A stretch of 64,000 nucleotides of DNA, from contig NC_008278.1 of the NCBI RefSeq assembly GCF_000058485.1, positions 186,001-250,000 of the forward strand. The letters run 5' to 3'. Under the pieces are notes generated by a model. That model searched no databases. It saw only the letters and a program-made list of their open reading frames with translations, and was not told the DNA's origin. Within the stretch, counting starts at the first letter, position 1. Each line of letters starts with the position of its first letter. A program made the translations under genes and the position numbers. This stretch comes from Frankia alni ACN14a (lineage in GTDB: Bacteria > Actinomycetota > Actinomycetes > Frankiales > Frankiaceae). Below, in pieces: positions 1-64,000 of this stretch.

Positions 1-1
1 G

Positions 2-1084
2 TACCTGAATCTGCTCGCCGCGGCCGCCGCCGATGCCGTCGCCGACGCGGGCCTCGACCGAGCGGCCATCGACGGCCTGGTGCTCTCCTCCTCGATCCCG
101 CAGCCGTTCGAACGTAATCCCGCCGAGGTCGCCGAGTATCTGGGCCTCGGGGCCGCCTATACGGCGATGGCCCCCTACGGCGGTCGCCCGGCCACCGACG
201 TCCTGCACCTCGCCCGCTCGGCCGTTCGCGCCGGACTCGCCACCAACGTGCTCGTGCTGTCGGCCGACACCTTCGCCACCACGCTCGGCCTCGAGGGGGC
301 GATCGACCTCTATATGAAGAGTTTCGACGCCAGCTACGAGCGACCGTTCGGTCCGCTGATCCCGACGGCTTTCGCGCTCATGGCCGCCCGGCACGTCCAC
401 GACTACGGCACCAGCATGGAGCAGCTCGCCCGGGTCGCGGTCAGCATCCGCAAGCACGGCCTGCTCAACCCACACACCGAGGTGTCGGGCGAGCTGACCG
501 TGCGATCCGTCGTCGACGATGTCCTGGTGTCGACGCCGCTGACGCGGTCGATGCTCGCCCTGATCTCCACCGGTGGGGCGCAGGGCTTCGTCGTGACCCG
601 CGAGCGGGTCGACCGCCGCTCGGTGGCGCTGCTGGGGTACGGCGAGGCGAGTGCGTTCATGAGCCTGTCCCAGGCGCCGAGTCTGGTCCACTTCGCGCAC
701 ATCCGCCGGGCCGCGGACCTCGCCCTGCGACAGGCGGACGCGGAGCTGACGGACGTCGACTTCGTGCAGTTCTACGATCCGGCCACGATCGTGCCCCTGA
801 TCCTGCTGGAGTCGATCGGATTCTGCGGTCCGGGCGAGGGCGGCGCCTTCGTCGAGGACGGTGCCATCGAGATCGGTGGCCGCCTGCCGATGAACACCCA
901 CGGCGGCACGCTGGCCTTCCGCCATCCCGGCATGGGCGCCGCCCTCGACTCGGTCGTCGAGGCGGTCACCCAGCTTCGCGGTGAGGCGGGGCCGAGGCAG
1001 GTGCGGGATGCCGGGCTCGGGCTCGTGCACGGACAGGGGAGCTGGCTGGCGAACAACGGTTTCCTGATCCTGGGGAGTTCGTGA
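2..1084 (+). CDS. Thiolase-like protein (SCP-x/Ltp type), 5' end missing
   Basis: The reading frame is open from base 2, so the N-terminus lies outside the window. The visible 360 residues read as an SCP-x/lipid-transfer thiolase: the C-terminal half has NTHGG (bases about 895-909), then the family's QLRGEAG segment and the closing glycine-rich VHGQGSW. I do not see the reactive-cysteine motif of true thiolases in the N-terminal half; the corresponding stretch reads PYGGRPATD. Known biology: such thiolase-fold proteins pair with DUF35 proteins and some, such as Ltp2 in steroid side-chain breakdown, are retro-aldolases. The stop codon shares bases with the start of the DUF35 gene, supporting a complex. 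Either a degradative thiolase or an aldolase is possible; I favour the non-canonical kind. Confidence 0.82.
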   Translation, partial: YLNLLAAAAADAVADAGLDRAAIDGLVLSSSIPQPFERNPAEVAEYLGLGAAYTAMAPYGGRPATDVLHLARSAVRAGLATNVLVLSADTFATTLGLEGAIDLYMKSFDASYERPFGPLIPTAFALMAARHVHDYGTSMEQLARVAVSIRKHGLLNPHTEVSGELTVRSVVDDVLVSTPLTRSMLALISTGGAQGFVVTRERVDRRSVALLGYGEASAFMSLSQAPSLVHFAHIRRAADLALRQADAELTDVDFVQFYDPATIVPLILLESIGFCGPGEGGAFVEDGAIEIGGRLPMNTHGGTLAFRHPGMGAALDSVVEAVTQLRGEAGPRQVRDAGLGLVHGQGSWLANNGFLILGSS

Positions 1085-1554
1085 TGAACGACGGCGCCGA
1101 CGCGGTGAGGGCTGACGGGGTGGGGGCTGACGGGGTGGGGGCCGACGCGGTGCGGAAGGTCGACCCGTCCAGCGACGTGGAGGCCACCTTCTGGGACGGC
1201 TGCTCGCGCGGGGAGTTCTGGCTCCAGCACTGCACGGCCTGCGACGCCTGGCAGTTCTACCCGCGTAGCCTCTGCTCGCACTGCTGGGCTCCCACCTCGG
1301 AGCTCGAGTGGCGTCGGCCGGCTGGCGGCGCGGTCCTCGAGTCCTTCAGCGTGGTGCACCGCGGCAGCGGCCCGTTCGCCGACTACGCACCGTACGTCGT
1401 GGCCCTGGTCCGCTTCGACGAGGGGCCGATCATGATGTCCAACGTCGTGGGTGACGTCGAGGGCCTGGCCATCGGGGACCGCCTGGAGCTGGACTTCGCC
1501 GAGCGGGCCGGCCGTGTCGTCCCGGTCTTCACCCGGGCGGGCAAGCTGTCATGA
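1084..1554 (+). CDS. DUF35 zinc-ribbon/OB-fold protein, thiolase partner
   Basis: A 156-residue protein with the two-part DUF35 layout: a rubredoxin-like zinc ribbon (CTACDAW followed by CSHC, four cysteines in two CxxC pairs) and a beta-rich OB-fold that ends near LDFAERAGR. Proteins of this family act as acyl-CoA-binding or scaffold partners of thiolase-like enzymes. The start ATG overlaps the preceding stop (TGATG at 1082-1086); a GTG three bases earlier is also possible. The N-terminus holds a short ADGVGADGVGADAV repeat encoded by a tandem 15-base unit, which is probably disordered. It is almost certainly translated together with the thiolase-like gene. Confidence 0.85.
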   Translation: MNDGADAVRADGVGADGVGADAVRKVDPSSDVEATFWDGCSRGEFWLQHCTACDAWQFYPRSLCSHCWAPTSELEWRRPAGGAVLESFSVVHRGSGPFADYAPYVVALVRFDEGPIMMSNVVGDVEGLAIGDRLELDFAERAGRVVPVFTRAGKLS

Positions 1555-2306
1555 GTGAGAGCGTGCTCATCACCGGGGCCAGCGCTGGCCTGGGCGCCGG
1601 CATGGCGCGGATCTTCGCCGCGCGCGGTGCTGACCTCGCGATCACGGCTCGCCGCCTCGACCGGCTGAACGAGCTCCGTACCGCCGTCGTGACGGAGCAC
1701 CCGGGCCGGACCGTCGTGACCTACGCCCTGGACGTCAACGACCACGACGCCGTCTTCGAGGCGTTCGAAGCCGCGGCGCAGCACCTCGGGCACCTGGACC
1801 GGATCGTCGTCAACGCCGGGCTGGGGAAGGGCTCGGCGGTCGGGGCGGGGCACTTGCGCGGCAACCGCGACACCGCTCTGACCAACTTCGTAGGCGGCAT
1901 CGCCCAGTGCGAGGCCGCCATGCGCATCCTGTACCGGCAGGGCCGCGGCCAGCTCGTGGTGATCTCCTCGGTGGTGGCCGCCCGAGGCATGCCCGGACCG
2001 ATGAACGTGTACGCCGCCTCGAAGGTGGCACTCACCCACCTCGCCGAGGGCATCCGCGGGGATGTCCGGGCCAAGGGGCTTCCCATCACGGTCTCGACGA
2101 TCCGGCCGGGCTACATCGACTCGGAGATGCAGAGCAGGTCCGGGCGACGCCACCCGCTGCTGATGGACGCGGACGTCGGCTGCACGGCGATGGTCGACGC
2201 CATCCAGCGAGAGGTCCGTGACGCCTGCGTGCCGCGCTGGCCCTGGACGGCGTTCGCCGCCGGCCTGAAGGTCCTGCCCATGTCCGTCGTCCGTCGGATG
2301 GTCTGA
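1551..2306 (+). CDS. Short-chain dehydrogenase/reductase
   Basis: A 251-residue classical SDR. The nucleotide-binding motif TGASAGLG is at residues 8-15, VNAG follows at about 87-90, and the catalytic set is Ser140, Tyr154 and Lys158 (YAASK). The cofactor region after the first strand (TARRLDR) has arginines, which suggests NADP(H). The ATG overlaps the DUF35 stop, so the gene is in the same transcription unit. In this catabolic context it probably oxidises or reduces a hydroxy/keto group of a CoA-bound intermediate, but the substrate cannot be read from the sequence. Confidence 0.88.
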   Translation: MSESVLITGASAGLGAGMARIFAARGADLAITARRLDRLNELRTAVVTEHPGRTVVTYALDVNDHDAVFEAFEAAAQHLGHLDRIVVNAGLGKGSAVGAGHLRGNRDTALTNFVGGIAQCEAAMRILYRQGRGQLVVISSVVAARGMPGPMNVYAASKVALTHLAEGIRGDVRAKGLPITVSTIRPGYIDSEMQSRSGRRHPLLMDADVGCTAMVDAIQREVRDACVPRWPWTAFAAGLKVLPMSVVRRMV

Positions 2307-2340
2307 CCCGGCGCCCTCTCTGTGCGGAAAGAGGCTCCTG

Positions 2341-3117
2341 ATGAGCTACCAGCATGTCCGGCTCGAGCGGGTCGGCGCCACGCGTGTCGTCACCATCGAC
2401 AACCCGCCGGTGAACGCCCTCCATCCCGACGTCGCGGCGGACATCGAGCGAGCGGCGCGCGAGGTCGAGGAGGACACCACAGCCCGGTCGATGATTCTGA
2501 CCGGGGCGGGACGGTGTTTCGTTGCCGGTGGCGACATCCGGTACTTCACCGAGATCGACCGCCGGGGCGCGGCCGACATGGCACTGCGGGTGCAGCGCAT
2601 GCAGAACGCCCTGTTCGATCTTCGGGTCCCGGTGATCGCGGCGGTCAACGGGCACGCCCTCGGGGGCGGTCTGGAGCTCCTGCTGTCCTGTGACTTCGCC
2701 ATTGCCGACGAGCAGGCGAAGATCGGTGTCACCGAGGTGCAACTCGGCCTGATCCCCGGCGCGGGTGGAACGCAGATGCTGTTTTCAGCCCTTCCCGTCG
2801 GCACGGCGAAGCGGCTGCTGTTCACCGGCGACCGGTTGACGGCCACCGAGGCTGCGCGGATCGGCCTCGTCGACCAGGTGTGCGACGAAGGGAAGGCCGT
2901 CGAGGCCGCGCTCGACGTCGCCGCCCGGATCAACTCCGCGGGGCCGTTGGCCGTCGAAGCGGCGAAGCGGTCGGCCAACTACCGCCTGCGGCATTCGCTC
3001 GACGAGGGACATCGACGCGAGGTTGAGATCTTTGCCGCTCTGTTCGAGACCGCCGACCACCGTGAGGGCATCGCCGCCTTCCTCGAGCGCCGCGCTCCCG
3101 CGTACGAGCGACGGTGA
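2341..3117 (+). CDS. Enoyl-CoA hydratase/isomerase (crotonase family)
   Basis: 258 residues, the usual length. The oxyanion-hole segments are present: the FVAGGDIRYF motif and GHALGGGLELLLSCD. Both glutamates of true hydratases can be placed, one in GGGLE and one in VTEVQLG, so hydration of an enoyl-CoA is more likely than an unrelated crotonase activity. A purine-rich GAAAGAGG lies just upstream of the ATG, 34 bases after the previous gene, so it is probably co-transcribed with the flanking SDR genes. It fits the hydration step of a beta-oxidation-like route. Confidence 0.88.
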   Translation: MSYQHVRLERVGATRVVTIDNPPVNALHPDVAADIERAAREVEEDTTARSMILTGAGRCFVAGGDIRYFTEIDRRGAADMALRVQRMQNALFDLRVPVIAAVNGHALGGGLELLLSCDFAIADEQAKIGVTEVQLGLIPGAGGTQMLFSALPVGTAKRLLFTGDRLTATEAARIGLVDQVCDEGKAVEAALDVAARINSAGPLAVEAAKRSANYRLRHSLDEGHRREVEIFAALFETADHREGIAAFLERRAPAYERR

Positions 3118-3869
3118 GGACTGTGGACGGGGACGTCGCCGTCGTCACGGGGGGCGGTGGAGGTCTCGGCGCTGCGGTGTCCCGGCGCCTGGCCGACGAC
3201 GGCTGGAGCGTGGTGGTCGTCGACATCGTCCCGGAGGGTGCGCGGGCGGTGGCGGAGTCCATCACCTCGGTCGGCGGTCGGGCCGTCGTGGCGGTCGCTG
3301 ACATCAGCGACCCGGCGCGGGTCGACGAGCTCAGGGACGAGGCTGCGGCGGCGTTCGGCCGACCGGTGGCCGCGCTCGTGAACCTGGCCGGTGCGGTGCG
3401 TAACTCGGTCCTGTCCAAGCTGTCCGACGCCGACTTCGAGCTCGTGCTGCGGACGCACCTGTTCGCGACGATGCACACGGTGCGTGCCTTCGGGCCCGGG
3501 ATGAAGGCCGCGGGCTTCGGCCGGATCGTGAACACGAGCTCGGTGGCAGCGCGTGGGGTCGTCGCCGGGATCAGCTACAGCTCGGCCAAGGGCGGGATCG
3601 AAGGCCTGACCCGGTCGGCCGCGGTCGAGCTGGCCCGCCACGGGGTCACGGTCAACTGCATCGAGCCCGGCGTGATCGCCACCGGAATGTTCCTGGGCAC
3701 GCCGGCGGAGTTCCAGGCGGCCCAGGTGGCCCAGATCCCGGTGGGCCGGGCGGGCCACCCCGAGGAGATCGCGGCGGCCGTCTCCTTCCTGGTCTCGCCC
3801 GAGTCGGCCTACATCACAGGGCAGACCCTGACGGTCTGCGGCGGGCTTTCGGTCGGCGCCCTGCGCTGA
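3114..3869 (+). CDS. SDR oxidoreductase, FabG-like
   Basis: A 251-residue SDR starting at GTG 3114, overlapping the hydratase stop (GTGA). The Rossmann motif TGGGGGLG is at residues 12-19, an acidic residue ends strand 2 (VVVVD), suggesting NAD(H), and the catalytic residues are Ser143, Tyr155 and Lys159 (YSSAK). The C-terminal segment AYITGQTLTVCGG is the standard FabG/hydroxyacyl dehydrogenase ending. Position directly after an enoyl-CoA hydratase suggests a 3-hydroxyacyl-CoA dehydrogenase role (inference). Confidence 0.87.
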   Translation: MRTVDGDVAVVTGGGGGLGAAVSRRLADDGWSVVVVDIVPEGARAVAESITSVGGRAVVAVADISDPARVDELRDEAAAAFGRPVAALVNLAGAVRNSVLSKLSDADFELVLRTHLFATMHTVRAFGPGMKAAGFGRIVNTSSVAARGVVAGISYSSAKGGIEGLTRSAAVELARHGVTVNCIEPGVIATGMFLGTPAEFQAAQVAQIPVGRAGHPEEIAAAVSFLVSPESAYITGQTLTVCGGLSVGALR

Positions 3870-3884
3870 GCTGGTGCACGGCTC

Positions 3885-3913
3885 TTGACCCCGGGACCTG
3901 CGTTCATCACAAT
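3885..3913 (+). promoter_or_regulatory. Possible sigma70-type promoter
   Basis: TTGACC at 3885-3890 and CACAAT at 3908-3913 are separated by 17 bases, in an unusually AT-rich stretch for this DNA. It lies 40 bases before the racemase-like gene and after the end of the SDR operon, so it could start a second transcript. Only the hexamer match supports it. Confidence 0.35.
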
Positions 3914-3952
3914 ATCGAACGGGCGCTTGATTTTATTTCAGGGAGATGCGAG

Positions 3953-4732
3953 ATGCGACTTGCCGTCGTACACATCAACGCCGAGCGTGGATCCGAGCCG
4001 TACACCGAGATGGTCACCGAGGTCTTCAACCGCGTGAAGCGTCCGGAGACCGAGATCGTTCACCGCTGGGCCAGGCTCAGGCGCGCCTCCGACACCGTCT
4101 TCGGCTACCCGTACCTGCTGAACGCCGTCGACGTGATCCACAACATCCTGGATGCCGGTCGCAGCGGGGTCGACGGCGCGATGGTCGCGTGCAGCGGGGA
4201 CCCGGGCATCACCGAGGCGCGCACCCTGGTCGACATCCCGGTCGTCGGCCCCTGGGAGGCGACGCTCCATCTCGCGAGCTCCTACGCCTACCGGTTCGGC
4301 GTGGTGACGGTCGAGGACCGCGCCTGGGCGGAGACCTGTCACAGCCTGATCGCCCGCAACGGTCTGCTTGACCGGTGCGTCGGCGTCGAACGGATCGAGA
4401 CGCCGTCGGCGAAGGCGTTCACCGAAGGCTTCGGCAATCCGGACTTCGTGGTGGAGGACATTCGCCGCCAGGCCGGGAAGCTCGTCGACCGGGGCGCCGG
4501 TGCCATCGTCATCGGCTCGGCCGGTCTGAGCACGATGGCGGCGGCCGCGGGTCTGCACAGCATCGACGGCGGAATCCCGGTCTTCGAGACCCTCAGCGTC
4601 GGGCTCAAGACACTCGAGCTGCGCGTCGAGCTGACCCAGAAGGGCGGCCTTCCCCCGACCAGTCGCACGGGCTACACCCAGCGGCTCGCCGAGGCCGACA
4701 CCGATCGCGTCCGCGCCCTGTTCGGGCTCTGA
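3953..4732 (+). CDS. Asp/Glu/hydantoin racemase-family protein with one catalytic cysteine
   Basis: 259 residues with the alternating Rossmann-like pattern of the Asp/Glu racemase superfamily. The first active-site cysteine is Cys80 in VACSGDPG. The second, expected in the GCAG-like motif of the C-terminal half, is Ser189 in VIGSAGLS. Two-cysteine members racemise amino acids or hydantoins; one-cysteine members include decarboxylases and isomerases, so this is probably not a racemase. A good ribosome site (GGGAG) precedes the ATG. Its place next to CoA-ester genes suggests work on a carboxylated intermediate, which is inference. Confidence 0.75.
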   Translation: MRLAVVHINAERGSEPYTEMVTEVFNRVKRPETEIVHRWARLRRASDTVFGYPYLLNAVDVIHNILDAGRSGVDGAMVACSGDPGITEARTLVDIPVVGPWEATLHLASSYAYRFGVVTVEDRAWAETCHSLIARNGLLDRCVGVERIETPSAKAFTEGFGNPDFVVEDIRRQAGKLVDRGAGAIVIGSAGLSTMAAAAGLHSIDGGIPVFETLSVGLKTLELRVELTQKGGLPPTSRTGYTQRLAEADTDRVRALFGL

Positions 4733-4759
4733 GCGCGGGTTCAACCAGAGGAGAAGAAG

Positions 4760-5938
4760 ATGGTGAACGCTTCCGTTGCCCACTCGCTGCTGACCGAGGA
4801 GGAGCGCGAGTTCCAGACGGTGGTGCGCCGATTCATGGACACGCACGTCCGGCCGATCGTGCCCGACATGGAACGCGCGGGACGGCCGCCGGCCGAGCTG
4901 CTCAAGCTGATGGGGGACCAGGGGCTGCTCGGCTGCTTCGCTCCGGAGGAGTACGGCGGTGGCGGCGGAAGCCTGATGACCCGGGCCATCGTGGCCGAGG
5001 AGACGGCGCGGGTGGATGCCGGCCTCGATGCCACGCTCTTCGTGAACATGAGCCTGATCGCGCGCCACCTGATCAAACGAGGCACCGAGGGACAGAAGCG
5101 CAAGTACCTCGTGCCGCTCATCGCGGGAACGTCGTCGGCGTCCATCTGCCTGACCGAGCCGCACGGCGGTTCGGACGCGCTCAGTCCCAGGACGACAGCC
5201 CGGCTCGACGGGGACGAGTGGGTCATCGACGGCTCCAAGACTTTCATCACCAACGCTCCGATCGCGGACGTCTTCCTGGTGTTCGCCCGGACCAGCGGCG
5301 AGAACCGCCGAGCCCGGGGTGGCACCGCGTTCTTTGTCGAGAAGGACACCCCTGGCCTGTCGGTGGGCCAGCCCTTCGACAAGCTTTCGCTGCGGAGTTC
5401 GCCGACCGCCGAGGTCTTTCTGGACAACGTGCGGGTCTCGTGGGACCAGGTACTCGGCGAGGTCGACATGGGCTTCTACTACATGCTCGAGGGCCTCGAC
5501 CTGGAGCGGGTGTTCGAGGGGGCGTCCAACACCGGCATAGCCCAGGCCTGCCTGGAGCTGGCGGTGGAGTACTCCGGCCAGCGGACGGTGTTCGGCGAAC
5601 AGCTCTCGTCCTACCAGCTCACCCAGGACAAGATCGCCCGGATCGCGACCGGTGTGGAGATGTCCCGCGTGATGTTCTATCACCTCATCCGCGAGCTGGA
5701 GCGGGGCGAGGAGCTCACCAGATCCTCGGCGATCCTCAAGCTCTACAGCTCGCAGGTGGCGGTCGAGGCTTCGCGGGAGGTGGTCCAGATCCTCGGCGGC
5801 TACGGCCTGATGGAGGAGTACCCCGCCGCGCGGCTCTACCGCGACGCCAAGCACCACGAGATCGGCGCGGGCACCAGCGAGATCATGAAGGTGATCATCG
5901 CCCGCGAGACCTACAAGGCCGCTGGCGCGGGACGATGA
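4760..5938 (+). CDS. Acyl-CoA dehydrogenase, isovaleryl-CoA dehydrogenase type
   Basis: A 392-residue FAD enzyme of normal length. The flavin-binding segments ICLTEPHGGSDA and the C-terminal ARLYRDAK...GAGTSEI are present. At the position where medium-chain enzymes carry the catalytic glutamate (YEGT) this protein has GAGT; the glutamate is instead Glu249 in GLDLER, as in isovaleryl- and long-chain acyl-CoA dehydrogenases. This points to a branched or bulky acyl-CoA. AGAGGAG lies before the ATG. The stop overlaps the start of a second acyl-CoA dehydrogenase, and the two may form a heteromeric enzyme as in steroid catabolism. Confidence 0.9.
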   Translation: MVNASVAHSLLTEEEREFQTVVRRFMDTHVRPIVPDMERAGRPPAELLKLMGDQGLLGCFAPEEYGGGGGSLMTRAIVAEETARVDAGLDATLFVNMSLIARHLIKRGTEGQKRKYLVPLIAGTSSASICLTEPHGGSDALSPRTTARLDGDEWVIDGSKTFITNAPIADVFLVFARTSGENRRARGGTAFFVEKDTPGLSVGQPFDKLSLRSSPTAEVFLDNVRVSWDQVLGEVDMGFYYMLEGLDLERVFEGASNTGIAQACLELAVEYSGQRTVFGEQLSSYQLTQDKIARIATGVEMSRVMFYHLIRELERGEELTRSSAILKLYSSQVAVEASREVVQILGGYGLMEEYPAARLYRDAKHHEIGAGTSEIMKVIIARETYKAAGAGR

Positions 5939-7104
5939 GCATCGAAACCAACCGCTACCTCACCGAGGACGCGCTCGAGCTCCGTTCCGTCGTGCGCCGG
6001 TTCGTGTCCGAGAAGATGTCGCGTTCCGACGCCGCGGGGTGGGACAAGGCGGCGCATTTCCCGCGCCCCGTCCTCGACGAGTTGGCCGAGCTGGGCGTGA
6101 TGGGCCTGGCCATCCCGGAGGAGCACGGCGGTGTCGGTCGCGACATCCACGCGACGCTGATGGTGATCGAGGAGCTGTCGAAGCGGAGCATGGCCGTGGC
6201 CATCCCGTACATCATGGCCGCCTGCTACGCCGGGATGACGGTCGTCGACTGCGCCTCGAAGGAACAGAAGGCGCAGTGGCTGCCGGAGATCGCGGCCGGG
6301 CGCATGCTGTTCGCCTACGGCTGGACGGAGCCGGATGTCGGGGCCGACCTGGCGAGTGTGAGAACCACGGTGCGGCGCGACGGTGACGAGCTGGTCATCA
6401 ACGGTGCCAAACGCTTCTGCACCGGCGCCGGCCTCAGCGACTACATCTACACGCTGGCCAACTCCGACCCCGGCGGAGCGAGGTACCGCAACCTGAGCCT
6501 GGTCCTCGTCCCGCCCGACGCCGAGGGCGTGACCATCACGCCGATCGACGCGATGGGCATCAAGGGCAGCCAGACGACCGATGTCGTCTTCGACGACGTG
6601 CGAGTGCCGGCCGACCTGCTGATGGGGGGTGAGGACGGGTGGAACCGCGGTTGGTCGATGATCACTGGGACCGGTCTCGACGTCGAGAAGCTCGAGGTCG
6701 CGGCCATGGCGCTGGGCCTGGGGATCGCCGCGTACGAGGACGCGCTGGCCTACGCCGAGCAACGCGAGCAGTTCGGTGTGCCGATCCTGAAGCACCAGTC
6801 GGTCGCGCACACCTTGGCGAACATGCGGGTCCAGCTCTACGCGTCGCGCCTGGTTCTCGACGATGCGGCCGAGTTGGCCGACCGGAACGACGTGTGTGGC
6901 GTGCAGACGTCCATGGCGAAGCTCTTCGTCACCGAGACCTGCCGGCAGGTCGTGCTCGACGCCCAGACGATCCTCGGCGCGTACGGGTATGTCGCCGACT
7001 TCGATGTGGAGCGCTACGTCCGCGATGCCCTCCTGATGCCGATCATCGGTGGCTCGTCGGCGATCCAGCGCAACAACATCCACAACTGGTCGCGCCGGCG
7101 CTGA
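5935..7104 (+). CDS. Acyl-CoA dehydrogenase (second of pair)
   Basis: 389 residues from ATG 5935, which overlaps the previous stop (ATGA). Flavin-binding motifs read AYGWTEPDVGADLA and the C-terminal ILGAYGYVADFDVERYVRDA. The C-terminal base position has GGSSA; a glutamate on the earlier helix (GLDVEKLEV) is the likely base, the same arrangement as in the neighbouring paralogue. The proteins are clearly different in sequence, so this is not a recent duplication. The acyl-CoA specificity cannot be predicted from sequence alone. Confidence 0.9.
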   Translation: MSIETNRYLTEDALELRSVVRRFVSEKMSRSDAAGWDKAAHFPRPVLDELAELGVMGLAIPEEHGGVGRDIHATLMVIEELSKRSMAVAIPYIMAACYAGMTVVDCASKEQKAQWLPEIAAGRMLFAYGWTEPDVGADLASVRTTVRRDGDELVINGAKRFCTGAGLSDYIYTLANSDPGGARYRNLSLVLVPPDAEGVTITPIDAMGIKGSQTTDVVFDDVRVPADLLMGGEDGWNRGWSMITGTGLDVEKLEVAAMALGLGIAAYEDALAYAEQREQFGVPILKHQSVAHTLANMRVQLYASRLVLDDAAELADRNDVCGVQTSMAKLFVTETCRQVVLDAQTILGAYGYVADFDVERYVRDALLMPIIGGSSAIQRNNIHNWSRRR

Positions 7105-7179
7105 TGGCCGTCCGTCCGTGACCGGACCCTGGAGGAACATCGTGCGTAGGGCGGGTGCGGCTGACCTGGCACCTCGAAT

Positions 7180-7193
7180 ACCGATCTATCGGT
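7180..7193. promoter_or_regulatory. Perfect palindrome upstream of LuxR gene
   Basis: ACCGAT-CT-ATCGGT is a perfect 6+2+6 inverted repeat. It sits in the 177-base gap between the dehydrogenase operon and the LuxR-type regulator, 19 bases upstream of a TTGACC (7212-7217) that could be a -35 element. The position fits an operator used by the regulator itself or by another factor. Confidence 0.4.
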
Positions 7194-7281
7194 CGCACGC
7201 TCGAATCCTTGTTGACCAACTTCCCGCATCGCTCTAGTCTCGAGCGCTCACCAGATTCAGCGGCGTCAGGTCGGAGCTGTC

Positions 7282-9591
7282 ATGACATGTTCTCCCGTTC
7301 CCGCCGACCTCACCCGCTTCGTGGGCCGGGAGCAGGAGTGCGTCCAGATCGCGGAGCTCCTGTCCTGCTCGCGACTGATGACCCTGACCGGACCCGGCGG
7401 GGTGGGAAAAACCCGATTAGCCAAAGAGGTGCTGCGCCGGCAGGCGGGCGACCTGGTGGACTCCGTCGTCTTCGTCGAGCTCGCCGAGGTCGCCCACGGC
7501 GACCAGGTCACGGCGGCGATCGCCGCGGCGCTGGGCCTGGCGCTGGACAGCGGCGGCGAATCGCTGCCGAGCCTGGGCCGGGCCCTCCAGGAGCGCGACA
7601 TCCTGCTGGTACTCGACAACTGCGAGCACCTCCTCGCCGCGTGCGGGCGGCTGATGGGCGCCCTGCTGCCCGCAGCGCCCGGGGTCAGGGTTCTCGCGAC
7701 GAGTCGTGAGCCACTCGGCATCTTCGGCGAGCGCACCTGGCGGGTTCCCCCGCTGAGCCTGCCGGCGCCGTCGTCGAACTCCGCTGCCGACAGCGATGCC
7801 GTGAAGCTCTTCCTGGACCGAGCGCTGTCGGTCGCACCGGACTTCGTGGTCACCGCCGACCGGCTCCGGATGGTGGGTGAGCTCTGCCGCCGCCTCGACG
7901 GCATCCCTCTCGCCATCGAGCTGGCCGCGGTCCGCACGCGCTCCTTCGATCTTCCGCAGATGCTGTCGGATGACGTGCCGATCTTCCGCGTGCTCGACCG
8001 GGGGAACGAGGCTGGCCCACTCCGCCACCACACCCTGCGCAAGGCGATCGAGTGGAGCCACGATCTCTGCACGCCCCAGGAGCAGGCCTTGTGGAGCCGG
8101 CTGGCGATCTTCAGCGGGTCCTTCAGCCTCGCCGCCGCCCGGGAGGTGTGTGCCGGTGACGGCCTGACCGGGGACGAGATTGTTCCACTGATCGGGAATC
8201 TGGTGGAGAAGTCGGTCGTAACCTGCAACGTGATCGAAGCCGCCCCACGCTACCGGCTTCTGGAAAGCCTGCGCGTCTTCGGGCTCGAGCGTTGTGAACA
8301 GGTGGAGACGTGGCGTCGTCGGCACCGCGACCACTATCTCGGTCTGGCGCTGGAAAGTACGCACACCTCGACCGGGGACGAGCAGCTCGTCACGGTCCGG
8401 CGGCTTCAGGGTGAGCTTCCCAACATCCGCTCCGCCGTCGGCTACTCCCTCTCGCGGAGCTCGGAGCGGCTGATCGGCCTCGAGATGACGGGTGCGCTCT
8501 GGTTTTACTGGAATGCCTGTGGCCACCTGCGTGACGGCTGTCGTTGGTTACAACGCGCGCTCGCGGAGAATCCCGAGTCGACGCCGGCGCGCGCAAAGGC
8601 CCTGTGGGTGCTCGGGTGGTACGAGATGGTCCAGGGAGACAAGGCCAACGCTCGGCTTCACCTGGAGGCGGCCCGGGACATGGGTCGGGCGATCGGTGAC
8701 GCCTCGGCGGCCGCGACCGCCATGCAGTTCCTCGGCACGCTCGAAGAGCTGGACGGGAACTCCGAGGGCGCCCTGCTGCTGCTCGAGGACGCCCAGCGCC
8801 GCCACCGGAAGGCCGGAGAGGACGGGGCGCTGAGTATCCTCTGCGGCGCCCAGCTCGCAATGCTCCACACTCTCGCCGGCCGGATCGATGAAGGGCGGCG
8901 ACAGTGCGACGTGGCGGTGGCCCAGGCGGAAGCCCACGATGAGCGGTGGGCGGCCTCCTGGGCGCACTGGAACCGCGGACTGGTCCACCACTTCGCCGGA
9001 GAGCCGGCACGTTCCGTCGAGTCACTGCGTATTGCCCTCACCGCCAAGGCATCCCTGCGTGACTGGCTGGGCGCTTCAGCCTGCGTCGAGGTCATGGTGT
9101 GGGACGCGGTCGACCTGGGACGGCTGGAGTACGCCGCCCGGCTGCTCGGGATTGGTCGCATGCTGTGCCGGGCCATGGGCGGGCGACAGCCCCTGTTCGG
9201 ATCAGCGTTCTTGACGGCGCGACGGGCGGAGTACGTGGAAGGCATCCGTCATGCGACGGGAGTCGAGAACTTTCAGCGTGAGTTCGCCGCGGGGCTCGCC
9301 CTGGACATCGAGGAAGCCATCGACTTCGTCCTGGACATGTCGTCGGTCCGGGCCAGTCTCACCGTCCCGCCGGACCGCTCGCACGGCGACGCGCTGACCG
9401 CTCGCGAGCGGGAGATCAGCCGCTTGATTTACCAGGGGCTGAGCAACGCCGACATCGCCGGGTCGCTCACCATTTCGCGACGCACCGTCGAGGGCCACGT
9501 GAACCGAATCCTGGCCAAGCTGAACTTCCGCTCCCGCTCCCAGGTCGCCGTGTGGATGGCACGCCGAGAGCCGGTCGAGTCCGGGCGTTAG
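7282..9591 (+). CDS. LuxR-family regulator with NB-ARC-type ATPase domain
   Basis: 769 residues. The N-terminus has FVGRE and a P-loop GPGGVGKT at residues 37-44, a Walker B-like ILLVLDNCEH near 110-120 and the ATSREPLG sensor motif, all typical of the AfsR/LuxR STAND ATPases. The middle (about 400-650) is helical and TPR-like. The C-terminus has a LuxR helix-turn-helix: LTAREREISRLIYQGLSNAD then the recognition helix ISRRTVEGHVNRI. Such proteins are ATP-dependent, ligand- or protein-sensing activators. Lying between the catabolic operon and the divergent oxidation genes, it is the best candidate regulator of this cluster. Confidence 0.9.
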   Translation: MTCSPVPADLTRFVGREQECVQIAELLSCSRLMTLTGPGGVGKTRLAKEVLRRQAGDLVDSVVFVELAEVAHGDQVTAAIAAALGLALDSGGESLPSLGRALQERDILLVLDNCEHLLAACGRLMGALLPAAPGVRVLATSREPLGIFGERTWRVPPLSLPAPSSNSAADSDAVKLFLDRALSVAPDFVVTADRLRMVGELCRRLDGIPLAIELAAVRTRSFDLPQMLSDDVPIFRVLDRGNEAGPLRHHTLRKAIEWSHDLCTPQEQALWSRLAIFSGSFSLAAAREVCAGDGLTGDEIVPLIGNLVEKSVVTCNVIEAAPRYRLLESLRVFGLERCEQVETWRRRHRDHYLGLALESTHTSTGDEQLVTVRRLQGELPNIRSAVGYSLSRSSERLIGLEMTGALWFYWNACGHLRDGCRWLQRALAENPESTPARAKALWVLGWYEMVQGDKANARLHLEAARDMGRAIGDASAAATAMQFLGTLEELDGNSEGALLLLEDAQRRHRKAGEDGALSILCGAQLAMLHTLAGRIDEGRRQCDVAVAQAEAHDERWAASWAHWNRGLVHHFAGEPARSVESLRIALTAKASLRDWLGASACVEVMVWDAVDLGRLEYAARLLGIGRMLCRAMGGRQPLFGSAFLTARRAEYVEGIRHATGVENFQREFAAGLALDIEEAIDFVLDMSSVRASLTVPPDRSHGDALTAREREISRLIYQGLSNADIAGSLTISRRTVEGHVNRILAKLNFRSRSQVAVWMARREPVESGR

Positions 9592-9632
9592 AAGCCTGCG
9601 ACCGTTCACCACCTCGAGTCGACGGGATTGCG

Positions 9633-9685
9633 GCGGAATACCCGGCGAGGGACGGGATCCCGCGCGTCACCGCGCGGAATACCCG
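9633..9685. repeat. 12-base direct repeat in a convergent gap
   Basis: GCGGAATACCCG occurs at 9633-9644 and again at 9674-9685, between the convergent LuxR and alcohol dehydrogenase genes. The function is unknown; it flanks the hairpin listed separately. Confidence 0.45.
9661..9676. terminator. Hairpin between convergent genes
   Basis: CGCGCG-TCAC-CGCGCG forms a 6-base-pair stem with a four-base loop, preceded by the palindrome CGGGATCCCG. It lies between the 3' ends of two convergent genes. There is no U-tract, so intrinsic termination is only a possibility, as usual in high-GC genomes. Confidence 0.3.
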
Positions 9686-9725
9686 TCGATCCCCGCCTCA
9701 CCCCGGCGAGATGTCCACCGGCGGT

Positions 9726-10838
9726 CTAGTGCTCGTGCGCGATGATGCCGCGGATGTTCTTGTGCGCCATCAGGTCGTCGTAGCCCTCGTTGACCTGCTC
9801 CAAGGTGTAGATGCTCGTGATGAGCTCATCCAGCTTGACGTGGCCGGTGCGGTAGAGGGAAAGCAGCTTCGGAATGTCGTACAGGGGGTTGCACCCACCG
9901 TAGAGGGAGCCCTGTATCCGCTTGCCCCAGAGTGCCAGCTGAACCCCGGAGAGCTTGATCGTCTCGCCCTCGTACTGACCCATCGACGTGATGACGATGG
10001 TTCCGCCCTTGGAAGTCGCCTCGGTGGCCTGCGACACGACCTCGGCGGTCAGCTCGTCGACCGTGATGATGGTGCTGTCGGCGCCGACCCCGCGCGTGAG
10101 CTGCGTGACCAGCTCGAGTGCCTCATCCGCCGTGGCGGCGGTGTGCGTCGCCCCGAAGCGCTTCGCGCTCTCCCGTCTGTCCGGCGCGGGATCGACGGCG
10201 ATCAGGTGCTGCGCGCCGGCGTAGGCCGCACCCTGGACCGCGTTGGTGCCGATGCCGCCGATGCCGTAGATGACCACGGTGTCACCGGGCCGGACCTCGG
10301 CCGAGTTGACCGCGGAACCCCAGCCGGTGGGCACCCCGCAGCCGACGAGGGCCGCCTTGTCCAGCGGGAGGTCGTCGTCGATCTTGACGATCGAGTTCTG
10401 GTGCACGGTCGCGTACTGACTGAAGGTGCCCAGCGTCATCATCGAGCCGTACTCGCCGCTGTTGCCCCTGAAGGGGAAGCGGCCACCCGGGAGAAAGCCT
10501 TCCAGGCCGTTCGCGCCGAGGTCGCACAGTCGGGAGTTGCCGGTCGCACACCAGCGGCACCGGCCGCACACAGGGTAGAACGAAGCGACGAAGTGGTCGC
10601 CGGGATGGAAACCGGTGACGTTGGACCCGGCCTCGAGGATCTCGCCGGCTCCCTCATGGCCGAAGACCATCGGGGCCCGGAAGGGCAGGTGGCCCTTCAC
10701 CATGTGGAGATCGGAATGGCAGAGGCCGGAGTAGTCGTAGCGGACGAGCACCTCCTCGGCCCCCGGCTTGACGATCTCGAGCTCCTCGATCTCGAACGGC
10801 TTGCCCGCCTCGTAGAGGACTGCGGCCTTGGTCTTCAC
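9726..10838 (-). CDS. NDMA-dependent zinc alcohol dehydrogenase
   Basis: 370 residues starting at GTG. Catalytic zinc ligands are Cys40 (GLCHSD), His61-Glu62 (GHEGAG) and Cys167; structural zinc ligands are Cys91, Cys94, Cys97 and Cys105. The NAD-binding motif is GIGGIG. The overall pattern, including SFYPVCGRCRWC and the GLEG insert, matches the NDMA-dependent family, whose members keep a tightly bound NAD and in actinobacteria often depend on mycofactocin as electron carrier. It follows the aldehyde dehydrogenase gene by 50 bases in a reverse operon led by the P450, so it probably oxidises the alcohol that the P450 makes. Confidence 0.9.
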   Translation of the reverse strand: MKTKAAVLYEAGKPFEIEELEIVKPGAEEVLVRYDYSGLCHSDLHMVKGHLPFRAPMVFGHEGAGEILEAGSNVTGFHPGDHFVASFYPVCGRCRWCATGNSRLCDLGANGLEGFLPGGRFPFRGNSGEYGSMMTLGTFSQYATVHQNSIVKIDDDLPLDKAALVGCGVPTGWGSAVNSAEVRPGDTVVIYGIGGIGTNAVQGAAYAGAQHLIAVDPAPDRRESAKRFGATHTAATADEALELVTQLTRGVGADSTIITVDELTAEVVSQATEATSKGGTIVITSMGQYEGETIKLSGVQLALWGKRIQGSLYGGCNPLYDIPKLLSLYRTGHVKLDELITSIYTLEQVNEGYDDLMAHKNIRGIIAHEH

Positions 10839-10888
10839 GTCAGTGGTCCCTCTCCTGCTTCAGGTGGATGGCTACGCGTGTCGACGCA

Positions 10889-12448
10889 TCAGTCGCCCCA
10901 CGCGGGGGCGGGGGTGGACAGTGCGAGGCCGTAGGCCCGCTTCTGAATGTCCGGCTCCATGCTGATCTGGATGGACTTGGCCTCCGTGTAGGCGTCGAGG
11001 GCGTTCACGCCGAGTTCGCGACCCACCCCGCTCTGCTTGAACCCACCGAACGGGTAGTTCTCGTTGGCCATGTGGAAATCGTTGATCCAGACTGACCCGG
11101 CCTCCAGCCGTCGGGCCACGTCCAGTGCGGCGTCCACGTTGCTGCTCCAGACGCCGGCGGCCAGGCCGAAGTCGCTGTCGTTGGCGATCTCGATGGCCTC
11201 GTCCACCGTGTCGTAACGCAGGACGCACAGGACGGGGCCGAAGATCTCCTCCCGAGCGACCCTCATGTCGTTCGTGACGTCGGTGAGGACGGTCGGCTCG
11301 ACCCAGTACCCCTTGTCGGTGCCCGCGGGCACGCGCCCGCCGCACGCGACGGTGGCCCCCTCCACGCGGGCCAGCTCGACGTACCTGAGGACCCGGTCCC
11401 GCTGCGCCGCGCTGATCAGCGGGCCGAGGTTGGAGGTGGGGTCCAGCGGGTCGCCGATCCTGACTGTGGCCAGCCGGTCGACCAGCCGTTCGACGAACCG
11501 GTCGTGGACCGAACTCGGCAGCAGCAGGCGGGTCCCGGACTCGCAGGCCTGTCCGGCGTGCATGAGGAAGCCCCAGATCGCGCCGTCGACCGCCATTTGC
11601 ATGTCGGCGTCCGCCAGCACGATGTTCGGGCCCTTGCCGCCCAGCTCGAGCGTGACTCGCTTGAGGTTGCTCCGGCCCGCGGCCTCGGCCACCTTCCGGC
11701 CGACCTCGGACGAGCCGGTGAAGCCGATCTTGTTGACATCGGGATGGGCGGCGAGGTGGGCGCCGACGACCTCGCCGTCCCCGGTGACGACGTTGAACAC
11801 GCCGTCCGGCAGACCGGCGGCCTGCAGCTCCCGCGCCAGTTCGAGGGCGCCGATCGGGGTCTTCTCGTCGGTCTTGAGAACCACGGAGTTGCCCGCCGCG
11901 AGGGCGGGGCCGATCTTCCAGACCGCGAGGGCCAGCGGGAAGTTCCAGGGCACGATCGCCGCGCAGACGCCGATCGGCTCCCTGCGGATGACGCCCCCGT
12001 GCGCGATGCCGCCGACGACCGGCCCGGGAGCCTCGAACTGGTACCGGCGGGCCAGCTCGGCGAAGTACCGGAGATTGGACACCGGCGTGATCGCATTCAG
12101 GCCCATGGAGAGGTACAGCGGCGCGCCGCCCTCGCGCGTCGCCGTCGCCGCCAGCTCCTCGGAACGAGCCTCGAGAGCGTCGGCCACGGCTTCCAGAACC
12201 GCCGCGCGGCGCACCGGCGGAAGACTGCGCCAGATGCCTTGGTCGAACGCACGGCGGGCCGCCGCGACGGCGGCGTCCGCCTGGTCAATGCCACCTTTGG
12301 CCGCCGTGGCGACCGTCTCCTCCGTTGCGGGATTGACGATGACGTACTGTTCCGAGGTGTCGACCCATTCTCCGTCGATGAACAGCCGATAATGTGGGAC
12401 CGAGACCTCGCTGGACGTGAGAGCGGGGCTTTCGATGGTGGAAGTCAT
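10889..12448 (-). CDS. NAD(P)-dependent aldehyde dehydrogenase
   Basis: 519 residues. The catalytic glutamate is Glu268 in VTLELGGKGPN and the nucleophile is Cys302 in GQACESGTR; the cofactor motif GFTGSSEVG precedes them, and the closing KQSGVGRELG segment is standard. The start ATG has AGGACAGG upstream. It is the middle gene of the P450 - aldehyde dehydrogenase - alcohol dehydrogenase operon, so it should convert the aldehyde to a carboxylic acid. Such an acid could then be activated to a CoA ester and enter the forward beta-oxidation-like genes; that link is inference. Confidence 0.92.
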   Translation of the reverse strand: MTSTIESPALTSSEVSVPHYRLFIDGEWVDTSEQYVIVNPATEETVATAAKGGIDQADAAVAAARRAFDQGIWRSLPPVRRAAVLEAVADALEARSEELAATATREGGAPLYLSMGLNAITPVSNLRYFAELARRYQFEAPGPVVGGIAHGGVIRREPIGVCAAIVPWNFPLALAVWKIGPALAAGNSVVLKTDEKTPIGALELARELQAAGLPDGVFNVVTGDGEVVGAHLAAHPDVNKIGFTGSSEVGRKVAEAAGRSNLKRVTLELGGKGPNIVLADADMQMAVDGAIWGFLMHAGQACESGTRLLLPSSVHDRFVERLVDRLATVRIGDPLDPTSNLGPLISAAQRDRVLRYVELARVEGATVACGGRVPAGTDKGYWVEPTVLTDVTNDMRVAREEIFGPVLCVLRYDTVDEAIEIANDSDFGLAAGVWSSNVDAALDVARRLEAGSVWINDFHMANENYPFGGFKQSGVGRELGVNALDAYTEAKSIQISMEPDIQKRAYGLALSTPAPAWGD

Positions 12449-12455
12449 AGCCTGT

Positions 12456-12484
12456 CCTTGCCGAGAGGGGCCCTTGCCGAGAGG
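12456..12484. repeat. 13-base direct repeat before the aldehyde dehydrogenase gene
   Basis: CCTTGCCGAGAGG occurs at 12456-12468 and 12472-12484, in the 62-base gap between the P450 and aldehyde dehydrogenase genes. The copy nearer the start overlaps the ribosome-binding region, so it could affect translation, or it may be a small duplication. Confidence 0.4.
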
Positions 12485-12510
12485 AAGGACGGTTGCTCGC
12501 GAGGGAGCCG

Positions 12511-13740
12511 TCAGCTGGCGGGAGTGAACTCCACGATTAGAGATTCGGGACCGCGGGTGAACAGGCCCGCGTCGGTGGGTTCGATGCCGTCCGCGAAGCG
12601 GATGTCCGGCATCGCGGCGAGGATCTGGTTGATGGCCGTTTCGGCCTCGCGCTTGGCCAGCAGGGAGCCGACGCAGAAGTGGCGGCCGAGTGCGAAGGCG
12701 ATGTGGTCGGCCGAACCGGCGAAGGCCTGCCTGATGTTGATGTCCGTGCGGAAGATGTTGTATGTGTCAGGGTCATCGAACCGACGCTCGTCCCGGTTGG
12801 CCGCGCCGTTGACACAGCCGACGACGCTCCCCACCGGGATCACGGTTCCCGCCACCTCGACGTCGTCGGTCGTCGTGCGGAGGATGATCTGCACGGGTGG
12901 GTGGTAGCGAAGCGTCTCCACCAGCGCGCGGGTCGCGAGTGAGGGGTCCTGGCGGACGGCCTCAAGCTGCTCAGGGTGCATGATCAGATATTTGAGCGTG
13001 CTCGCGATCGACTTGTCGGTGGTCTCGCCACCCGCGATCAGCAGCAGGCCGATCAGGGCCTTGATCTGCTCGTCGGAGAACTGCTCGTCGTTGATTTCGG
13101 CCTGGGTGAGGCGCGAGATCAGGTCGGTACCGGGATTCCGCCGACGCTCGGCGATGATCGGCAGAATGTAGGCCGGATACTCCTGCTGGGTGCGCATTCC
13201 CCAGGCATGGATCTCCGGGTCGTTCGTGAGATTCGCGAGGAACGCCATCAGCGAGGAGTACCACTCGTGAAACTTCGGCAGATCTTCACGGGGCAGGTCG
13301 AGCATCTTGACGATCACGTTGATCGGGAACCATTTGGTGAAATCCTCCGCCAGGTCGACGCGACCGGCGGTCCGGAACTTGTCGATCATCTCGGTCGCCA
13401 GTTCGTCGACCTGGGGAAGCAGCTCCTCAAGGTAGTTGCCGCGCAGGGCCGGCGTGATGAGCTGCCGGTTGATGGCGTGTTCGCGTCCACCCATCTGGAT
13501 GACGGTCTTGCCAATGACGGGCTCCATCTGGAACGCGTAGTTCTCGTTCGAGAAGCCGACCGAGTCCTTGTAGATCCGGGCCACGTCCTCGTACCGACTG
13601 ACGAAGTAGTAGCCGCTGACCTCGTGGTGCAGCACCGGATAGAAGTCACGCATGATCTTGTAATAGGTGTGCGGGTCGCGAGCGAACTCCGCGGAGAGGA
13701 CGTCGGGCTTCTCCGGGACGGTGGTGGGGGTGGTGGTCAC
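12511..13740 (-). CDS. Cytochrome P450
   Basis: 409 residues when started at the GTG at 13740, which has GGGAG six bases upstream; the frame is open further upstream but the extra residues look non-conserved. The oxygen-activation motif AGGET is at 236-240, ExxR is Glu275-Arg278, and the heme loop FALGRHFCVG places the axial ligand at Cys356. No membrane anchor is present, so it is a soluble bacterial class I enzyme needing a ferredoxin, which is not in the window. Leading an operon with two alcohol/aldehyde oxidising enzymes, it probably hydroxylates a methyl or methylene group of the growth substrate. Confidence 0.92.
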   Translation of the reverse strand: MTTTPTTVPEKPDVLSAEFARDPHTYYKIMRDFYPVLHHEVSGYYFVSRYEDVARIYKDSVGFSNENYAFQMEPVIGKTVIQMGGREHAINRQLITPALRGNYLEELLPQVDELATEMIDKFRTAGRVDLAEDFTKWFPINVIVKMLDLPREDLPKFHEWYSSLMAFLANLTNDPEIHAWGMRTQQEYPAYILPIIAERRRNPGTDLISRLTQAEINDEQFSDEQIKALIGLLLIAGGETTDKSIASTLKYLIMHPEQLEAVRQDPSLATRALVETLRYHPPVQIILRTTTDDVEVAGTVIPVGSVVGCVNGAANRDERRFDDPDTYNIFRTDINIRQAFAGSADHIAFALGRHFCVGSLLAKREAETAINQILAAMPDIRFADGIEPTDAGLFTRGPESLIVEFTPAS

Positions 13741-13881
13741 CGTTCTCCCAACTCTCGGTGGTCGGCTGGCGGGGCCGGTCGATGTGACGAGCGTCTCCCT
13801 CTGGACGCCCGTCGTCTTGCGCGAAAACACCTGATCTGACACCTGACCCGGCACCTACTCGTCGACGGACGTGCGTGAAGA

Positions 13882-13896
13882 GTCACAGCGTGTGAC
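13882..13896. promoter_or_regulatory. Perfect palindrome GTCACA-GCG-TGTGAC
   Basis: A 6+3+6 perfect inverted repeat in the divergent region between the P450 and transporter operons. The arrangement suits a dimeric regulator controlling both. The half-site resembles those of several regulator families, so I do not assign one. Confidence 0.45.
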
Positions 13897-14062
13897 GAGG
13901 TGCGACTGCGCATATCGGTGCAAAGCCGGCTGGAGGTAAGCGCTGGTCGGGCGGGCGGTGCGACAGCGGCTCGCCCCCGAACACGTGAGCAACCGGGTGT
14001 TTTCACCTGAGACACAGGTCACCAGGCGATGGGACAGTCCTCGACGTCACGAGGGTGCCTCG

Positions 14063-14125
14063 CACCGGCCTGACCGCCCTCACCGGCCTGACCGCCCTCA
14101 CCGTTCTGACACCAGACACCAGACA
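14063..14125. repeat. 18-base tandem repeat upstream of ABC transporter
   Basis: The unit CACCGGCCTGACCGCCCT occurs twice without a break (14063-14080 and 14081-14098), followed by a degenerate third copy (14099-14116) and short ACACCAG repeats. It ends about 60 bases before the lipoprotein start. It may bind a regulator in repeated fashion, or be a simple slippage repeat. Confidence 0.5.
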
Positions 14126-14186
14126 CCAGCGCCGCTGAAGCGGCCGGCGGCTGCCCACATTCACTTTGGGCTATCGGAGGACAGCA

Positions 14187-15338
14187 GTGCGTACGAGAAA
14201 GAGGATCGGCCTTAGCCTGGCGGCGGCAGCAGTGCTTGTGGGCGTCGCCGCGTGTGGCTCGAGCGGTTCGTCGGACACCGCCGGCGCGTCTGGCGCCGCC
14301 GAACCGCGGAGCACGGCCAGCTCGTCGTCGGAGGCGGCAGAATACCTGGCCAAGGTCGTCGCTGCCCCGCCGGGGATCGGCTACTCGACGCCGATCACCA
14401 AAAAGGCTCCTCCCGGGCTGAGAGTGGTCGTCCTGGAGGCCAATGTGCCCATCGCTCGCCGTATCGACGAGGAACGCGCGGCCGCCGCGGAGGCGTTGGG
14501 CTGGAAGTATTCAAAGATCGTCATTGGTACTGGCGCGGAGGACGCCGCCAAGGCGATGTCGCAGGCTCTCGATCAGAAGCCGGACTTCATCTTCGAGGCC
14601 GGCTACAACATGTCGGCGTTCGGCGACCAGGTGGCCCGCGCGCAGAGCCAGGGCGTGAAGATCATCGCACAGTGCATCACCGACAAGCCGTCCGGCCCGC
14701 TCATCGCCGTCGACTGCGACCTGCACTCGACCGACCTGATGGCGAAGGCCACAGCCGCCTATATCGCGGCTCACGGCAACGGCGAGGACGTCATCCAGCT
14801 CCTTTCGTCGACGGCGTTCCCCATCGACGACTACTACGGGAAGTCGCTGGCCAACCAGCTCAAGCCGTGGTGCCCCAAGTGCGAGGTCAAGACGGTGTCG
14901 TTCCAGCTTTCCGACCTCGGGACGAAGCTGCCCGGCATGGTCGTCAGCGCGCTGCAGCGCGATCCCGACACCACCTACATCGTCTCGTCCTTCGGTGACG
15001 CCCTGACCGGGGTCGAGCCGGCGCTGGCGGCGGCTGGGCTGACCGGCAAGGTCAAGATCGGCGGCTACCTGCCCGGCGTCGACCAGTACCAGGCACTGCG
15101 CGACAAGAAGCAGGTCTTCTGGGCCCAGGATCAGGCGCCGATCGCTGGTTGGCGAGAGATGGACATCGCGGTCCGGGCCGCTGTCGGCGATCCCATCAGC
15201 ACGGTGACGAACACCGCCCCGGTGTCCCAGGTGCTCACGTCGGACAACATCGGCAGCGCGTCCTTCGACACCTCGGGTTTCTGGCTCGGCGTGCGCGACT
15301 TCGCCGACACCTACAAGAAGCTCTGGCTGCTGTCCTAG
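14187..15338 (+). CDS. ABC transporter substrate-binding lipoprotein (sugar-type)
   Basis: 383 residues from GTG 14187, with GGAGGA eight bases upstream. The start gives a proper signal peptide: MRTRKR, a hydrophobic core, and the lipobox VAAC with Cys at about residue 22, so the protein is exported and lipidated. The rest has the two-lobed periplasmic-binding fold of the ribose/Peripla_BP_4 class. Ribose-class binding proteins in actinobacteria also serve non-sugars such as steroids and aromatic compounds, and the setting next to a P450 oxidation cassette favours a hydrophobic or cyclic compound (inference). It is followed by the matching ATPase and permease. Confidence 0.88.
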   Translation: MRTRKRIGLSLAAAAVLVGVAACGSSGSSDTAGASGAAEPRSTASSSSEAAEYLAKVVAAPPGIGYSTPITKKAPPGLRVVVLEANVPIARRIDEERAAAAEALGWKYSKIVIGTGAEDAAKAMSQALDQKPDFIFEAGYNMSAFGDQVARAQSQGVKIIAQCITDKPSGPLIAVDCDLHSTDLMAKATAAYIAAHGNGEDVIQLLSSTAFPIDDYYGKSLANQLKPWCPKCEVKTVSFQLSDLGTKLPGMVVSALQRDPDTTYIVSSFGDALTGVEPALAAAGLTGKVKIGGYLPGVDQYQALRDKKQVFWAQDQAPIAGWREMDIAVRAAVGDPISTVTNTAPVSQVLTSDNIGSASFDTSGFWLGVRDFADTYKKLWLLS

Positions 15339-15378
15339 CAGTCTCGCCCACTGGGTCGCTTACGATTGAGGATTCTGG

Positions 15379-16896
15379 ATGAGTAACTCGTCGTCACCAG
15401 CCCTGCGGGTGGTGAACCTTGCGAAGACCTTCGGCGGGGCCCGGGCGTTGAAGGACATCAGCCTGGAGATCGCACCAGGCGAGATCCACGGGCTCGTCGG
15501 CGAGAACGGGTCAGGGAAATCCACCTTTGTGAAGATCCTTTCGGGCTACCACAGCCCGGAGCCGGGCGGTGTGATTGAAGTCGGTGGGAACGAGCTTTCC
15601 TTCGGTAAACCCGCCGATTCGCACGCCGCCGGGCTCCGGTTCGTGCACCAGGATCTTGGGCTTATCGACGACCTCAACTGCGCCGAGAATCTGGCCCTCG
15701 GCCGGGGATTTGACACCGCGTTCGGCCGACGTATCCGGTGGCGCTCCGAGCATGAGGCGGCGCGCAGGGCGCTGGCCGCGCTCGGTTACGAGATCGACGT
15801 CCGCCGGCCGATCGGCCGCCTGTCGGTCAGCGAGCGAACCGCCATCGCTGTCGCCCGGGCGGTGTCCGACCACGGCGGGCGGACATACGTCATCGTCCTG
15901 GACGAGCCGACCGTCAATCTGCCCAAAGCGGAGATCCAGCGGCTCTTTCGGCTGCTCCGACTCATCCGCGACCGGGGCGTAGCGCTGATATTCATCTCCC
16001 ATCATCTCGAGGAGATCTTCGAGCTCGCCGACCGTGTGACCGTCCTACGCGACGGCGAGGTAGTCGTGAGCCGTTCGGTGACCGAACTCAACCATGACTC
16101 CCTCATCGAGCTGATGCTCGGCCGTGCGCTACGCGCCGTGCGGAGTGACGCGCGGGCTGCCGCCGGTGCACCGGTGCTGACCGCGAGTGGCGTGTGCGGT
16201 CAGGTCGTTCAGGACGTCGACCTGACTGTCCACGCCGGCGAGGTGGTCGGCGTGGCGGGCATCACCGGATCGGGCCGCGACGAGCTGGCTCGGCTCATCG
16301 CTGGCAGCGCGCCTTTCACTGGACGCGTCGCCATTGACGGTGAGCCGCTGCGGTCCAACCGCCCGGACCTGTTCATCAGAGCCGGCGTGGTGGGCGTCCC
16401 GGCAGAACGTACGGTGAACGCCGCGCTCCCCGACCATTCAGTCCGTGAGAATCTGACGATCTCCCACCTTGCGCCGTACTCCAGTTTCGGATTGCTGCGG
16501 CGCTCTGCCGAGCGCACCGACGTGCGCACCCTGCTGGAGAAGTTCGACATCCGCCCCGCGCGTCCGGAGCAGCCGATCGACTCGCTGTCCGGCGGTAACC
16601 AGCAAAAGGTCATGATCGCCCGAGCGATGCGGCTGGGACCGAAAGTGCTCGTCCTCGACGAACCGACGCAGGGCGTCGATGTCGGAGCGCAGGCAGAACT
16701 GCACAGACTCGTCCGCGCGTCCGTCGAGAACGGTCTGGGTGTGCTCGCCTGCAGCTCCAGCAGCGAAGAACTCTCAGAGATCGCCGACCGGGTGCTGATA
16801 ATGCGCAGCGGCCGCGTCGTCGATGAGCTCACGGCGCCGCTTGTCGCCGACGATATCAGCGCCGCGACTCTCGCTAAGCAGAAGGAGACAACGTGA
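15379..16896 (+). CDS. Sugar-type ABC transporter ATPase, two fused domains
   Basis: 505 residues, the usual size for RbsA/MglA-type ATPases. Domain 1 has a full Walker A, GENGSGKS (41-48), a signature LSVSERT and Walker B VIVLDEPT. Domain 2 has the degenerate Walker A ITGSGRDE normal for this class, a consensus signature LSGGNQQKV and VLVLDEPTQGVD. Only one site is therefore expected to be fully competent in nucleotide binding at the P-loop, as in the family. It overlaps the permease start by GTGA. Confidence 0.93.
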   Translation: MSNSSSPALRVVNLAKTFGGARALKDISLEIAPGEIHGLVGENGSGKSTFVKILSGYHSPEPGGVIEVGGNELSFGKPADSHAAGLRFVHQDLGLIDDLNCAENLALGRGFDTAFGRRIRWRSEHEAARRALAALGYEIDVRRPIGRLSVSERTAIAVARAVSDHGGRTYVIVLDEPTVNLPKAEIQRLFRLLRLIRDRGVALIFISHHLEEIFELADRVTVLRDGEVVVSRSVTELNHDSLIELMLGRALRAVRSDARAAAGAPVLTASGVCGQVVQDVDLTVHAGEVVGVAGITGSGRDELARLIAGSAPFTGRVAIDGEPLRSNRPDLFIRAGVVGVPAERTVNAALPDHSVRENLTISHLAPYSSFGLLRRSAERTDVRTLLEKFDIRPARPEQPIDSLSGGNQQKVMIARAMRLGPKVLVLDEPTQGVDVGAQAELHRLVRASVENGLGVLACSSSSEELSEIADRVLIMRSGRVVDELTAPLVADDISAATLAKQKETT

Positions 16897-17915
16897 GCAC
16901 CACCGACACCGCGGCAACTTCGGAAGCGACGCGAGTAACCGGCCGCGACTCGGCTGGCCCCACGAAGCGCTCAGGCCGGATCATTCCGCGGCTGGGCCTC
17001 GATCGGTTCAGCGGCCTGTACGTGCTGGCCGCCTTGATCATCGCCTACGGCATCTGGCTGCCCGACACGTTCCTGACGAGCCAGACGGCGCGCAGCGTCG
17101 CGGACGGCCAGGCGATAGCCGCCATCGTCGCCCTCGCGTTGGTGGTGCCGCTCGCCGCCGGAGTCTTCGATCTTTCCGTCGCTGCGACTCTAGGGTTCAG
17201 CGTCTGCCTGGTGGCGTGGCTGCAGGGTCATCATGTCAATGCCATTCTTAGCGTGCTGACTGCTGTTGCTGCTGGCATCGTCATTGGTGCTGTCAACAGC
17301 CTCGTCATCATTGTACTTCGGGTCAATTCTTTCATCGGGACCCTGGGGATGGGCAGCCTGCTGGCTGCCGGCTCCTACTGGATCACGGATGGCCAGACGC
17401 TGATCAAGGGTTTCTCGCCCGATCTACTCAAGGCCGGGCGCGCGCAACCAGCGGGCATTCCGGTGACGGTGTGGTACCTGGTTGGTATCGCCCTGGTCCT
17501 GTGGTTTGTCCTCGAGTACACGCCGGTGGGCCGGTATTTCTACGCGGTGGGCGCGAACCCGCAGGCCTCTCGGCTGGCCGGCCTCCGAGTGGACCGCCTG
17601 GTGGCCCGCTCGCTGATCCTCGCGGGGTTCCTGTCCGCCCTGGGAGGCGCGATTCTCGCCGCCAAACTGGGGCTCGGCAGTCCCGACGTGGGGCCGCCCT
17701 ACCTGCTGCCCGCCTTCTCGGCCGCGTTCCTCGGCGCGACGCAGATCAAGTCAGGACGGGTCAATGTTCTCGGCACTCTTGTCGCCGTCTACCTGCTAGG
17801 TGTGGGCGTGAAAGGCCTCCAGCTCGCCGGCGCACCGTCGTACGTCGGTGACCTGTTCAACGGGGCTGCGCTCATCATCGCCGTCGCGCTCGCCGCCCGG
17901 ACGAGCCGGAAGTGA
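16893..17915 (+). CDS. Sugar-type ABC transporter permease
   Basis: 340 residues, starting at GTG 16893 that overlaps the ATPase stop. Many hydrophobic segments are visible from about residue 38 to the end, as in RbsC-type permeases, and the conserved loop GANPQASRLAGLRVD (about 215-230) is the cytoplasmic coupling region of that family. It completes a one-lipoprotein, one-double-ATPase, one-permease importer; a second permease gene is not present, so it probably forms a homodimer. Confidence 0.92.
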   Translation: MSTTDTAATSEATRVTGRDSAGPTKRSGRIIPRLGLDRFSGLYVLAALIIAYGIWLPDTFLTSQTARSVADGQAIAAIVALALVVPLAAGVFDLSVAATLGFSVCLVAWLQGHHVNAILSVLTAVAAGIVIGAVNSLVIIVLRVNSFIGTLGMGSLLAAGSYWITDGQTLIKGFSPDLLKAGRAQPAGIPVTVWYLVGIALVLWFVLEYTPVGRYFYAVGANPQASRLAGLRVDRLVARSLILAGFLSALGGAILAAKLGLGSPDVGPPYLLPAFSAAFLGATQIKSGRVNVLGTLVAVYLLGVGVKGLQLAGAPSYVGDLFNGAALIIAVALAARTSRK

Positions 17916-18060
17916 TTTGGCCGCTGGACCGACCACAGCCAGGGAAGGTGCTGCTTGGCCTGTATCTCCAGTACCCGGTGTTCGGTGTCGTGCAATGTCT
18001 TCGCCGGTTGAAAAATAACTGGGGGGCGAGGCGGCAGGCGATCTTTCGGCCGGCACGGCT

Positions 18061-18468
18061 TCATCCGACCAGAATCAGCTTGACTCCGACCGCATCATAG
18101 GTTCCACGCGCGCGTGCATCCCTTGTCGCGAGGGCCAGGCCATGCGCTTTGGCGGCGAGCGCCACCAGCCCGTCATACACGGCGCCCCCGGCGATGCCGA
18201 GTTGGCTCAGGGTCGTGTGGATTTCCTGGGCGGGCGGGCCGCTCAGCGCCAGCGGCGCCGTGAACCTCGCGTCGAGCAGGCGTGCGGCGTCCGGCCCGGA
18301 CAGCCGGGCGTCGCCCGGCAACCTGGTGAGTACCGAGTAGGTCTCCGCCAGGGCGTGCCCACTCAGCGTGAGCTGCTGTCCGTCCCACCATCGCGCTACG
18401 TCCGTGTGATGTTGATGTGAGCGGACAAGCAGAGGAATGGCGACGCTTGTGTCGACGGCAATGGTCAC
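18061..18468 (-). CDS. VapC-like PIN-domain ribonuclease toxin
   Basis: 135 residues. The acidic residues of a PIN active site are present: Asp6 (VDTS), Glu42 (LAET), Asp99 (VYDG) and Asp117 (TRDA). VapC toxins cleave tRNA or rRNA when their antitoxin is degraded. The start ATG overlaps the stop of an AbrB-type gene (ATGA), giving the usual antitoxin-then-toxin order. Such pairs are common on mobile regions, and this one lies about 540 bases from a tRNA fragment. Confidence 0.85.
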   Translation of the reverse strand: MTIAVDTSVAIPLLVRSHQHHTDVARWWDGQQLTLSGHALAETYSVLTRLPGDARLSGPDAARLLDARFTAPLALSGPPAQEIHTTLSQLGIAGGAVYDGLVALAAKAHGLALATRDARARGTYDAVGVKLILVG

Positions 18469-18701
18469 TTGCGTCCCGCGTCGATGAGGCCGAACAGTAC
18501 ATCGTCATCGACAGGCGTGTCGCCGGCCGACACGAGCACGCCGTTCTCCTCGACGAGGCGCGCGGTCCTGCCGGCTGGCACGACCTGCACACCAGCCCCG
18601 TAAGGCGAGATGTCCACCTTCGTGCCCGGGAGTAGGCCCAGCGCGTCGCGGATGAACTTGGGCAGCACGATTCGGCCCGCCTGATCCACAACAGCTTCCA
18701 T
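18465..18701 (-). CDS. AbrB/MazE-type antitoxin (VapB-like)
   Basis: 78 residues from the ATG at 18701, chosen because the swapped-hairpin AbrB fold begins with MEAVVDQAGRIVLPK. An in-frame ATG 54 bases upstream (18755) gives an 18-residue extension that does not look conserved. No clear Shine-Dalgarno precedes either start, so translation may be leaderless. The N-terminal AbrB domain binds DNA and represses the pair; the C-terminal tail (about 45-78) should wrap the toxin. It overlaps the PIN-domain gene. Confidence 0.82.
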   Translation of the reverse strand: MEAVVDQAGRIVLPKFIRDALGLLPGTKVDISPYGAGVQVVPAGRTARLVEENGVLVSAGDTPVDDDVLFGLIDAGRK

Positions 18702-19005
18702 GGGAGGACGATACCATTCCGATCCCAGCTGCGCCGCTGCCACTTCGATGCTCATCGGAGACCCGCACGGCCGTGGTCAGCTGCCAGGCGTCGGCGGGTC
18801 TCTGGGGTGGGGCTGTCTGCTTCGCCCTGGCTGCTTCCGTACCGGTTGCCACACAGGGGCGGAACGATGGCGCGGCGCTGGCCCTCTGGGGAGCGAGGGA
18901 TGTGTGGCAGTGCAGGTGGCAACGCTGGCCACCAGAGGGGTACTCCAACGGCCGGATATGGACGCCAGGGCACGTGTGCGGACGTTCCTGGACGGTAGGG
19001 ACCGG

Positions 19006-19048
19006 CCTGAAAAGCGGAAGGTCGGCGGTTCGACCCCGCCCCTGCCCA
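19006..19048 (+). other. 3' half of tRNA-Phe (candidate attachment site)
   Basis: The bases match the second half of an actinobacterial tRNA-Phe: anticodon loop CTGAAAA with GAA, the 3' anticodon stem GCGG, variable loop AAGGTC, T-arm GGCGG-TTCGACC-CCGCC and the 3' acceptor strand CCTGCCC plus discriminator A. The D-arm and 5' acceptor strand are absent upstream, and the 5' anticodon strand (CGGC) does not pair fully with GCGG. So it is not a working tRNA. Integrative elements of actinobacteria commonly leave such a copy of a tRNA 3' end as attL or attR. A tRNA-scanning program would score it as a fragment. Confidence 0.7.
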
Positions 19049-19068
19049 CGCGCTGGCTTTCGCTGCTC

Positions 19069-19085
19069 GCCGCCCTTTGGGCGGC
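19069..19085. terminator. Hairpin after the tRNA fragment
   Basis: GCCGCCC-TTT-GGGCGGC is a perfect 7-base-pair stem 20 bases after the tRNA remnant, where a tRNA terminator would be expected. There is no long T-run after it. Confidence 0.5.
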
Positions 19086-19109
19086 TTCGCCGGGGCCGTT
19101 ATGCTGGCC

Positions 19110-19126
19110 GGGGGGCCTAGCCCCCC
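19110..19126. terminator. GC-rich hairpin
   Basis: GGGGGGC-CTA-GCCCCCC is a perfect 7-base-pair stem with a three-base loop, 24 bases beyond the previous hairpin. It could be a bidirectional terminator or structured border of the element. It lacks a U-tract. Confidence 0.45.
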
Positions 19127-19523
19127 GAACCCCCCGAGGGCGTGCTCCAATCCCGGCGGGGATGGTTCCCGCGAGGTTGTGGATGTCGCAGGCTGGCCTT
19201 CCTGATGTGGGTGGAAGGCGTCGAGCACCAGTCTCGCCACCCAGCGGCTCGTCGATATGGCGAGGATTTTCTCGTAGCTACGAACCATGTGCCTGCTCAC
19301 CGGACTGTGGAGCAACGCTGGCCGTGATTCGAGGCCGGGGCGGGGAATGTCCATCATGGCGACGCAGTTCCGCGCAGCGCAGAGTCCGGGTCCAGGTCGG
19401 ACGATGAACGCCGCCGTGTGGGTCTACGGTGACCGGCATGGTCTTGTCGTCCTTGTCCAGCTTTGAGGTTGCCGGCCGGCCGGTCGTCGTGGCCACGGGC
19501 CCGAAGACGCAGACCATCAACGT

Positions 19524-20102
19524 GTGCAGGCCGGCGAAAAGGCGGTGGGCCCGTGGCTCACAGGGGTGATTCCGATGGTGGAGCGGGCGATCGATGAGCT
19601 GGTCGACGACTTTGTCGCGCATCCATTCCGGCATCGGGTCGAGCATTCCCTGCTCCTTCAGCTGTTTCGCGCGCTCGTCGCGCATATCGAGCTTGATGCC
19701 CCCGTTCGGATCGGTGTGTCGAGCTTCAGGACTGGTCTGGTCCACAAGGAGTGGCCCATGCCGGTGGTCGACGGTGATCGTCGCGGGCTGTTCGCCGATG
19801 TCTCGACGGCTGTCGGTGGACTGCTCGCCATGTTCTCCGTCGTCGTCCCGTCGGCGAAGGCGATGCGTCGGCATCGGCGACGGCGGGCGCCGACGGCCGC
19901 CGGCCGCATCGGGGGCGCCTGGAGGGAGCCCGTCGACCGGCTGATTGAGACCAGCGTGAGCGCCCCGTCCGCGCTTACCCGCTGCGAGCTCGCCGACGCG
20001 GCGCGGGCAGCCCATTCGCGCGCCCGGCTGTCTACAAGGGCGCGGCGTTGCTTGGGCTGGTGTCGGTCCTCATGGCCGATGTGGACAGGTGTCGCCCACT
20101 GA
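19524..20102 (+). pseudogene. Decayed hypothetical gene fragment
   Basis: The first 80 or so residues look like protein, with VERAIDELVDDFVAHPF and VEHSLLLQLFRALVAHI followed by TGLVHKEWPM; I recall a similar HKEWP pattern in uncharacterised actinobacterial and phage proteins. After about residue 95 the frame becomes arginine-rich and unlike a folded protein, and no ribosome site precedes the start. I read it as a fragment of a lost gene; it could also be chance coding. Confidence 0.3.
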
Positions 20103-20278
20103 GAGCGTCGCGAGTACGGATCGCTGGTCCCTCGTCGAGGGCCCGGTGCTGCCGCCCGAAGGCGGTGTCTGGCCGTCGGCTCCGTCGCCGTTGCGATCCT
20201 GGCCGCACGAGGACGCCCGGACAAACAGCCCACGCGGGAGGCCACAGGCCCTGCATCTGGCGGCGTACAGTCGGCGCC

Positions 20279-20485
20279 ATGAAGCGGATGGTCCAGATCC
20301 CGTACGAGCTGGAGCAGACCGAAGACGGCACCTGGGCGGCCCATGCGTCGTTCCCCAGCGGTGGGGCGCATGGGCTCGGCGACACTCCCGAAGACGCCGT
20401 GGCCGATCTCTATGAGGCTGTCAGCCTGGTCATCGAGGAGTTCGGTGTTCCACCGGTCCTGACGATCGTGCAGGACGTCGCCTGA
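20279..20485 (+). CDS. HicB-like antitoxin
   Basis: 68 residues with the single small alpha/beta domain of HicB-family proteins: a beta-strand MVQIPYELEQ, the typical WAAHASFPSGGAHGLGDTPE segment and a helix ending EEFGVPP. There is no C-terminal DNA-binding extension, so it is the short form. Its stop overlaps the start of a HicA-type gene (TGATG), though that gene is frameshifted. HicB neutralises HicA, an mRNA interferase. Confidence 0.75.
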   Translation: MKRMVQIPYELEQTEDGTWAAHASFPSGGAHGLGDTPEDAVADLYEAVSLVIEEFGVPPVLTIVQDVA

Positions 20486-20708
20486 TGCCGCCCCTTCCTG
20501 TGCTGTCTGGCGGGGAGGTGGTCAAGGTCCTTGAGAAGCTCGACTTCGAGGTGGTCCGCATCAAGGGAAGTCATCACATGATGAGGAACGCCGAAGGTCG
20601 CTTCACGGTCGTACCTGTTCATCCGGGCCGTGACATCCGGTCGGGACACTGCGTCGGATCATTCGTGACACGGGCCTGTCGATAGCGGAGTTCGTCGCCA
20701 CGCTTTGA
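20485..20708 (+). pseudogene. HicA-like toxin with a one-base deletion
   Basis: The first 50 residues match HicA: LSGGEVVKVLEKLDFEVVR, then the double-stranded-RNA-binding-like IKGSHHMMRN with the catalytic histidine, and VVPVHPGRDI. At about base 20637 the frame breaks. Continuing one frame over gives LRRIIRDTGLSIAEFVATL and a stop at 20706-20708, exactly the normal HicA ending. One missing C in the run before GGTCGGG explains it. As read, the product ends at 20685 with an altered C-terminus. Either the toxin is inactivated or the base is a sequencing error. Confidence 0.7.
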
Positions 20709-21085
20709 CCCACGGCCCGTTGGTGTTCCGACGGTCAGCGCGAGTGGGGGATCGGGACAGCGGGGCGACTGCAGTAGCCGGAGCAGTTGATATTGGATGA
20801 TGCCGGCTGTCATCCGCGGGTCGTCGTCGAATGCGGAGAGGTCGCTGCCATGAGGGAACGTCTGGCCGGTTGGCAGCCACCGGAAGGTGATGACCAGCAG
20901 ATCTCCCGTCGTGCTGGCCTCCAGTAGGTCGACGTCCGCCCATGGGGTCGGCGGCGCAACCGGCGGATTCCCGGTCAGCGGGGCGCAGGCCTGCCATCCG
21001 GACGCCTGATCCGGGCGTGGCGGGCTGTCTGCGGCCGGCTCTCGATCCCGATCATTGTGGGAGGAGTTCCGGCAGTAGGCGGTGA
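20709..21085 (-). pseudogene. Decayed hypothetical gene on reverse strand
   Basis: Reading the reverse strand in one frame gives protein-like text, including AFTAYCRNSSH, then WADVDLLEASTTGDLLVITF and RWLPTGQTFPHGSDLS and ending near IIQYQLLRLLQSP. There is no start codon in that frame before the C-terminal third, and the stop lies inside the neighbouring HicA fragment, so it is not an intact gene. I do not recognise the family. The remaining bases to 21228 hold nothing I can identify except the ribosome site of the next gene. Confidence 0.3.
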
Positions 21086-21228
21086 AGGCGTCCCGGAGCC
21101 GCCCGGCTGATGCCCGGCCCAGACCCGGCAGCGGCCGGTTGACTCGAGAGGGCGCGCTTCGCGCCAGCGCGCCGACCGCCGGCGCCCGCCGCCGACCCGG
21201 CGCGGCGCCGACCTAAAGCGGAGTATCC

Positions 21229-22632
21229 ATGGACGGTTCGGAACCGGTGCACATCCTGATCACGCAGTGCCTGCAGAACGATTTCTTCTTCAACCTCAAC
21301 TGCCGGCTGCACTTACCGGAGGATGCGGCGGCCAAGCTGCTGATCCACCCGGACAGTCGCAGCGGCTTCGGCCTGCGGCGCGGCCGGCGCGTACTGGACG
21401 CGCGCACGCAGCGGTCGGGCCCCCTCGGGCGGATGCTGTCGGCGACCGTGGGCGCGCGGCTGGGCGGCGGCGGCCGGGGAGTGCTGCACCTGGTCAACGT
21501 CCGGGACTGGCACGTGCCGAGCGACGACTACGATCGTGAACGGAGTGAGTACGGCACCCACTGCGAGGCCGGGACCTGGGGCGCGGACTATCCCGACGCG
21601 CTTGTCGGCCTGCTCGACCCGACCGGGACGCGCCCGCGGGCCGGCGGGCCAGGAACGGCTCCGTTCGACCCGACCGGCCGCCGCCGCGGCTCGGTCATCG
21701 TCCATCACGTCCATTCCAACACCCTGTTCGACCTCCGCGAGGATGCCTCCGGCCTGGACCGGTCGGAACTGGGAGAGGTACTCGGCGCGATACTTCCGCC
21801 GAGCGGGCACCAGGACGTCCGCATCGCCGTCGTCGGGCTCTACACCGACATCAAGGTGCAGCTCCTCCTGCAGAGCCTGCGGACTTCGTTCGGCGGGGCG
21901 CGCCAGGTCGTCGTCTCCGACTCGCTCACCGCCGGCGTCAGCCTGGAACGGCACCTGGCCGCCCTGGACTTCGCGCGCAAGGTCCTGCGGGTCGAGGTCA
22001 TGCAGGGCGTGTCCGACCTGGCGCGCCTGCTCGGCACCGACCCCGGTCAGGACGAGGAGCTGGAGTCGGCCGCCGGTGCGGTCGCCTTCGCCGACTACGC
22101 CGAGTACTTCCAGGCGAAGCAGCGGATCGTCTCCTCAGAGGACGCGCAGTCGCGGAGCTACCGGCAGCAGATCATCGGACGGCTGGACGCGACGGTGCGC
22201 CTGGTCACCCTCACCAACGTCTTCCTCATCGTCTGCGGCGCGCTGACCCTCGGCGCCGCGGTGGTCCTGGCGGTGCTGGCCGCCGCGGCGCCGGGCACGA
22301 TACCGGTGGCCCTGCCGGCGCTGGTGCTGGGCCTGTCCGCAGTGCAGGTGGTCTCGGTGTTCTTCCACCGTCCCGCGCAGAGCCTGATCCAGCTCCTCGG
22401 GAGAGAGGCGATCGTCCGGATGTCGCTGGAGAGCCGCAGCCTCCGGCTGGCCCTTGCCCGGTATCACCTGACGACGCCGGACGCGCTGCACCCGGACGAG
22501 GGCTCAGGACTGCGGGCCGAACTGCTCCAGCGGCAGATGGACATCCTCGCCCAGATGGACCGGGCGGACATCGAAGCGATCGAGAAGCTGGGCGGCCCCG
22601 TTTCGCCCCCTGATGCGCCGCCCGTCGAGTGA
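21229..22632 (+). CDS. Isochorismatase-fold protein with C-terminal membrane hairpin, catalytic residues replaced
   Basis: 467 residues. Residues 1-270 follow the isochorismatase/cysteine-hydrolase fold: ILITQCLQNDFF at the start, HCEAGTWGADYP in the middle, and VVGLYTDIKVQLLLQSL where the nucleophile should be. The catalytic triad Asp-Lys-Cys is not kept: the strand-1 Asp is Cys, and the usual Cys after the VxT motif is Lys. Residues about 324-348 and 355-378 are two membrane segments, followed by a helical tail. I read it as a membrane-tethered binding or signalling protein. AAGCGGAG precedes the ATG. It ends five bases from a convergent macro-domain gene. Confidence 0.7.
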   Translation: MDGSEPVHILITQCLQNDFFFNLNCRLHLPEDAAAKLLIHPDSRSGFGLRRGRRVLDARTQRSGPLGRMLSATVGARLGGGGRGVLHLVNVRDWHVPSDDYDRERSEYGTHCEAGTWGADYPDALVGLLDPTGTRPRAGGPGTAPFDPTGRRRGSVIVHHVHSNTLFDLREDASGLDRSELGEVLGAILPPSGHQDVRIAVVGLYTDIKVQLLLQSLRTSFGGARQVVVSDSLTAGVSLERHLAALDFARKVLRVEVMQGVSDLARLLGTDPGQDEELESAAGAVAFADYAEYFQAKQRIVSSEDAQSRSYRQQIIGRLDATVRLVTLTNVFLIVCGALTLGAAVVLAVLAAAAPGTIPVALPALVLGLSAVQVVSVFFHRPAQSLIQLLGREAIVRMSLESRSLRLALARYHLTTPDALHPDEGSGLRAELLQRQMDILAQMDRADIEAIEKLGGPVSPPDAPPVE

Positions 22633-22637
22633 GCCGG

Positions 22638-23723
22638 CTAACCGGCCGCCGTTTCGTCGCCGGGCGGGATGTGCGCCAGTATCGCCGCGCCGATCTCCGG
22701 GTTCCGTGCCACGAAGTGAATGTGCCACGAGGCGTCCCGCGCGAGCTCCACCTCCAGGCTCCCCCATATCCAGGTGAGGCTGGTCATCGGGTCGAGGCCA
22801 CCCCGGCCCGCGCCGAGCAGCGGGAGGGCGATCGAGGTGAGCGGCGGGTTCAGGGCCCGGTTCTCGGTCCGGGCCAGCCGGAAGATGTTGGCGACCGCGA
22901 GCCCGACGGCGGCCGGGTCGGTGTCGTACTCGTTGGTCCCGGCCCGAGGGCAGGCCACCGCCGCGTGGTAAACCCGCCGGACACCCTGGTGGCGCAGCTC
23001 GCCGCCGCTGGTGGCGAGGACGGTGCCCGGTTCCACCGCCAGCCCGGGCGCGCACTGGGCGGCCAGTTCGCGCGGCACGACGTCGTCGGCCACCTCGCCG
23101 GCCGGGCCGCGCACGGCGGCGCGGCGCCGGATCGCGGCCGAGACCGACGACTTGAACATCGTCGCGGTCGCGAAATAGACATTCTCCGGCGAGACGAGAA
23201 TGTCCACGCCGCTGATCAGCTCAATCGACCGGTGGTGGACCGAGATGGGCACCGAGCGGCCGCCGAAGACGACATCCAGAGTTCGGGAGCTGGTGAGGCG
23301 ATGGGCGTCCGGCGGCCGTTGTCGCGGGGACTCCGGCCGGTCGCCGGCGACCGCCGCCCGGCATATCACGTGAATCGCGTCGGCGACCTCGTCGACGATG
23401 ATGCGCTCGTAGTGCTTGCGGAACCGGTCCGTGCCCACCCGATAGATCTCGGCGCTCTTGCGCCGCCGGTCGTAGGCCGCCCAGTCGCGGGTGCCCGGCA
23501 CGAGGCCGAAGGTATAGCGCGCTGCGTCCCGCAGACGGCCCGGCTCGAGCCCGTCGACCGCTCGGCGCAGCAGCGTCTCGATGGTGACGGGATCGGCTTC
23601 GGCCTCCTCGACCAGCCCGACGGCTTTCTCCAGCGCAGCCAGCGGGACCCGGCGTGCCGCGGCCAGCCCGATCTCCCGCAGGGCACGAAGGTCCGTCACG
23701 AGGTCGTCGAAGGTCACGGTCAT
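22638..23723 (-). CDS. Macro-domain protein with N-terminal helical domain
   Basis: 361 residues. The C-terminal part (about 165-350) has macro-domain hallmarks: strand GVDILVSPEN, helix SSVSAAIRRRA, and the ligand loop ALPLLGAGRGGLDP. Macro domains bind or hydrolyse ADP-ribose on proteins, nucleic acids or metabolites. The N-terminal about 120 residues are helical, with TIETLLRRAVDGLEPGRLRD, and resemble adaptor domains that couple effectors to actinobacterial NTP-dependent conflict systems; that is a recollection, not a search result. The pairing with the membrane protein next door and the large GTPase operon nearby suggests a role in the same kind of response. Confidence 0.7.
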   Translation of the reverse strand: MTVTFDDLVTDLRALREIGLAAARRVPLAALEKAVGLVEEAEADPVTIETLLRRAVDGLEPGRLRDAARYTFGLVPGTRDWAAYDRRRKSAEIYRVGTDRFRKHYERIIVDEVADAIHVICRAAVAGDRPESPRQRPPDAHRLTSSRTLDVVFGGRSVPISVHHRSIELISGVDILVSPENVYFATATMFKSSVSAAIRRRAAVRGPAGEVADDVVPRELAAQCAPGLAVEPGTVLATSGGELRHQGVRRVYHAAVACPRAGTNEYDTDPAAVGLAVANIFRLARTENRALNPPLTSIALPLLGAGRGGLDPMTSLTWIWGSLEVELARDASWHIHFVARNPEIGAAILAHIPPGDETAAG

Positions 23724-23774
23724 CGGCTACCGGCTCCGTTCCGTTGCGTTCCGGTGAGCGTGGGCGTTCACCGG

Positions 23775-24059
23775 TCACGCTGCCGTCCCTTGCGGGTCGG
23801 CGCTCCCGGTCTGACCGGCCGTGGCCGTGCCGGGTTCCCGCTCCCGGGCAACCTGCCGATCAAGGTCGGGTTTCTGGTCCGCGGACGAGACACGGGCGTA
23901 CGCCACAGACTCTCCGGCGGCGGGGGTCCGGTCGACATCCCCGACGATGATCAGCTCGCCGATCGTGCGGGCCGGGACGGGCAGCTTCCCGGCGTTGAAC
24001 CAGCGGTGGGCCGTCACCTAGGCAATGACCTGCGACCCGGCCCACTCCTTGAGCTTCAC
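23775..24059 (-). pseudogene. IS607-family serine recombinase (TnpA) remnant
   Basis: Read from GTG 24059, the start is VKLKEWAGSQVIA, then an in-frame TAG, then TAHRWFNAGKLPVPA (the MerR-like DNA-binding domain) and AYARVSSADQKPDLDRQVAR, the catalytic serine segment of IS607-type recombinases. The catalytic domain then stops: the frame runs into unrelated sequence and a stop at 23775. With an internal stop and most of the catalytic domain missing, it cannot move. No TnpB gene follows. Confidence 0.75.
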
Positions 24060-24756
24060 AGGAACATCCTAGAACGCGCCCAGCGGGGTAGTACCGCTTC
24101 TTTCAGCATCCGAGGTGGACGTAGCCGGCCCAGCGCGGGATGCGCGAGCCGGGCGTCCGACAACGCGGCCAGGTAGCGACCTGCCTGGGCCGCGTGTGAC
24201 GGCCGGGGCACCCGCGGTCTGGTCCCGGCCGCGGTGTCGGCGTCAGGGAGATCGTCGCGATCAGCACCCCCGACGTTGACCGACCGCGACGATCCGGGCC
24301 CTCACGCCATCGGCGGGAAGCATTGTCACTCAACCGCCGGCGGCCGGTCGGCGGCCGGGTGGGATCAGGGCGGAAGTTGGGTTTCCCGGATGTCTCCAGA
24401 GATCTCCGGAGACTATGGCGGTGGCACTGGCCGGGGCGACGTTCACAGCGCCCGACGAACTGAGTTTCCCGTACCCGGATGTCGTGGCTCTCGGGGCACC
24501 GGAAGGGGGTCTCGTGCCCGGAAATAGGTGGCCGAGAAACGAGGACGGACGGGCACCACGGCGCAAGGCGGCGCGTTGACGTGCCCAGGAGCGGACGGGT
24601 CGGATTTCCGCAAACGCATTGGTGTACATTGCAGACGGCATCGGTCGTCGGAACGGGGAACGACGGGCGGTGGCGGCGCGTCGCGGTGGCCAGGACGGTC
24701 CGTGCGTGGAGGCAGCATGCCATTCCCCGTTCCGGCGTACGGGGAGGGTCACGCCG
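24060..24756. other. Non-coding region before the GTPase-system operon
   Basis: About 700 bases with no gene I can support. It must contain the promoter for the long operon that starts at 24757. Two weak candidates are TTGACG at 24576-24581 and the AT-richer GTGTACATT around 24622-24630; neither forms a well-spaced pair, so I do not call a promoter. GGGGAGGG at 24741-24748 is the ribosome site of the first gene. Confidence 0.5.
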
Positions 24757-25404
24757 ATGAGCACACCGACGCCACCCGGCGTCCCGTCCTTCTCCTTCCT
24801 GGGCGCCCGGCCGCGGGCTGGCGTGCGCGGGGACGTCTACGAGCTGAGCTGGGTCGCGACCGGCGCCAGTCGGGTCGAGATCGACGGGTACGGCATCCAC
24901 CCGCCGGAGGGCTCGACGCTCGTCGCCTTCGACGGCACCGTCTCCCGCCGGCTGGCCGCGCGCGGTCCGGGAGGCGTGAGCAACCGGTTCAGCCCGCCGG
25001 TCTGGACTCTCGAGCCGCCCGATCCACGGCTGCCGCGGCGGCCGAATGCCGGTCGCGCGCTGGGCCGCGCCCGGCCTGGCAGCGCTGTGACCACGGTGCC
25101 GCAGGTACCGCGGGCATCCGAGCTGCTGGCCGACGCCGCCCCGCCGTCGCCGGCCGGCGCGGGGCGTGGGCCGGGGCCGGCCGACGGCGGTGATCCGCCC
25201 CGGCTGGCCTGGCAGGCCGCGAACCTTCGTCCGTCCCGGTGGTTCTGGGCGAGCCGTCGCCGCGCCGACGGTGGCGGGCGCGGCTGGGGCCCACCGATGT
25301 GGACGCTCCTGCCGCGCCGCCGGCCCGGCCGCGCAACACCCACCGACGCTCGCCGGGACACTGGCAAAAATCGGGCAAACAGGACAGGACGCCAAGCATC
25401 ATGA
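24757..25404 (+). CDS. Hypothetical protein with N-terminal beta-rich domain
   Basis: 215 residues from ATG 24757, preceded by GGGGAGGG. Residues about 10-90 show alternating hydrophobic strands (DVYELSWVATGASRVEIDGY and VSRRLAARG) like a small beta-sandwich of the kind used to read out voltage-free polar ligands or proteins; no family is recognised. The rest is rich in Pro, Arg and Gly and probably disordered. The stop overlaps the start of the DUF4407 gene (ATGA), making it the first gene of the long operon. Confidence 0.65.
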   Translation: MSTPTPPGVPSFSFLGARPRAGVRGDVYELSWVATGASRVEIDGYGIHPPEGSTLVAFDGTVSRRLAARGPGGVSNRFSPPVWTLEPPDPRLPRRPNAGRALGRARPGSAVTTVPQVPRASELLADAAPPSPAGAGRGPGPADGGDPPRLAWQAANLRPSRWFWASRRRADGGGRGWGPPMWTLLPRRRPGRATPTDARRDTGKNRANRTGRQAS

Positions 25405-27494
25405 CGTTCAGGGAGCGGCTCGCTTCTCCGTTCCGGCTATTCGGTGAGCTCGCGCTGTGGTTGTCCTCAGCCGACATGGAAATCCTGGAGCGGTTCCGGG
25501 CGGACCGGGCAAAGTTTGTCGGCCTCGGCAGCGCCGTAATCATTACTTCCGGGATGGCGGGGTTCTCCGCGGCGTTTGCCGTGCACATGGCCCTGAAGCT
25601 GCCCGTCGTGGCCTGTGTGATCGTCGGCCTGCTGTGGGGTGCCGCGATCATGGCATTCGACCGGTGGCTGGTCGCCACCGCGAGCCGCGGCAACCTGTGG
25701 CTCCTGCTGCCGCGCTTCCTGCTGGCGCTGCTCATCGGCGCCGTCGTGTCGACCCCGTTCGTCCTGCGCGTCTTCCAGCCGGAAATCCTGGACCAGGTCG
25801 CGTTGATGCAGCACACGCGGCAGAGCGACATCACGACGCAGGCGCAGTCCGATTCCACCGGCACCCGGATATCGGCGCTGCAGCTCGACGAGGCGAAGCA
25901 GAACGCGATCATCGCGGCGGGCGGGCCGCCGCTGACCGTCGAGGACGATCCACAGGTCAAGGGCCTCGAAGCCAAGATCGCCCCGCTGCAGGCCAAGTGG
26001 GACCAGGCCAACGAGGCGGTGATCTGCGAGGAGGCCGGCAACAGCAACTGCGGCGTGGCCAGCACGGGCGTCCACGGCGACGGCTTCATCACCGCCCAGC
26101 GCAAGGCCGCGCGGGACCAGATCGGGGCTCAGCTCGATCCGCTGAAGGCCAGCCTCCAGGCCGCACGTGCGGCGGCGACCGTGAACATCGCCCAGCAGAA
26201 GGCGAAGGCCGTCGTGGACGCCCAGCAGAAGGTCAAGGCCGACCGCGCCGAGCTGGCGCGACTCACCCCGATCCAGGACGCGGACACGAAGCGGCGAGAG
26301 GAGGCGAACAACGGCAACACCGGCCTGCTGATCCGGATGGAGGCCCTGAGCGCGCTGACCAAGCACAACCCGACGATGCGCACGACGCACTGGACGCTGT
26401 GGGCGTTCTTCACCGCGATCGAGTGCTTCCCGCTCCTGTTCAAGCTGTTCATGTCGCTGGGCCGACCGACCCGCTACGAGGAGGCGCTGGCCCTGCAGGA
26501 GCGGGCCGACCTGGACGTCTCCCGGCAGCGCACCCGCCGCCAGCGCGCGACGGACCTGCTCAACGACGCCGACCCGCTGGCCGAGGCCCAGGCCGAGCGC
26601 GAGGAGAAGGACACCCAGCTGGCGAGGCTGACCCGACAGACGATCCGGGCCCAGGCGTCGCTCGCCGAGGAGGCGCTCGCGCTGTGGACCGAGCAGGAAC
26701 GGGAGCGGATGCTGGCCAACCCCGGCGAGTACCTGCGCTCCGGCCCGACGGTGTCGCCGCCGCCGCGGTTCGCCTCCCGGGACCAGGCCGCGCCCGACAA
26801 CACCGGGACCGGCGTCGCCCGCCCGTGGCCACCGGCCCCCCGCGAGCAGCCGCGCGGTGCTCGGCCCCGCCCGGCGGCGGGCAGCCGTCCCGCCCGCGGC
26901 CCGGCCCCCTTCGTTGCGCCCACCGGGCCCGTCCCGTCCACCGTCCCTACGACCGTGCCCCCGACGCCGATGGCCGGCACGGAGTCCGTGAACAGCACTG
27001 TGCGTCGCAACGACGCTGTGTCCGGCAACGGCGCTGTGTCCGGCAACGGCGCTGTGCCAGGCAACGGCGCGGAGCCGGCGACCGGGACGGCACCGGCCGA
27101 CGAACCGCCTGGCTACGGCGATGCGGCTGCCGGGCGCGAGATCGACGGTTTCACGGTCGGCCGCATCGACCGTGCCCGGCAGCCGGAAACCGACGCCGAC
27201 GCCGACGCCGACGCTCCGACGGTCGTCCCGGACGGCTCTGTAGGTACCGACAGCTCTGTCGGTTCGGCCGGCTCGGTCGCTCCGGGCGGTTATGCCCCGC
27301 CGGCCGCCTACGGCGTCCCGGCGACGTATGTCGCTCCGGCCGCCTACGACGCGCCAGACAGCGGCGTCCCGCTGGACGGTTATGGCGATGAGGTCACGAT
27401 TGAGCGTGACCTGTCCGAGGAGGAAACCTACTTCCCTGGCCGGAGCCAGCCGCCTCGGCCGGGACGCGGCGAGGACGGCGGCGAGCCGCGGTGA
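25401..27494 (+). CDS. DUF4407 membrane protein with long coiled coil and disordered tail
   Basis: 697 residues from ATG 25401. Three or four membrane segments: two near residues 45-62 and 67-90, one near 100-120, and one near 335-350 after a long soluble helical region. That layout, and the segment MAFDRWLVA between the second and third, match the DUF4407 family. Residues about 130-320 are a charged coiled coil. The C-terminal third (from about 440) is Pro/Ala/Gly-rich with VSGNGA repeats. DUF4407 proteins recur in actinobacterial GTPase/AAA operons and may be the membrane component or effector; the function is unproven. Confidence 0.78.
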   Translation: MTFRERLASPFRLFGELALWLSSADMEILERFRADRAKFVGLGSAVIITSGMAGFSAAFAVHMALKLPVVACVIVGLLWGAAIMAFDRWLVATASRGNLWLLLPRFLLALLIGAVVSTPFVLRVFQPEILDQVALMQHTRQSDITTQAQSDSTGTRISALQLDEAKQNAIIAAGGPPLTVEDDPQVKGLEAKIAPLQAKWDQANEAVICEEAGNSNCGVASTGVHGDGFITAQRKAARDQIGAQLDPLKASLQAARAAATVNIAQQKAKAVVDAQQKVKADRAELARLTPIQDADTKRREEANNGNTGLLIRMEALSALTKHNPTMRTTHWTLWAFFTAIECFPLLFKLFMSLGRPTRYEEALALQERADLDVSRQRTRRQRATDLLNDADPLAEAQAEREEKDTQLARLTRQTIRAQASLAEEALALWTEQERERMLANPGEYLRSGPTVSPPPRFASRDQAAPDNTGTGVARPWPPAPREQPRGARPRPAAGSRPARGPAPFVAPTGPVPSTVPTTVPPTPMAGTESVNSTVRRNDAVSGNGAVSGNGAVPGNGAEPATGTAPADEPPGYGDAAAGREIDGFTVGRIDRARQPETDADADADAPTVVPDGSVGTDSSVGSAGSVAPGGYAPPAAYGVPATYVAPAAYDAPDSGVPLDGYGDEVTIERDLSEEETYFPGRSQPPRPGRGEDGGEPR
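27015..27068. repeat. 18-base tandem repeat inside the DUF4407 gene
   Basis: GCTGTGTCCGGCAACGGC occurs twice exactly (27015-27032, 27033-27050) and a third time with two changes (27051-27068). It encodes the AVSGNG repeats of the disordered tail. Confidence 0.8.
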
Positions 27495-28198
27495 CAGGCG
27501 TCAGCCGGCCCGGCAGCCTTCCGCTCAACGTCGCCGCGACGGCGACGGGCACGCGGGCGCTGGGCCCCGGTGTCCGGTCGGCGGTGTGGGTGCAGGGCTG
27601 CCCGTTCGACTGCGCGGGCTGCGTCGCCCCGGACTGGATCCCGGACCGGCCGGCCCGGGCGGTGACGCCGGAGGTCCTGGCCGAAGAGCTGTGCGCGGAC
27701 CCCGCCGTCGAGGGACTGACCTTCTCCGGCGGGGAGCCGATGGCGCAGGCGGCGGGCCTGGCCGAGCTGATCCGCCTGGCGCGGCTGCGCCGCCCGGAGC
27801 TGTCGCTGGTCTGCTTCACGGGCTACCGGCTGCAGCGCCTGCGTGCGGCTGCGCCGTCGCCCGGCGTCACCGACCTGCTCGCCGCGGTCGACGTGCTCAT
27901 CGACGGGCGGTACGTCGCGGCCCTCAACGACGACCGCGGCCTGCGCGGCAGCTCCAACCAGCGGATCCACCATCTCACCGACCGGCTGCGCGGCGAGGCC
28001 GACTACTTCGACGGCCCGCGCCGCGCCGAGATCCGGCTCGGCACCCGGGATGTCCTGGTCGTCGGCGTGCCGCCGCGCGGCCTGCTCGATGCCGTGGACA
28101 CAGCCCTCAACGGCCCGCCCCGGTCGGGCGCGGGTTCGGCAGTCGCGGCGCCGGGCGGCCGGCCTGCCGAATCGGTGGAGACGGGAGACCAGAGATGA
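27491..28198 (+). CDS. Small radical SAM protein, activase-like (4Fe-4S single cluster)
   Basis: 235 residues from GTG 27491, overlapping the DUF4407 stop. The cluster motif is GCPFDCAGC (CxxxCxxC, about residues 37-44), and FSGGEP (about 79-84) is the SAM-binding loop. Size and motif spacing are those of NrdG/PflA-type activases, which use SAM to generate a radical on a partner glycyl-radical enzyme; no such partner is in the window. Placement inside a tight operon of GTPase, AAA+ and coiled-coil genes suggests it modifies one of those proteins or a peptide. The C-terminal 60 residues are variable and extend past the usual activase fold. Confidence 0.82.
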   Translation: MTGVSRPGSLPLNVAATATGTRALGPGVRSAVWVQGCPFDCAGCVAPDWIPDRPARAVTPEVLAEELCADPAVEGLTFSGGEPMAQAAGLAELIRLARLRRPELSLVCFTGYRLQRLRAAAPSPGVTDLLAAVDVLIDGRYVAALNDDRGLRGSSNQRIHHLTDRLRGEADYFDGPRRAEIRLGTRDVLVVGVPPRGLLDAVDTALNGPPRSGAGSAVAAPGGRPAESVETGDQR

Positions 28199-29790
28199 GC
28201 TGCGTCCAGATCAGCTTCGTGTCGCTCGCCGGCAGCGGGACCCGGGCCGCCAAAGCGGCCCGAGCAGCTCGGGCGGCCCGGGAGGCCGCAGCGGCGCGGG
28301 AGGCGGCGGTGGCCGCGCGGGCGGTGGCTCGGGCGGTGGCCGAGCGCACGCGGGAGGCCCAGCGCCAGGCCGAGGCCATGACCGAAGCGATCCGTGTAGC
28401 CGCCCAGCGTGACCTGGCCGACGCCCTGGGCCCCGTGGAGGCCCGTGCCGCCGCGGCCGAGGCGGCGACCACGCGGTTGTCCGCGGCGGCTGCCCACATC
28501 GAGCGCCAGACCAACGCCCGGCTCGCCGAGCAGGCCCGCCAGATCGCCGGTCTGCGCGTCGAGACCGCCGAGCGGTTCGACGCCGCCCAGCGAGAGTTCC
28601 GGGCGGCGTTGCGGGCCGAACGCGACGGGCGCGAACAGGCGATGGAGTCGCTGCGCGCCGAGATCCGCTCGGCGCGGGCCGGGCGCGGCCTGGCGCTGGA
28701 GGACGCCGGACGCTGGCTCGACGACGCCGGTGTCCTCGTCGAGCTGATCGGCGCCACGCTGCCGCACGAGCGATTCACCCCCGGCCGGCTCGCCGCGCTC
28801 GGGCGGAACCTCGGCCGGGCTCGCGAGAACGTCGAAGCCGGCTTCGCCGAGGCCGCGCTGGCCGCGGCGCAGGGCGTCTACCAGCAACTGTCCGACCTGC
28901 GCGTCGAGGTGGAGTACCTCGACCGGCAGTGGCGCACGCTGCGGGCCGGGGCGCTCGACGCGCTGGGGATCGTCGTGGACCTTCTCGAGCGCGGGGCGGT
29001 CCAGCCGGTGCTGGACGAGGACGGCGACCCGCTGCCCGGCGTGACCCTCGACGTCGACCGCTGGTCCCGCGGCGAGCTGACCGCCCTGCGCGCCGAGGTC
29101 ACCACCCTGCTCGCCGACGTCCGCGCCGACGAGCCAGGGCCGGCCGGGCTGGCTGGGCTGGCCGGGCCGGGCTCGTCGGCTGGGCCGGCCGGGGGCGCGC
29201 GGCGGCTGGACCCGGCCGACCTGCGCGAGGTGGTCGAGACCCGCGCGCCGGCCTACGAGGCGCGCCTGGCCGCGGTCATCGAGGCGGCCGGGACAGCCCA
29301 GCTCGGCTCCCAGCTGCGGGTGTCGATCGCCGACGCCGTCGTCGGGACTCTCGTCGGCGACGGCTTCGTCCTCGCCGACCACACCTACGCCGGCCAGGAC
29401 GACCGCAACGGCTTCTACGCCCGCGTCGAGCACCCCGACGGCGGGATCGTCGTCGTCGACGTGTCGCCGGCCGAGGACGATCCGGGCGCATGCGAACTGC
29501 GGGTCCTCAGTTACGACGACGTCGGGGCCGAGGACATCCGGGCCGACCGGGCCCGCGCGCTCGCCGGCGTGCTGCGCGCGCAGGGGCTCGAGGTCACCGA
29601 CCCGGCGCCCGGGCCGATGCCGGCCGAGGTCGCGCTGCGCGATCTCGACCGCGTCCGGCGCGGACCGATCCCGCGGGAGGCCCCCGCGGCCGGCGGCGGC
29701 CACGGCCATCACCACCAGCAGCACCATCTCCACCACCACCACCACCACCAGCACCAGCACCAGCACCACCACCAGCACCACCAGCACTGA
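28195..29790 (+). CDS. Coiled-coil protein with C-terminal globular domain and histidine-rich tail
   Basis: 531 residues from ATG 28195, overlapping the radical SAM gene stop. Residues about 15-170 form a long Ala/Arg/Glu coiled coil; about 180-320 are helical; about 345-480 form a domain (LREVVETRAPAYEARLAAVI, then DHTYAGQDDRNGFYARV and DVGAEDIRADRA) shared with the next gene. The last 31 or so residues (bases about 29698-29787) are almost only His and Gln. This tail is absent from the neighbouring paralogue. Poly-His could bind Ni, Zn or Fe; it might also be a codon-slippage tract of CAC/CAG. Confidence 0.75.
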   Translation: MSCVQISFVSLAGSGTRAAKAARAARAAREAAAAREAAVAARAVARAVAERTREAQRQAEAMTEAIRVAAQRDLADALGPVEARAAAAEAATTRLSAAAAHIERQTNARLAEQARQIAGLRVETAERFDAAQREFRAALRAERDGREQAMESLRAEIRSARAGRGLALEDAGRWLDDAGVLVELIGATLPHERFTPGRLAALGRNLGRARENVEAGFAEAALAAAQGVYQQLSDLRVEVEYLDRQWRTLRAGALDALGIVVDLLERGAVQPVLDEDGDPLPGVTLDVDRWSRGELTALRAEVTTLLADVRADEPGPAGLAGLAGPGSSAGPAGGARRLDPADLREVVETRAPAYEARLAAVIEAAGTAQLGSQLRVSIADAVVGTLVGDGFVLADHTYAGQDDRNGFYARVEHPDGGIVVVDVSPAEDDPGACELRVLSYDDVGAEDIRADRARALAGVLRAQGLEVTDPAPGPMPAEVALRDLDRVRRGPIPREAPAAGGGHGHHHQQHHLHHHHHHQHQHQHHHQHHQH

Positions 29791-29848
29791 TGACCATCCA
29801 CAGGTGCCAGCGCGGGCCGGTCCCGCCGCTGACAAGCGGAGGTGCCCG

Positions 29849-31264
29849 ATGAGCGGCGTGAAGCGGACCTATGTGTCGGTCGACCAGACGGCGTGGGCCG
29901 AGGCCCAGCGGGCGGCGGCGCGGCTGCGCGACGTGCGCCGCGACCTGCCCCGGATGGTCGAGGGCGTCCGCGAGCAGGCCCGCCGGGACGCACAGGCGGC
30001 GATCCGGCCGGTCGAGGAACGAGCCCGCGCGGCCGAGCGCCAGATCGCGAAGCTGTCGGCCCGGGCCCGCCGGTTCGAGCGCGAGACCCAGGTCCGGCTG
30101 GATCGGCAGCGTCAGGACCTTGCCGGCCTGCGGACGGACACCGAGAACGCGTTCGCCGCCCAGGAGCGGCAGTTCCGGGCGGCGATCCAGGCCGAGCGCG
30201 CCGCCCGCCAGAAGGCGGTCGACGAGCTGCGCGCGGATGTCGATGCCCTGCGTGACGAGCGGAGCCGGGCGCGGGACGCGGCCCGGGAGTGGATCGCCGA
30301 CGCCGAGGGGCTGGCCACCCTGATCCGCGACACGCTGGCGTCCGAGCGCTTCCGGCCGGGACGGCTCGCCGGGCTGGAGCGTGATGTCGCGACGGCCCGC
30401 CAGAACGTCACGGACGGGTTCGGCGAGGCCGCGCTCACCGCCGCCCAGCGGGCCTACGACGGCCTGTCCGACCTGCGGTACGAGCTGGAGGTGACCGACC
30501 GCGAGTGGCACGCCGCCCGCGACGCGGCCAACGAGGCATTGCTGCTGGTCGGCCGGATCGCGCAGGAGCAGGGCGTCCAGCCGGCCCTCGACGAGGACGG
30601 CCGGCCGATGGCGGACGTCACGCTGGACGTCGACCACTGGTCGAACGGTGAGCTGGCGGCCCTGCGCGCCGAGGTCGAGACGCTGCTCGCCGAGGTGCGC
30701 GACGACAGCCCCGGGGCCGGGCCCCGGGCCGGGCGCGAGGTGACGACCCGCGAGGTGACGACGGACGAGCTGCGCGAGATCGTCGAGGAACGCGCGCCGG
30801 AGCTGGAGGCCCGCCTGGCCGACATCGTCGAGCGGGCCGCGCTGAACCAGCTCGCCTCCCAGCTGCGGGTCAACGTGGCCGACGTCGTCGTCCAGACCCT
30901 CGTCGACAGCGGCTTCGCCCTGGCCGACCACACCTACGCGGGCGAGGACGACCGCAACGCCTTCTTCGCCCGCGTCACGCACCCCGACGGAGGTGTCGTC
31001 GTCGTCGACGTCTCGGCCGCCGAGACGGCCCCGGCCTGTGACCTGAAGATCCTCAGCTACGACGAGGTCGGCGCCGAGAACATCCGGCTCGCCCGCGCCG
31101 AGGAGCTTGCCGCCGCGCTGCGGGCGCAGGGCCTGGACGCGGCGGCACCGCGCGCGGACGCGGCGCCGCCCGACGAGTCGCTGCACCACGACCTGAACCC
31201 CGTCCGGTATGCGCCGCCGGCGCGGCCCGTACCGCTCGCGACGCCCGTGGCCCGGCCCCGGTAG
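29849..31264 (+). CDS. Coiled-coil protein, paralogue of the preceding gene
   Basis: 471 residues from ATG 29849, with GGAGG eight bases upstream. It has the same order of parts as the preceding protein: a coiled coil to about residue 160, a helical middle, then the shared domain (LREIVEERAPELEARLADIV, DHTYAGEDDRNAFFARV, DEVGAENIRLARAEE). The identity is clear but well below that of a recent copy, so the duplication is old. The tail is Pro/Ala-rich and lacks the poly-His of its neighbour. I do not recognise the shared domain. Confidence 0.78.
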   Translation: MSGVKRTYVSVDQTAWAEAQRAAARLRDVRRDLPRMVEGVREQARRDAQAAIRPVEERARAAERQIAKLSARARRFERETQVRLDRQRQDLAGLRTDTENAFAAQERQFRAAIQAERAARQKAVDELRADVDALRDERSRARDAAREWIADAEGLATLIRDTLASERFRPGRLAGLERDVATARQNVTDGFGEAALTAAQRAYDGLSDLRYELEVTDREWHAARDAANEALLLVGRIAQEQGVQPALDEDGRPMADVTLDVDHWSNGELAALRAEVETLLAEVRDDSPGAGPRAGREVTTREVTTDELREIVEERAPELEARLADIVERAALNQLASQLRVNVADVVVQTLVDSGFALADHTYAGEDDRNAFFARVTHPDGGVVVVDVSAAETAPACDLKILSYDEVGAENIRLARAEELAAALRAQGLDAAAPRADAAPPDESLHHDLNPVRYAPPARPVPLATPVARPR

Positions 31265-31270
31265 CGCTCG

Positions 31271-34200
31271 ATGACCGTTCCGACCGACCCGGCGGGCGGC
31301 GGCGGGTCCCCCCGCTCGGCCGAGCGTTTGAGCAGCGCGTTCCGCTACACCGGCGACCCGCTGTTCGTGCTCCACGGCCCCGGCGTGCTCGACGCCCTGG
31401 TCTGCCGCGACTACCTGGAGCGCGACTTCGAGGCGGCCCTGTGGGAGGAGCTGTCCGCCGCGGGCTTCGAGCGCATCGTGTTCTGGACCCCGTGGGAGAA
31501 GGGTCTCTACTTCCGCGACGCCGACTCCTCGGCCGGGCGCCCGCGGGGGACCGGGAGCCCGCTGGGGACCGGGAGCCCGCGGGGAATCGGAGCGAGCGAG
31601 ACGGCGAACGCGGCGGGGCCGGTCCCGCCCCCCGCCGCCCCGGGCGGTCCCGCCGGCGGGACCATGCGCTTCTTCAACGGCCCGATGGGTGCCGTCAACC
31701 GGCTTGGCGCGGGCCGCCTGGGGCCGGGCAGGCCGAGCGGGCCGGGCGGGCCGGGTGCGGGCGCCGCGGTCGGTACCGGCCGCCCGCCGGCGGCGAGCAC
31801 GGTGGGCAGCATGACGGACGGGGCCGCGGTCCGGCTGCTGGCGACCTGGCTCAGCCCGCGCGGCCCGCGCAACCCGCTGCGCACCGCGGCCGTGTTCCTG
31901 TCCACCCCCGAGCTGCTCACCCACCTGAGGCCGGAGGCGGTGCGGCCGTTGGCCGGGCTCTTCGGCGAGCTGACCGGCGGGCCGCGCACCGACCATCTGT
32001 GCGTGCTGATCTCCGGGGAGTCGGACCGGTCCCGCATCATCGCGGAGGTCCGCCGCACCGGCCTGTTCACGACGCTCGCCGACTGGCTGGAGGGCACCGC
32101 GGCGGACGGCTGCTACGGCTACGTCGGGCACGCGCCGCCGGCCGAGATCGAGCGCGCGATTCACCGGACCCGCCTCGTCGACGGGCTGGACATCGGTGAC
32201 TGGGCCGGGCTGCCACGGCTGGCGGCCGCGATGTCGGCCGAGTCGAACGCGACCCGCAAGTGGCTGAGCACCATGCAGTTGTGGGCGCGTGAGCGACGTC
32301 CCCTGGACGGCCCGGAGCTCGCGAAGGCCGGCCATCTCACCGGCGGCTCACCGGACGGGCGCTCCGCCTGGGAGCGGCTCGACGCGATGACCGGCCTCGG
32401 GACGGTGAAGGAGCACGTCCGCCGGCTGGCGGGCGCGACGCGGCTGCTGGCGGCGCGGCCGGCCGGGTCGGGCCGGCGGGCGCAGGCGGGTTCGCACCAT
32501 CTGGTGTTCACGGGTGGGCCGGGCACGGGCAAGACGACGGTGGCCCGGCTGATCGGCGAGATCTACCGGGATCTCGGCATCCTGGCCCGCGGCCACGTCC
32601 GCGCGCCCGAGGTCTCCCAGCTCGTCGCCGGCTACGAGGGTCAGACCGCGATCGCGGTGAACCGGGAGGCCGACGAGGCGCTGGACGGTGTGCTGTTCAT
32701 CGACGAGGCGTATCGCCTGACCGAGCGTCGGGACAGTCCGTTCGGGCAGGAGGCGGTCAACGCCCTGCTGAGCCGGATGGAGAACGACCGTGAACGGCTG
32801 GTCGTCATCGTCGCCGGCTACCAGGGTGAGATGAAGCGGTTCCTGGACGCGAACCCCGGACTGCGCGGGCGCTTCCCCGAAGCGAACATCATCCACTTTC
32901 CCGACTACGAGCCCGACGAACTCACCGACATCCTGCTGCGGAACCTGGCGGACATCGGCCTGACCTGGGAGCCGGACACCGAGGAGGCGTTGCGTACCGT
33001 CGTCGCCGGGATCCACCGGCTGCGTGACGAGCGTTTCAGTAACGCTCGGGAGATGCGTTCCCTCGCCGACGACCTCCAGGCCAACTGGTCCAGCCGCGTC
33101 CAGCGGGCGGCCGGCGCCGTCGACCTGGGCAAGCGTCCCGCCGGGGACGACGGCCGGGCCGCCGCGTGGGCCGCCGAGCAGGAGACCGCCGCGCCGGGCG
33201 ATCTCGCTGCGCTCTGGGAGCGTCCGCTCCTGCGCGCCGACATCCCGGGGCGTTACGCGATGCACCTGCCCGGCCAGGCCCCGCCGATCGACGAGGTCCT
33301 GGCCGGGCTGGCCGAGCTCATCGGGCTTGGGCAGGTCAAGGCGCACATCCGCGAGCTGGCCGGCACGATGCAACTGCTGGCGGCGCGGCCGGCCGGGTCG
33401 GGCCGGCGGGCGCCGGCGGGGTCGCACCATCTGGTGTTCACGGGTGGGCCGGGCACGGGCAAGACGACGGTGGCCCGGCTGATCGGCGAGATCTACCGCG
33501 CGATCGGCGTTCTGCGCCGGGGTCACGTCCGCGCGCCCGAGGTCTCCCAGCTCGTCGCCGGCTACGAGGGTCAGACCGCGATCGCGGTGAACCGGGAGGC
33601 CGACGAGGCGCTGGACGGTGTGCTGTTCATCGACGAGGCGTACCGGCTCACCGAGCGTCGGGACAGTCCGTTCGGGCAGGAGGCGGTCAACGCCCTGCTG
33701 AGCCGGATGGAGAACGACCGTGAACGGCTGGTCGTCATCGTCGCCGGCTACCAGGAACACATGAGGCGGTTTCTGGACGCGAACCCGGGGCTGCGCGGGC
33801 GCTTCCCCGAAGCGAACATCATCCACTTTCCCGACTACGAGCCCGACGAGCTCACCACCATTCTCCTGCGCCAGCTCACCGCCGGCGGCCTGACCTGGGA
33901 GCCGGAGACCGAACAGGCGCTGCGCGCCGTTGTCGCCGGCATGTACCGCCGCCGCGGCGAGGACTTCAGCAACGCCCGGGCCATGCGGTCCCTGGCCGAC
34001 GAGCTGCGCGCCCGGTGGTCCGGCCGTGTCCTGGCCGACGGCGGCCCGGGCGGCGACCCGGCGCGGCTGGCCGCGCTGTGGGAGCGCCCGCTGCTGCCGG
34101 CGGACATCCCCGAGCGCCTCCAACGGGACCTGCCCGGGCGGGTCCCGCCGATCGAACAGGTACTGGCCGCGCTGGACGCGCTGGTCGGCATGGGGCCGGT

Positions 34201-34939
34201 GCGCGCAAGCCTGGAGGCCCTCCAGCGCAGGCTGCGCCACCGCCAGCGGATCGGCGCCCCGGGCGTCGTGGCGCCGCACCTGCTCTTCCTCGGGCCACCC
34301 GGGACGGGCAAGACGACCGTCGCCCGCCTGGTCGGCGAGATGTTCGCGGCGCTCGGCCTGCTCAGCAAGGGCCACGTCGTCGAGGTGAAGCGGGAGGACC
34401 TGGTCGCCGGCTACCTCGGCCAGACCGAGCAGAAGACCAGCGACGCCATCGCCAAGGCGATCGGCGGGGTGCTGTTCATCGACGAGGCGTACGCCCTCGC
34501 GCGGGGCGGCCCGCAGGACTTCGGCCGGGAGGCGATCAACACGCTCGTCCCCGCGATGGAGAACCTGCGCGGGCGGCTCGTCGTCATCGCCGCCGGCTAC
34601 CCCGGCTCGATGCGGGAGTTCCTCGCCGTCAACGAGGGCCTGCCCTCGCGGTTCGGCGAGACGATCGAGTTCCCGGACTACGAACCCAACGACCTGGTCG
34701 AGATCCTGGAGCGGATGGCCGGCGCGGCGGGCTACCGGCTCGACCCGGCGGCCCGCCCGGCCGCCGCCGACTGGTTTCGCCGCCGGCGGGACGCGGACGG
34801 CCCCGCCTTCGCCAACGCCCGCACCGCCCGCGGCCTGCTGGACCGGATGGAGGACCGGCTGACCGCGCGGATGGCGCAGCGGCCCGACGCCGACCAGGCC
34901 GAACTGACCACGTTGACCGAGGCGGACCTGCCCGCATGA
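31271..34939 (+). CDS. Three-module CbbX/SpoVK-type AAA+ ATPase
   Basis: 1222 residues. After an unrecognised 340-residue N-terminal region, three CbbX-type AAA+ modules follow. Walker A motifs are GGPGTGKT near residue 414 and again near 724, and GPPGTGKT near 1008; each is followed by a Walker B FIDEAY (about 473, 783, 1066) and arginine-finger region. All three look competent. CbbX-type ATPases usually form hexamers that remodel a partner through a pore; three modules per chain suggests a dimer of trimeric chains, which is inference. It begins six bases after the coiled-coil gene and overlaps the next gene by ATGA. Confidence 0.9.
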   Translation: MTVPTDPAGGGGSPRSAERLSSAFRYTGDPLFVLHGPGVLDALVCRDYLERDFEAALWEELSAAGFERIVFWTPWEKGLYFRDADSSAGRPRGTGSPLGTGSPRGIGASETANAAGPVPPPAAPGGPAGGTMRFFNGPMGAVNRLGAGRLGPGRPSGPGGPGAGAAVGTGRPPAASTVGSMTDGAAVRLLATWLSPRGPRNPLRTAAVFLSTPELLTHLRPEAVRPLAGLFGELTGGPRTDHLCVLISGESDRSRIIAEVRRTGLFTTLADWLEGTAADGCYGYVGHAPPAEIERAIHRTRLVDGLDIGDWAGLPRLAAAMSAESNATRKWLSTMQLWARERRPLDGPELAKAGHLTGGSPDGRSAWERLDAMTGLGTVKEHVRRLAGATRLLAARPAGSGRRAQAGSHHLVFTGGPGTGKTTVARLIGEIYRDLGILARGHVRAPEVSQLVAGYEGQTAIAVNREADEALDGVLFIDEAYRLTERRDSPFGQEAVNALLSRMENDRERLVVIVAGYQGEMKRFLDANPGLRGRFPEANIIHFPDYEPDELTDILLRNLADIGLTWEPDTEEALRTVVAGIHRLRDERFSNAREMRSLADDLQANWSSRVQRAAGAVDLGKRPAGDDGRAAAWAAEQETAAPGDLAALWERPLLRADIPGRYAMHLPGQAPPIDEVLAGLAELIGLGQVKAHIRELAGTMQLLAARPAGSGRRAPAGSHHLVFTGGPGTGKTTVARLIGEIYRAIGVLRRGHVRAPEVSQLVAGYEGQTAIAVNREADEALDGVLFIDEAYRLTERRDSPFGQEAVNALLSRMENDRERLVVIVAGYQEHMRRFLDANPGLRGRFPEANIIHFPDYEPDELTTILLRQLTAGGLTWEPETEQALRAVVAGMYRRRGEDFSNARAMRSLADELRARWSGRVLADGGPGGDPARLAALWERPLLPADIPERLQRDLPGRVPPIEQVLAALDALVGMGPVRASLEALQRRLRHRQRIGAPGVVAPHLLFLGPPGTGKTTVARLVGEMFAALGLLSKGHVVEVKREDLVAGYLGQTEQKTSDAIAKAIGGVLFIDEAYALARGGPQDFGREAINTLVPAMENLRGRLVVIAAGYPGSMREFLAVNEGLPSRFGETIEFPDYEPNDLVEILERMAGAAGYRLDPAARPAAADWFRRRRDADGPAFANARTARGLLDRMEDRLTARMAQRPDADQAELTTLTEADLPA
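32444..32920 (+). repeat. AAA+ module 1 copy of a long near-identical repeat
   Basis: This DNA matches 33374-33850 (offset 930 bases) almost base for base, from CTGCTGGCGGCGCGGCC to the FPDYEPDE codons, with only scattered changes over about 480 bases. The flanking parts of modules 1 and 2 are far more different, which points to gene conversion or a recent partial duplication. Confidence 0.85.
33374..33850 (+). repeat. AAA+ module 2 copy of the same repeat
   Basis: The second copy of the internal repeat, offset 930 bases from the first. The third AAA+ module (from about 34200) is not part of it and differs at the DNA level. Confidence 0.85.
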
Positions 34940-37062
34940 CGTCCCCGACCCAGCCCAGGGGCCAGTTGGGACCGGTCGATCCCGTCGGTTCCGTCGGTTC
35001 CGTCGGTCCGTTCTGCCCGGTCTGCGAGCTGGCCATCCCGCCCGTGCTCCCCGGCCAGGCCGGCGAGCAGCGCTGCGACGGGTGTGGCTGGACGCTGCGC
35101 GGCCCCGTCCTGCTCGGGCCGCTCACGCCCGAGGTGACCGCCGCGTTCGACCGGCGGCTCGGCGCGGCCAGCCGGGGTTACGACCTGGGCGCCGCGGCCC
35201 GGGTCCTCGCCGCGTTCGGTGACGCCGAGCCGGGCTTGGCCGACGAGCTGGGACGCGCGGTCCGGGCCGGCCCACCGGCTCCGGGCGAGCTCGAGGCCGC
35301 GCGTGCGGAGCTCGCCGCCGCTGCCCGCGCCGCCGGCCGCGGAGCACGGCCGCGCGGCCCGACGCTGACGACGGCGCTGCTCGGCCTCGTCGGCCGGATG
35401 GGCCGGGCCGGACTGGGCGGCGGTGTCCGGCCGGGCGTCGCCGAGGTGACGGCGGATGCAGTGACCCTGTCCGTCGTCGAGGTCGACGAGCTGGGGCTGC
35501 CCGTCGCCCGCGAACTCGTCCGCCGCGACTGGGCGGAGTTGCTCCCCGGCCTGCCGAGCGACCGGCCGACCCGGCTGCTGCGGCTGGCCGGCGGGGTCGG
35601 TCCCGTCGGCGCGGTGCCGTCGGCCGCCGTCGGGGCCGTCACCGGCGCGCTGAGCGCCGCCGGCGTGACCGACGTCGTCGTCGCCTGGCGGCTCGACGAC
35701 GGCTGGCCGCCGCTGGAGCGCTTCGCCGAGGCGCTCGCCGAGCCGGGGGCCTTGCGCGCGAACGTCACCTGGTGCCGGGCCTGGCCCGGCGAGTCCCCCG
35801 CCGCCGTGCTGGCTCAGGCGCCGCTGCCCACCGGGTACGGCCTGGTCGTCGCCGAGGTGGCGCAGGGGAGCCGGAACGTGCGGCTCACGACCGTCCCGCT
35901 GTTCGACGCCGGGCTCGTCGTCGGACCGAACGGGACGCCGTCCGTCGAGGTCACCGTCGGCGCGCCGCGGGGAGGCTTCGAGCTCGCGCTCGTCGTGGTC
36001 GCCCGCCCGGGTGGCACGACGGATCCGGCAGCCTGGCGGCCGGTGGCGATCGGCCGGTGCGTCGCGGCACCGGGCAGCACGCTGCCCGTCCGGGTGGCGC
36101 TCGAGGGCCCCCGGACGGTCCGGTTCCTCGAACCACCCGGGACCCGCTCGGAGCAGGTCCCGCCCGGCGGCTCGGCCGGCCCGGACAGCCCGCTGGCGGC
36201 GTCCTGGCGCGAGCTGCGCGACGGCCAGCCGTCGACCTACGGCGCCGAGCCGCTGGACCTCGTTCTGCTGGTGGAAACCGGCGGGCTCCCCCGGACGGTC
36301 GCGGCGCGCCTGTCGTTGGCCGAGCGGCTGCTGGAGCTGGTCGGCCGCGAGCACCCGGAGCCGGAAGCCGTCCGGGTAAGTGTCATCGGGTACGCCGATC
36401 ACGACGTGCTCGACCCGCTCCGGGCCGGGCAGCCGGTCGTGCGGTCGGTGATCGCCCGTGCGCCCGCCGAGGCCGCAGGGGCGCCGCAAGGGTGGCGGAC
36501 GCCGCACGTCACCGACGTCGCGGCGCCGATCGAGGACGCGCTGCACACGGCGCTCGACCTGCCGTGGCGGCCGGACGCGTACGGTGTCCTGATCACCATC
36601 GGGGCCCGCGGGCCGCACCCGCCGACGAAGCGAGGCGACACCTCGCTGGCAAACGAGTGCGAGTTCGGGCACGACTGGGAGCGGCTGCTACGCCGGTTGG
36701 TGGAGCGGGTCGACCCGGTCCGGATCGCCGCGCGGGGCGGCCTGGACTTCGTCCCGACCGAGCGGAGCAGCGAGGACGTGGGCCGCGCCGAGCGGGCCTG
36801 GGCGGCCCTCGGCGAGCATGGCCAGCTCCCGGCCGGCGCCGGCTACCGGGAACTGGCCGAGCTCGCCGAGCTGCTCGAGGACGGCCCCGCCGGCGCCGGC
36901 CGGCGCGGACGAGCTCTGGCGGTCCCGCTGCTGACGCCGACGCCACCACCGTCCGCCGGGACCGAGCCGGTGAGCAACAGATCCAGGCGGAGCCGTTCGA
37001 CCGGGACGGCCGGCCTGACCGGCGCGACCGGGCCGGCCGGCCCGGGGTGGAGGGTGCCATGA
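34936..37062 (+). CDS. Zinc-ribbon protein with vWA-like C-terminal region
   Basis: 708 residues from ATG 34936, overlapping the AAA+ stop. A zinc ribbon is formed by Cys27, Cys30, Cys47 and Cys50. The middle is beta-rich and unrecognised. From about residue 435 the pattern DLVLLVETGGLPRTVAARLS, then RVSVIGYADHD, resembles a von Willebrand A-like domain: the strand-loop of the MIDAS is present in position, but the DxSxS motif is replaced by ETGG, so metal binding is doubtful. The last 60 residues are disordered. vWA-like proteins commonly pair with AAA+ proteins as here. Confidence 0.62.
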   Translation: MTSPTQPRGQLGPVDPVGSVGSVGPFCPVCELAIPPVLPGQAGEQRCDGCGWTLRGPVLLGPLTPEVTAAFDRRLGAASRGYDLGAAARVLAAFGDAEPGLADELGRAVRAGPPAPGELEAARAELAAAARAAGRGARPRGPTLTTALLGLVGRMGRAGLGGGVRPGVAEVTADAVTLSVVEVDELGLPVARELVRRDWAELLPGLPSDRPTRLLRLAGGVGPVGAVPSAAVGAVTGALSAAGVTDVVVAWRLDDGWPPLERFAEALAEPGALRANVTWCRAWPGESPAAVLAQAPLPTGYGLVVAEVAQGSRNVRLTTVPLFDAGLVVGPNGTPSVEVTVGAPRGGFELALVVVARPGGTTDPAAWRPVAIGRCVAAPGSTLPVRVALEGPRTVRFLEPPGTRSEQVPPGGSAGPDSPLAASWRELRDGQPSTYGAEPLDLVLLVETGGLPRTVAARLSLAERLLELVGREHPEPEAVRVSVIGYADHDVLDPLRAGQPVVRSVIARAPAEAAGAPQGWRTPHVTDVAAPIEDALHTALDLPWRPDAYGVLITIGARGPHPPTKRGDTSLANECEFGHDWERLLRRLVERVDPVRIAARGGLDFVPTERSSEDVGRAERAWAALGEHGQLPAGAGYRELAELAELLEDGPAGAGRRGRALAVPLLTPTPPPSAGTEPVSNRSRRSRSTGTAGLTGATGPAGPGWRVP

Positions 37063-38066
37063 TCGACGTGCGGATCGGCCTGTGGGGCGCGCCGAGCAGC
37101 GGGAAGACAACCCTGCTCGCGGCGTTGCCCCTGGCCGCGCAACAGTCCCGGACGCCGGGTGACAGCTGGAACGTCTTCGGGGCCGACGCGCGGGCGACGT
37201 CCTGGCTCAACGAGGAGGTCGGCCGGCTCATGGGTGGCCGGTTCTCGCCCGCGACGGCGCTCAGCACCCGGCTGAGCCTGGTCATCGCGGGCGAACGTCA
37301 GCCGGACTACGGCACCCGGGTGCTGCGGACCCGCATCACCGTCGACGTGCTCGACGTGCCCGGGGACCTGTTCCAGCAGGGCGTGGTCGTGGGGGCCGCG
37401 GGGGCCGAGGGGGCCGCGCAGGAGGTGAGCTTCGACGGCGCGCCGGCCGGCGGTGGTGGGCCCCCGGTGGCCAAGCAGGCGAGCGGCTACGAAGAGCTCC
37501 TGCGGCACCTCACCGCCTGCGACGGGATCATCCTGCTGTTCGACCCGATCCGCGAGATTCGGGACCGGAACAGCTACACCGCCTTCAACGCGGTGCTGAG
37601 CGAGCTGCTCCAACGTTGCTACCAGGCCGGGCGGGTGCAGGGCGGCAAGCTGCCCCACCACCTGTTCGTCTGCGTCACGAAGTTCGACGACCCGCGGGTG
37701 ATGAACGCGGCGCTGACTCCGGGTGAGCTGGCGGAGCTCAGCCGGCGAGCGGCTCCCGTGATCGACCAGTCGATCGCGGGGCGGTACTTCGACCAGCTTG
37801 CCGACCGACCCGGCACCGGCGCCGGCCACGTCCGCGCCGCCATCCGTTCGGCGTTCCGGCGCGAACGGGTCGAGTTCTACGCGACGTCCTCGATCGGCTT
37901 TCGGGCCGGGCCGGGCCGGCCCTTCAACCCGCATCACTATCAGAAAACGGTGCTCACCCAGGGTGAGACGCGCATCGTGGGCGAGGCGGCGCCGGTGGGG
38001 GTCCTGGAGCCGTTCCTGCGGATGGCGGGCAAGATCACTCGTCAGCGTGGCGGGCCGGCGGCGTGA
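37059..38066 (+). CDS. TRAFAC-like GTPase of a conflict system (DO-GTPase type)
   Basis: 335 residues from ATG 37059. The P-loop is GAPSSGKT (10-17), the G3 motif is DVPG (99-102) and the base-recognition motif is TKFD near 208, so it should bind GTP. The GLWGAPSSGKTT and DGIILLFDPI segments match the GTPases that occur with GAP1-type partners in actinobacterial NTP-dependent conflict systems. A second, related GTPase lies at 46008-47426 on the other strand. The following gene is its likely partner and overlaps by GTGA. Confidence 0.82.
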   Translation: MIDVRIGLWGAPSSGKTTLLAALPLAAQQSRTPGDSWNVFGADARATSWLNEEVGRLMGGRFSPATALSTRLSLVIAGERQPDYGTRVLRTRITVDVLDVPGDLFQQGVVVGAAGAEGAAQEVSFDGAPAGGGGPPVAKQASGYEELLRHLTACDGIILLFDPIREIRDRNSYTAFNAVLSELLQRCYQAGRVQGGKLPHHLFVCVTKFDDPRVMNAALTPGELAELSRRAAPVIDQSIAGRYFDQLADRPGTGAGHVRAAIRSAFRRERVEFYATSSIGFRAGPGRPFNPHHYQKTVLTQGETRIVGEAAPVGVLEPFLRMAGKITRQRGGPAA

Positions 38067-41000
38067 ACGGGCCCACCGGCACGGTCGAGCTCGACTGGGC
38101 ACTGTTCAGCAAGCGGCCTGGCCAGCGCGACGACTACACGGTCATCGCCGCAAGCGCCGCACGCGTCCGCCCGGCCAGCCTCGCAAAAATGATCACGTAC
38201 TTCGCGGTCGGCCAGCCGGCAGGTCCGGCGCCGGGCCAGCCGGGGGCGCTGCCCTGGGTCACCTTCACCGCGGCGACCGTCAGCGGCACCCCGTACATCG
38301 GCATCGCGATCAAGGAATGGCCGGCGGCACCGACCACGGACGCCACCGGCCGGATCATCGTCCCGACCCGGTTCTTCTGCCTTCCCGAGGTCGACTTCCA
38401 CCGGGAGCTGGGTAGCTACCTCGCCTTCCACGACGCCGTGCGCGACGTGGCGCCCGACGGCCTGCCCAGCCAGATCGGCACCGGCCTGCTCGCTCTGCGG
38501 GTCAGCCGCCTCGACCGGCGCACCGTGCTCGCCTCGCCCGCCTGGGAGCCGGTCGGCGCCGGCCGCGCGGCCAGCCTGCGCGCCGCGCTGGCCACGGCGG
38601 CACTGCTCGTCGAGCGACCGGTGACGCTGACGCCGGCGCGCGTCGTCGACCTGCGAGCGCGAGTCTCCTACCTGGATCTGACCGCCGCGATGCTGCCGGC
38701 GGGAGCCGCCGGTGCGCTGGCCGCCAGCACGTGGGCCGATGTCCGGGCCAGCCAGCAGGTGCGGCTGGCGTTCGGCGACGACCTGGGCGCGGGTGAGGCC
38801 GCCCGGCTCGACCCGGCCCGGCCGCCGAGCCTGCGCCAGCTCGCCACGGCTTCCGGCACGGGCGGCGCCACGGCTGCCGGCGCTTCGACGATCGGCGCCA
38901 CGAATGCGGGCGGCCGCTACGCCGCCGTGCTGGCCCATCTCGTCGGCGCCAGCCGGTCGGCGCCGGGCGGCGAGGACGAGCCGGCGACCGAGCGGCTGCT
39001 GACCGGCCTGGTCGAGGCGCTCGCCGCCGACCTGACCCCGCGGGCGTTCAGCCGCCCGCAGGAGTTCGCCGAGCACCTGGCGGTGACCGCGGCGACGAGC
39101 CTGGCCGCAGCCGTCCGCTCCGGCAGCCGGAGCCCGCGTGACGCCCGCGGCTACCTGGCCTCGATGCCGGTCGGCTCCGACCCGTCCCAGTGCCTGTTTC
39201 CCCTGCTCCTCGACGGTCCCGAGCCCGACGACCTGCGTCTCGCGCTGCGGCAGTGGCCCGGGCCCGGCGTGGCCGGCTCGACGCATCCGGCGACGGCGCT
39301 GGTGCGCGCGTTCGTCGGCGCCGGCGTGCCGGTGGGGATCATCGAGGAGCGGTTGACGGACGCGCCGACCCCGGTACGCGCCGCGGTCGTCGCCGCCCTG
39401 CTGGAGCCGCAGTCCGGCGAGACCGCGCCCCGCGAGGACGCCGTCAACCTGGCCGCCGAGCTGATCCGCGGCAGCCAGCCGGGCCGGGACGACGACGACT
39501 GGGCCGCCGTGCGCTCCCGGCTGCTCGCCGCGCCGGAGCTGGCCCTGCTGATCGTGCTCCGCCACATCGAGGCACGCCCCGGCGTCGGCCTCAACAACCT
39601 GTTCCGCTGGCTGGAACCGGGGCCGTCGTCGCGTACGGCCGGCGTCCTGAAGCCCTACCGGCTGCTTGCCGACAAACGGCCGCCGGCCGCGGCCGACCTC
39701 ACCACGCTCACCCTGGTCGACCCGGCGGTGGTCGATCGCGCGATGCAGGCGCTGGTGAGCCTCGCCGCCGCCTGGCGGCTGCCCAGGTACGTGCTGCCCG
39801 CCGTCGGCGGCTGGCTGGAGACCGAGACCCAGTCCGGTCAGCTCCACTTCGGGCCGCGCCGCAAGGAGGAATGGCGGGCGCTGCTCGAGCGGCTGGACGA
39901 GGAGCGCGCCGAGCGGGACCGGTTGCTGCGCCTGATCGGCGCCCTCCCACCCAAGCAGTCGAAGTCGCTGCTCAAGGGCGGGAAAGGACGGAAGGCGGCC
40001 CCCGTCACCGTCGCCCTCGGTTGGCTCGGCGGCACCCAGGCCGTGCTGCGGACGGAGGACCGGGCGCTGACCGAGCTCGTCCTGAGCCACCTGCCCACGG
40101 TGACGGACGCGGACCCCGGCGCGGCCCGCTCGCCCGGCGAGCCCGACGCGACCGAGCTGTCCTTCGCCGGGGACGGTGCCGGGGTGGCGGTCGCGATCGC
40201 ATACTCGGCCTCCGGCGGCTGGCGGGCCGGCCATACCGAGTTCGCCCCCTTCGTCGCCGCCGGGGGGCGGTTGGTCGAGTTCTGCGAAACGGTCCACACC
40301 CGCCTGGAGACCGGCGGGGAGCCCGGCAGCATGACCCTGCCCGGCGTGGCGGATCCCCTGGTCGTCGCCCGGCTCGCGGGCGAGGTCGCGGCGTTCGGCT
40401 TCGCGGCCGTCGCCCGGGTCGCCGCCCGGCTGCTCGAGGGGCCGGTCGTGATCGTCACCGGGCCGGACCGGCCGCCTCTCCGGCAGCGCCTGACCTTCCT
40501 GCGGGCCGTGTTCGCGCTGCTGCCCGCGGGCGTGTCCGCCTCGATGACCGTCGCGACCTGGGCGGCGGACCCGTCGCCGTTCCGGCTCGCGTTCACCGCG
40601 CGGACGCCGAGCACCGACACCACCGCTGTCAGGTGGCCGCCCCGGCCGGACGACGGGTTGCACGGCCTTGCCGGCATCTACGCCGACCGGCTGGGCTGGG
40701 CCCGGGCGCTGAGCGAGGGCACGGAACCGATCGTCGGCCAGCTCGCCGCGATGACCGACGCGGTGACCCTGGACGACCTGGCGGACCGGCTGGCCCTCGT
40801 CGGCGGTGCCAACCAGGCGTTCGGGCCGCCAGGGGAGTCCCGGCCGGTGGCGCTGGCCACGGCGAGGGAACGCCGCCGCGCGATCCTGGCCGGCCGGGCC
40901 GACACCGTCGAGGCCATGGTCCGCGCGCTGGTCGTCCTGCTTGCCGACGGCGGGGTCGCCGATGTCGAGGCGGCGTACCGGCTCGCCGACCGGGCCCGGC

Positions 41001-41758
41001 AGCAGGGCCGGCTCGACGACGTTCTCGCCGCCCTGCTCCGGCGCTCGGAGGCGGACCGGGAACGGCTGGCCCGCGTCCACCGAGGCGCCGTCCGGCTCGG
41101 GCTGATCCTCCCCGGCGAAGGCCTCAGACTCGTCCTGCGCGAGGCGCTGCAGGCGACACCGGCGGCCGCCGTCCGCCTGCTCGTCCAGCTCGACCTCGAC
41201 GGCCGTGGACCCGGCGAGCTGGCGGAATGGAGCCGCTGGCTGCGCGCCGACGGCCAGCTCGCCGACCTCGCCGCGTTCGACGCACTGCTGGCCGACCAGC
41301 CCGCCAGCGAGGCGGCGAGGACCCGCGCCGAGGCCTACGGGCCGGACGCCCGGGCGCTGCTGCAGCGGCTCGCGCCCCGCGAGTCGGCGGTACCCGCGCC
41401 GCCGGCGGCCCGGCTCCCCGAGCCGGCGGCCACCGAGCGGTCCGATGCCGTGCCCACCGAGCCGGCGCCCACCGAGCCGGCGCCCACCGAGCCGGCGCCC
41501 ACCGAGCCGGCGCCCACCGAGCCGGCGCCCACCGGTGCCGTGCCCGGTGTGCCGCCGCCTGCCGAACCGGCGGGGGTCGCCTCGGCCGGGTCCGGCGGCT
41601 GGGCCGGTGACGGTGCCCAGGCCACCACCGCCCACAGCGCCGGCGGTCCGGGCGAGCAGGCGGTGGCGGGCACCAACCCGGACGAGCCGTGGCGCAGCAG
41701 CGGCTGGCGGCCCGGCGGCTGGTCGGCCGGCGGTCCTTCGGGGGGAGCGGGCTGGTGA
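38063..41758 (+). CDS. Large GTPase-associated protein (GAP1-like)
   Basis: 1231 residues from GTG 38063, overlapping the GTPase stop. The N-terminal 250 residues (WALFSKRPGQRDDYTVIAAS, then LPWVTFTAATV and IVPTRFFCLPEVDF) correspond to the N-terminus of the reverse-strand protein at 43863-45995, and the internal segment FLRAVFALLPAGVSASMTVA matches LLDAVAALLPFGQRAQLVAS there. Both fit the GAP1 (GTPase-associated protein 1) family. The middle is helical. The tail is disordered with five TEPAP repeats and a Gly/Trp-rich end. It probably senses or regulates the GTPase; no enzyme motif is seen. Confidence 0.75.
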   Translation: MNGPTGTVELDWALFSKRPGQRDDYTVIAASAARVRPASLAKMITYFAVGQPAGPAPGQPGALPWVTFTAATVSGTPYIGIAIKEWPAAPTTDATGRIIVPTRFFCLPEVDFHRELGSYLAFHDAVRDVAPDGLPSQIGTGLLALRVSRLDRRTVLASPAWEPVGAGRAASLRAALATAALLVERPVTLTPARVVDLRARVSYLDLTAAMLPAGAAGALAASTWADVRASQQVRLAFGDDLGAGEAARLDPARPPSLRQLATASGTGGATAAGASTIGATNAGGRYAAVLAHLVGASRSAPGGEDEPATERLLTGLVEALAADLTPRAFSRPQEFAEHLAVTAATSLAAAVRSGSRSPRDARGYLASMPVGSDPSQCLFPLLLDGPEPDDLRLALRQWPGPGVAGSTHPATALVRAFVGAGVPVGIIEERLTDAPTPVRAAVVAALLEPQSGETAPREDAVNLAAELIRGSQPGRDDDDWAAVRSRLLAAPELALLIVLRHIEARPGVGLNNLFRWLEPGPSSRTAGVLKPYRLLADKRPPAAADLTTLTLVDPAVVDRAMQALVSLAAAWRLPRYVLPAVGGWLETETQSGQLHFGPRRKEEWRALLERLDEERAERDRLLRLIGALPPKQSKSLLKGGKGRKAAPVTVALGWLGGTQAVLRTEDRALTELVLSHLPTVTDADPGAARSPGEPDATELSFAGDGAGVAVAIAYSASGGWRAGHTEFAPFVAAGGRLVEFCETVHTRLETGGEPGSMTLPGVADPLVVARLAGEVAAFGFAAVARVAARLLEGPVVIVTGPDRPPLRQRLTFLRAVFALLPAGVSASMTVATWAADPSPFRLAFTARTPSTDTTAVRWPPRPDDGLHGLAGIYADRLGWARALSEGTEPIVGQLAAMTDAVTLDDLADRLALVGGANQAFGPPGESRPVALATARERRRAILAGRADTVEAMVRALVVLLADGGVADVEAAYRLADRARQQGRLDDVLAALLRRSEADRERLARVHRGAVRLGLILPGEGLRLVLREALQATPAAAVRLLVQLDLDGRGPGELAEWSRWLRADGQLADLAAFDALLADQPASEAARTRAEAYGPDARALLQRLAPRESAVPAPPAARLPEPAATERSDAVPTEPAPTEPAPTEPAPTEPAPTEPAPTGAVPGVPPPAEPAGVASAGSGGWAGDGAQATTAHSAGGPGEQAVAGTNPDEPWRSSGWRPGGWSAGGPSGGAGW
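41461..41535. repeat. 15-base tandem repeat in the GAP1-like gene
   Basis: GCCGGCGCCCACCGA is repeated five times without a break (last copy with one change), encoding EPAPT units in the tail of the protein. Such perfect repeats are prone to slippage, so copy number may vary between strains. Confidence 0.9.
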
Positions 41759-42909
41759 CGGCCGCCTCGCCAGCCTCGGCCGCCCCCGGTACGGCGCGTT
41801 ACGCGGCCTACGCCGCAGCCGGCTGGGCGGTGGGCCGCGGCCCGGCCGTCACCGCGGCGCTGCCGGACGAGCAGGTCGGCCGTCCCTACCTGCTCGTCTG
41901 CCAGGTCGCAACCGCCGCTGCGGCCGCGACACTGGTCGGCCTCGGGACGGTCGCCTCCGGGGCCCGACTGGTCCGGATCCTCGGCCACGAGACGGCCAGC
42001 GGTCCGGGCGCCGCCTGGTTCGCGCAGCGGGCCGGCGCCGGGGACGGCCACGCCGCCGACCTGGCGGCGATGGTCGGTGCCGGCGGCGCCAGGCTCTCCG
42101 AACTGCTCAGGCAGGCTGCCGAGAGACCGCGGATACGGGGCAGCGCGGTGGCGGCGTTCGGGCCGGCGAGCGAGTTCCGCCTGACCCTCGGCGATCTGCT
42201 CGACGGCTCCGGGCCGGTCGGGGCGACCGCCGAGGCCGCCGTCCGCGCCGTCCTCGAGCGCCGGGCCGACCTGTTCACCGGCCGGGATGCCCCCGGGTCC
42301 GTCGGTACTGCCGGCGGCGGTCCGATGCTGCAGGGACTGGTCGTCGGGCCGCTCGGGGTGCTGCCCTGGCTCGCGACGGCGGTCAGGGCGGCGGCCGTCG
42401 AGCGACTGGCGGCCGTCGATCGGCTGGCGGCCACCGGCGCCACGGCCGCGGTGGAGATACTCGCCGCCGACGACCCGTCCGGTGCGGCCGCCCGCGGCGA
42501 CGAGCTGGTCGCCGCCGGGCGCGCGCACGTCGTGGACCGCTGTGAACGCGCCGTCCGGCTGTACACGCACCAGGTCCGGGACGGGCGGCTGGCCGAGGCC
42601 ACGATCGCCGTCGCCGCGGCCGGCGACGCCTGGCCGGAACGGGTCACGACGGACGCGGGACCACTGCTGGTCCGCGTCGACGGGGACGCCGCGGTCGAGA
42701 TCGCGGTGGAGGTGCGGCCGGCCGACTCGGGCCCGGCCCGGCGCGCGCGGCTGCGGCTGCCCGGCGGCCTGGCGGCCGGTGACTACCACGTCGGCCTCCG
42801 GCCGGGCCGCTACCCGGCCGGCGGGCTCGTCCTGAGCCCGGCCGGCGGTGGCGAGGCCCGGGTGCTGGAGATCCCGGCCGATCCCGACAATGAACATCCA
42901 CGCATCTGA
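41755..42909 (+). CDS. Hypothetical protein of the GTPase operon
   Basis: 384 residues from GTG 41755, overlapping the previous stop (GTGA). The composition is very Ala-rich. Residues about 20-300 are predicted helical with a segment ATAAAAATLVGLGTVASGARL that is hydrophobic enough to be amphipathic or membrane-associated. The last 80 residues are beta-rich, with LLVRVDGDAAVEIAVEV and DYHVGLRPGRYPAGG like a small sandwich. I do not recognise the family. Its overlap with the GAP1-like gene suggests a direct partner. Confidence 0.62.
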   Translation: MTAASPASAAPGTARYAAYAAAGWAVGRGPAVTAALPDEQVGRPYLLVCQVATAAAAATLVGLGTVASGARLVRILGHETASGPGAAWFAQRAGAGDGHAADLAAMVGAGGARLSELLRQAAERPRIRGSAVAAFGPASEFRLTLGDLLDGSGPVGATAEAAVRAVLERRADLFTGRDAPGSVGTAGGGPMLQGLVVGPLGVLPWLATAVRAAAVERLAAVDRLAATGATAAVEILAADDPSGAAARGDELVAAGRAHVVDRCERAVRLYTHQVRDGRLAEATIAVAAAGDAWPERVTTDAGPLLVRVDGDAAVEIAVEVRPADSGPARRARLRLPGGLAAGDYHVGLRPGRYPAGGLVLSPAGGGEARVLEIPADPDNEHPRI

Positions 42910-42966
42910 CCATCCCGGGGCACGCCGGTACCGGCCGCGCCCGCCCATCAGCCAGGGGGGTTCCCG

Positions 42967-43854
42967 ATGTCCGAAGGGGCGTTCGACGCGCTGCGCGCGG
43001 GGCTCGCGGACGCCGCGAAGACGCTGCGGGCGCTGACCGAGAACGGCGATGCTGACCGGCTTGACCTGCTGAACGCCGTCATGGGACTCGACGACGCGAT
43101 GGGCGACGCCGCCGAGCTGCTCGCCACGCTGCCGGCCTTCCTCGCCGCCGCCGAGCCGGTTGAGCCGATCCGGTCGGACCTGGCCGACTGGGCGTCCCGG
43201 CAGGCCGAGGCGGCCCGGCGCGTCGCCCAGGCGCGGGCGCTGCTGGACGCGCGGCTGGCCGACGAACGCCAGCTCGACGGGCTGGCCGCCGAGCACGCCG
43301 AGCTGACCCGGCGGCTCGCCGACCTCGAGCGGGCCGAGCGGCTCGCCGCGTCGCTGCCGGCTCTGCGCGAGCAGCACCGAGTGCTCGCGGAGCGGGTCTC
43401 GGCCTTCTCCGACCCGGCGCTGCGCGCCGAACAGGCCGTCGAGCTGGCCGCCGTCCAGCTTGACCTGCTGACCGGCCTGCGCGCCGGCGGCTGGCGTGCC
43501 GAGCTGGCCGACGCGCTCGCCGCGGCGGCGGCCGCGCAGGCACGGCTCGCCGAGCAGCTCGCCGTCGACCGGGAACGCCTGAGCGGGCTCGAGGGCGAGA
43601 ACGACCGCACCCGCGCGGAGCTGGCCGTCATCGACGAGCGGGCCGCCCGGCTCGAGGACGAGCACCGCGAGCTGCAGGCCCGGCTCTCGGCGCGGCTGAA
43701 GGCCAACCAGCGGGTCGCGGGCAGCATGGCCGGGCTACGCGAGGCCGACCGGCGCCTCACCGAGATCGACGGCATGCTGGCCGCGGCCCTGCGCGAGCGG
43801 GAGACCGCCCTGGCCGACAGTCGTCGCCGGCGGCGCAACGGCGAGGCGACCTGA
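42967..43854 (+). CDS. Coiled-coil protein, last gene of the forward operon
   Basis: 295 residues starting at ATG 42967 after a G-rich ribosome site. Almost the whole chain is a long coiled coil (residues about 60-285) with many heptads such as LAAEHAELTRRLADLERAE. There is no transmembrane segment and no enzyme motif. It ends eight bases from the convergent GAP1-like gene on the other strand. A scaffold role is the simplest guess. Confidence 0.65.
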   Translation: MSEGAFDALRAGLADAAKTLRALTENGDADRLDLLNAVMGLDDAMGDAAELLATLPAFLAAAEPVEPIRSDLADWASRQAEAARRVAQARALLDARLADERQLDGLAAEHAELTRRLADLERAERLAASLPALREQHRVLAERVSAFSDPALRAEQAVELAAVQLDLLTGLRAGGWRAELADALAAAAAAQARLAEQLAVDRERLSGLEGENDRTRAELAVIDERAARLEDEHRELQARLSARLKANQRVAGSMAGLREADRRLTEIDGMLAAALRERETALADSRRRRRNGEAT

Positions 43855-43862
43855 GACGCGCA

Positions 43863-45995
43863 CTACTGCCTGGGCAGGTATCCCTCGATCATGTCCCGCC
43901 AGGCCCTGGCCGTCTCGCTCGGGAGCTTCGGCCGTCCGAGCAGGTAGGTGCGCACCGCCACGCGCAGGCTGTCCGGGAGCATGTGGCCGGTGTCCCGGAC
44001 GAGGCTCTCCAACAGCCGCAGCGTCCGGTCGGCGACGGCGAGGTCGGCCGGCCAGCCCTCGGCGTCCAGCGACCTGCCGAGCTCGTGCAGCAGCCGGACG
44101 CCCATGTCGGAGGCGAACCGTCTCGTGAGACCCATGACCGTCCGATGCAGCGCGACGCCGTAGTCGGGCACCGTCATCCGTGCCGCGATCGGCCGGACCG
44201 GGCGCCCGTCGAGCAGCAGCGCCACCGCGTCGGCCAGCGCCACCGCCGCCAGCTGGCCACCGGGCCGGTTGGCTCCGGGTGCGCCGCCGGTTCCCTGGCC
44301 GGCTGACGCACGTAGCTCACCGGCCCAGGCCGCGGCCACCGGGGCGGCCAGTGACCTGGCGGCCGCCTGCTCCAGCAGCCAGCGCGTCATCGGGACGCGC
44401 AGCGGCTCCCCGACGCCGACCAGCCTCGCCAGCCGCGAGAGTGCCAGCAGATACCGGTGGTCGGCGAGCAGCGGCAGGCCCGCCTCGCTGCCGGCGGCCG
44501 CGAACACCTGCCCGTCCGGCCGGTTCGAGAGGACCTCGACGAACGGCCGTACCGCCTGGGCAAGCGCGGGCTCGCGGACCAGCCAGGCCAGCCAACCCAC
44601 GCTGTGCGCGGCTGCCTGGCCGCCGTCGAGGCCTGGGCCGCCGTTGCGGGCCGCAGCGCCCGCAGGGCGGGCACCGGCGGCGCGCTGGTCGTCCGCGACG
44701 GCCAGCCGCGCGAGCTCCAGCGACACGTACGGCGCGCCGTGGTGGTGCGCGAGCGCGGCGCGCACCGCGTCGTCCTGCTCGCGGGTATCCAGGCCCGCCA
44801 GCTTCCCCCGCAGCCGCTGAGCGCGCAGCAGGGCGGAGGTGTCCTCGGCGCTCCGGAGGGCAGCGCGTCGGCGCGCCTGCTGGTCCTCGGTGCCGGCCGC
44901 GGCCCCCGCGTGGGCGCGCCGAGCCCGGGTCAGGACCGGGACCAGCGTCGCGAAGAAGGCCGGCCCCGGCAGGTCAGCCAGGCTGAGCAGCGCGTGGCGC
45001 GGGTCGGCGATCGGGTGCGCGCCCTGGTAGGCCGGCTCGGTGAGGTGCGCGACGATGCGCTCCACCGGCTCGCCGTACCGGTCCCGCAGACCGATGAGCA
45101 ACCGCTGGTACTCCGCGGCCGCGTCGGGCAGCGCCGGCAGCTCACCCGGGTGACCGCCGACGGGCACCCGGGCCGCCACCGCGCCGGGCCACGCCTGGTC
45201 GCTGAACGCCAGCCGGATCCGGTGGTCGGCTCCGGAACGCACCCAGGTGGAGGCGACGAGCTGGGCCCGTTGGCCGAACGGCAGCAGCGCCGCCACCGCG
45301 TCCAGCAGCCGCAGCCGCTCCGCCACCCGCTGTTCCGGCGGCAGCGCGGGCGCGCCGAGCAGCGCGACCGGGCCGCACAGCACCAGGCCCGCGACGCCGG
45401 CGGCGAACCGGAACCGATCCTCGTCGGCCAGGTACTGCGCGACCACCGCCGGGTCGAGCCCCGGGAGGTGCCCGAGCCGGGCCGGGGCGCCGGCCTCCGC
45501 ATCGGTCGCGGCGTCGGCCTCTGGGCGTAGGACCGCCGCGACCGCCGGGTCCAGGCGCAGCGCGCTGTGGAGATCCTCGTACGTCACCTGTGCGGCGGCG
45601 AGCTCGTCGAACGGCGCGCACAGGTAGGTGGTGCGCGCGATCCGCCGGCCCGCGCCGTCGACCTCGGCGGTCCAGTCGCACCGCGCGACCCCGAGCAGAC
45701 CGCCGCCCGGGCGCGGGGCGTAGCTCACCGTCACCCAGGGAAGTCCACCGGTGTCCGGCCGGCCAGCGGCCTCCGGCGGGGGCGGGGTGCCCGGGGTGAA
45801 GCGTCGCAGGATCGCCCCGTAGTCGCCGCGCCCGAAGTAGACCGAGCTGCACCGCAGGACCGCGTAGTCGGCGAAGGTACCCGGCAGCTTGCCCTTGACC
45901 GCCCATCCGGCCTCGATCCGCGCGGGCGGTCGACCCGCGCGCGGGGGCTCGTCGGGGGGGTGGTCTCCGCCGCGGTCGGCGGCCCCTCCGTGCAT
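43863..45995 (-). CDS. GTPase-associated protein (GAP1-like), second copy
   Basis: 710 residues, starting at ATG 45995, twelve bases after the stop of its GTPase. The N-terminal domain (AGWAVKGKLPGTFADYAVLR, LPWVTVSYAPRP, TTYLCAPFDELAAAQVTYED) and the middle LLDAVAALLPFGQ with ASTWVRSGADHRIRLAF match the GAP1 family and the larger forward-strand protein. The C-terminal 350 residues are helical and end with a SLRVAVRTYLLGRPKL segment. It is shorter than its forward counterpart and has no disordered tail. Together with the next gene it forms a self-contained pair. Confidence 0.75.
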   Translation of the reverse strand: MHGGAADRGGDHPPDEPPRAGRPPARIEAGWAVKGKLPGTFADYAVLRCSSVYFGRGDYGAILRRFTPGTPPPPEAAGRPDTGGLPWVTVSYAPRPGGGLLGVARCDWTAEVDGAGRRIARTTYLCAPFDELAAAQVTYEDLHSALRLDPAVAAVLRPEADAATDAEAGAPARLGHLPGLDPAVVAQYLADEDRFRFAAGVAGLVLCGPVALLGAPALPPEQRVAERLRLLDAVAALLPFGQRAQLVASTWVRSGADHRIRLAFSDQAWPGAVAARVPVGGHPGELPALPDAAAEYQRLLIGLRDRYGEPVERIVAHLTEPAYQGAHPIADPRHALLSLADLPGPAFFATLVPVLTRARRAHAGAAAGTEDQQARRRAALRSAEDTSALLRAQRLRGKLAGLDTREQDDAVRAALAHHHGAPYVSLELARLAVADDQRAAGARPAGAAARNGGPGLDGGQAAAHSVGWLAWLVREPALAQAVRPFVEVLSNRPDGQVFAAAGSEAGLPLLADHRYLLALSRLARLVGVGEPLRVPMTRWLLEQAAARSLAAPVAAAWAGELRASAGQGTGGAPGANRPGGQLAAVALADAVALLLDGRPVRPIAARMTVPDYGVALHRTVMGLTRRFASDMGVRLLHELGRSLDAEGWPADLAVADRTLRLLESLVRDTGHMLPDSLRVAVRTYLLGRPKLPSETARAWRDMIEGYLPRQ

Positions 45996-46007
45996 GGCGC
46001 CAGCCGC

Positions 46008-47426
46008 CTACAGGACGAGCGGGCCGGGTGGCGGCGGCGGGTTGAAGGTCCCGTCGCCCGCGCCGCCGGCCGGGCGGGGCCAGTCGCCGCCCGTTCCGGT
46101 AGGGGGCCCGAGGCCGTCGGGGTTGTCAGGGCCGTCGGGACCGCCGAGGTCGTCGAGGTCGTCGAGGTCGTCGCCGGGCTCGCGGGGCCGCGTCGGCTCG
46201 ACGGCCCGCGGCGGGCGCGCGCGGCGGATGGAGTCCTCCAGCCAGAGAAACGGCTCCAGCACGTTGACCGGGCGGGCCCGGCCGCGGATCCGATTGACGC
46301 CGCCCACGCCGTCCTCCACATTCCGGAAGTCCTGAATGCGGAAATAGCCACTCGGGCCGATGTAGAAGCCGACGGAGGATGTCGCGAAGTAGCGAATCCG
46401 GTCAGGGTGGAAGTACCGCTCGAGCATGCCGCGGACCAGCACACCGCTGCCAGCCCGGCCGCCTCGGCAGAGCTCGGCGAAGAAGTCGGCCGCGTCGTCG
46501 TCGACGATCTCCGGCTGGAGCGTCTCGTCCTCGCTGATCCCGACGAAGCCGCCGTCGTAGGCCTGCCGGAACACCTCGGGGTCGTCAATCTTGGTGACGC
46601 AGATGGCCAGGTAGTGGGGGAGTTTGCCGTCCGGGAGCCGGGAGAGCTCCTCCGCCCGCAGCGCCACTCGTCCGAGCATGCTCTCGAGGAACTGGTAGGA
46701 GTCACCCCGGCCGGCCTCGCGCAACGGATCGAACAGATAGACCATCCCGTCCGCCCGGGCCAGATGGTCCACGAGGTTCTCGACGTCGTCGCCGGCCTCG
46801 GGTGTCTGGGCGAACAGGTCACTCACGTAGTCGTCCGAGGACGGGCCGAGGACCGCCTCCTCAGGCTGGTTGCGGAACATCGTGCCGCTGACGTCGAGCA
46901 GGGTGATGCGGAAGTCACGGCGACGGGCGCGCTGGCGCAGCATCCGGGCCAGCCACGCGCCACGCGACCGTGGCCGGAGCATCCGCAGCGACAGCGGCTC
47001 GGGGACGTCAGTGCTGGCCTGCGGAAACTCGCCGTTGGCGAGCTGGGTGCCCGCCTCGGCCAGGAACCTCGACGTGCGCGCGTTTCCCGGGAACATCAGC
47101 CAGTCCTGCTCGCCGCCGCGCTGGCGGGCGACCGCGACCTGCAGAGCGGCGAGCATCGTCGTCTTGCCGCTCTGCGTCGCGCCCCACAGCCCGATCCGGC
47201 TGCCGGTCTCCGCTTCGTTCTCCTCACGCCGGCCGGTCCGGCGCCCGCCGGCCGCGGGGCCGCCGCGATCGGCCGCGCCGCCGAACCCGGCTGCGCCGAC
47301 ACGGCGGCGTTCGCGCGCGCGGTCACCTCCCCGCCCAGGGCGAAGACCATCGCCCCGCCCGGCGGGGCCGCGCCGCCAGCCCCGGGCGCCTCGCCCCGGG
47401 CCGGTCGGTTCGGCCGGCTGCGTCAT
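46008..47426 (-). CDS. TRAFAC-like GTPase, second copy
   Basis: 472 residues from the ATG at 47426; the frame is open 36 codons further up, but no better start is visible. The P-loop GATQSGKT is at residues 82-89, G3-like motif LLDVSG near 180, and TKID near 280. RIGLWGATQSGKTTMLAAL closely follows the forward-strand GTPase RIGLWGAPSSGKTTLLAAL. The first 75 residues are Gly/Arg-rich and the last 60 are Pro/Asp-rich (DDLDDLDDL), both probably disordered. It lies upstream of the GAP1-like gene in a two-gene reverse operon. Confidence 0.8.
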   Translation of the reverse strand: MTQPAEPTGPGRGARGWRRGPAGRGDGLRPGRGGDRARERRRVGAAGFGGAADRGGPAAGGRRTGRREENEAETGSRIGLWGATQSGKTTMLAALQVAVARQRGGEQDWLMFPGNARTSRFLAEAGTQLANGEFPQASTDVPEPLSLRMLRPRSRGAWLARMLRQRARRRDFRITLLDVSGTMFRNQPEEAVLGPSSDDYVSDLFAQTPEAGDDVENLVDHLARADGMVYLFDPLREAGRGDSYQFLESMLGRVALRAEELSRLPDGKLPHYLAICVTKIDDPEVFRQAYDGGFVGISEDETLQPEIVDDDAADFFAELCRGGRAGSGVLVRGMLERYFHPDRIRYFATSSVGFYIGPSGYFRIQDFRNVEDGVGGVNRIRGRARPVNVLEPFLWLEDSIRRARPPRAVEPTRPREPGDDLDDLDDLGGPDGPDNPDGLGPPTGTGGDWPRPAGGAGDGTFNPPPPPGPLVL

Positions 47427-47689
47427 CCGTTCCACCACCGGGTACCGGCAGGATCGCCGGACTCGTGCCAGGTCATGATTCCCCCGTACTCGTCTCGCGG
47501 ACGATGCCCACCACTCCACCTCGTTCGCAGCCACGGCGAAGATGGGTCTGGCCGGATAAATCTACCATTTACCCGGTGTCGGGGCGTCGGGTGCCGGTCC
47601 GCCGTCACGGTCCCCGCGAGCCGACCACGGCGCTGCCGGCGGTGCTGTACGTCCATGGCGGCGGCCGCAGGGGAAGAAGACTCGGCGAA

Positions 47690-48310
47690 AAGCGACCGGA
47701 CTCCGTCTCAGCGCGGCTCCTGCCAGCGTGGTTCCTCAAGCGTGGTTCCTGGAAGCGTGGTTCCTGGAAGCGTGAGTCCGGTAGGCGTGGTGCCGCCTGA
47801 AGAAGCATTTTCGTGTACGGGTGCCGTGGGTTGTCGAAAACCGCCTTCGCGGCTCCTTCCTCCACGACCTCACCGTCTTTCATGATGAGTAGTCGGTCGC
47901 TGACGTGTGTTACGACGGTGAGGTCGTGAGTGATGAACAACCTGGCGATTCCCAGCTGCCGTTGCAGCTCGGACAGCAGGTCGAGCACCTGGGCCTGCAC
48001 CGACACGTCCAGCGCGGAGACGGGCTCGTCGCAGACTGGATGAGCTGGATGCGCCGCCAGCGCCCTCGCCTGGACCGCGCCGCTGCCCCTGACCAGGGCT
48101 GCCCGTGGAGCAGCACGCGTCCCTGGTCGGGGTGGGTCAGACCCGTCACCGTCCGCGCGAGTGTGCTCTTGCCGGAGCTGGACTCGCCGACCGGTCCGAC
48201 GGTCTCGCCCGCCCGCGGTGTCAGAGACACCTCGGCCACCGCACGCCGGTCGCCGAAGGACCGGGTCACGCGGTCGACCTCGACCAACGGGTCGCCGTCA
48301 CGGACGCGGG
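47690..48310 (-). pseudogene. Oligopeptide-type ABC ATPase with internal deletion
   Basis: Two parts of one DppF/OppF-type ATPase remain on the reverse strand. The upstream part gives VEVDRVTRSFGDRRAVAEVS and the Walker A GESSSGKST (consensus has GESGSGKST). The downstream part, in another frame, starts at DEPVSALDVSVQAQ and continues through FITHDLTVVTHVSDRLLIM to HPYTKMLLQAAP. Between them, near base 48033, the Q-loop, signature and start of Walker B (about 100 codons) are missing. Such ATPases often sit beside FMN-dependent monooxygenases like the two that follow, so a transporter may have been lost here. Confidence 0.75.
47727..47770. repeat. 15-base tandem repeat at the pseudogene 3' end
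   Basis: CGTGGTTCCTGGAAG occurs twice exactly (47741-47755, 47756-47770) and once as a shortened variant before (47727-47740). It encodes FQEPR repeats at the end of the broken ATPase frame. Confidence 0.75.
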
Positions 48311-48406
48311 CGCGGGTCGCGCGTGTTCCCCGCGCGATGTCGAGCGGATACTGAAGGGACCCCCGCTTCTCGTGGTCAGATGGATCAGACGGAGCGGATG
48401 CGCCCC

Positions 48407-48434
48407 GCGAACGGCGAACCGCGAACGGCGAACC
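48407..48434. repeat. 14-base tandem repeat
   Basis: GCGAACGGCGAACC occurs twice without a break just after the 3' end of the reverse-strand flavin monooxygenase gene. No function is apparent. Confidence 0.6.
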
Positions 48435-48454
48435 GCCGGCGGCCGTGAACCGCG

Positions 48455-49480
48455 TTACCTCGCGGGCGCCGGACCGAGGCCGGCGGCCACCGCCAGGCGC
48501 CGCAACGAGTTCCGTCGATCCTCGGGATCGTGGATGTTGGAGATGGCCATCACCTCGTCGGCCCCGCTGGCCGCGACGAGTTCGCCAAGCCGACTCGCCA
48601 CCCGGTCGACGCCGCCGACCACGTCACCGCGGACATCCAGCGTGTCGCGCGCGGCCCGCTGGGCGTCGGTGAGACGCCGGGCCAGCGCCCGCTCGACGGG
48701 CTCGAGCGGGCTGGGGTTGCCGGTGAGATGGTCGAGCACGGCGAGCCGCTCGGGGGCGGCGAGGGCCTCCGCGTGCTCGTCGTCCTCGCCCACCCAGACC
48801 CGGGCGGCGAGGATCCCCAGCGGCCGGTCTCCCGGCGCGGCCGGCACGAAGGACTCGCGGTAGCGGCGCAGCGCGCGGGCGGCCACCGCCGGGTCCTGGT
48901 AGACGCAGAAGAAGCCGTACCCGAGCCCGGCCCGAGCGGCGAGCTCGGCGCTGCCGACACTGGAGCCGAGCAGGAACACCGGAGGCAGCGGGACCCCGGC
49001 CGGTGACGCGACGAGCGCTCGGTGGGGATCATCGGCGGGAAGCTGGCAGCGCCCGCCGATGCCGAGCAGGTGCCGCAGGTGGTCGCCGAACCTCTCCAGT
49101 CCGTCCGGGGTGCGCAGCAGCGCGTCGCGGGTGGGGTCGTCGCCGGTACCGGTGGACCGGCCCACCCCGAGATCGATCCGTCCCGGATGCAGTGCCTCAA
49201 GGGTGCGGAACTGCTCGGCGACGTGCAGGGGCGCGTGGTTGGGCAGCATGACGCCACCGGAGCCAACGCGTATCCGGCTCGTCCGGTCGGCGATGTGGCC
49301 GATGAGGATTTCCGGTGCCGCGATCGCCATGTTCCGCACGCCGTGGTGTTCGGCCAGCCAAAACCGGGTGTAGCCGAGCTCGTCGGCGAGCTGGGCGAGG
49401 GCGGTCGAGTGACCGAGGCTCTGCGCCGGCGTGATCTCCGCGGACACGGGACCCTGGTCGACGATGGAGACGGCGACCAC
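48455..49480 (-). CDS. Luciferase-like FMN monooxygenase (MsnO8-like)
   Basis: 341 residues. The bacterial-luciferase-like barrel is recognised from FWLAEHHGVRNMAIAAPEIL, RIRVGSGGVMLPNHAPLHVA and RIDLGVGRSTGT (flavin/phosphate contacts). Length and these motifs fit the MsnO8-type class of F420- or FMN-dependent oxidoreductases. The GTG start at 49480 directly abuts the stop of the upstream monooxygenase gene, so both are made together. The substrate is unknown; such enzymes often desulfonate or hydroxylate small organic compounds. Confidence 0.88.
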   Translation of the reverse strand: MVAVSIVDQGPVSAEITPAQSLGHSTALAQLADELGYTRFWLAEHHGVRNMAIAAPEILIGHIADRTSRIRVGSGGVMLPNHAPLHVAEQFRTLEALHPGRIDLGVGRSTGTGDDPTRDALLRTPDGLERFGDHLRHLLGIGGRCQLPADDPHRALVASPAGVPLPPVFLLGSSVGSAELAARAGLGYGFFCVYQDPAVAARALRRYRESFVPAAPGDRPLGILAARVWVGEDDEHAEALAAPERLAVLDHLTGNPSPLEPVERALARRLTDAQRAARDTLDVRGDVVGGVDRVASRLGELVAASGADEVMAISNIHDPEDRRNSLRRLAVAAGLGPAPAR

Positions 49481-50824
49481 CTACAGCGCCCTCGCCAGCG
49501 GTCGCCGGGCCGCGACGTCCGGGATCGGGAGCCCGTAGTGCTCCCGCAACGTCGTCCCGCGGTAGTCCGAGCGGAAGATGCCACGCCGCCGCAGGATCGG
49601 CACCACCTGGTCCACGAGGGCCGGCAACCCGTCGACGGTGACGTCCGGCATGAGGGTGAACCCGTCGACCACTCCGGCGGCGAACCAGGTCTCGATCACA
49701 TCGGCGACCTGTTCGGGGTCGCCCACCGCGACGATGTGCCCCCCACCGCCGCCCCGGCGGATGATGTCGCGCAGCGTGTGCCCCGCCGCGGCGAGGCGGG
49801 CGAACGGACGGGCGTGGCCGCGCACGCGCGCCAGGTTCTCCCGCAGGGTCGGCGGAACCGGGCGGTCCAGCTCCAGATCCTCGGCGGGCAGGCCGAGCTG
49901 CGCCGCGAGGGCCCGCAGCGAGCCGCGCGGGTCGGACAGCTCGTCGAGGGCCTGGCGCCGTTCGAGCGCCTCCCGCTCGGTGCCACCGACGGAGGTGACG
50001 AGTCCGGGCAGGAACCGCACCGCATCCGGCGGACGGCCCAGACCTGCCGCCCGGGACCGGACGACGTCCAGCTCCGCCCGGGCCGTGTCCAGGTCCACCG
50101 CGGCCGTGAACATCGCCTCGCCGGTCCGCGCGGTGAGCGTCCGCACCTGGTCGGACACCCCCGCGTGGTATAGCACCGGGTAGCCCTGTTCGGAGGGGGG
50201 AAGGCTGAGCGGCCCCCGGACGCTGAAGAACCTGCCCTGGTGGTCGATCGGCCTGATCTTCGCCATGTCGGCATACAGCCCGGACTCCACGTCCGCGACC
50301 AGGGCGTCGGGTGCCCAGCTGCGCCACAGGTCGAGCACGACCGCGACGAACTCCTCGGCCCGGGCGTAGCGCGTCTGGCTGCTCGGCTCCTGTGCGACGA
50401 AGTTCGCCGAGACCCGTGGACCCGATGTGGTCACGGCGTTCCAGCCGGCCCGGCCGTGACTGATCAGGTCCAACGCCTGGAACCGACGGGCGATGTTGAA
50501 CGGTTCGTTGAACGTGGTGGACGCCGTGCCGACCAGCCCGATCCGCTCGGTGACCGTGGCCATCGCGGTCAGGATCAGCGTCGGCTCCAGGCCGTTGAGC
50601 TGCGGGTAGTTGTCGATGTCGGCGTGCAGGCCCGGCACGTCGGCGAGAAAGATCGAGTCCAGCCGTCCACGCTCAGCGAGCTTCGCGACCTCGAGGTAGC
50701 CCTCGATCCGGGCAAAAGCGAGCGGGTCGGAGCCCGGCCACCGCCACGCCCCAGGATGGTGCCCGGCCGCCACCGGATGAACGCTGAGGTGCAACTCGCG
50801 CCCGCGCAGATCCGGCAACGACAT
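49481..50824 (-). CDS. NtaA/SnaA/SoxA-family FMN-dependent monooxygenase
   Basis: 447 residues from ATG 50824, which has AAGGAG eight bases upstream; the frame is open for 100 more codons but they are not conserved. The family pattern is clear: LDSIFLADVPG, EPTLILTAMATVTERIGL, FQALDLISHGRAGWNAVTT and the closing VDGFTLMPDVTVDGL. These enzymes use FMNH2 from a separate reductase to attack sulfur, nitrogen or aromatic compounds. No reductase is adjacent. Together with the second flavin enzyme and the ABC ATPase remnant, this is probably a sulfur- or nitrogen-scavenging locus (inference). Confidence 0.9.
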   Translation of the reverse strand: MSLPDLRGRELHLSVHPVAAGHHPGAWRWPGSDPLAFARIEGYLEVAKLAERGRLDSIFLADVPGLHADIDNYPQLNGLEPTLILTAMATVTERIGLVGTASTTFNEPFNIARRFQALDLISHGRAGWNAVTTSGPRVSANFVAQEPSSQTRYARAEEFVAVVLDLWRSWAPDALVADVESGLYADMAKIRPIDHQGRFFSVRGPLSLPPSEQGYPVLYHAGVSDQVRTLTARTGEAMFTAAVDLDTARAELDVVRSRAAGLGRPPDAVRFLPGLVTSVGGTEREALERRQALDELSDPRGSLRALAAQLGLPAEDLELDRPVPPTLRENLARVRGHARPFARLAAAGHTLRDIIRRGGGGGHIVAVGDPEQVADVIETWFAAGVVDGFTLMPDVTVDGLPALVDQVVPILRRRGIFRSDYRGTTLREHYGLPIPDVAARRPLARAL

Positions 50825-51245
50825 CAGGTGCTCCTTGTCAGGGTCATCGGTTTCAGGGTCATCGGTCGCCGCCGCGGCACGGCGCTGGTGCGGCACGGGC
50901 GGGACAGGAGGGCGCGCGGCGGCGGGGCATACCAAAAAGGCCCACGGAGATCGCGGCGATGGGCGACGCGGGTGGTGCGCGGCCACTCTCAACCGAAAGA
51001 AGGCATGAATCCGAAAGAAACATGAATCGGTGACGTGGTGAACCGGAGTACGTACGTGCGTGCGCGGGGGCCGGCGGATGGCGGAAAAAGTCGATCGCCG
51101 GCGGGGTGGAATCCCCGCCCGCGTCATCGGGGGCGGACGGGATTTCGCTGCACGGCGAAAAGCCGCCGCTTGTCTCGCTGCCTCCTTACCCGATGATCCG
51201 CCGCCGTCGCAGCTTACCGGCGCGGTACTCCGGTTTGCAAGAGTC
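50825..51245. other. Intergenic region upstream of monooxygenase operon
   Basis: 421 bases between the TetR gene and the monooxygenase genes, both on the reverse strand. I see no gene. It holds a tandem imperfect repeat (50993-51027), about 170 bases upstream of the monooxygenase start, and should contain its promoter. Confidence 0.5.
50993..51027. repeat. Tandem imperfect 17/18-base repeat, possible operator
   Basis: CCGAAAGAAGGCATGAAT (50993-51010) is followed directly by CCGAAAGAAACATGAAT (51011-51027). The stretch is AT-rich for this DNA and sits in the promoter-proximal region of the monooxygenase operon, next to a TetR regulator gene. Confidence 0.45.
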
Positions 51246-51890
51246 CTAGGAGTCCGTTGCTCTTCGGGGTGGTGTGGTTCCCTGCTGTTCGCCCTGTTCC
51301 CCCGGCGACGGGAAAGTCCGCAGCCCGTCGACCATCACGGTCAGCAGTGCACGCACGTGGTCGTCCCGGTCGGGGCTTTGTTCCTTGACCCAGGACAGGG
51401 CGCTGACCAGCGAGATGACCTCGTCCGGCCGCACGTCCGCCCGGACCTGCTCGGTCCGCTGGGCCCGGATGAGCAGCGATTCGGCGGCCAGGTCGACGGC
51501 CCGGCAGGATCTGTGCAGCTCCGAGCCCTCGTCCCGGGAGCCGGCGAGCAACGCCGCTGAAACGCCCTGATAGATGGCGACGTGCGAGATCAGATCTGCC
51601 AGCCAGTCGAACAGCGCGGTGGCCGCGTCCGCGGCGCCGAGCAGCCGCTCGGCCTCGGCGCAGAGGGCCGCGGTCCGGTCGTGCAGCAGCGCCTCGAGCA
51701 GCGCGTCCCGGCTCGGGAAATGACGGAACAGCGTGCCCGTCCCCACGCCGGCCCGGCGCGCCACCTCGTTGAGCGAGATGTCCCCGTCGCGGCTGGCCAG
51801 CGCCTCCCGGGCGACCGCCAGGATGCGCTCCCGGTTGCGGCGCGCGTGGGACCGCATCCCCCGTTCCTGGCTCTCCGCCTGGTCGACCAC
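51246..51890 (-). CDS. TetR-family transcriptional regulator
   Basis: 214 residues from GTG 51890, with GGAGG seven bases upstream. The N-terminal helix-turn-helix is standard: RILAVAREALA, then ISLNEVARRAGVGTGTLFRHF (residues about 38-60). The C-terminal ligand domain is variable and ends in a disordered tail. It is the only intact regulator close to the monooxygenases and the downstream hydrolase, so it may control one of them. Confidence 0.9.
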   Translation of the reverse strand: MVDQAESQERGMRSHARRNRERILAVAREALASRDGDISLNEVARRAGVGTGTLFRHFPSRDALLEALLHDRTAALCAEAERLLGAADAATALFDWLADLISHVAIYQGVSAALLAGSRDEGSELHRSCRAVDLAAESLLIRAQRTEQVRADVRPDEVISLVSALSWVKEQSPDRDDHVRALLTVMVDGLRTFPSPGEQGEQQGTTPPRRATDS

Positions 51891-52007
51891 GCGAACCTCC
51901 CTGATCCAGGCCGGGCGCGTCGGCCGTCCGTCGAGCCTATGAAGTTCCGCTGGCCGGTACGACCGTTCGGATGCGGCCGGGCGGGTTGCCCCTCGGCATC
52001 CTGTCGC

Positions 52008-52994
52008 TCAGGTGAGCCGCACCCGCCTGTCCGCGTCGACCGAGAGCCCGCGGGCCAGCGCCCGCAGCCGCTCCTCGGCCGCGCGACGCGACACGGCCGC
52101 ACCGGGCGCGAAGATCTCCGCGCCGTGGAAGGTGCCCGGAAACGAGTGCACCTCGACGCTGACCCGGGCGGCCAGGAGCCGCAACGCGTACAGGATTCCC
52201 TCGTCCCGGGCGGGATCCAGCTCCATCGTGCTGAGGTACGTGCTGGGTAGGCCGCGCAGGTCCGTCGCCCTGGTCGCAGCCGCGTAGGGCGACACGTCCG
52301 GATCGCCGGGCCGCTGGTCCGGGCCCAGGTATGCCGTCCACGCGGCGGCCGCGCCGGCGCGGGTGAACCCCGGGGTGTCCACGAACTGCGCCATCGACTC
52401 GGTACTCAGCCTGTCGTCGAGCAGCGGAACGTCGAGCAGTTGGAACACGAGAGGAACCTCCCTCCGGTCCCGGGCCAGCAGCGCCGTACCGGCCGCGAGA
52501 GCGGCACCGGAACTCGCTCCGCCGATGGCGATCCGGTTTTCGTCCAGGCCGAGGCTGCGCGCGGCGTGGTACACGTACCGAAGAGCCGCGTAGCAGTCGT
52601 GGAGCGGACCAGGGAAGGGCGTCCCGGGGGCGAGCCGATACTCGATGTTGGCCACGGCGATGTCCAGGCGCGAGGCGATCTCCGCGCAGAACGGGTCGAG
52701 TGCTTCCGCGCTCCCGGCCGTGAATCCGCCTCCATGTATCCACAGAAACACCGGCAGGCTGGACGGGCGCCGCTGCGGGCGGAACAACCGCACCGGTACC
52801 GCGGGGTCTGCGGGGGCCGACAGGTCGACGGCCTCGACCGGGGGTAGTTCGGCGCGTGCCAGCTGCTCCGCGAGCTCGGCCTGCGCCTGCTCCCGCACGC
52901 GCGTGAACACGTCCGGCCCGCCGCTGGTCAGGGCGTCGGCGACGGTGGCGAGTTCCGGGTCGAGGGTACCCGGACGAGGCGCGCTGGAGGACAT
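52008..52994 (-). CDS. HSL-family alpha/beta hydrolase (esterase)
   Basis: 328 residues from ATG 52994, chosen because GAGAGGA lies five bases upstream; a second ATG two codons earlier overlaps that site. Motifs of hormone-sensitive-lipase-type esterases are clear: the oxyanion HGGGF, the nucleophile in GGASSGAALA, the acid in STMELDPARDEG and the histidine in FPGTFHGAEIF. It should hydrolyse short or medium acyl esters. It is followed by the TetR gene on the same strand. Confidence 0.9.
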   Translation of the reverse strand: MSSSAPRPGTLDPELATVADALTSGGPDVFTRVREQAQAELAEQLARAELPPVEAVDLSAPADPAVPVRLFRPQRRPSSLPVFLWIHGGGFTAGSAEALDPFCAEIASRLDIAVANIEYRLAPGTPFPGPLHDCYAALRYVYHAARSLGLDENRIAIGGASSGAALAAGTALLARDRREVPLVFQLLDVPLLDDRLSTESMAQFVDTPGFTRAGAAAAWTAYLGPDQRPGDPDVSPYAAATRATDLRGLPSTYLSTMELDPARDEGILYALRLLAARVSVEVHSFPGTFHGAEIFAPGAAVSRRAAEERLRALARGLSVDADRRVRLT

Positions 52995-53174
52995 GGTCAT
53001 CCTCTCGCCAGGGCGATCGGCAGCAAGGTCGGTGATGCCAGGGCGAAAACCGCTCCGATCGCGGCCTGCCGCGGGAGTCTCGCCGCGGTGACGATGCGGA
53101 GAACGAAGTCGAGTGGCCGAACTGGTGGGAACGCAGACACGAAACAATCGTGCCAGACCGACGGCACCCTGCCG

Positions 53175-53654
53175 CTACGACCGGTGTTGGGAGCGGGCGT
53201 CGAGGGTGGGTGCCTCGGTGAGTACGTGGTCCACGCCCGATGAGCGCAGGACGTTGAACTCGTAGACGATCCGGCCGTCGGCGATCATTGCCGAGCGGAA
53301 CGCCTCCTCGTCATATTCGGTCCCGAAGAATTCGATCGGTCCCGCCGGCCGGCCTCGGATCTTACGGAACAGGCGGACGTTCGCGTCTGTCCCGGCCGGT
53401 CCGTCGAGGATCGTCACCGTCGTCTCGAGTGAGCGGTAGCCGTGGCCCTGTTCGAACACGAACAGCGTCGACCGGGGATCGCGCAGCAGCCGGCGGGTGC
53501 GGGCCCGATCGACGGTACCGGCACTCCACAGCCTGCCGCCGAGGATCGCCACGATCACCCGCGCCGCCTTGGTCGGGCCGTCCGCGGCCAGAGTGATCAT
53601 CGCGGCAGTGGGGTTCTTCTCGATGAAGGCGGTGTCCTCGGCGGAGAGCGTCAT
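53175..53654 (-). CDS. Split-barrel flavin/F420-binding protein (PNPOx-like)
   Basis: 159 residues from ATG 53654, preceded by AAAGGG; an upstream in-frame ATG adds 15 residues without a good ribosome site. The N-terminal helix FIEKNPTAAMITLAADG, strand KAARVIVAILGGRLW and the RTRRLLRDPRSTLFVF segment match pyridoxamine-phosphate-oxidase-like proteins of actinobacteria, many of which use F420. It is divergent from a broken TetR gene that probably once regulated it. Confidence 0.82.
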   Translation of the reverse strand: MTLSAEDTAFIEKNPTAAMITLAADGPTKAARVIVAILGGRLWSAGTVDRARTRRLLRDPRSTLFVFEQGHGYRSLETTVTILDGPAGTDANVRLFRKIRGRPAGPIEFFGTEYDEEAFRSAMIADGRIVYEFNVLRSSGVDHVLTEAPTLDARSQHRS

Positions 53655-53763
53655 ATCGGCAGCCCTTTCGCTGGTGGGAGTGCTTCCCGGCTCGTACAAT
53701 GGTTTTTTTGTCAGCCCGGTGCGGAAGAGTCACCAGCGAGAGCCGGAAGTGAGAGAGAGGGCG

Positions 53764-54070
53764 ATGGCGGCCTCTCGCTTGCGGTCGGATGCCGACGCAA
53801 ACCGGGCCAGGATTCTCGCGGTGGCGCGGGAGGCCTTCGCGGCCGAGGGGCTCCGAAACCTCGATGGAGGAGATCTCGCGCCGCGCCGGACTGGCGACGG
53901 CCACCGTGTACCGGCGGTTCCCCACCAGGGCGGCCCTCGCCGCCGCGGCCTTCGCGGAGCAGCTGGCGGCCTGCGGAAACATACTCGACCTGGCGCTGGC
54001 CGCCCCCGACCCCTGGCGGGGGTTCTGCCGTTTCGTCCTCAGGCTGTGCCCCCAGCCCCCAGCCCCCATC
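53764..54070 (+). pseudogene. TetR-family regulator, frameshifted and truncated
   Basis: The first frame starts at ATG 53764 after a GAGAGAG ribosome site and reads RILAVAREAFAAEGL, the first helix of a TetR DNA-binding domain. Near base 53860 the match moves to the next frame, which continues SMEEISRRAGLATATVYRRFP and RAALAAAAFAEQLA. One extra base explains the shift. After about 54040 the sequence becomes a C-rich repeat-like tract and the ligand-binding domain is missing. It is divergent from the split-barrel gene. Confidence 0.7.
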
Positions 54071-54222
54071 CCCGCCCGGTCGGCGTCGCGGTTGCGCCGT
54101 CTTCATGCCGGTGGATGTGCAAGACTTCAGCCACGGCGTTTCTTTTCTTCCCGCGCTGCGGAACGGTGGCTGTCGGTCCGGGCCGCGGCGGGGAGGAACG
54201 GTCAGAAAGGAACGGGGACGCC

Positions 54223-54411
54223 ATGCCTGACCCTGAGAACGAGTGGGAGCTCGCGGACGTGCGCGAGATAGGGCTGGACCAGCTCCGGGACAGCGCGGAC
54301 CAGAAGCTTCAGGTAGGGGTTCGGCGGCTGGTCGACACCCTCTCCCTCGACGTACCCGCGCGGAACTCGGTCGGCAATTCCTGTCCTCCCATACGCCGGC
54401 AGGACTATTGA
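54223..54411 (+). CDS. Candidate RiPP precursor peptide
   Basis: 62 residues from ATG 54223, with purine-rich AAAGGAACGGGGA upstream, ending in a TGA that overlaps the ATG of the HExxH gene. The first 45 residues are acidic, amphipathic and leader-like (LADVREIGLDQLRDS, then VGVRRLVDTL), resembling the leaders of FxSxx-COOH-type peptides whose maturation genes include HExxH proteins. The last 16 residues change character: RNSVGNSCPPIRRQDY, a plausible core. It does not end in F-x-S-x-x. No radical SAM maturase is adjacent. The call rests on size, leader-like composition and coupling. Confidence 0.55.
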   Translation: MPDPENEWELADVREIGLDQLRDSADQKLQVGVRRLVDTLSLDVPARNSVGNSCPPIRRQDY

Positions 54412-56327
54412 TGCGGCCGGTGCCGGTGGCCGCCGTGCGTCCCCGCCTTGGCACGCACCGGCTGTCGGCATCCGACGTCGACGCTCTTGCGCTCGGCACG
54501 CTCGACGCCGACATCGTCCGGCGGCTGGCGGAGGCCGAGATCAGCCATCGCCGGATGGCGTTTCGCGCCGTTCTCGACCTCCTGCGGGACCAGCCCGCGG
54601 CGTCAGCCCCGCTGACACCGGCGGACCAGGCCTGGGATCTCCTCATCGCGCTGGAACGGCGCGATCGGGCGATGGTGCACGCGGTGCTGGACCGGCCCTT
54701 CGCCGGGGCCTGGGCCGCCAGGCTGCTGCGTCGGTTGCGCGCCCGGCCGCACGACGACGTGCCGCTGTGGGTGGACGTCGGCTATCTGCACGCCCTGGCG
54801 GCCGCGGCCGCGGTCCGGGTCGGTGTCCCGGCCGAGATCGCGGTGCCGGTCCGCGCAGGCGTCGTGCACCTTCCCACTCTGGGCCACACCCGACTTCCGG
54901 CCGGCGAGCCCTGGGAGACGGCGATGGTCCGGGTCGGGGTGGACGGTGCGGAGGTGATCGGATCCGCGGGCCGGGCCATGGTGGGCCGCGGCGTCGGGAG
55001 CGACGGCTGGACCGACGGCGGCAGCTGGACAGACGGCTGGACCGACGATCCCGCGCAGCCCCCGGTGCGGGGCACCGCAGCCGCCGCGGTGCAGTGGCAT
55101 CCCACCCGCACGTCGCGCGCCGTCGGTGTGGTCATCGAGGACGCCGACCCGTACCGCCTGGTGAACCGGGCCGCCGCGCCGGTGTGGCTGCCGGCCGCCG
55201 ATTTCGCCCGCTGGGAACGCCGCCTGGCCGACACCTGGCGGGTGCTGCGCGACGGCCACGCCGAGCTCGCCGCGGGCGTCGGCATCGTGCTCTCCACCGT
55301 CGTTCCCGTTCCCTGCGCGGCGCGCTTCCGGTCCTTCAGCGCGACCTTCGGTGACGCCATCGGCGGTGTCGAGCTCTCCGAGCCGCATGACGCGCTGGAC
55401 GGTGCCGCCATGCTTGCCCACGAGCTTCGGCACGCCGTCCTGGACGCGCTGCTTCACGTGGTGGGCGATTTCGTCGACCCGGCGGCTCCCGCCGATCCGC
55501 GGTATGCGCCCTGGCGGGACGATCCGCGTCCGCCGCTGGGCACGCTCCACGGCGTCTACGCGTTCTTCGGCGTCGCGGAGTTCTGGCGAACCCAGCGTCG
55601 GCTTTCGGTCGGAGCGGACGCGATGCTGGCCCACTTCGAGTTCGCGCTCTGGCGCCGGGCGGTGCTCGACACCGCGACCGACCTGCTTCGGACCGGCCCG
55701 CTCACCCCGCCCGGCCGGCGTTTCCTGACCGGGATCGCGACGACCGTGCAGGGGTGGATCTCCGAGCCGGTCCCGGTCGAGGCCCGACGGCTGGCCGACC
55801 TGGCGGTGGTGGACGGCCAGGCACTGTGGCGCGTGCATCACCGGGCGCCGGAGCCGGCCGCCGTCCGCCATCTGGCCGAGGCCTGGTCGGCGGGCGCCGA
55901 CCCGGTAGCCGTCGGCGTTCCCACCCGGATCGTGCCCGACCCGGGCGCGCGTGCCCTGGACACCAGGGCCTGCCTGGCCCGGCTGTGGCTGGCCGACCGG
56001 GACGAGTTCCGCCGGCTCGAGCGGGACGGGCCGCACCGTGCCTACCGCGGCGCGAGCCGGGCGGACTGCGCCCTCGTGGCGGGCGACCGTGCCCGCGCCC
56101 GGCGCCTCTACGAGGCGGAGCTGGCGCGGACCGGCGGGGATCGCCGCGCCCTGGTCGGCCTCGGCCTGGCCATCGGCGACGACGAGCCGGCGGGCCGGGT
56201 GCTGCGAGAACGGCCCGAGCTGGTGCACGCCGTCGCGGCGGCGGTGGCGCGCGGCGGCGGCAGGGCGGCGTCGCCGGCACTGGCCGAGTGGCTGCTGCCG
56301 GTGGTGGCCCAGCCCGCAGGTTCCTAG
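54411..56327 (+). CDS. aKG-HExxH-type peptide beta-hydroxylase family protein
   Basis: 638 residues from ATG 54411, overlapping the stop of the small upstream gene. The N-terminus reads RLGTHRLSASDVDALALG, the usual opening of the HEXXH-motif peptide-modification family. The metal motif HELRH is at 337-341 in MLAHELRHAVLDALL. The C-terminal about 200 residues are helical. Known biology: members are associated with RiPP clusters and several hydroxylate peptide side chains at the beta carbon. Proximity to the small gene suggests that it is the substrate. The stop overlaps that of the convergent large gene. Confidence 0.85.
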   Translation: MRPVPVAAVRPRLGTHRLSASDVDALALGTLDADIVRRLAEAEISHRRMAFRAVLDLLRDQPAASAPLTPADQAWDLLIALERRDRAMVHAVLDRPFAGAWAARLLRRLRARPHDDVPLWVDVGYLHALAAAAAVRVGVPAEIAVPVRAGVVHLPTLGHTRLPAGEPWETAMVRVGVDGAEVIGSAGRAMVGRGVGSDGWTDGGSWTDGWTDDPAQPPVRGTAAAAVQWHPTRTSRAVGVVIEDADPYRLVNRAAAPVWLPAADFARWERRLADTWRVLRDGHAELAAGVGIVLSTVVPVPCAARFRSFSATFGDAIGGVELSEPHDALDGAAMLAHELRHAVLDALLHVVGDFVDPAAPADPRYAPWRDDPRPPLGTLHGVYAFFGVAEFWRTQRRLSVGADAMLAHFEFALWRRAVLDTATDLLRTGPLTPPGRRFLTGIATTVQGWISEPVPVEARRLADLAVVDGQALWRVHHRAPEPAAVRHLAEAWSAGADPVAVGVPTRIVPDPGARALDTRACLARLWLADRDEFRRLERDGPHRAYRGASRADCALVAGDRARARRLYEAELARTGGDRRALVGLGLAIGDDEPAGRVLRERPELVHAVAAAVARGGGRAASPALAEWLLPVVAQPAGS

Positions 56328-59300
56328 ATCGGCATCGGGTCGACGTCGGAGTCCAGTCGCACCCCGGCGGCCACCTGCCGGCTGGCGGGGTGATCGCGGC
56401 CGAGCACCGCGTCCACGCGCGTCAGCGTGGCCGCCTGCAGCTCCAGCGCCTCGTCCTTGCGCTCCAGCGCGCGCAGGTCCAGGGCGAGGTTCGCGGCCAC
56501 GACCAGCGTGGACGGGTGACCCTCCCCGAGCACCTCGGTCGACGACGCCAGCGTCACGAGGTCGCGGTCGTGCGCCTCCTGGAACCGTCCCAGGGCGTAC
56601 AGGTCGCTGGCCAGGTTCGTGGCGCACGCCAGCGTCGACGGGTGCGTCTCCCCGAGCCGCTGAGCAAACGCGGCCAGCGTCTGCTCGTTCTGGTCGAACG
56701 CCGCGTCGGTCTGGCCGGAGAGCCGGTCGATGACGGCGAGGTTGACCTGGGCGGCCAGCGTGTACGGGTGCGTGTCGCCGAGACGTTCCGCGTACCGCCG
56801 GCGGGTCCGCCCACAGGTCTCGCGGGCCTCGTGGAGCCGGCCGGCGTGCCGCAGGTCGATCGACAGGCTCAGGGCGGCCGCCAGCGACGACGGGTGCTCC
56901 TCCCCGTAGCGGTTCGTCAGGCGCTGCTCGGCGTCCCGGGACAGCGCGAGCGCCCTGTCGTGGTCGCCGGCCTTCCGGTGGGCCACGGCCAGGTCCAGGC
57001 TGGAGTACAGCCGTGCCGGATGGTCCGCCGACTCGGAGAACAGCCGCCGGTAGCGGGCGTCGATGGCCTCCTGCGCCGCCCGGGCGCCGAGGTAGTCGCC
57101 GAGCTCCCTGCGGTCGATGGTCAGCCCGGTCAGGACGGCCAGGCTGTTGGCGTTGTCCTCGCCGTACAGCAGGACGGAGCGCCGCCAGATGTCCTCGTCC
57201 AGCGCCGCGGCCTCGGCGTAGCGGCCGAGCAGCCGCAGCCCGCCGCCGACGCTGCGGGCGGTGTTCAACGTCGCCGGATCGTCGGGGCCGAACGCCTTCA
57301 CGGCACGGCGGTGAGCGTCCTGGGCGACGTCGAGCGCGGCGGTGAACTCGCCGTGCGCGCGCAGGTCGGCCCCGATGTTGCCCATGAGCACGATGGTCAG
57401 CTCGGCGTCGGGGCCGTTGACCCGGGTCGACAGCTCGAACGTCCGCCGGTTCACCTCGGCGGCCTCGGTGTAGCGGCCGAGCGTCGCCAGGCCCCAGCCG
57501 AACCGCAGGCCCATCTGCAGGCTGTAGGGGTCCTCCTCACCGAAGCCGGCGTGCCACGCGGCGCGGACCTTCCGGGAGAAGTCGTTGCTGACCTGATGAT
57601 CGCCCCACCACCAGAGGTAGTCACTCAGATTGAGCAGCAGCTGACGGACCCGGGGGTCGTCACACTCCTCGGTGTTCGTGGCGACCACGTGCGGATACAG
57701 GTCGGCGTAGGTCCGCCAGAGGCCGGGGTTGGTCCCGTCGTTCGGGTCGCTGGCGGAGAGCAGGACGTGGGCCCCGTGCTTCATCTTTCCCCGCTGGTTC
57801 TCCGTCATCCGGTCGATCAGGACCTTCTGCACCAGACGGTGCATGATGATGGAGTTGTCCCGATGGTCGATGCGGGCGAGGGAATAGCGATTGATGTCCC
57901 GGATCGCCCGGTTGAGTTTCACCGGGTCGCGCAGGGCCTCGTCGAGAGCCGGGGAGATCGTCTCGCTGTGAGCCCGCGACAGGAGCTGCCGGGAGATCGG
58001 TGTCGGCGCGAAGAACGCGCACACCTGGAGCAGCTCCAGCGCGGCGGCGTTGTTCTCGGCGAGTCGGTCGAGCGACATGTTCCAGGCCGCCGTCACCGGC
58101 AGGGTGTAATCCGCCGGTGGGGTGCCGAGCAGCTCGGTCAGCTTGTCTTCCAGCAGCCCCAGGTACTCGTCGGCGGACATCCCGGTCTCGCCGAGCCAGG
58201 TCGCCGCCTGCTCGATGGCGAGCGGCAGGTCCCCGAGGGCGGCGGCGACCCGATGGGCGTCGGCATGGGCGAGCGAGGCCCCGCGGCTGCGCAGCAGCTC
58301 GATGCTTTCCTCGCGCTTGAACAGGGCCACTTCGAGCTGGCCGCTGACGTTGATCCAGGCCGGATTGCGGGAGGTGACCAGAATGCGGCCGATCGGACCG
58401 GCGGGGAAGAACCTGCGCACCGCCTGCGGGTCGTCCGCATTGTCGAAGACCAGCAGCCACCGCTCGTACGGATCGCCGATCCGCAGGGCCTCGATCACCC
58501 GGCGGACCGCGACGTTGGCCTCGGTGCCGACGTCCAGTCCGAGTTCCTGTCCGAGCTCGATGAGGGCGTTGCCGATCGGGACCGTCTGCTCGGCGGGGAT
58601 CCACCAGATGAGGTCGAAGTCGGACAGGTGGCGGTGGACGTACTCGGTCGCGAGCTGGGTCTTGCCGATCCCTCCCATGCCGTGCAGCGCCTCGGGCAGG
58701 ACCGCCGTCGTGCCCTCGCCGATGCGGGAGTGCAACGCGGTGAGCAGGTCCTCCCGACCCGTGAAGTGGGGGTTGCGCGGTGGCACGTTCCCCCAGACCC
58801 GAGGCAGCCGACCCGCCGTCGACGTCGGTCGGAGGGTGGTGCCTGAAGTCACGGGTGGTCCTCCTGGTGGGGCGTTGGTCTCGCCGCCGGTCACCTCCGC
58901 GCCGGCCGCCGTCGTCGAGGTCGCGTCTGCGCTGGATCTCGGAAGATCCGTTCCAGCAATACTGCTCATAGTATTGAGATCGTCACCTTTGGTGTCTAGC
59001 TTGTGTGGCGGTGTCGGACCACCGGCCAGGGCGCCCAGGTGCTTCGGCGGTGGTGCGGCGGGGGGGTCGGCGACCGGCGGGGTGCCGAGCGATTCTGCCT
59101 GGCCGGCGCCGCGGGCGGATCGGACCGCCCGACCGACCCGGTCGACGTCGCCTCGACTGACCAGCAGACGAAGCCTCCGCCGGACCTCCGGATCAACCGC
59201 GAAGGCCGGGCCGTCGACCGTGAGCAGCCCGAAGGCGAAGACCTCGGAGATGCTGCGCCGCTCGGCCCCGGCGATTCCGGCGACCGTGCGCAGAACCCGC

Positions 59301-60364
59301 GGGTCGAGGAAGGGCGCAGCCGCCAGGAGACCCGCAAGTCGTCGTGCCGCCGGGGACGCGAGGGCGAAGAACTCGGTCAGGCGTTCCGCCGGAGCCGGAG
59401 CCGGCGTCTGCGCCGCATCCTCCCGACGTGGGCTCCGCTCGGACCCGGTGACCACCGCGATCGTCTCGAACCACGTGGGCTCGTCCGCCGCGACGAAGCG
59501 GGCCCAGGAGCAGATCCAGGACGGATCGAGTTCCAGGACCGGCACGGGTGTCGTCGTTCCGGTCGTCTGCCGGCCGGTCGGTTCGTCGACGTCGCCGTGT
59601 AGCAGCGACAGATCGCTGTGATTCCAGGAAAGCACCTGTCCCGCGGCGCGCTGCCCGGCGCCGCGCATCCGTACCCCTTCAGCGCCCAGGTCGGTCTGGT
59701 CCCAGACATGTGCCGCGAGAACACTGACCACCGCCACCGGTCCGCAGACCGCCCAGCCGGCCAGGACCTCCGACATCCGGCCGCTGCGCCAGGCCGGACC
59801 CAGCCCGTCGGTGAGCAGCCAGACTATCCGCCGTCCGCCCGGCCCGACCAGCCGGGACGGCGACCCGATCGATGGGCCGTCCGGCTCACCGCGCAGTCGC
59901 GGCGCGCCCCCCTGCTGGTCGTCGGCGGTGAGATGGGCGACGACGACATCCCGGAAAGCCGGCTGGCGCGCGAGGACCCGGACCAGGCCAGGGACGGCGT
60001 CCGCCCAGGCCACCGAGAACGTCGGGCTCAGGTCCACGACCAGGGCGAGCTCCCAGCGTGCCTCCGTCGGCCGCACGAGCAGCGAGGGTGCGACCGTGCC
60101 CTGGAGCAGGCTCAGAGCGGTCGCCTCCTCGTCGAGGACGGCGGGCCCCGGGGACCGGGCGGGCTCGGAGTCGACGAGCGGGGACAGCGCCCGGGTGAAC
60201 GCGTCCTCATCGCGGACGGCCGGCGGAAGGTCGACCCGGACCGGTCCCGGCAGGTAGCGCAGGAGCGGCTTGTCGGGCTGGTCCGGCTGATCCGGCTGGT
60301 CCGGCTGGTCCGGCTGATCTGGCTGTTCGCCGACGCCGACGCGGTCGTCAGCCCACCGGGTCAC
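56324..60364 (-). CDS. vWA-like (SAV_2336-type) / NB-ARC / TPR protein
   Basis: 1346 residues from GTG 60364, overlapping the MoxR stop. After a short DQP repeat, residues about 60-430 match the SAV_2336-type N-terminal domain (WELALVVDLSPTFSVAWAD and IVWLLTDGLGPAWRSG), a vWA-like fold. An NB-ARC ATPase follows: GMGGIGKT near 562 and LLVFDNADD near 638. The rest (about 900-1340) is tetratricopeptide repeats. This is the architecture of FxSxx-COOH-system TPR proteins and STAND-type sensors. It is the vWA partner in the VMAP-MoxR-vWA operon, with a sensor module fused on. Confidence 0.87.
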   Translation of the reverse strand: MTRWADDRVGVGEQPDQPDQPDQPDQPDQPDKPLLRYLPGPVRVDLPPAVRDEDAFTRALSPLVDSEPARSPGPAVLDEEATALSLLQGTVAPSLLVRPTEARWELALVVDLSPTFSVAWADAVPGLVRVLARQPAFRDVVVAHLTADDQQGGAPRLRGEPDGPSIGSPSRLVGPGGRRIVWLLTDGLGPAWRSGRMSEVLAGWAVCGPVAVVSVLAAHVWDQTDLGAEGVRMRGAGQRAAGQVLSWNHSDLSLLHGDVDEPTGRQTTGTTTPVPVLELDPSWICSWARFVAADEPTWFETIAVVTGSERSPRREDAAQTPAPAPAERLTEFFALASPAARRLAGLLAAAPFLDPRVLRTVAGIAGAERRSISEVFAFGLLTVDGPAFAVDPEVRRRLRLLVSRGDVDRVGRAVRSARGAGQAESLGTPPVADPPAAPPPKHLGALAGGPTPPHKLDTKGDDLNTMSSIAGTDLPRSSADATSTTAAGAEVTGGETNAPPGGPPVTSGTTLRPTSTAGRLPRVWGNVPPRNPHFTGREDLLTALHSRIGEGTTAVLPEALHGMGGIGKTQLATEYVHRHLSDFDLIWWIPAEQTVPIGNALIELGQELGLDVGTEANVAVRRVIEALRIGDPYERWLLVFDNADDPQAVRRFFPAGPIGRILVTSRNPAWINVSGQLEVALFKREESIELLRSRGASLAHADAHRVAAALGDLPLAIEQAATWLGETGMSADEYLGLLEDKLTELLGTPPADYTLPVTAAWNMSLDRLAENNAAALELLQVCAFFAPTPISRQLLSRAHSETISPALDEALRDPVKLNRAIRDINRYSLARIDHRDNSIIMHRLVQKVLIDRMTENQRGKMKHGAHVLLSASDPNDGTNPGLWRTYADLYPHVVATNTEECDDPRVRQLLLNLSDYLWWWGDHQVSNDFSRKVRAAWHAGFGEEDPYSLQMGLRFGWGLATLGRYTEAAEVNRRTFELSTRVNGPDAELTIVLMGNIGADLRAHGEFTAALDVAQDAHRRAVKAFGPDDPATLNTARSVGGGLRLLGRYAEAAALDEDIWRRSVLLYGEDNANSLAVLTGLTIDRRELGDYLGARAAQEAIDARYRRLFSESADHPARLYSSLDLAVAHRKAGDHDRALALSRDAEQRLTNRYGEEHPSSLAAALSLSIDLRHAGRLHEARETCGRTRRRYAERLGDTHPYTLAAQVNLAVIDRLSGQTDAAFDQNEQTLAAFAQRLGETHPSTLACATNLASDLYALGRFQEAHDRDLVTLASSTEVLGEGHPSTLVVAANLALDLRALERKDEALELQAATLTRVDAVLGRDHPASRQVAAGVRLDSDVDPMPI
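60276..60320. repeat. 9-base tandem repeat encoding DQP units
   Basis: Five units of GGCTGGTCC or GGCTGATCC/T run head to tail, encoding the reverse-strand PDQPDQ stretch near the start of the large sensor protein. Likely a flexible linker and prone to copy-number change. Confidence 0.8.
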
Positions 60365-61500
60365 AGCAACCTCCCCGGCAGTCTCCTCGCGGAGCCGGCG
60401 GACTCACGCCCCCACACGGCGTCGAGTGTCCTGGCCGCGTCCTCGTCGAGAACACCGGCCGAGGCAAGGTGCAGGGCGTCGAACAGGTGGTCCACCGTCA
60501 GCTCGGCGCCCGCGCCGCGGCTGTTCTCGAACCGCTCCACCAGGGCGGCGGCCCGGGAATCCGCGCCGAACTCGGCGGCCACCAGCGCCTCCAGCTCGTC
60601 GCGGGACGGCTCGGGAAGCTGGACGGCCACGCAACGGCGCCGGAAGGCCGGCGAGAAGTCCCGTTCACCGTTACTCGTGATCACCATGACCGGGAACTCC
60701 GCGCACGCGACGACCCCGTCCCCGACCTCGGCATGGCCGCCCGGATCGTCCACGGCCACCCTGAACGGCCCGTCGGCCGAAGGCAACCTGGCCAGCTCGG
60801 GCACGACCACGCGGCCCTCCTCGATCACGTCCAGCAGATCGTCGGGCAGGTCGTGGCCGCAGCGGTCGAACCGGTCGACCAGCAGGACCCGTGGGCGGAC
60901 GCGGGGGAGCAGCGCGGTGGCCAGTGGCCCGAGGCGGATGTGCCGGGGAACCGGCGGTGAACCCGCGGCCGGGCGGTCAGCGAGGTGATCGCCGACGGAG
61001 CCGCGCGGGCCGGAGAGGCCGCCGGCCTCCCCCGCGGGCTCGGTGGGGCGCTCGAGCAGCGCGCTGTGGGCCACCCCGAGCACGTCGTAGTCATAGATGC
61101 CCTCGCGTAGCGTGGTCCGGCTGTTGACGGTCCACCGCAGGACGCGCCCCAGCCGGAGCTCGCGGGCGATCAGCTGTGCCAGCCCTGCCCCGCCCATCCC
61201 CGGGGGGCCGGTGACCAGCAGCGGCCGGCGCAGCAGCAGCCCGACGTTGACAGCCGCGATCTGCTCGGGGCCGAGCAGGAGGGCGGCGATCGCCCGGCGG
61301 TGGCGGGCGATCGCGTCGTCGTCTCCGGGCGGTGCGGCGCCCTCGTGCGCCGGGGCGGGGAAACGCCGCCATGCCGGGGCCGGCGGCCAGGGGAGCTTCC
61401 CGTCGACCGGTTCACCGGTGCCACGGAACAGCCACCAGGGGGGCGCGTCGGGCCTGCGGGCACCGTCCGCCCCGCCTGCCCGGTGGTCGTCGACCATCAT
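60361..61500 (-). CDS. MoxR-type AAA protein with degenerate Walker motifs
   Basis: 379 residues from ATG 61500 (GGAG eight bases upstream), overlapping the VMAP gene by ATGA. The overall pattern of VMAP-associated MoxR ATPases is clear (VLRWTVNSRTTLREGIYDYD, DLPDDLLDVIEEG, VITSNGERDFSPAFRRRC). However, the P-loop reads GPPGMGGAG (98-106), with Gly104 and Ala105 where Lys and Ser/Thr bind ATP phosphate. Walker B is LLVDRFD, with Arg210 in place of the catalytic Glu. Bases are unambiguous in this reading. It is probably unable to hydrolyse ATP. Confidence 0.82.
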   Translation of the reverse strand: MMVDDHRAGGADGARRPDAPPWWLFRGTGEPVDGKLPWPPAPAWRRFPAPAHEGAAPPGDDDAIARHRRAIAALLLGPEQIAAVNVGLLLRRPLLVTGPPGMGGAGLAQLIARELRLGRVLRWTVNSRTTLREGIYDYDVLGVAHSALLERPTEPAGEAGGLSGPRGSVGDHLADRPAAGSPPVPRHIRLGPLATALLPRVRPRVLLVDRFDRCGHDLPDDLLDVIEEGRVVVPELARLPSADGPFRVAVDDPGGHAEVGDGVVACAEFPVMVITSNGERDFSPAFRRRCVAVQLPEPSRDELEALVAAEFGADSRAAALVERFENSRGAGAELTVDHLFDALHLASAGVLDEDAARTLDAVWGRESAGSARRLPGRLL

Positions 61501-63176
61501 CTGGGCTCCTCCACTGGCCGTCTGTTCACCGGGGCGGTCGAGGGTGGGGCCGTCTGGCCGGTGTCCTGCCGGAGGTCCTCCCACAGCAGGGTTGCCACGC
61601 GACGCCTCGCCATGTCTCGGGAGTTCGCCATGTCTCGGGCGTTCGCGGTGTCCTGGGAATTCGCGGTGTCTCGGGAATTCGCGGATCCGGCGGTTTCCGG
61701 GAGCCGACGCTCCAGCCGGATGAGATTCTCCTCCCGGAACCGCCGCGGCAATGTCAGCGGAAACACGTTCGAGAGTGAATCCACGTCCGCGTGAGCGTCG
61801 ACGCCTGTGAAAGCCCCGACGCCCGAGTGAGCGTCGACGCGGGTGAGGAGGTCGAGCAGCGCAGTGTCGGTGGCCGGCCGATCCGGGTCGGCATGCTGCC
61901 ACGCGACGACTCCGATGCCCTCCCGCAGCGCGTCCGCGAGTTCCTTTCCGGCCGGCGAACCGGGTGTGGGCGGCCCACTGAGCACCACCGCGACGATCCT
62001 GTCGTTTCTGGCCAGCTCGAATTCCTTGAGGTCCGCGGCGTGCGCCGCCGCCATTGCGGGCGGGCTCGGCCGCAGGAGCTGGGCCCACCTGCGCCGCTGG
62101 CGCAGCGACGGCCCGCGCTGGCGTGTGCGCTCGAAGCTGCGCACGACGACCGTGTGGTCCTCGATCAGAAGCCGAGGGTCGCCGTCGGACTCCCGGCGCC
62201 AGCTCGTGACGGGAAGATCCATCCGGGTGAGGGGCAGGAAGACCTCGACCGCCAGACTGACGGGCTCACTCAGGGGAGTCTCCTCCTTGAGGATCTCCTC
62301 TGCCTCGTCCACGACGCCGGCGGCGATCTCCTCGAAGCCGCCCGGGCGAGCCATCCGAGGAGTGCCCAGGTGCCGCACCTCGTGGTCCGCTCCGTACAGC
62401 CGCGCGGACGCAAGGTGGTCCTCTGGTGACGGACCGACCGGTTGGAAGCTCAGTGAGACCACATAGGTGCGCTGGTGGCCCGGCCGGCCGACCGCGAGCT
62501 GAGTCTGGTTCAGCTCGTGGGTGAGGCCCGACCGGTGCGCCTCACCGCGCAGCCACGCCTCGACCCGGACGCGTGTGCCGGGCGTGAGCACGTGCGCGCA
62601 CTGCAGAAGGAACCTCGCGTGGGACGGAAGCCGGGCTGGCTCGGGCTCGCGGCTGGCCGCCCACAGGAACAGGTGCCACGCGTCGACGCAGTGGGCGGGC
62701 GGGTGCGCCGGGTGGCAGGCGTCGTGGAAGGCGCGGACGACCCGCCGCGCCGGCATGTCGGCGAGCTCTTCCCGCAGCAGATCCCACAGGCCGCCGGCCT
62801 CGTCGGCGACCTCCGCGGCCTCCCACTCGTCGCGCAGGCGCAGCAGCAGGTCGACGAGGACGGAGCCGGGGCGCAGGTCGTGGATGGCGTCCACCAGGCT
62901 CGCGAACCCGTTCGCCAGGTACTCGCGCCTTTCCTCGAACCTGTTGTCGAGGTCGTTGAGACAGGCCTCGACGAAGCGGAACCACCAGTCTCGGGTCACG
63001 TCGGAATGAGGGATGAACACCCGCTGGCCGGAGCGCTGCTCGAAGCGGCTGATCAGCAGGTTTCGCGCCGCCGGGCTGTACAGGTCGGTGCTGGCATCCA
63101 GGCAGTTGACGACGTGGACGAGGATGTCGGACCGCAGTTTGTCGCGCTGTGAAGACGACATACCGCGTTCGGTCAC
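61497..63176 (-). CDS. VMAP (vWA-MoxR-associated protein)
   Basis: 559 residues from GTG 63176 (GGGGG six bases upstream); ATG 63161 has no ribosome site. The N-terminal helical domain (VTRDWWFRFVEACLNDLDN, AIHDLRPGSVLVDLLLRLRD) and the C-terminal beta-rich half (VSLAVEVFLPLTRMDLPVTS, HTVVVRSFERT, IGVVAWQHADPD) match VMAP proteins, which link MoxR and vWA parts in ternary conflict/signalling systems. The tail carries four AN-xxD repeats. No effector domain, such as a protease or nuclease, is visible in the chain. Confidence 0.8.
   Translation of the reverse strand: MTERGMSSSQRDKLRSDILVHVVNCLDASTDLYSPAARNLLISRFEQRSGQRVFIPHSDVTRDWWFRFVEACLNDLDNRFEERREYLANGFASLVDAIHDLRPGSVLVDLLLRLRDEWEAAEVADEAGGLWDLLREELADMPARRVVRAFHDACHPAHPPAHCVDAWHLFLWAASREPEPARLPSHARFLLQCAHVLTPGTRVRVEAWLRGEAHRSGLTHELNQTQLAVGRPGHQRTYVVSLSFQPVGPSPEDHLASARLYGADHEVRHLGTPRMARPGGFEEIAAGVVDEAEEILKEETPLSEPVSLAVEVFLPLTRMDLPVTSWRRESDGDPRLLIEDHTVVVRSFERTRQRGPSLRQRRRWAQLLRPSPPAMAAAHAADLKEFELARNDRIVAVVLSGPPTPGSPAGKELADALREGIGVVAWQHADPDRPATDTALLDLLTRVDAHSGVGAFTGVDAHADVDSLSNVFPLTLPRRFREENLIRLERRLPETAGSANSRDTANSQDTANARDMANSRDMARRRVATLLWEDLRQDTGQTAPPSTAPVNRRPVEEPR
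61611..61682. repeat. 18-base tandem repeat in the VMAP gene
   Basis: Four head-to-tail units of about 18 bases (CATGTCTCGGGAGTTCGC and variants) encode ANSRDT/ANSRDM repeats in the tail of the VMAP protein. Confidence 0.85.
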
Positions 63177-63701
63177 GATGCCCCCGCATGGTCGCGACAC
63201 GTTCGGCGGCGCGTGGATTCTGCCACCCGAGCCGCCGACATTGCTTGGTACACCGAATGCCCTGCTTAGGGTAGCCCGCGCGGTGTCGGGTCGACGGCCC
63301 TTTCGCCGGTGCCGGAACGATGCCGATGGTCCGGGCAGGGCTGACGTGGCCGACGACATGAAAGGCAGCCGGTGCTCAGCGTCGGCCGGCCGCGTGGACG
63401 GCGCCGGCGGTGAACCGGAAGGCGACCTCCAGGACCTGGCGGCGGTTGTCGAGGAGCAGCATGCGGTCGAACACGTTCCCCGGTCGACCGAGAATGCGGC
63501 AGAAGCCGCCTGCCTCGCCGCACGGTTGCGTGCGCACCCAGCCCCCCTGCCAAGGGCATCCGGAAGCCCCGCCGCGAACGGCGCCGACCCGCACCAGGGC
63601 CGACGAATATCCGCCTATTCTCGCCCGGGTGAGCGCACTGATGCAATATGCGGCCGCAGGGCAAGCCGGCCGAGCGCACCGATCGGCCCTGTACCTGACG
63701 C
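63177..63701. other. Non-coding region between VMAP and the partial gene
   Basis: 525 bases without a gene I can support. On the reverse strand the stretch 63376-63495 reads protein-like (RPGNVFDRMLLLDNRRQVLE, then FRFTAGAVHA, stop), which may be the end of a lost gene. The promoter of the VMAP-MoxR operon should lie nearer 63180-63260, which is relatively AT-rich. Confidence 0.4.
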
Positions 63702-64000
63702 CTAGCGGGATTCGCCGGTCCCGAAGACCGTGTCGGTGGGGCCGTGCGGCGGGCCGACGGCCGCGGCGATGCGGGCGACCTCCAGCGCCAGCCGGGAGCC
63801 GGGCCGAAGGTCGCCCACGGCACGGGACAGCGCGCTGAGCCCGTCCGGCTCCTCGGAGAGCTGCTCCACGAGCGCGACGAACCACAGGCGCGCCACGTCG
63901 TACTCGGCCAGGTGCAGCCGACGGCCTGGCCCGAGGCGTCGGGCGATCCTGTCCTGCAGTAGCCGCCGTGCCGCCATGCCGGCGAACCCGGGCGCCGCGT
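63702..64000 (-). CDS. VMAP-like N-terminal domain protein, partial
   Basis: The frame stays open to the window end, so the N-terminus is missing unless the ATG at 63977 is the start. The visible residues RRLLQDRIARRLGPGRRLHL, VARLWFVALVEQL and VGDLRPGSRLALEVARI follow the N-terminal domain of the neighbouring VMAP protein (RNLLISRFEQ, WWFRFVEACL, IHDLRPGSVLVDLL) in the same order. The product ends after this domain, so the domain here is C-terminal. It is probably an effector or adaptor that joins the VMAP system through a shared interaction domain. Confidence 0.55.
   Translation of the reverse strand, partial: AAPGFAGMAARRLLQDRIARRLGPGRRLHLAEYDVARLWFVALVEQLSEEPDGLSALSRAVGDLRPGSRLALEVARIAAAVGPPHGPTDTVFGTGESR

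Follow-up and report, generated by a model that had tools for sequence, protein, structure and literature searches.

One gene of Frankia alni ACN14a encodes a predicted AAA+ protein with three CbbX-type modules, of which the first two appear to derive from an old duplication followed by a later homogenization of their core. The gene lies within a stretch of 64,000 nucleotides (positions 186,001 to 250,000 of contig NC_008278.1; "the window") and belongs to a cassette of radical SAM, coiled-coil and AAA genes within a larger GTPase gene cluster. We propose one joint explanation, in which a two-module ancestor gained a module by duplication, gene conversion then acted on the duplicated core, and the product serves as the cassette's ring chaperone for a coiled-coil partner. 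We hold this explanation with moderate confidence. Coordinates are collected in Table 1, where A1, A2 and B denote modules 1, 2 and 3 of the protein.

Table 1. The AAA+ gene, its parts and the surrounding genes (positions in the window)
Feature	Position	Strand	Remarks
Small conserved protein, 215 aa	24757..25404	+	Ig/FNIII-like by eye only; no Pfam family
DUF4407 protein	25401..27494	+	PF14362 E 4e-78
Radical SAM / 4Fe-4S protein, cassette gene 1	27491..28198	+	PF13353 E 4e-34
Coiled-coil-like cc1, His-rich C-terminal tail, cassette gene 2a	28195..29790	+	
Coiled-coil-like cc2, paralogue of cc1 (52% identity), cassette gene 2b	29849..31264	+	
AAA+ gene, three CbbX-type modules	31271..34939	+	1222 aa, open frame throughout
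N-terminal region (about residues 1-364), family-specific, with long Gly/Pro-rich stretch	31271..32362	+	No Pfam family
Module A1 (about residues 365-612)	32363..33106	+	Walker A 415, Walker B 474, Arg-finger motif 528, sensor 2 589
Homogenized core of A1	32441..32920	+	Partner tract in A2 is 33371-33850; 454/480 bases identical
Linker A1-A2	33264..33336	+	Copy of linker A2-B (58/73 bases)
Module A2 (about residues 675-922)	33293..34036	+	Walker A 725, Walker B 784, Arg-finger motif 838, sensor 2 899
Linker A2-B	34128..34200	+	Matches linker A1-A2
Module B (about residues 956-1222)	34136..34936	+	Walker A 1008, Walker B 1067, Arg-finger motif 1121, sensor 2 1180
Conserved protein, N-terminal CxxC/CxxC zinc-ribbon-like motif	34936..37062	+	No Pfam family
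GTPase 1, DO-GTPase-like	37059..38066	+	Motifs GxxxSGKTT, TKFD
Large protein downstream of GTPase 1	38063..41758	+	Shares N-terminal homology with 43863-45995; only its position is GAP1-like
Second GAP1-position protein	43863..45995	-	PF20014 GAP1-M only E 0.046, below cut-off
GTPase 2, convergent copy	46008..47399	-	Start approximate

Pfam recognizes AAA (PF00004) and AAA_lid_6 (PF17866) in the protein three times each. Each module carries Walker A, Walker B (LFIDEA), a sensor-1 GY, NxGLxxRF and a sensor-2 arginine, and from these motifs all three look able to bind and hydrolyze ATP. A sequence-only reading of this DNA had described three CbbX-type modules with intact Walker motifs in one chain, and Pfam and motif inspection bear it out. 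Three of these characters are those of the SpoVK-CbbX-EccA clade, to which the protein is predicted to belong. Sensor 1 reads AGY in every module, and thus has the clade's tyrosine; an asparagine precedes the first arginine finger in all three (NPGLRGRF, NPGLRGRF and NEGLPSRF, judged by sequence); and the sensor-2 arginine lies each time in the motif F-x-N-A-R-x-x-R-x-L. The N-terminal region has no Pfam family (best E 0.18), and a search against solved structures found nothing (best E 0.056). An AlphaFold2 model built from three sequences has a mean pLDDT of 38 and no usable fold. By eye, the model has an alpha/beta pattern, which may resemble that of the inactive N-domain of Ycf46.

The near identity of A1 and A2 is confined to a tract. 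Over residues 391-550 (32441-32920), they differ at 26 of 480 bases (94.6% identity, offset 930), whereas module B is only about 64% identical in DNA to either over the core. The sequence-only reading had placed a shared tract of about 480 bases at this offset and had set module 3 apart, and both observations hold. Among the 160 codons of the core, 11 differ silently and nine with a change of residue. Identical runs of 119, 106 and 77 bases occur, the longest of which was equaled in 0 of 10,000 shuffles of the difference positions; a stricter codon-based run test (longest run 39) gave a weaker result, with 171 of 10,000 shuffles reaching the observed length. Beyond residues 391-550, identity drops sharply, and the lids (residues 551-612) are 73% identical in DNA and 68% in protein.

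Silent sites give the clearest view of this mosaic. Fourfold sites differ between A1 and A2 at 8 of 94 positions in the core versus 13 of 30 (43%) in the lid (Fisher p=5e-5), and among codons for identical residues, 140 of 151 are themselves identical in the core versus 31 of 53 in the flanks (p=7e-8). For scale, comparison with the orthologue of another genome, G255 (taken to be Frankia sp. CiP1_Cm_nod1), gives fourfold differences of 13/20 for A1 and 13/23 for A2 in the lid, and of 33/69 and 37/70, respectively, in the core. Silent change in the A1/A2 lid is therefore near the between-genome level and that in the core is not; for this reason the duplication looks old, and only the core seems to have been made alike later. 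The proposal of a recent gene conversion or duplication thus stands for the core, but not for the duplication itself. At an offset of 864, 58 of 73 bases of the linker between A1 and A2 recur in the linker that joins A2 to B. Because the new linker copies the A-B linker, the simplest origin of the duplication would be an unequal recombination in which the start of A paired with that of B.

Other routes to this mosaic can be imagined. Instead of a conversion of the core, a divergent relative might have donated the lid or linker after a recent duplication, which would leave the same near-identical core between diverged flanks. This requires, however, foreign pieces that fit both flanks of one module, and no donor was found; a DNA search of the genome itself yielded no second closely matching copy (next best, 71%). 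We regard this route as rather unlikely. Nor do we give much credence to a recent, plain tandem duplication whose lids diverged fast under selection, without gene conversion. Protein identity is indeed lower in the lid than in the core (0.68 versus 0.94), and AAA cores are always more conserved, but the silent sites of the lid have diverged too, and selection on residues does not explain this.

Few relatives of the gene were found. In a pattern-limited contig scan, a three-row alignment of the 34936-37062 protein led to two further loci, in Frankia sp. CiP1_Cm_nod1 and in Frankia sp. QA3 (taken as G003); the same protein as a single query in such a scan found no relative. Within the genus (13 genomes), the N-terminal region of the AAA protein was found only in the window's genome and QA3. 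The coiled-coil neighbor as query found 3 of 35 Frankiaceae genomes and 3 of 393 genomes of the class, the same three in each case: the window's, QA3 and CiP1. An alignment of the N-terminal region matched only the window's own protein among 396 genomes of the phylum, a sample that may lack the other two. The CiP1 orthologue is intact, 979 aa long, and has one A and one B module. That of QA3 is also a two-module frame (one A, one B), with its N-terminus in another reading frame.

In a tree of modules, A1 clusters with A2 (100/98), next to the lone A module of each of the two orthologues, and B groups with their single B modules (99/99); the program warned of long branches meeting near module 3. 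This is most simply read as the gain of an A module in the lineage of the window. In a tree built from the lids, however, A1 and A2 do not come out as sister groups, so that the duplication may instead have preceded the species split, with losses elsewhere. The sequence-only reading had suggested that module number may vary between strains; with one genome per species compared, the data support such variation between species, in that both other intact orthologues have two modules and modules appear to have been deleted in two further genomes.

The members of the clade that have been studied are described in PMC10659427 as dedicated chaperones with variable N-terminal domains. By that description, the window's protein shares with them the module sequence, the sensor-1 GY, the NxGL before the arginine finger, the sensor-2 arginine and a variable N-terminal region. 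It differs from SpoVK and CbbX, which have one module (CbbX chains in the PDB comprise 289-309 aa), in its three modules and in an N-terminus without a known domain. The whole protein exceeds the cut-off of the CbbX equivalog TIGR02880 (537 versus 459.25 bits) with a score that sums three modules. Membership in the SpoVK equivalog TIGR02881 was rejected, as the modules score 194.8, 196.2 and 239.6 bits against a cut-off of 422.95.

That the gene encodes an EccA-type chaperone of type VII secretion seems quite improbable. The whole protein passes the cut-off of TIGR03922 (591.6 versus 466.65), again by summing three modules, and two-module relatives adjoin ESX genes in Streptomyces plasmids. 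However, the eight neighbor proteins scanned against NCBIfam include no Ecc family, the N-terminus has no TPR or other Pfam domain, and in the module tree the window's modules fall in clades apart from the ESX-linked pairs. Such two-module AAA proteins of Streptomyces and Frankia, some of them annotated "right-handed parallel beta-helix repeat" and located beside ESX genes, also have tandem CbbX-type modules, with about 40-44% identity over modules 2 and 3. They differ from the window's protein in their N-terminal domain and neighbors and form separate clades.

Three modules in one frame are rare. Scoring up to 19 candidates per genome in 118 Actinomycetes genomes with TIGR02881 (cut E 1e-25) gave 99 matches in 75 frames, of which 53 have one module, 20 have two and two have three. 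One of the latter is the window's own; the other is a 1287-aa protein of genome G083. The two have in common three modules in one frame and the same class. In the G083 protein, unlike in the window's, Walker motifs are degenerate to varying extents (GRPGTGKS with LLVDDAS; GSPGTAKT; GSPGTGRA), the modules are mutually dissimilar and the N-terminus is different; tblastn found no cassette neighbors at its locus. Thus, the architecture is unusual, as had been suggested, but it is not unique, and two modules in tandem are common. Outside bacteria, CbbX-type proteins with several modules occur in fungi and oomycetes. As far as listings of the literature go, on tandem or triple CbbX-type AAA proteins, DUF4407 with radical SAM, gene conversion in Frankia and conversion within AAA+ chains, no description of the gene was found. 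Although repeats of about 95% identity can be misassembled, an assembly artifact is so unlikely as to merit hardly any weight, in view of the 26 mismatches in 480 sites between the copies, their diverged flanks, the uninterrupted frame and the single contig (7,497,934 bp) that makes up the genome.

The plus-strand genes follow one another in the order small protein (24757), DUF4407, radical SAM, cc1, cc2, AAA, zinc-ribbon-like protein, GTPase 1, large protein and two further genes, and they are faced by the minus-strand second large protein and GTPase 2. Start and stop codons overlap at five joints (25395-28204 and 34930-38072). These joints connect the genes within 24757-28198 and those within 34936-41758; cc1 and the AAA gene lie in between. 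The QA3 and CiP1 loci have the same gene order, but one coiled-coil gene instead of two. In an unrooted tree of the four coiled-coil sequences, cc1 and cc2 split from the other two (100/99).

The GTPase profile finds 30 of 393 genomes of the class, including 19 of 35 Frankiaceae. Among these 19, three have the cassette (G000, which is the window's, QA3 and CiP1), two have deletion remnants, 10 show no trace and four are not judgeable, their locus being on short contigs (G011, G009, G001 and G006). The remnants in G293, on a draft contig with N bases, comprise a radical SAM piece (residues 3-75) and a piece of the AAA N-terminus (40-197 of the CiP1 protein), with no module. In G171, a remnant of the AAA N-terminus (residues 4-87 of the alignment) runs into what by eye appears to be the AAA C-terminus. 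At a tblastn threshold of E 1e-3, G050, G331, G068 and G347 retain the zinc-ribbon protein and GTPase 1 without any cassette gene, and neither that pairing nor a cassette gene was seen at the locus of G111, G012, G002, G008, G005 and G004. The cassette genes thus occur together in three genomes and have been lost together, or nearly so, elsewhere. Since only three of 19 hold the cassette, two carry remnants and others lack any trace, we judge from these sequences that it is an accessory block, lost at least twice.

The host cluster has affinities to the DO-GTPase/GAP1 systems. A model of the GTPase (pLDDT 67) best matches MglA (3t1t, E 2e-5), and the DO-GTPase families of Pfam match the GTPases below cut-off (PF19993, E 2e-4 to 0.13; PF19975, E 0.0014-0.24). 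We compared a 19-sequence GTPase profile by hhalign with two P-loop frames of a Streptomyces-like locus whose GAP1 genes are true by PF20014 (E 5e-25 and 8e-20). The match reached 97% probability, with E 7e-11 for one target; the controls, which were the non-GTPase families of AAA modules, coiled coils and GAP1, gave 23.5%, 0.1% and 0.1%. The GTPase thus appears to be remotely related to the DO-GTPases of GAP1 conflict systems, with GAP1 itself unproven. In PADLOC, the AAA protein has no matches beyond generic AAA ones, and those of the two GTPases are weak (mad8, E 0.009 and 6e-4).

GAP1 identity was considered for the large proteins and is not established. PF20014 (GAP1-M) matches two orthologues below cut-off (E 0.046 and 0.028) and no other orthologue scanned, and hhalign of the large proteins against two true GAP1 proteins gave less than 1%. 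Likewise, the 24757-25404 protein has no Pfam family that would make it an FNIII-repeat component (N2 type). A Streptomyces plasmid encodes relatives of three of these proteins (the zinc-ribbon protein, the GTPase and the large protein), with a vWA protein and a protein kinase after them, a layout that PMC7159879 gives for some of the GAP1-N2 systems, as its third theme. The window's cluster shares with DO-GTPase/GAP1-N2 systems a GTPase with an adjoining large protein downstream, and filamentous hosts; it differs in that GAP1 is not recognized by profile. The text of PMC7159879 does not contain the word CbbX and mentions radical SAM once, for another subsystem. Given the GTPase profile match and the plasmid layout, and with GAP1 not recognized, we say that the cluster works like these systems and may be kin to them, and we do not call it one of them.

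Our explanation joins these observations as follows. An ancestor would have comprised the N-terminal region with one A-type and one B-type module. After A was duplicated in the window's lineage, gene conversion would have re-homogenized the AAA core of A1 and A2, leaving the lids and upstream helices diverged. The modules presumably assemble into stacked or pseudo-hexameric rings, in which ATP-driven A and B modules would remodel a dedicated partner. The likeliest client is the adjoining coiled-coil protein, perhaps so on the basis of neighborhood, and the radical SAM protein may modify a partner. The cassette itself would be an insert in a membrane-linked GTPase cluster that is broadly of the DO-GTPase/GAP1 kind, and the likeliest function of the AAA protein is that of a dedicated ring chaperone serving the GTPase-cluster complex.

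A bolder proposal, which we offer only tentatively and think doubtful, is that the cassette is an undescribed removable layer of a GTPase-centered surveillance or conflict system in filamentous actinobacteria, with A modules duplicating together with the coiled-coil partner. The window has two A modules and two coiled-coil genes, and the other two intact loci have one of each; because these counts match, each A module might serve one partner. If this pairing of module and partner number is true, the locus would allow one to test whether clients drive the growth of an AAA+ chain. Our preferred history would make the gene a dated case of a tandem AAA+ machine that gained a module by linker-mediated duplication, followed by conversion of the catalytic core while the lids stayed distinct. 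Together with its deletion remnants, the cassette would represent a component of a GTPase cluster that has been repeatedly kept or shed within one family.

The Gly/Pro-rich linker is the point at which the two-module AAA orthologue of Frankia sp. QA3 changes reading frame (L021 13752-16668; two frames), and this split may be either a true frameshift or a sequence error. A further CbbX-type protein with three modules is encoded by a 1287-aa frame in a genome of the same class (G083, L042 about 8204-10672); its Walker motifs are degenerate.

The coiled-coil-like protein cc1 ends in a His/Gln-rich C-terminal tail, GHGHHHQQHHLHHHHHHQHQHQHHHQHHQH (window 29698-29790), that is absent from its paralogue cc2 and from the two orthologues. 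Other ORFs in the window are listed below.

Additional ORFs in the window, with the basis for each assignment
Feature	Position	Strand	Basis
Candidate Macro domain protein (borderline match)	22638-23723	-	PF01661, E 2.7e-4, slightly under cut-off
Small ORF, PIN-domain toxin-like	18061-18468	-	Resemblance by eye

Two pairs, each consisting of a GTPase gene and a large-protein gene, face one another at 37059-41758 (+) and 43863-47399 (-). The large protein of the plus-strand pair (38063-41758) carries a (PAPTE)n repeat close to its C-terminus (window 41456-41533). In six Frankiaceae loci, the only parts found were the minus-strand pair and the DUF4407 protein.
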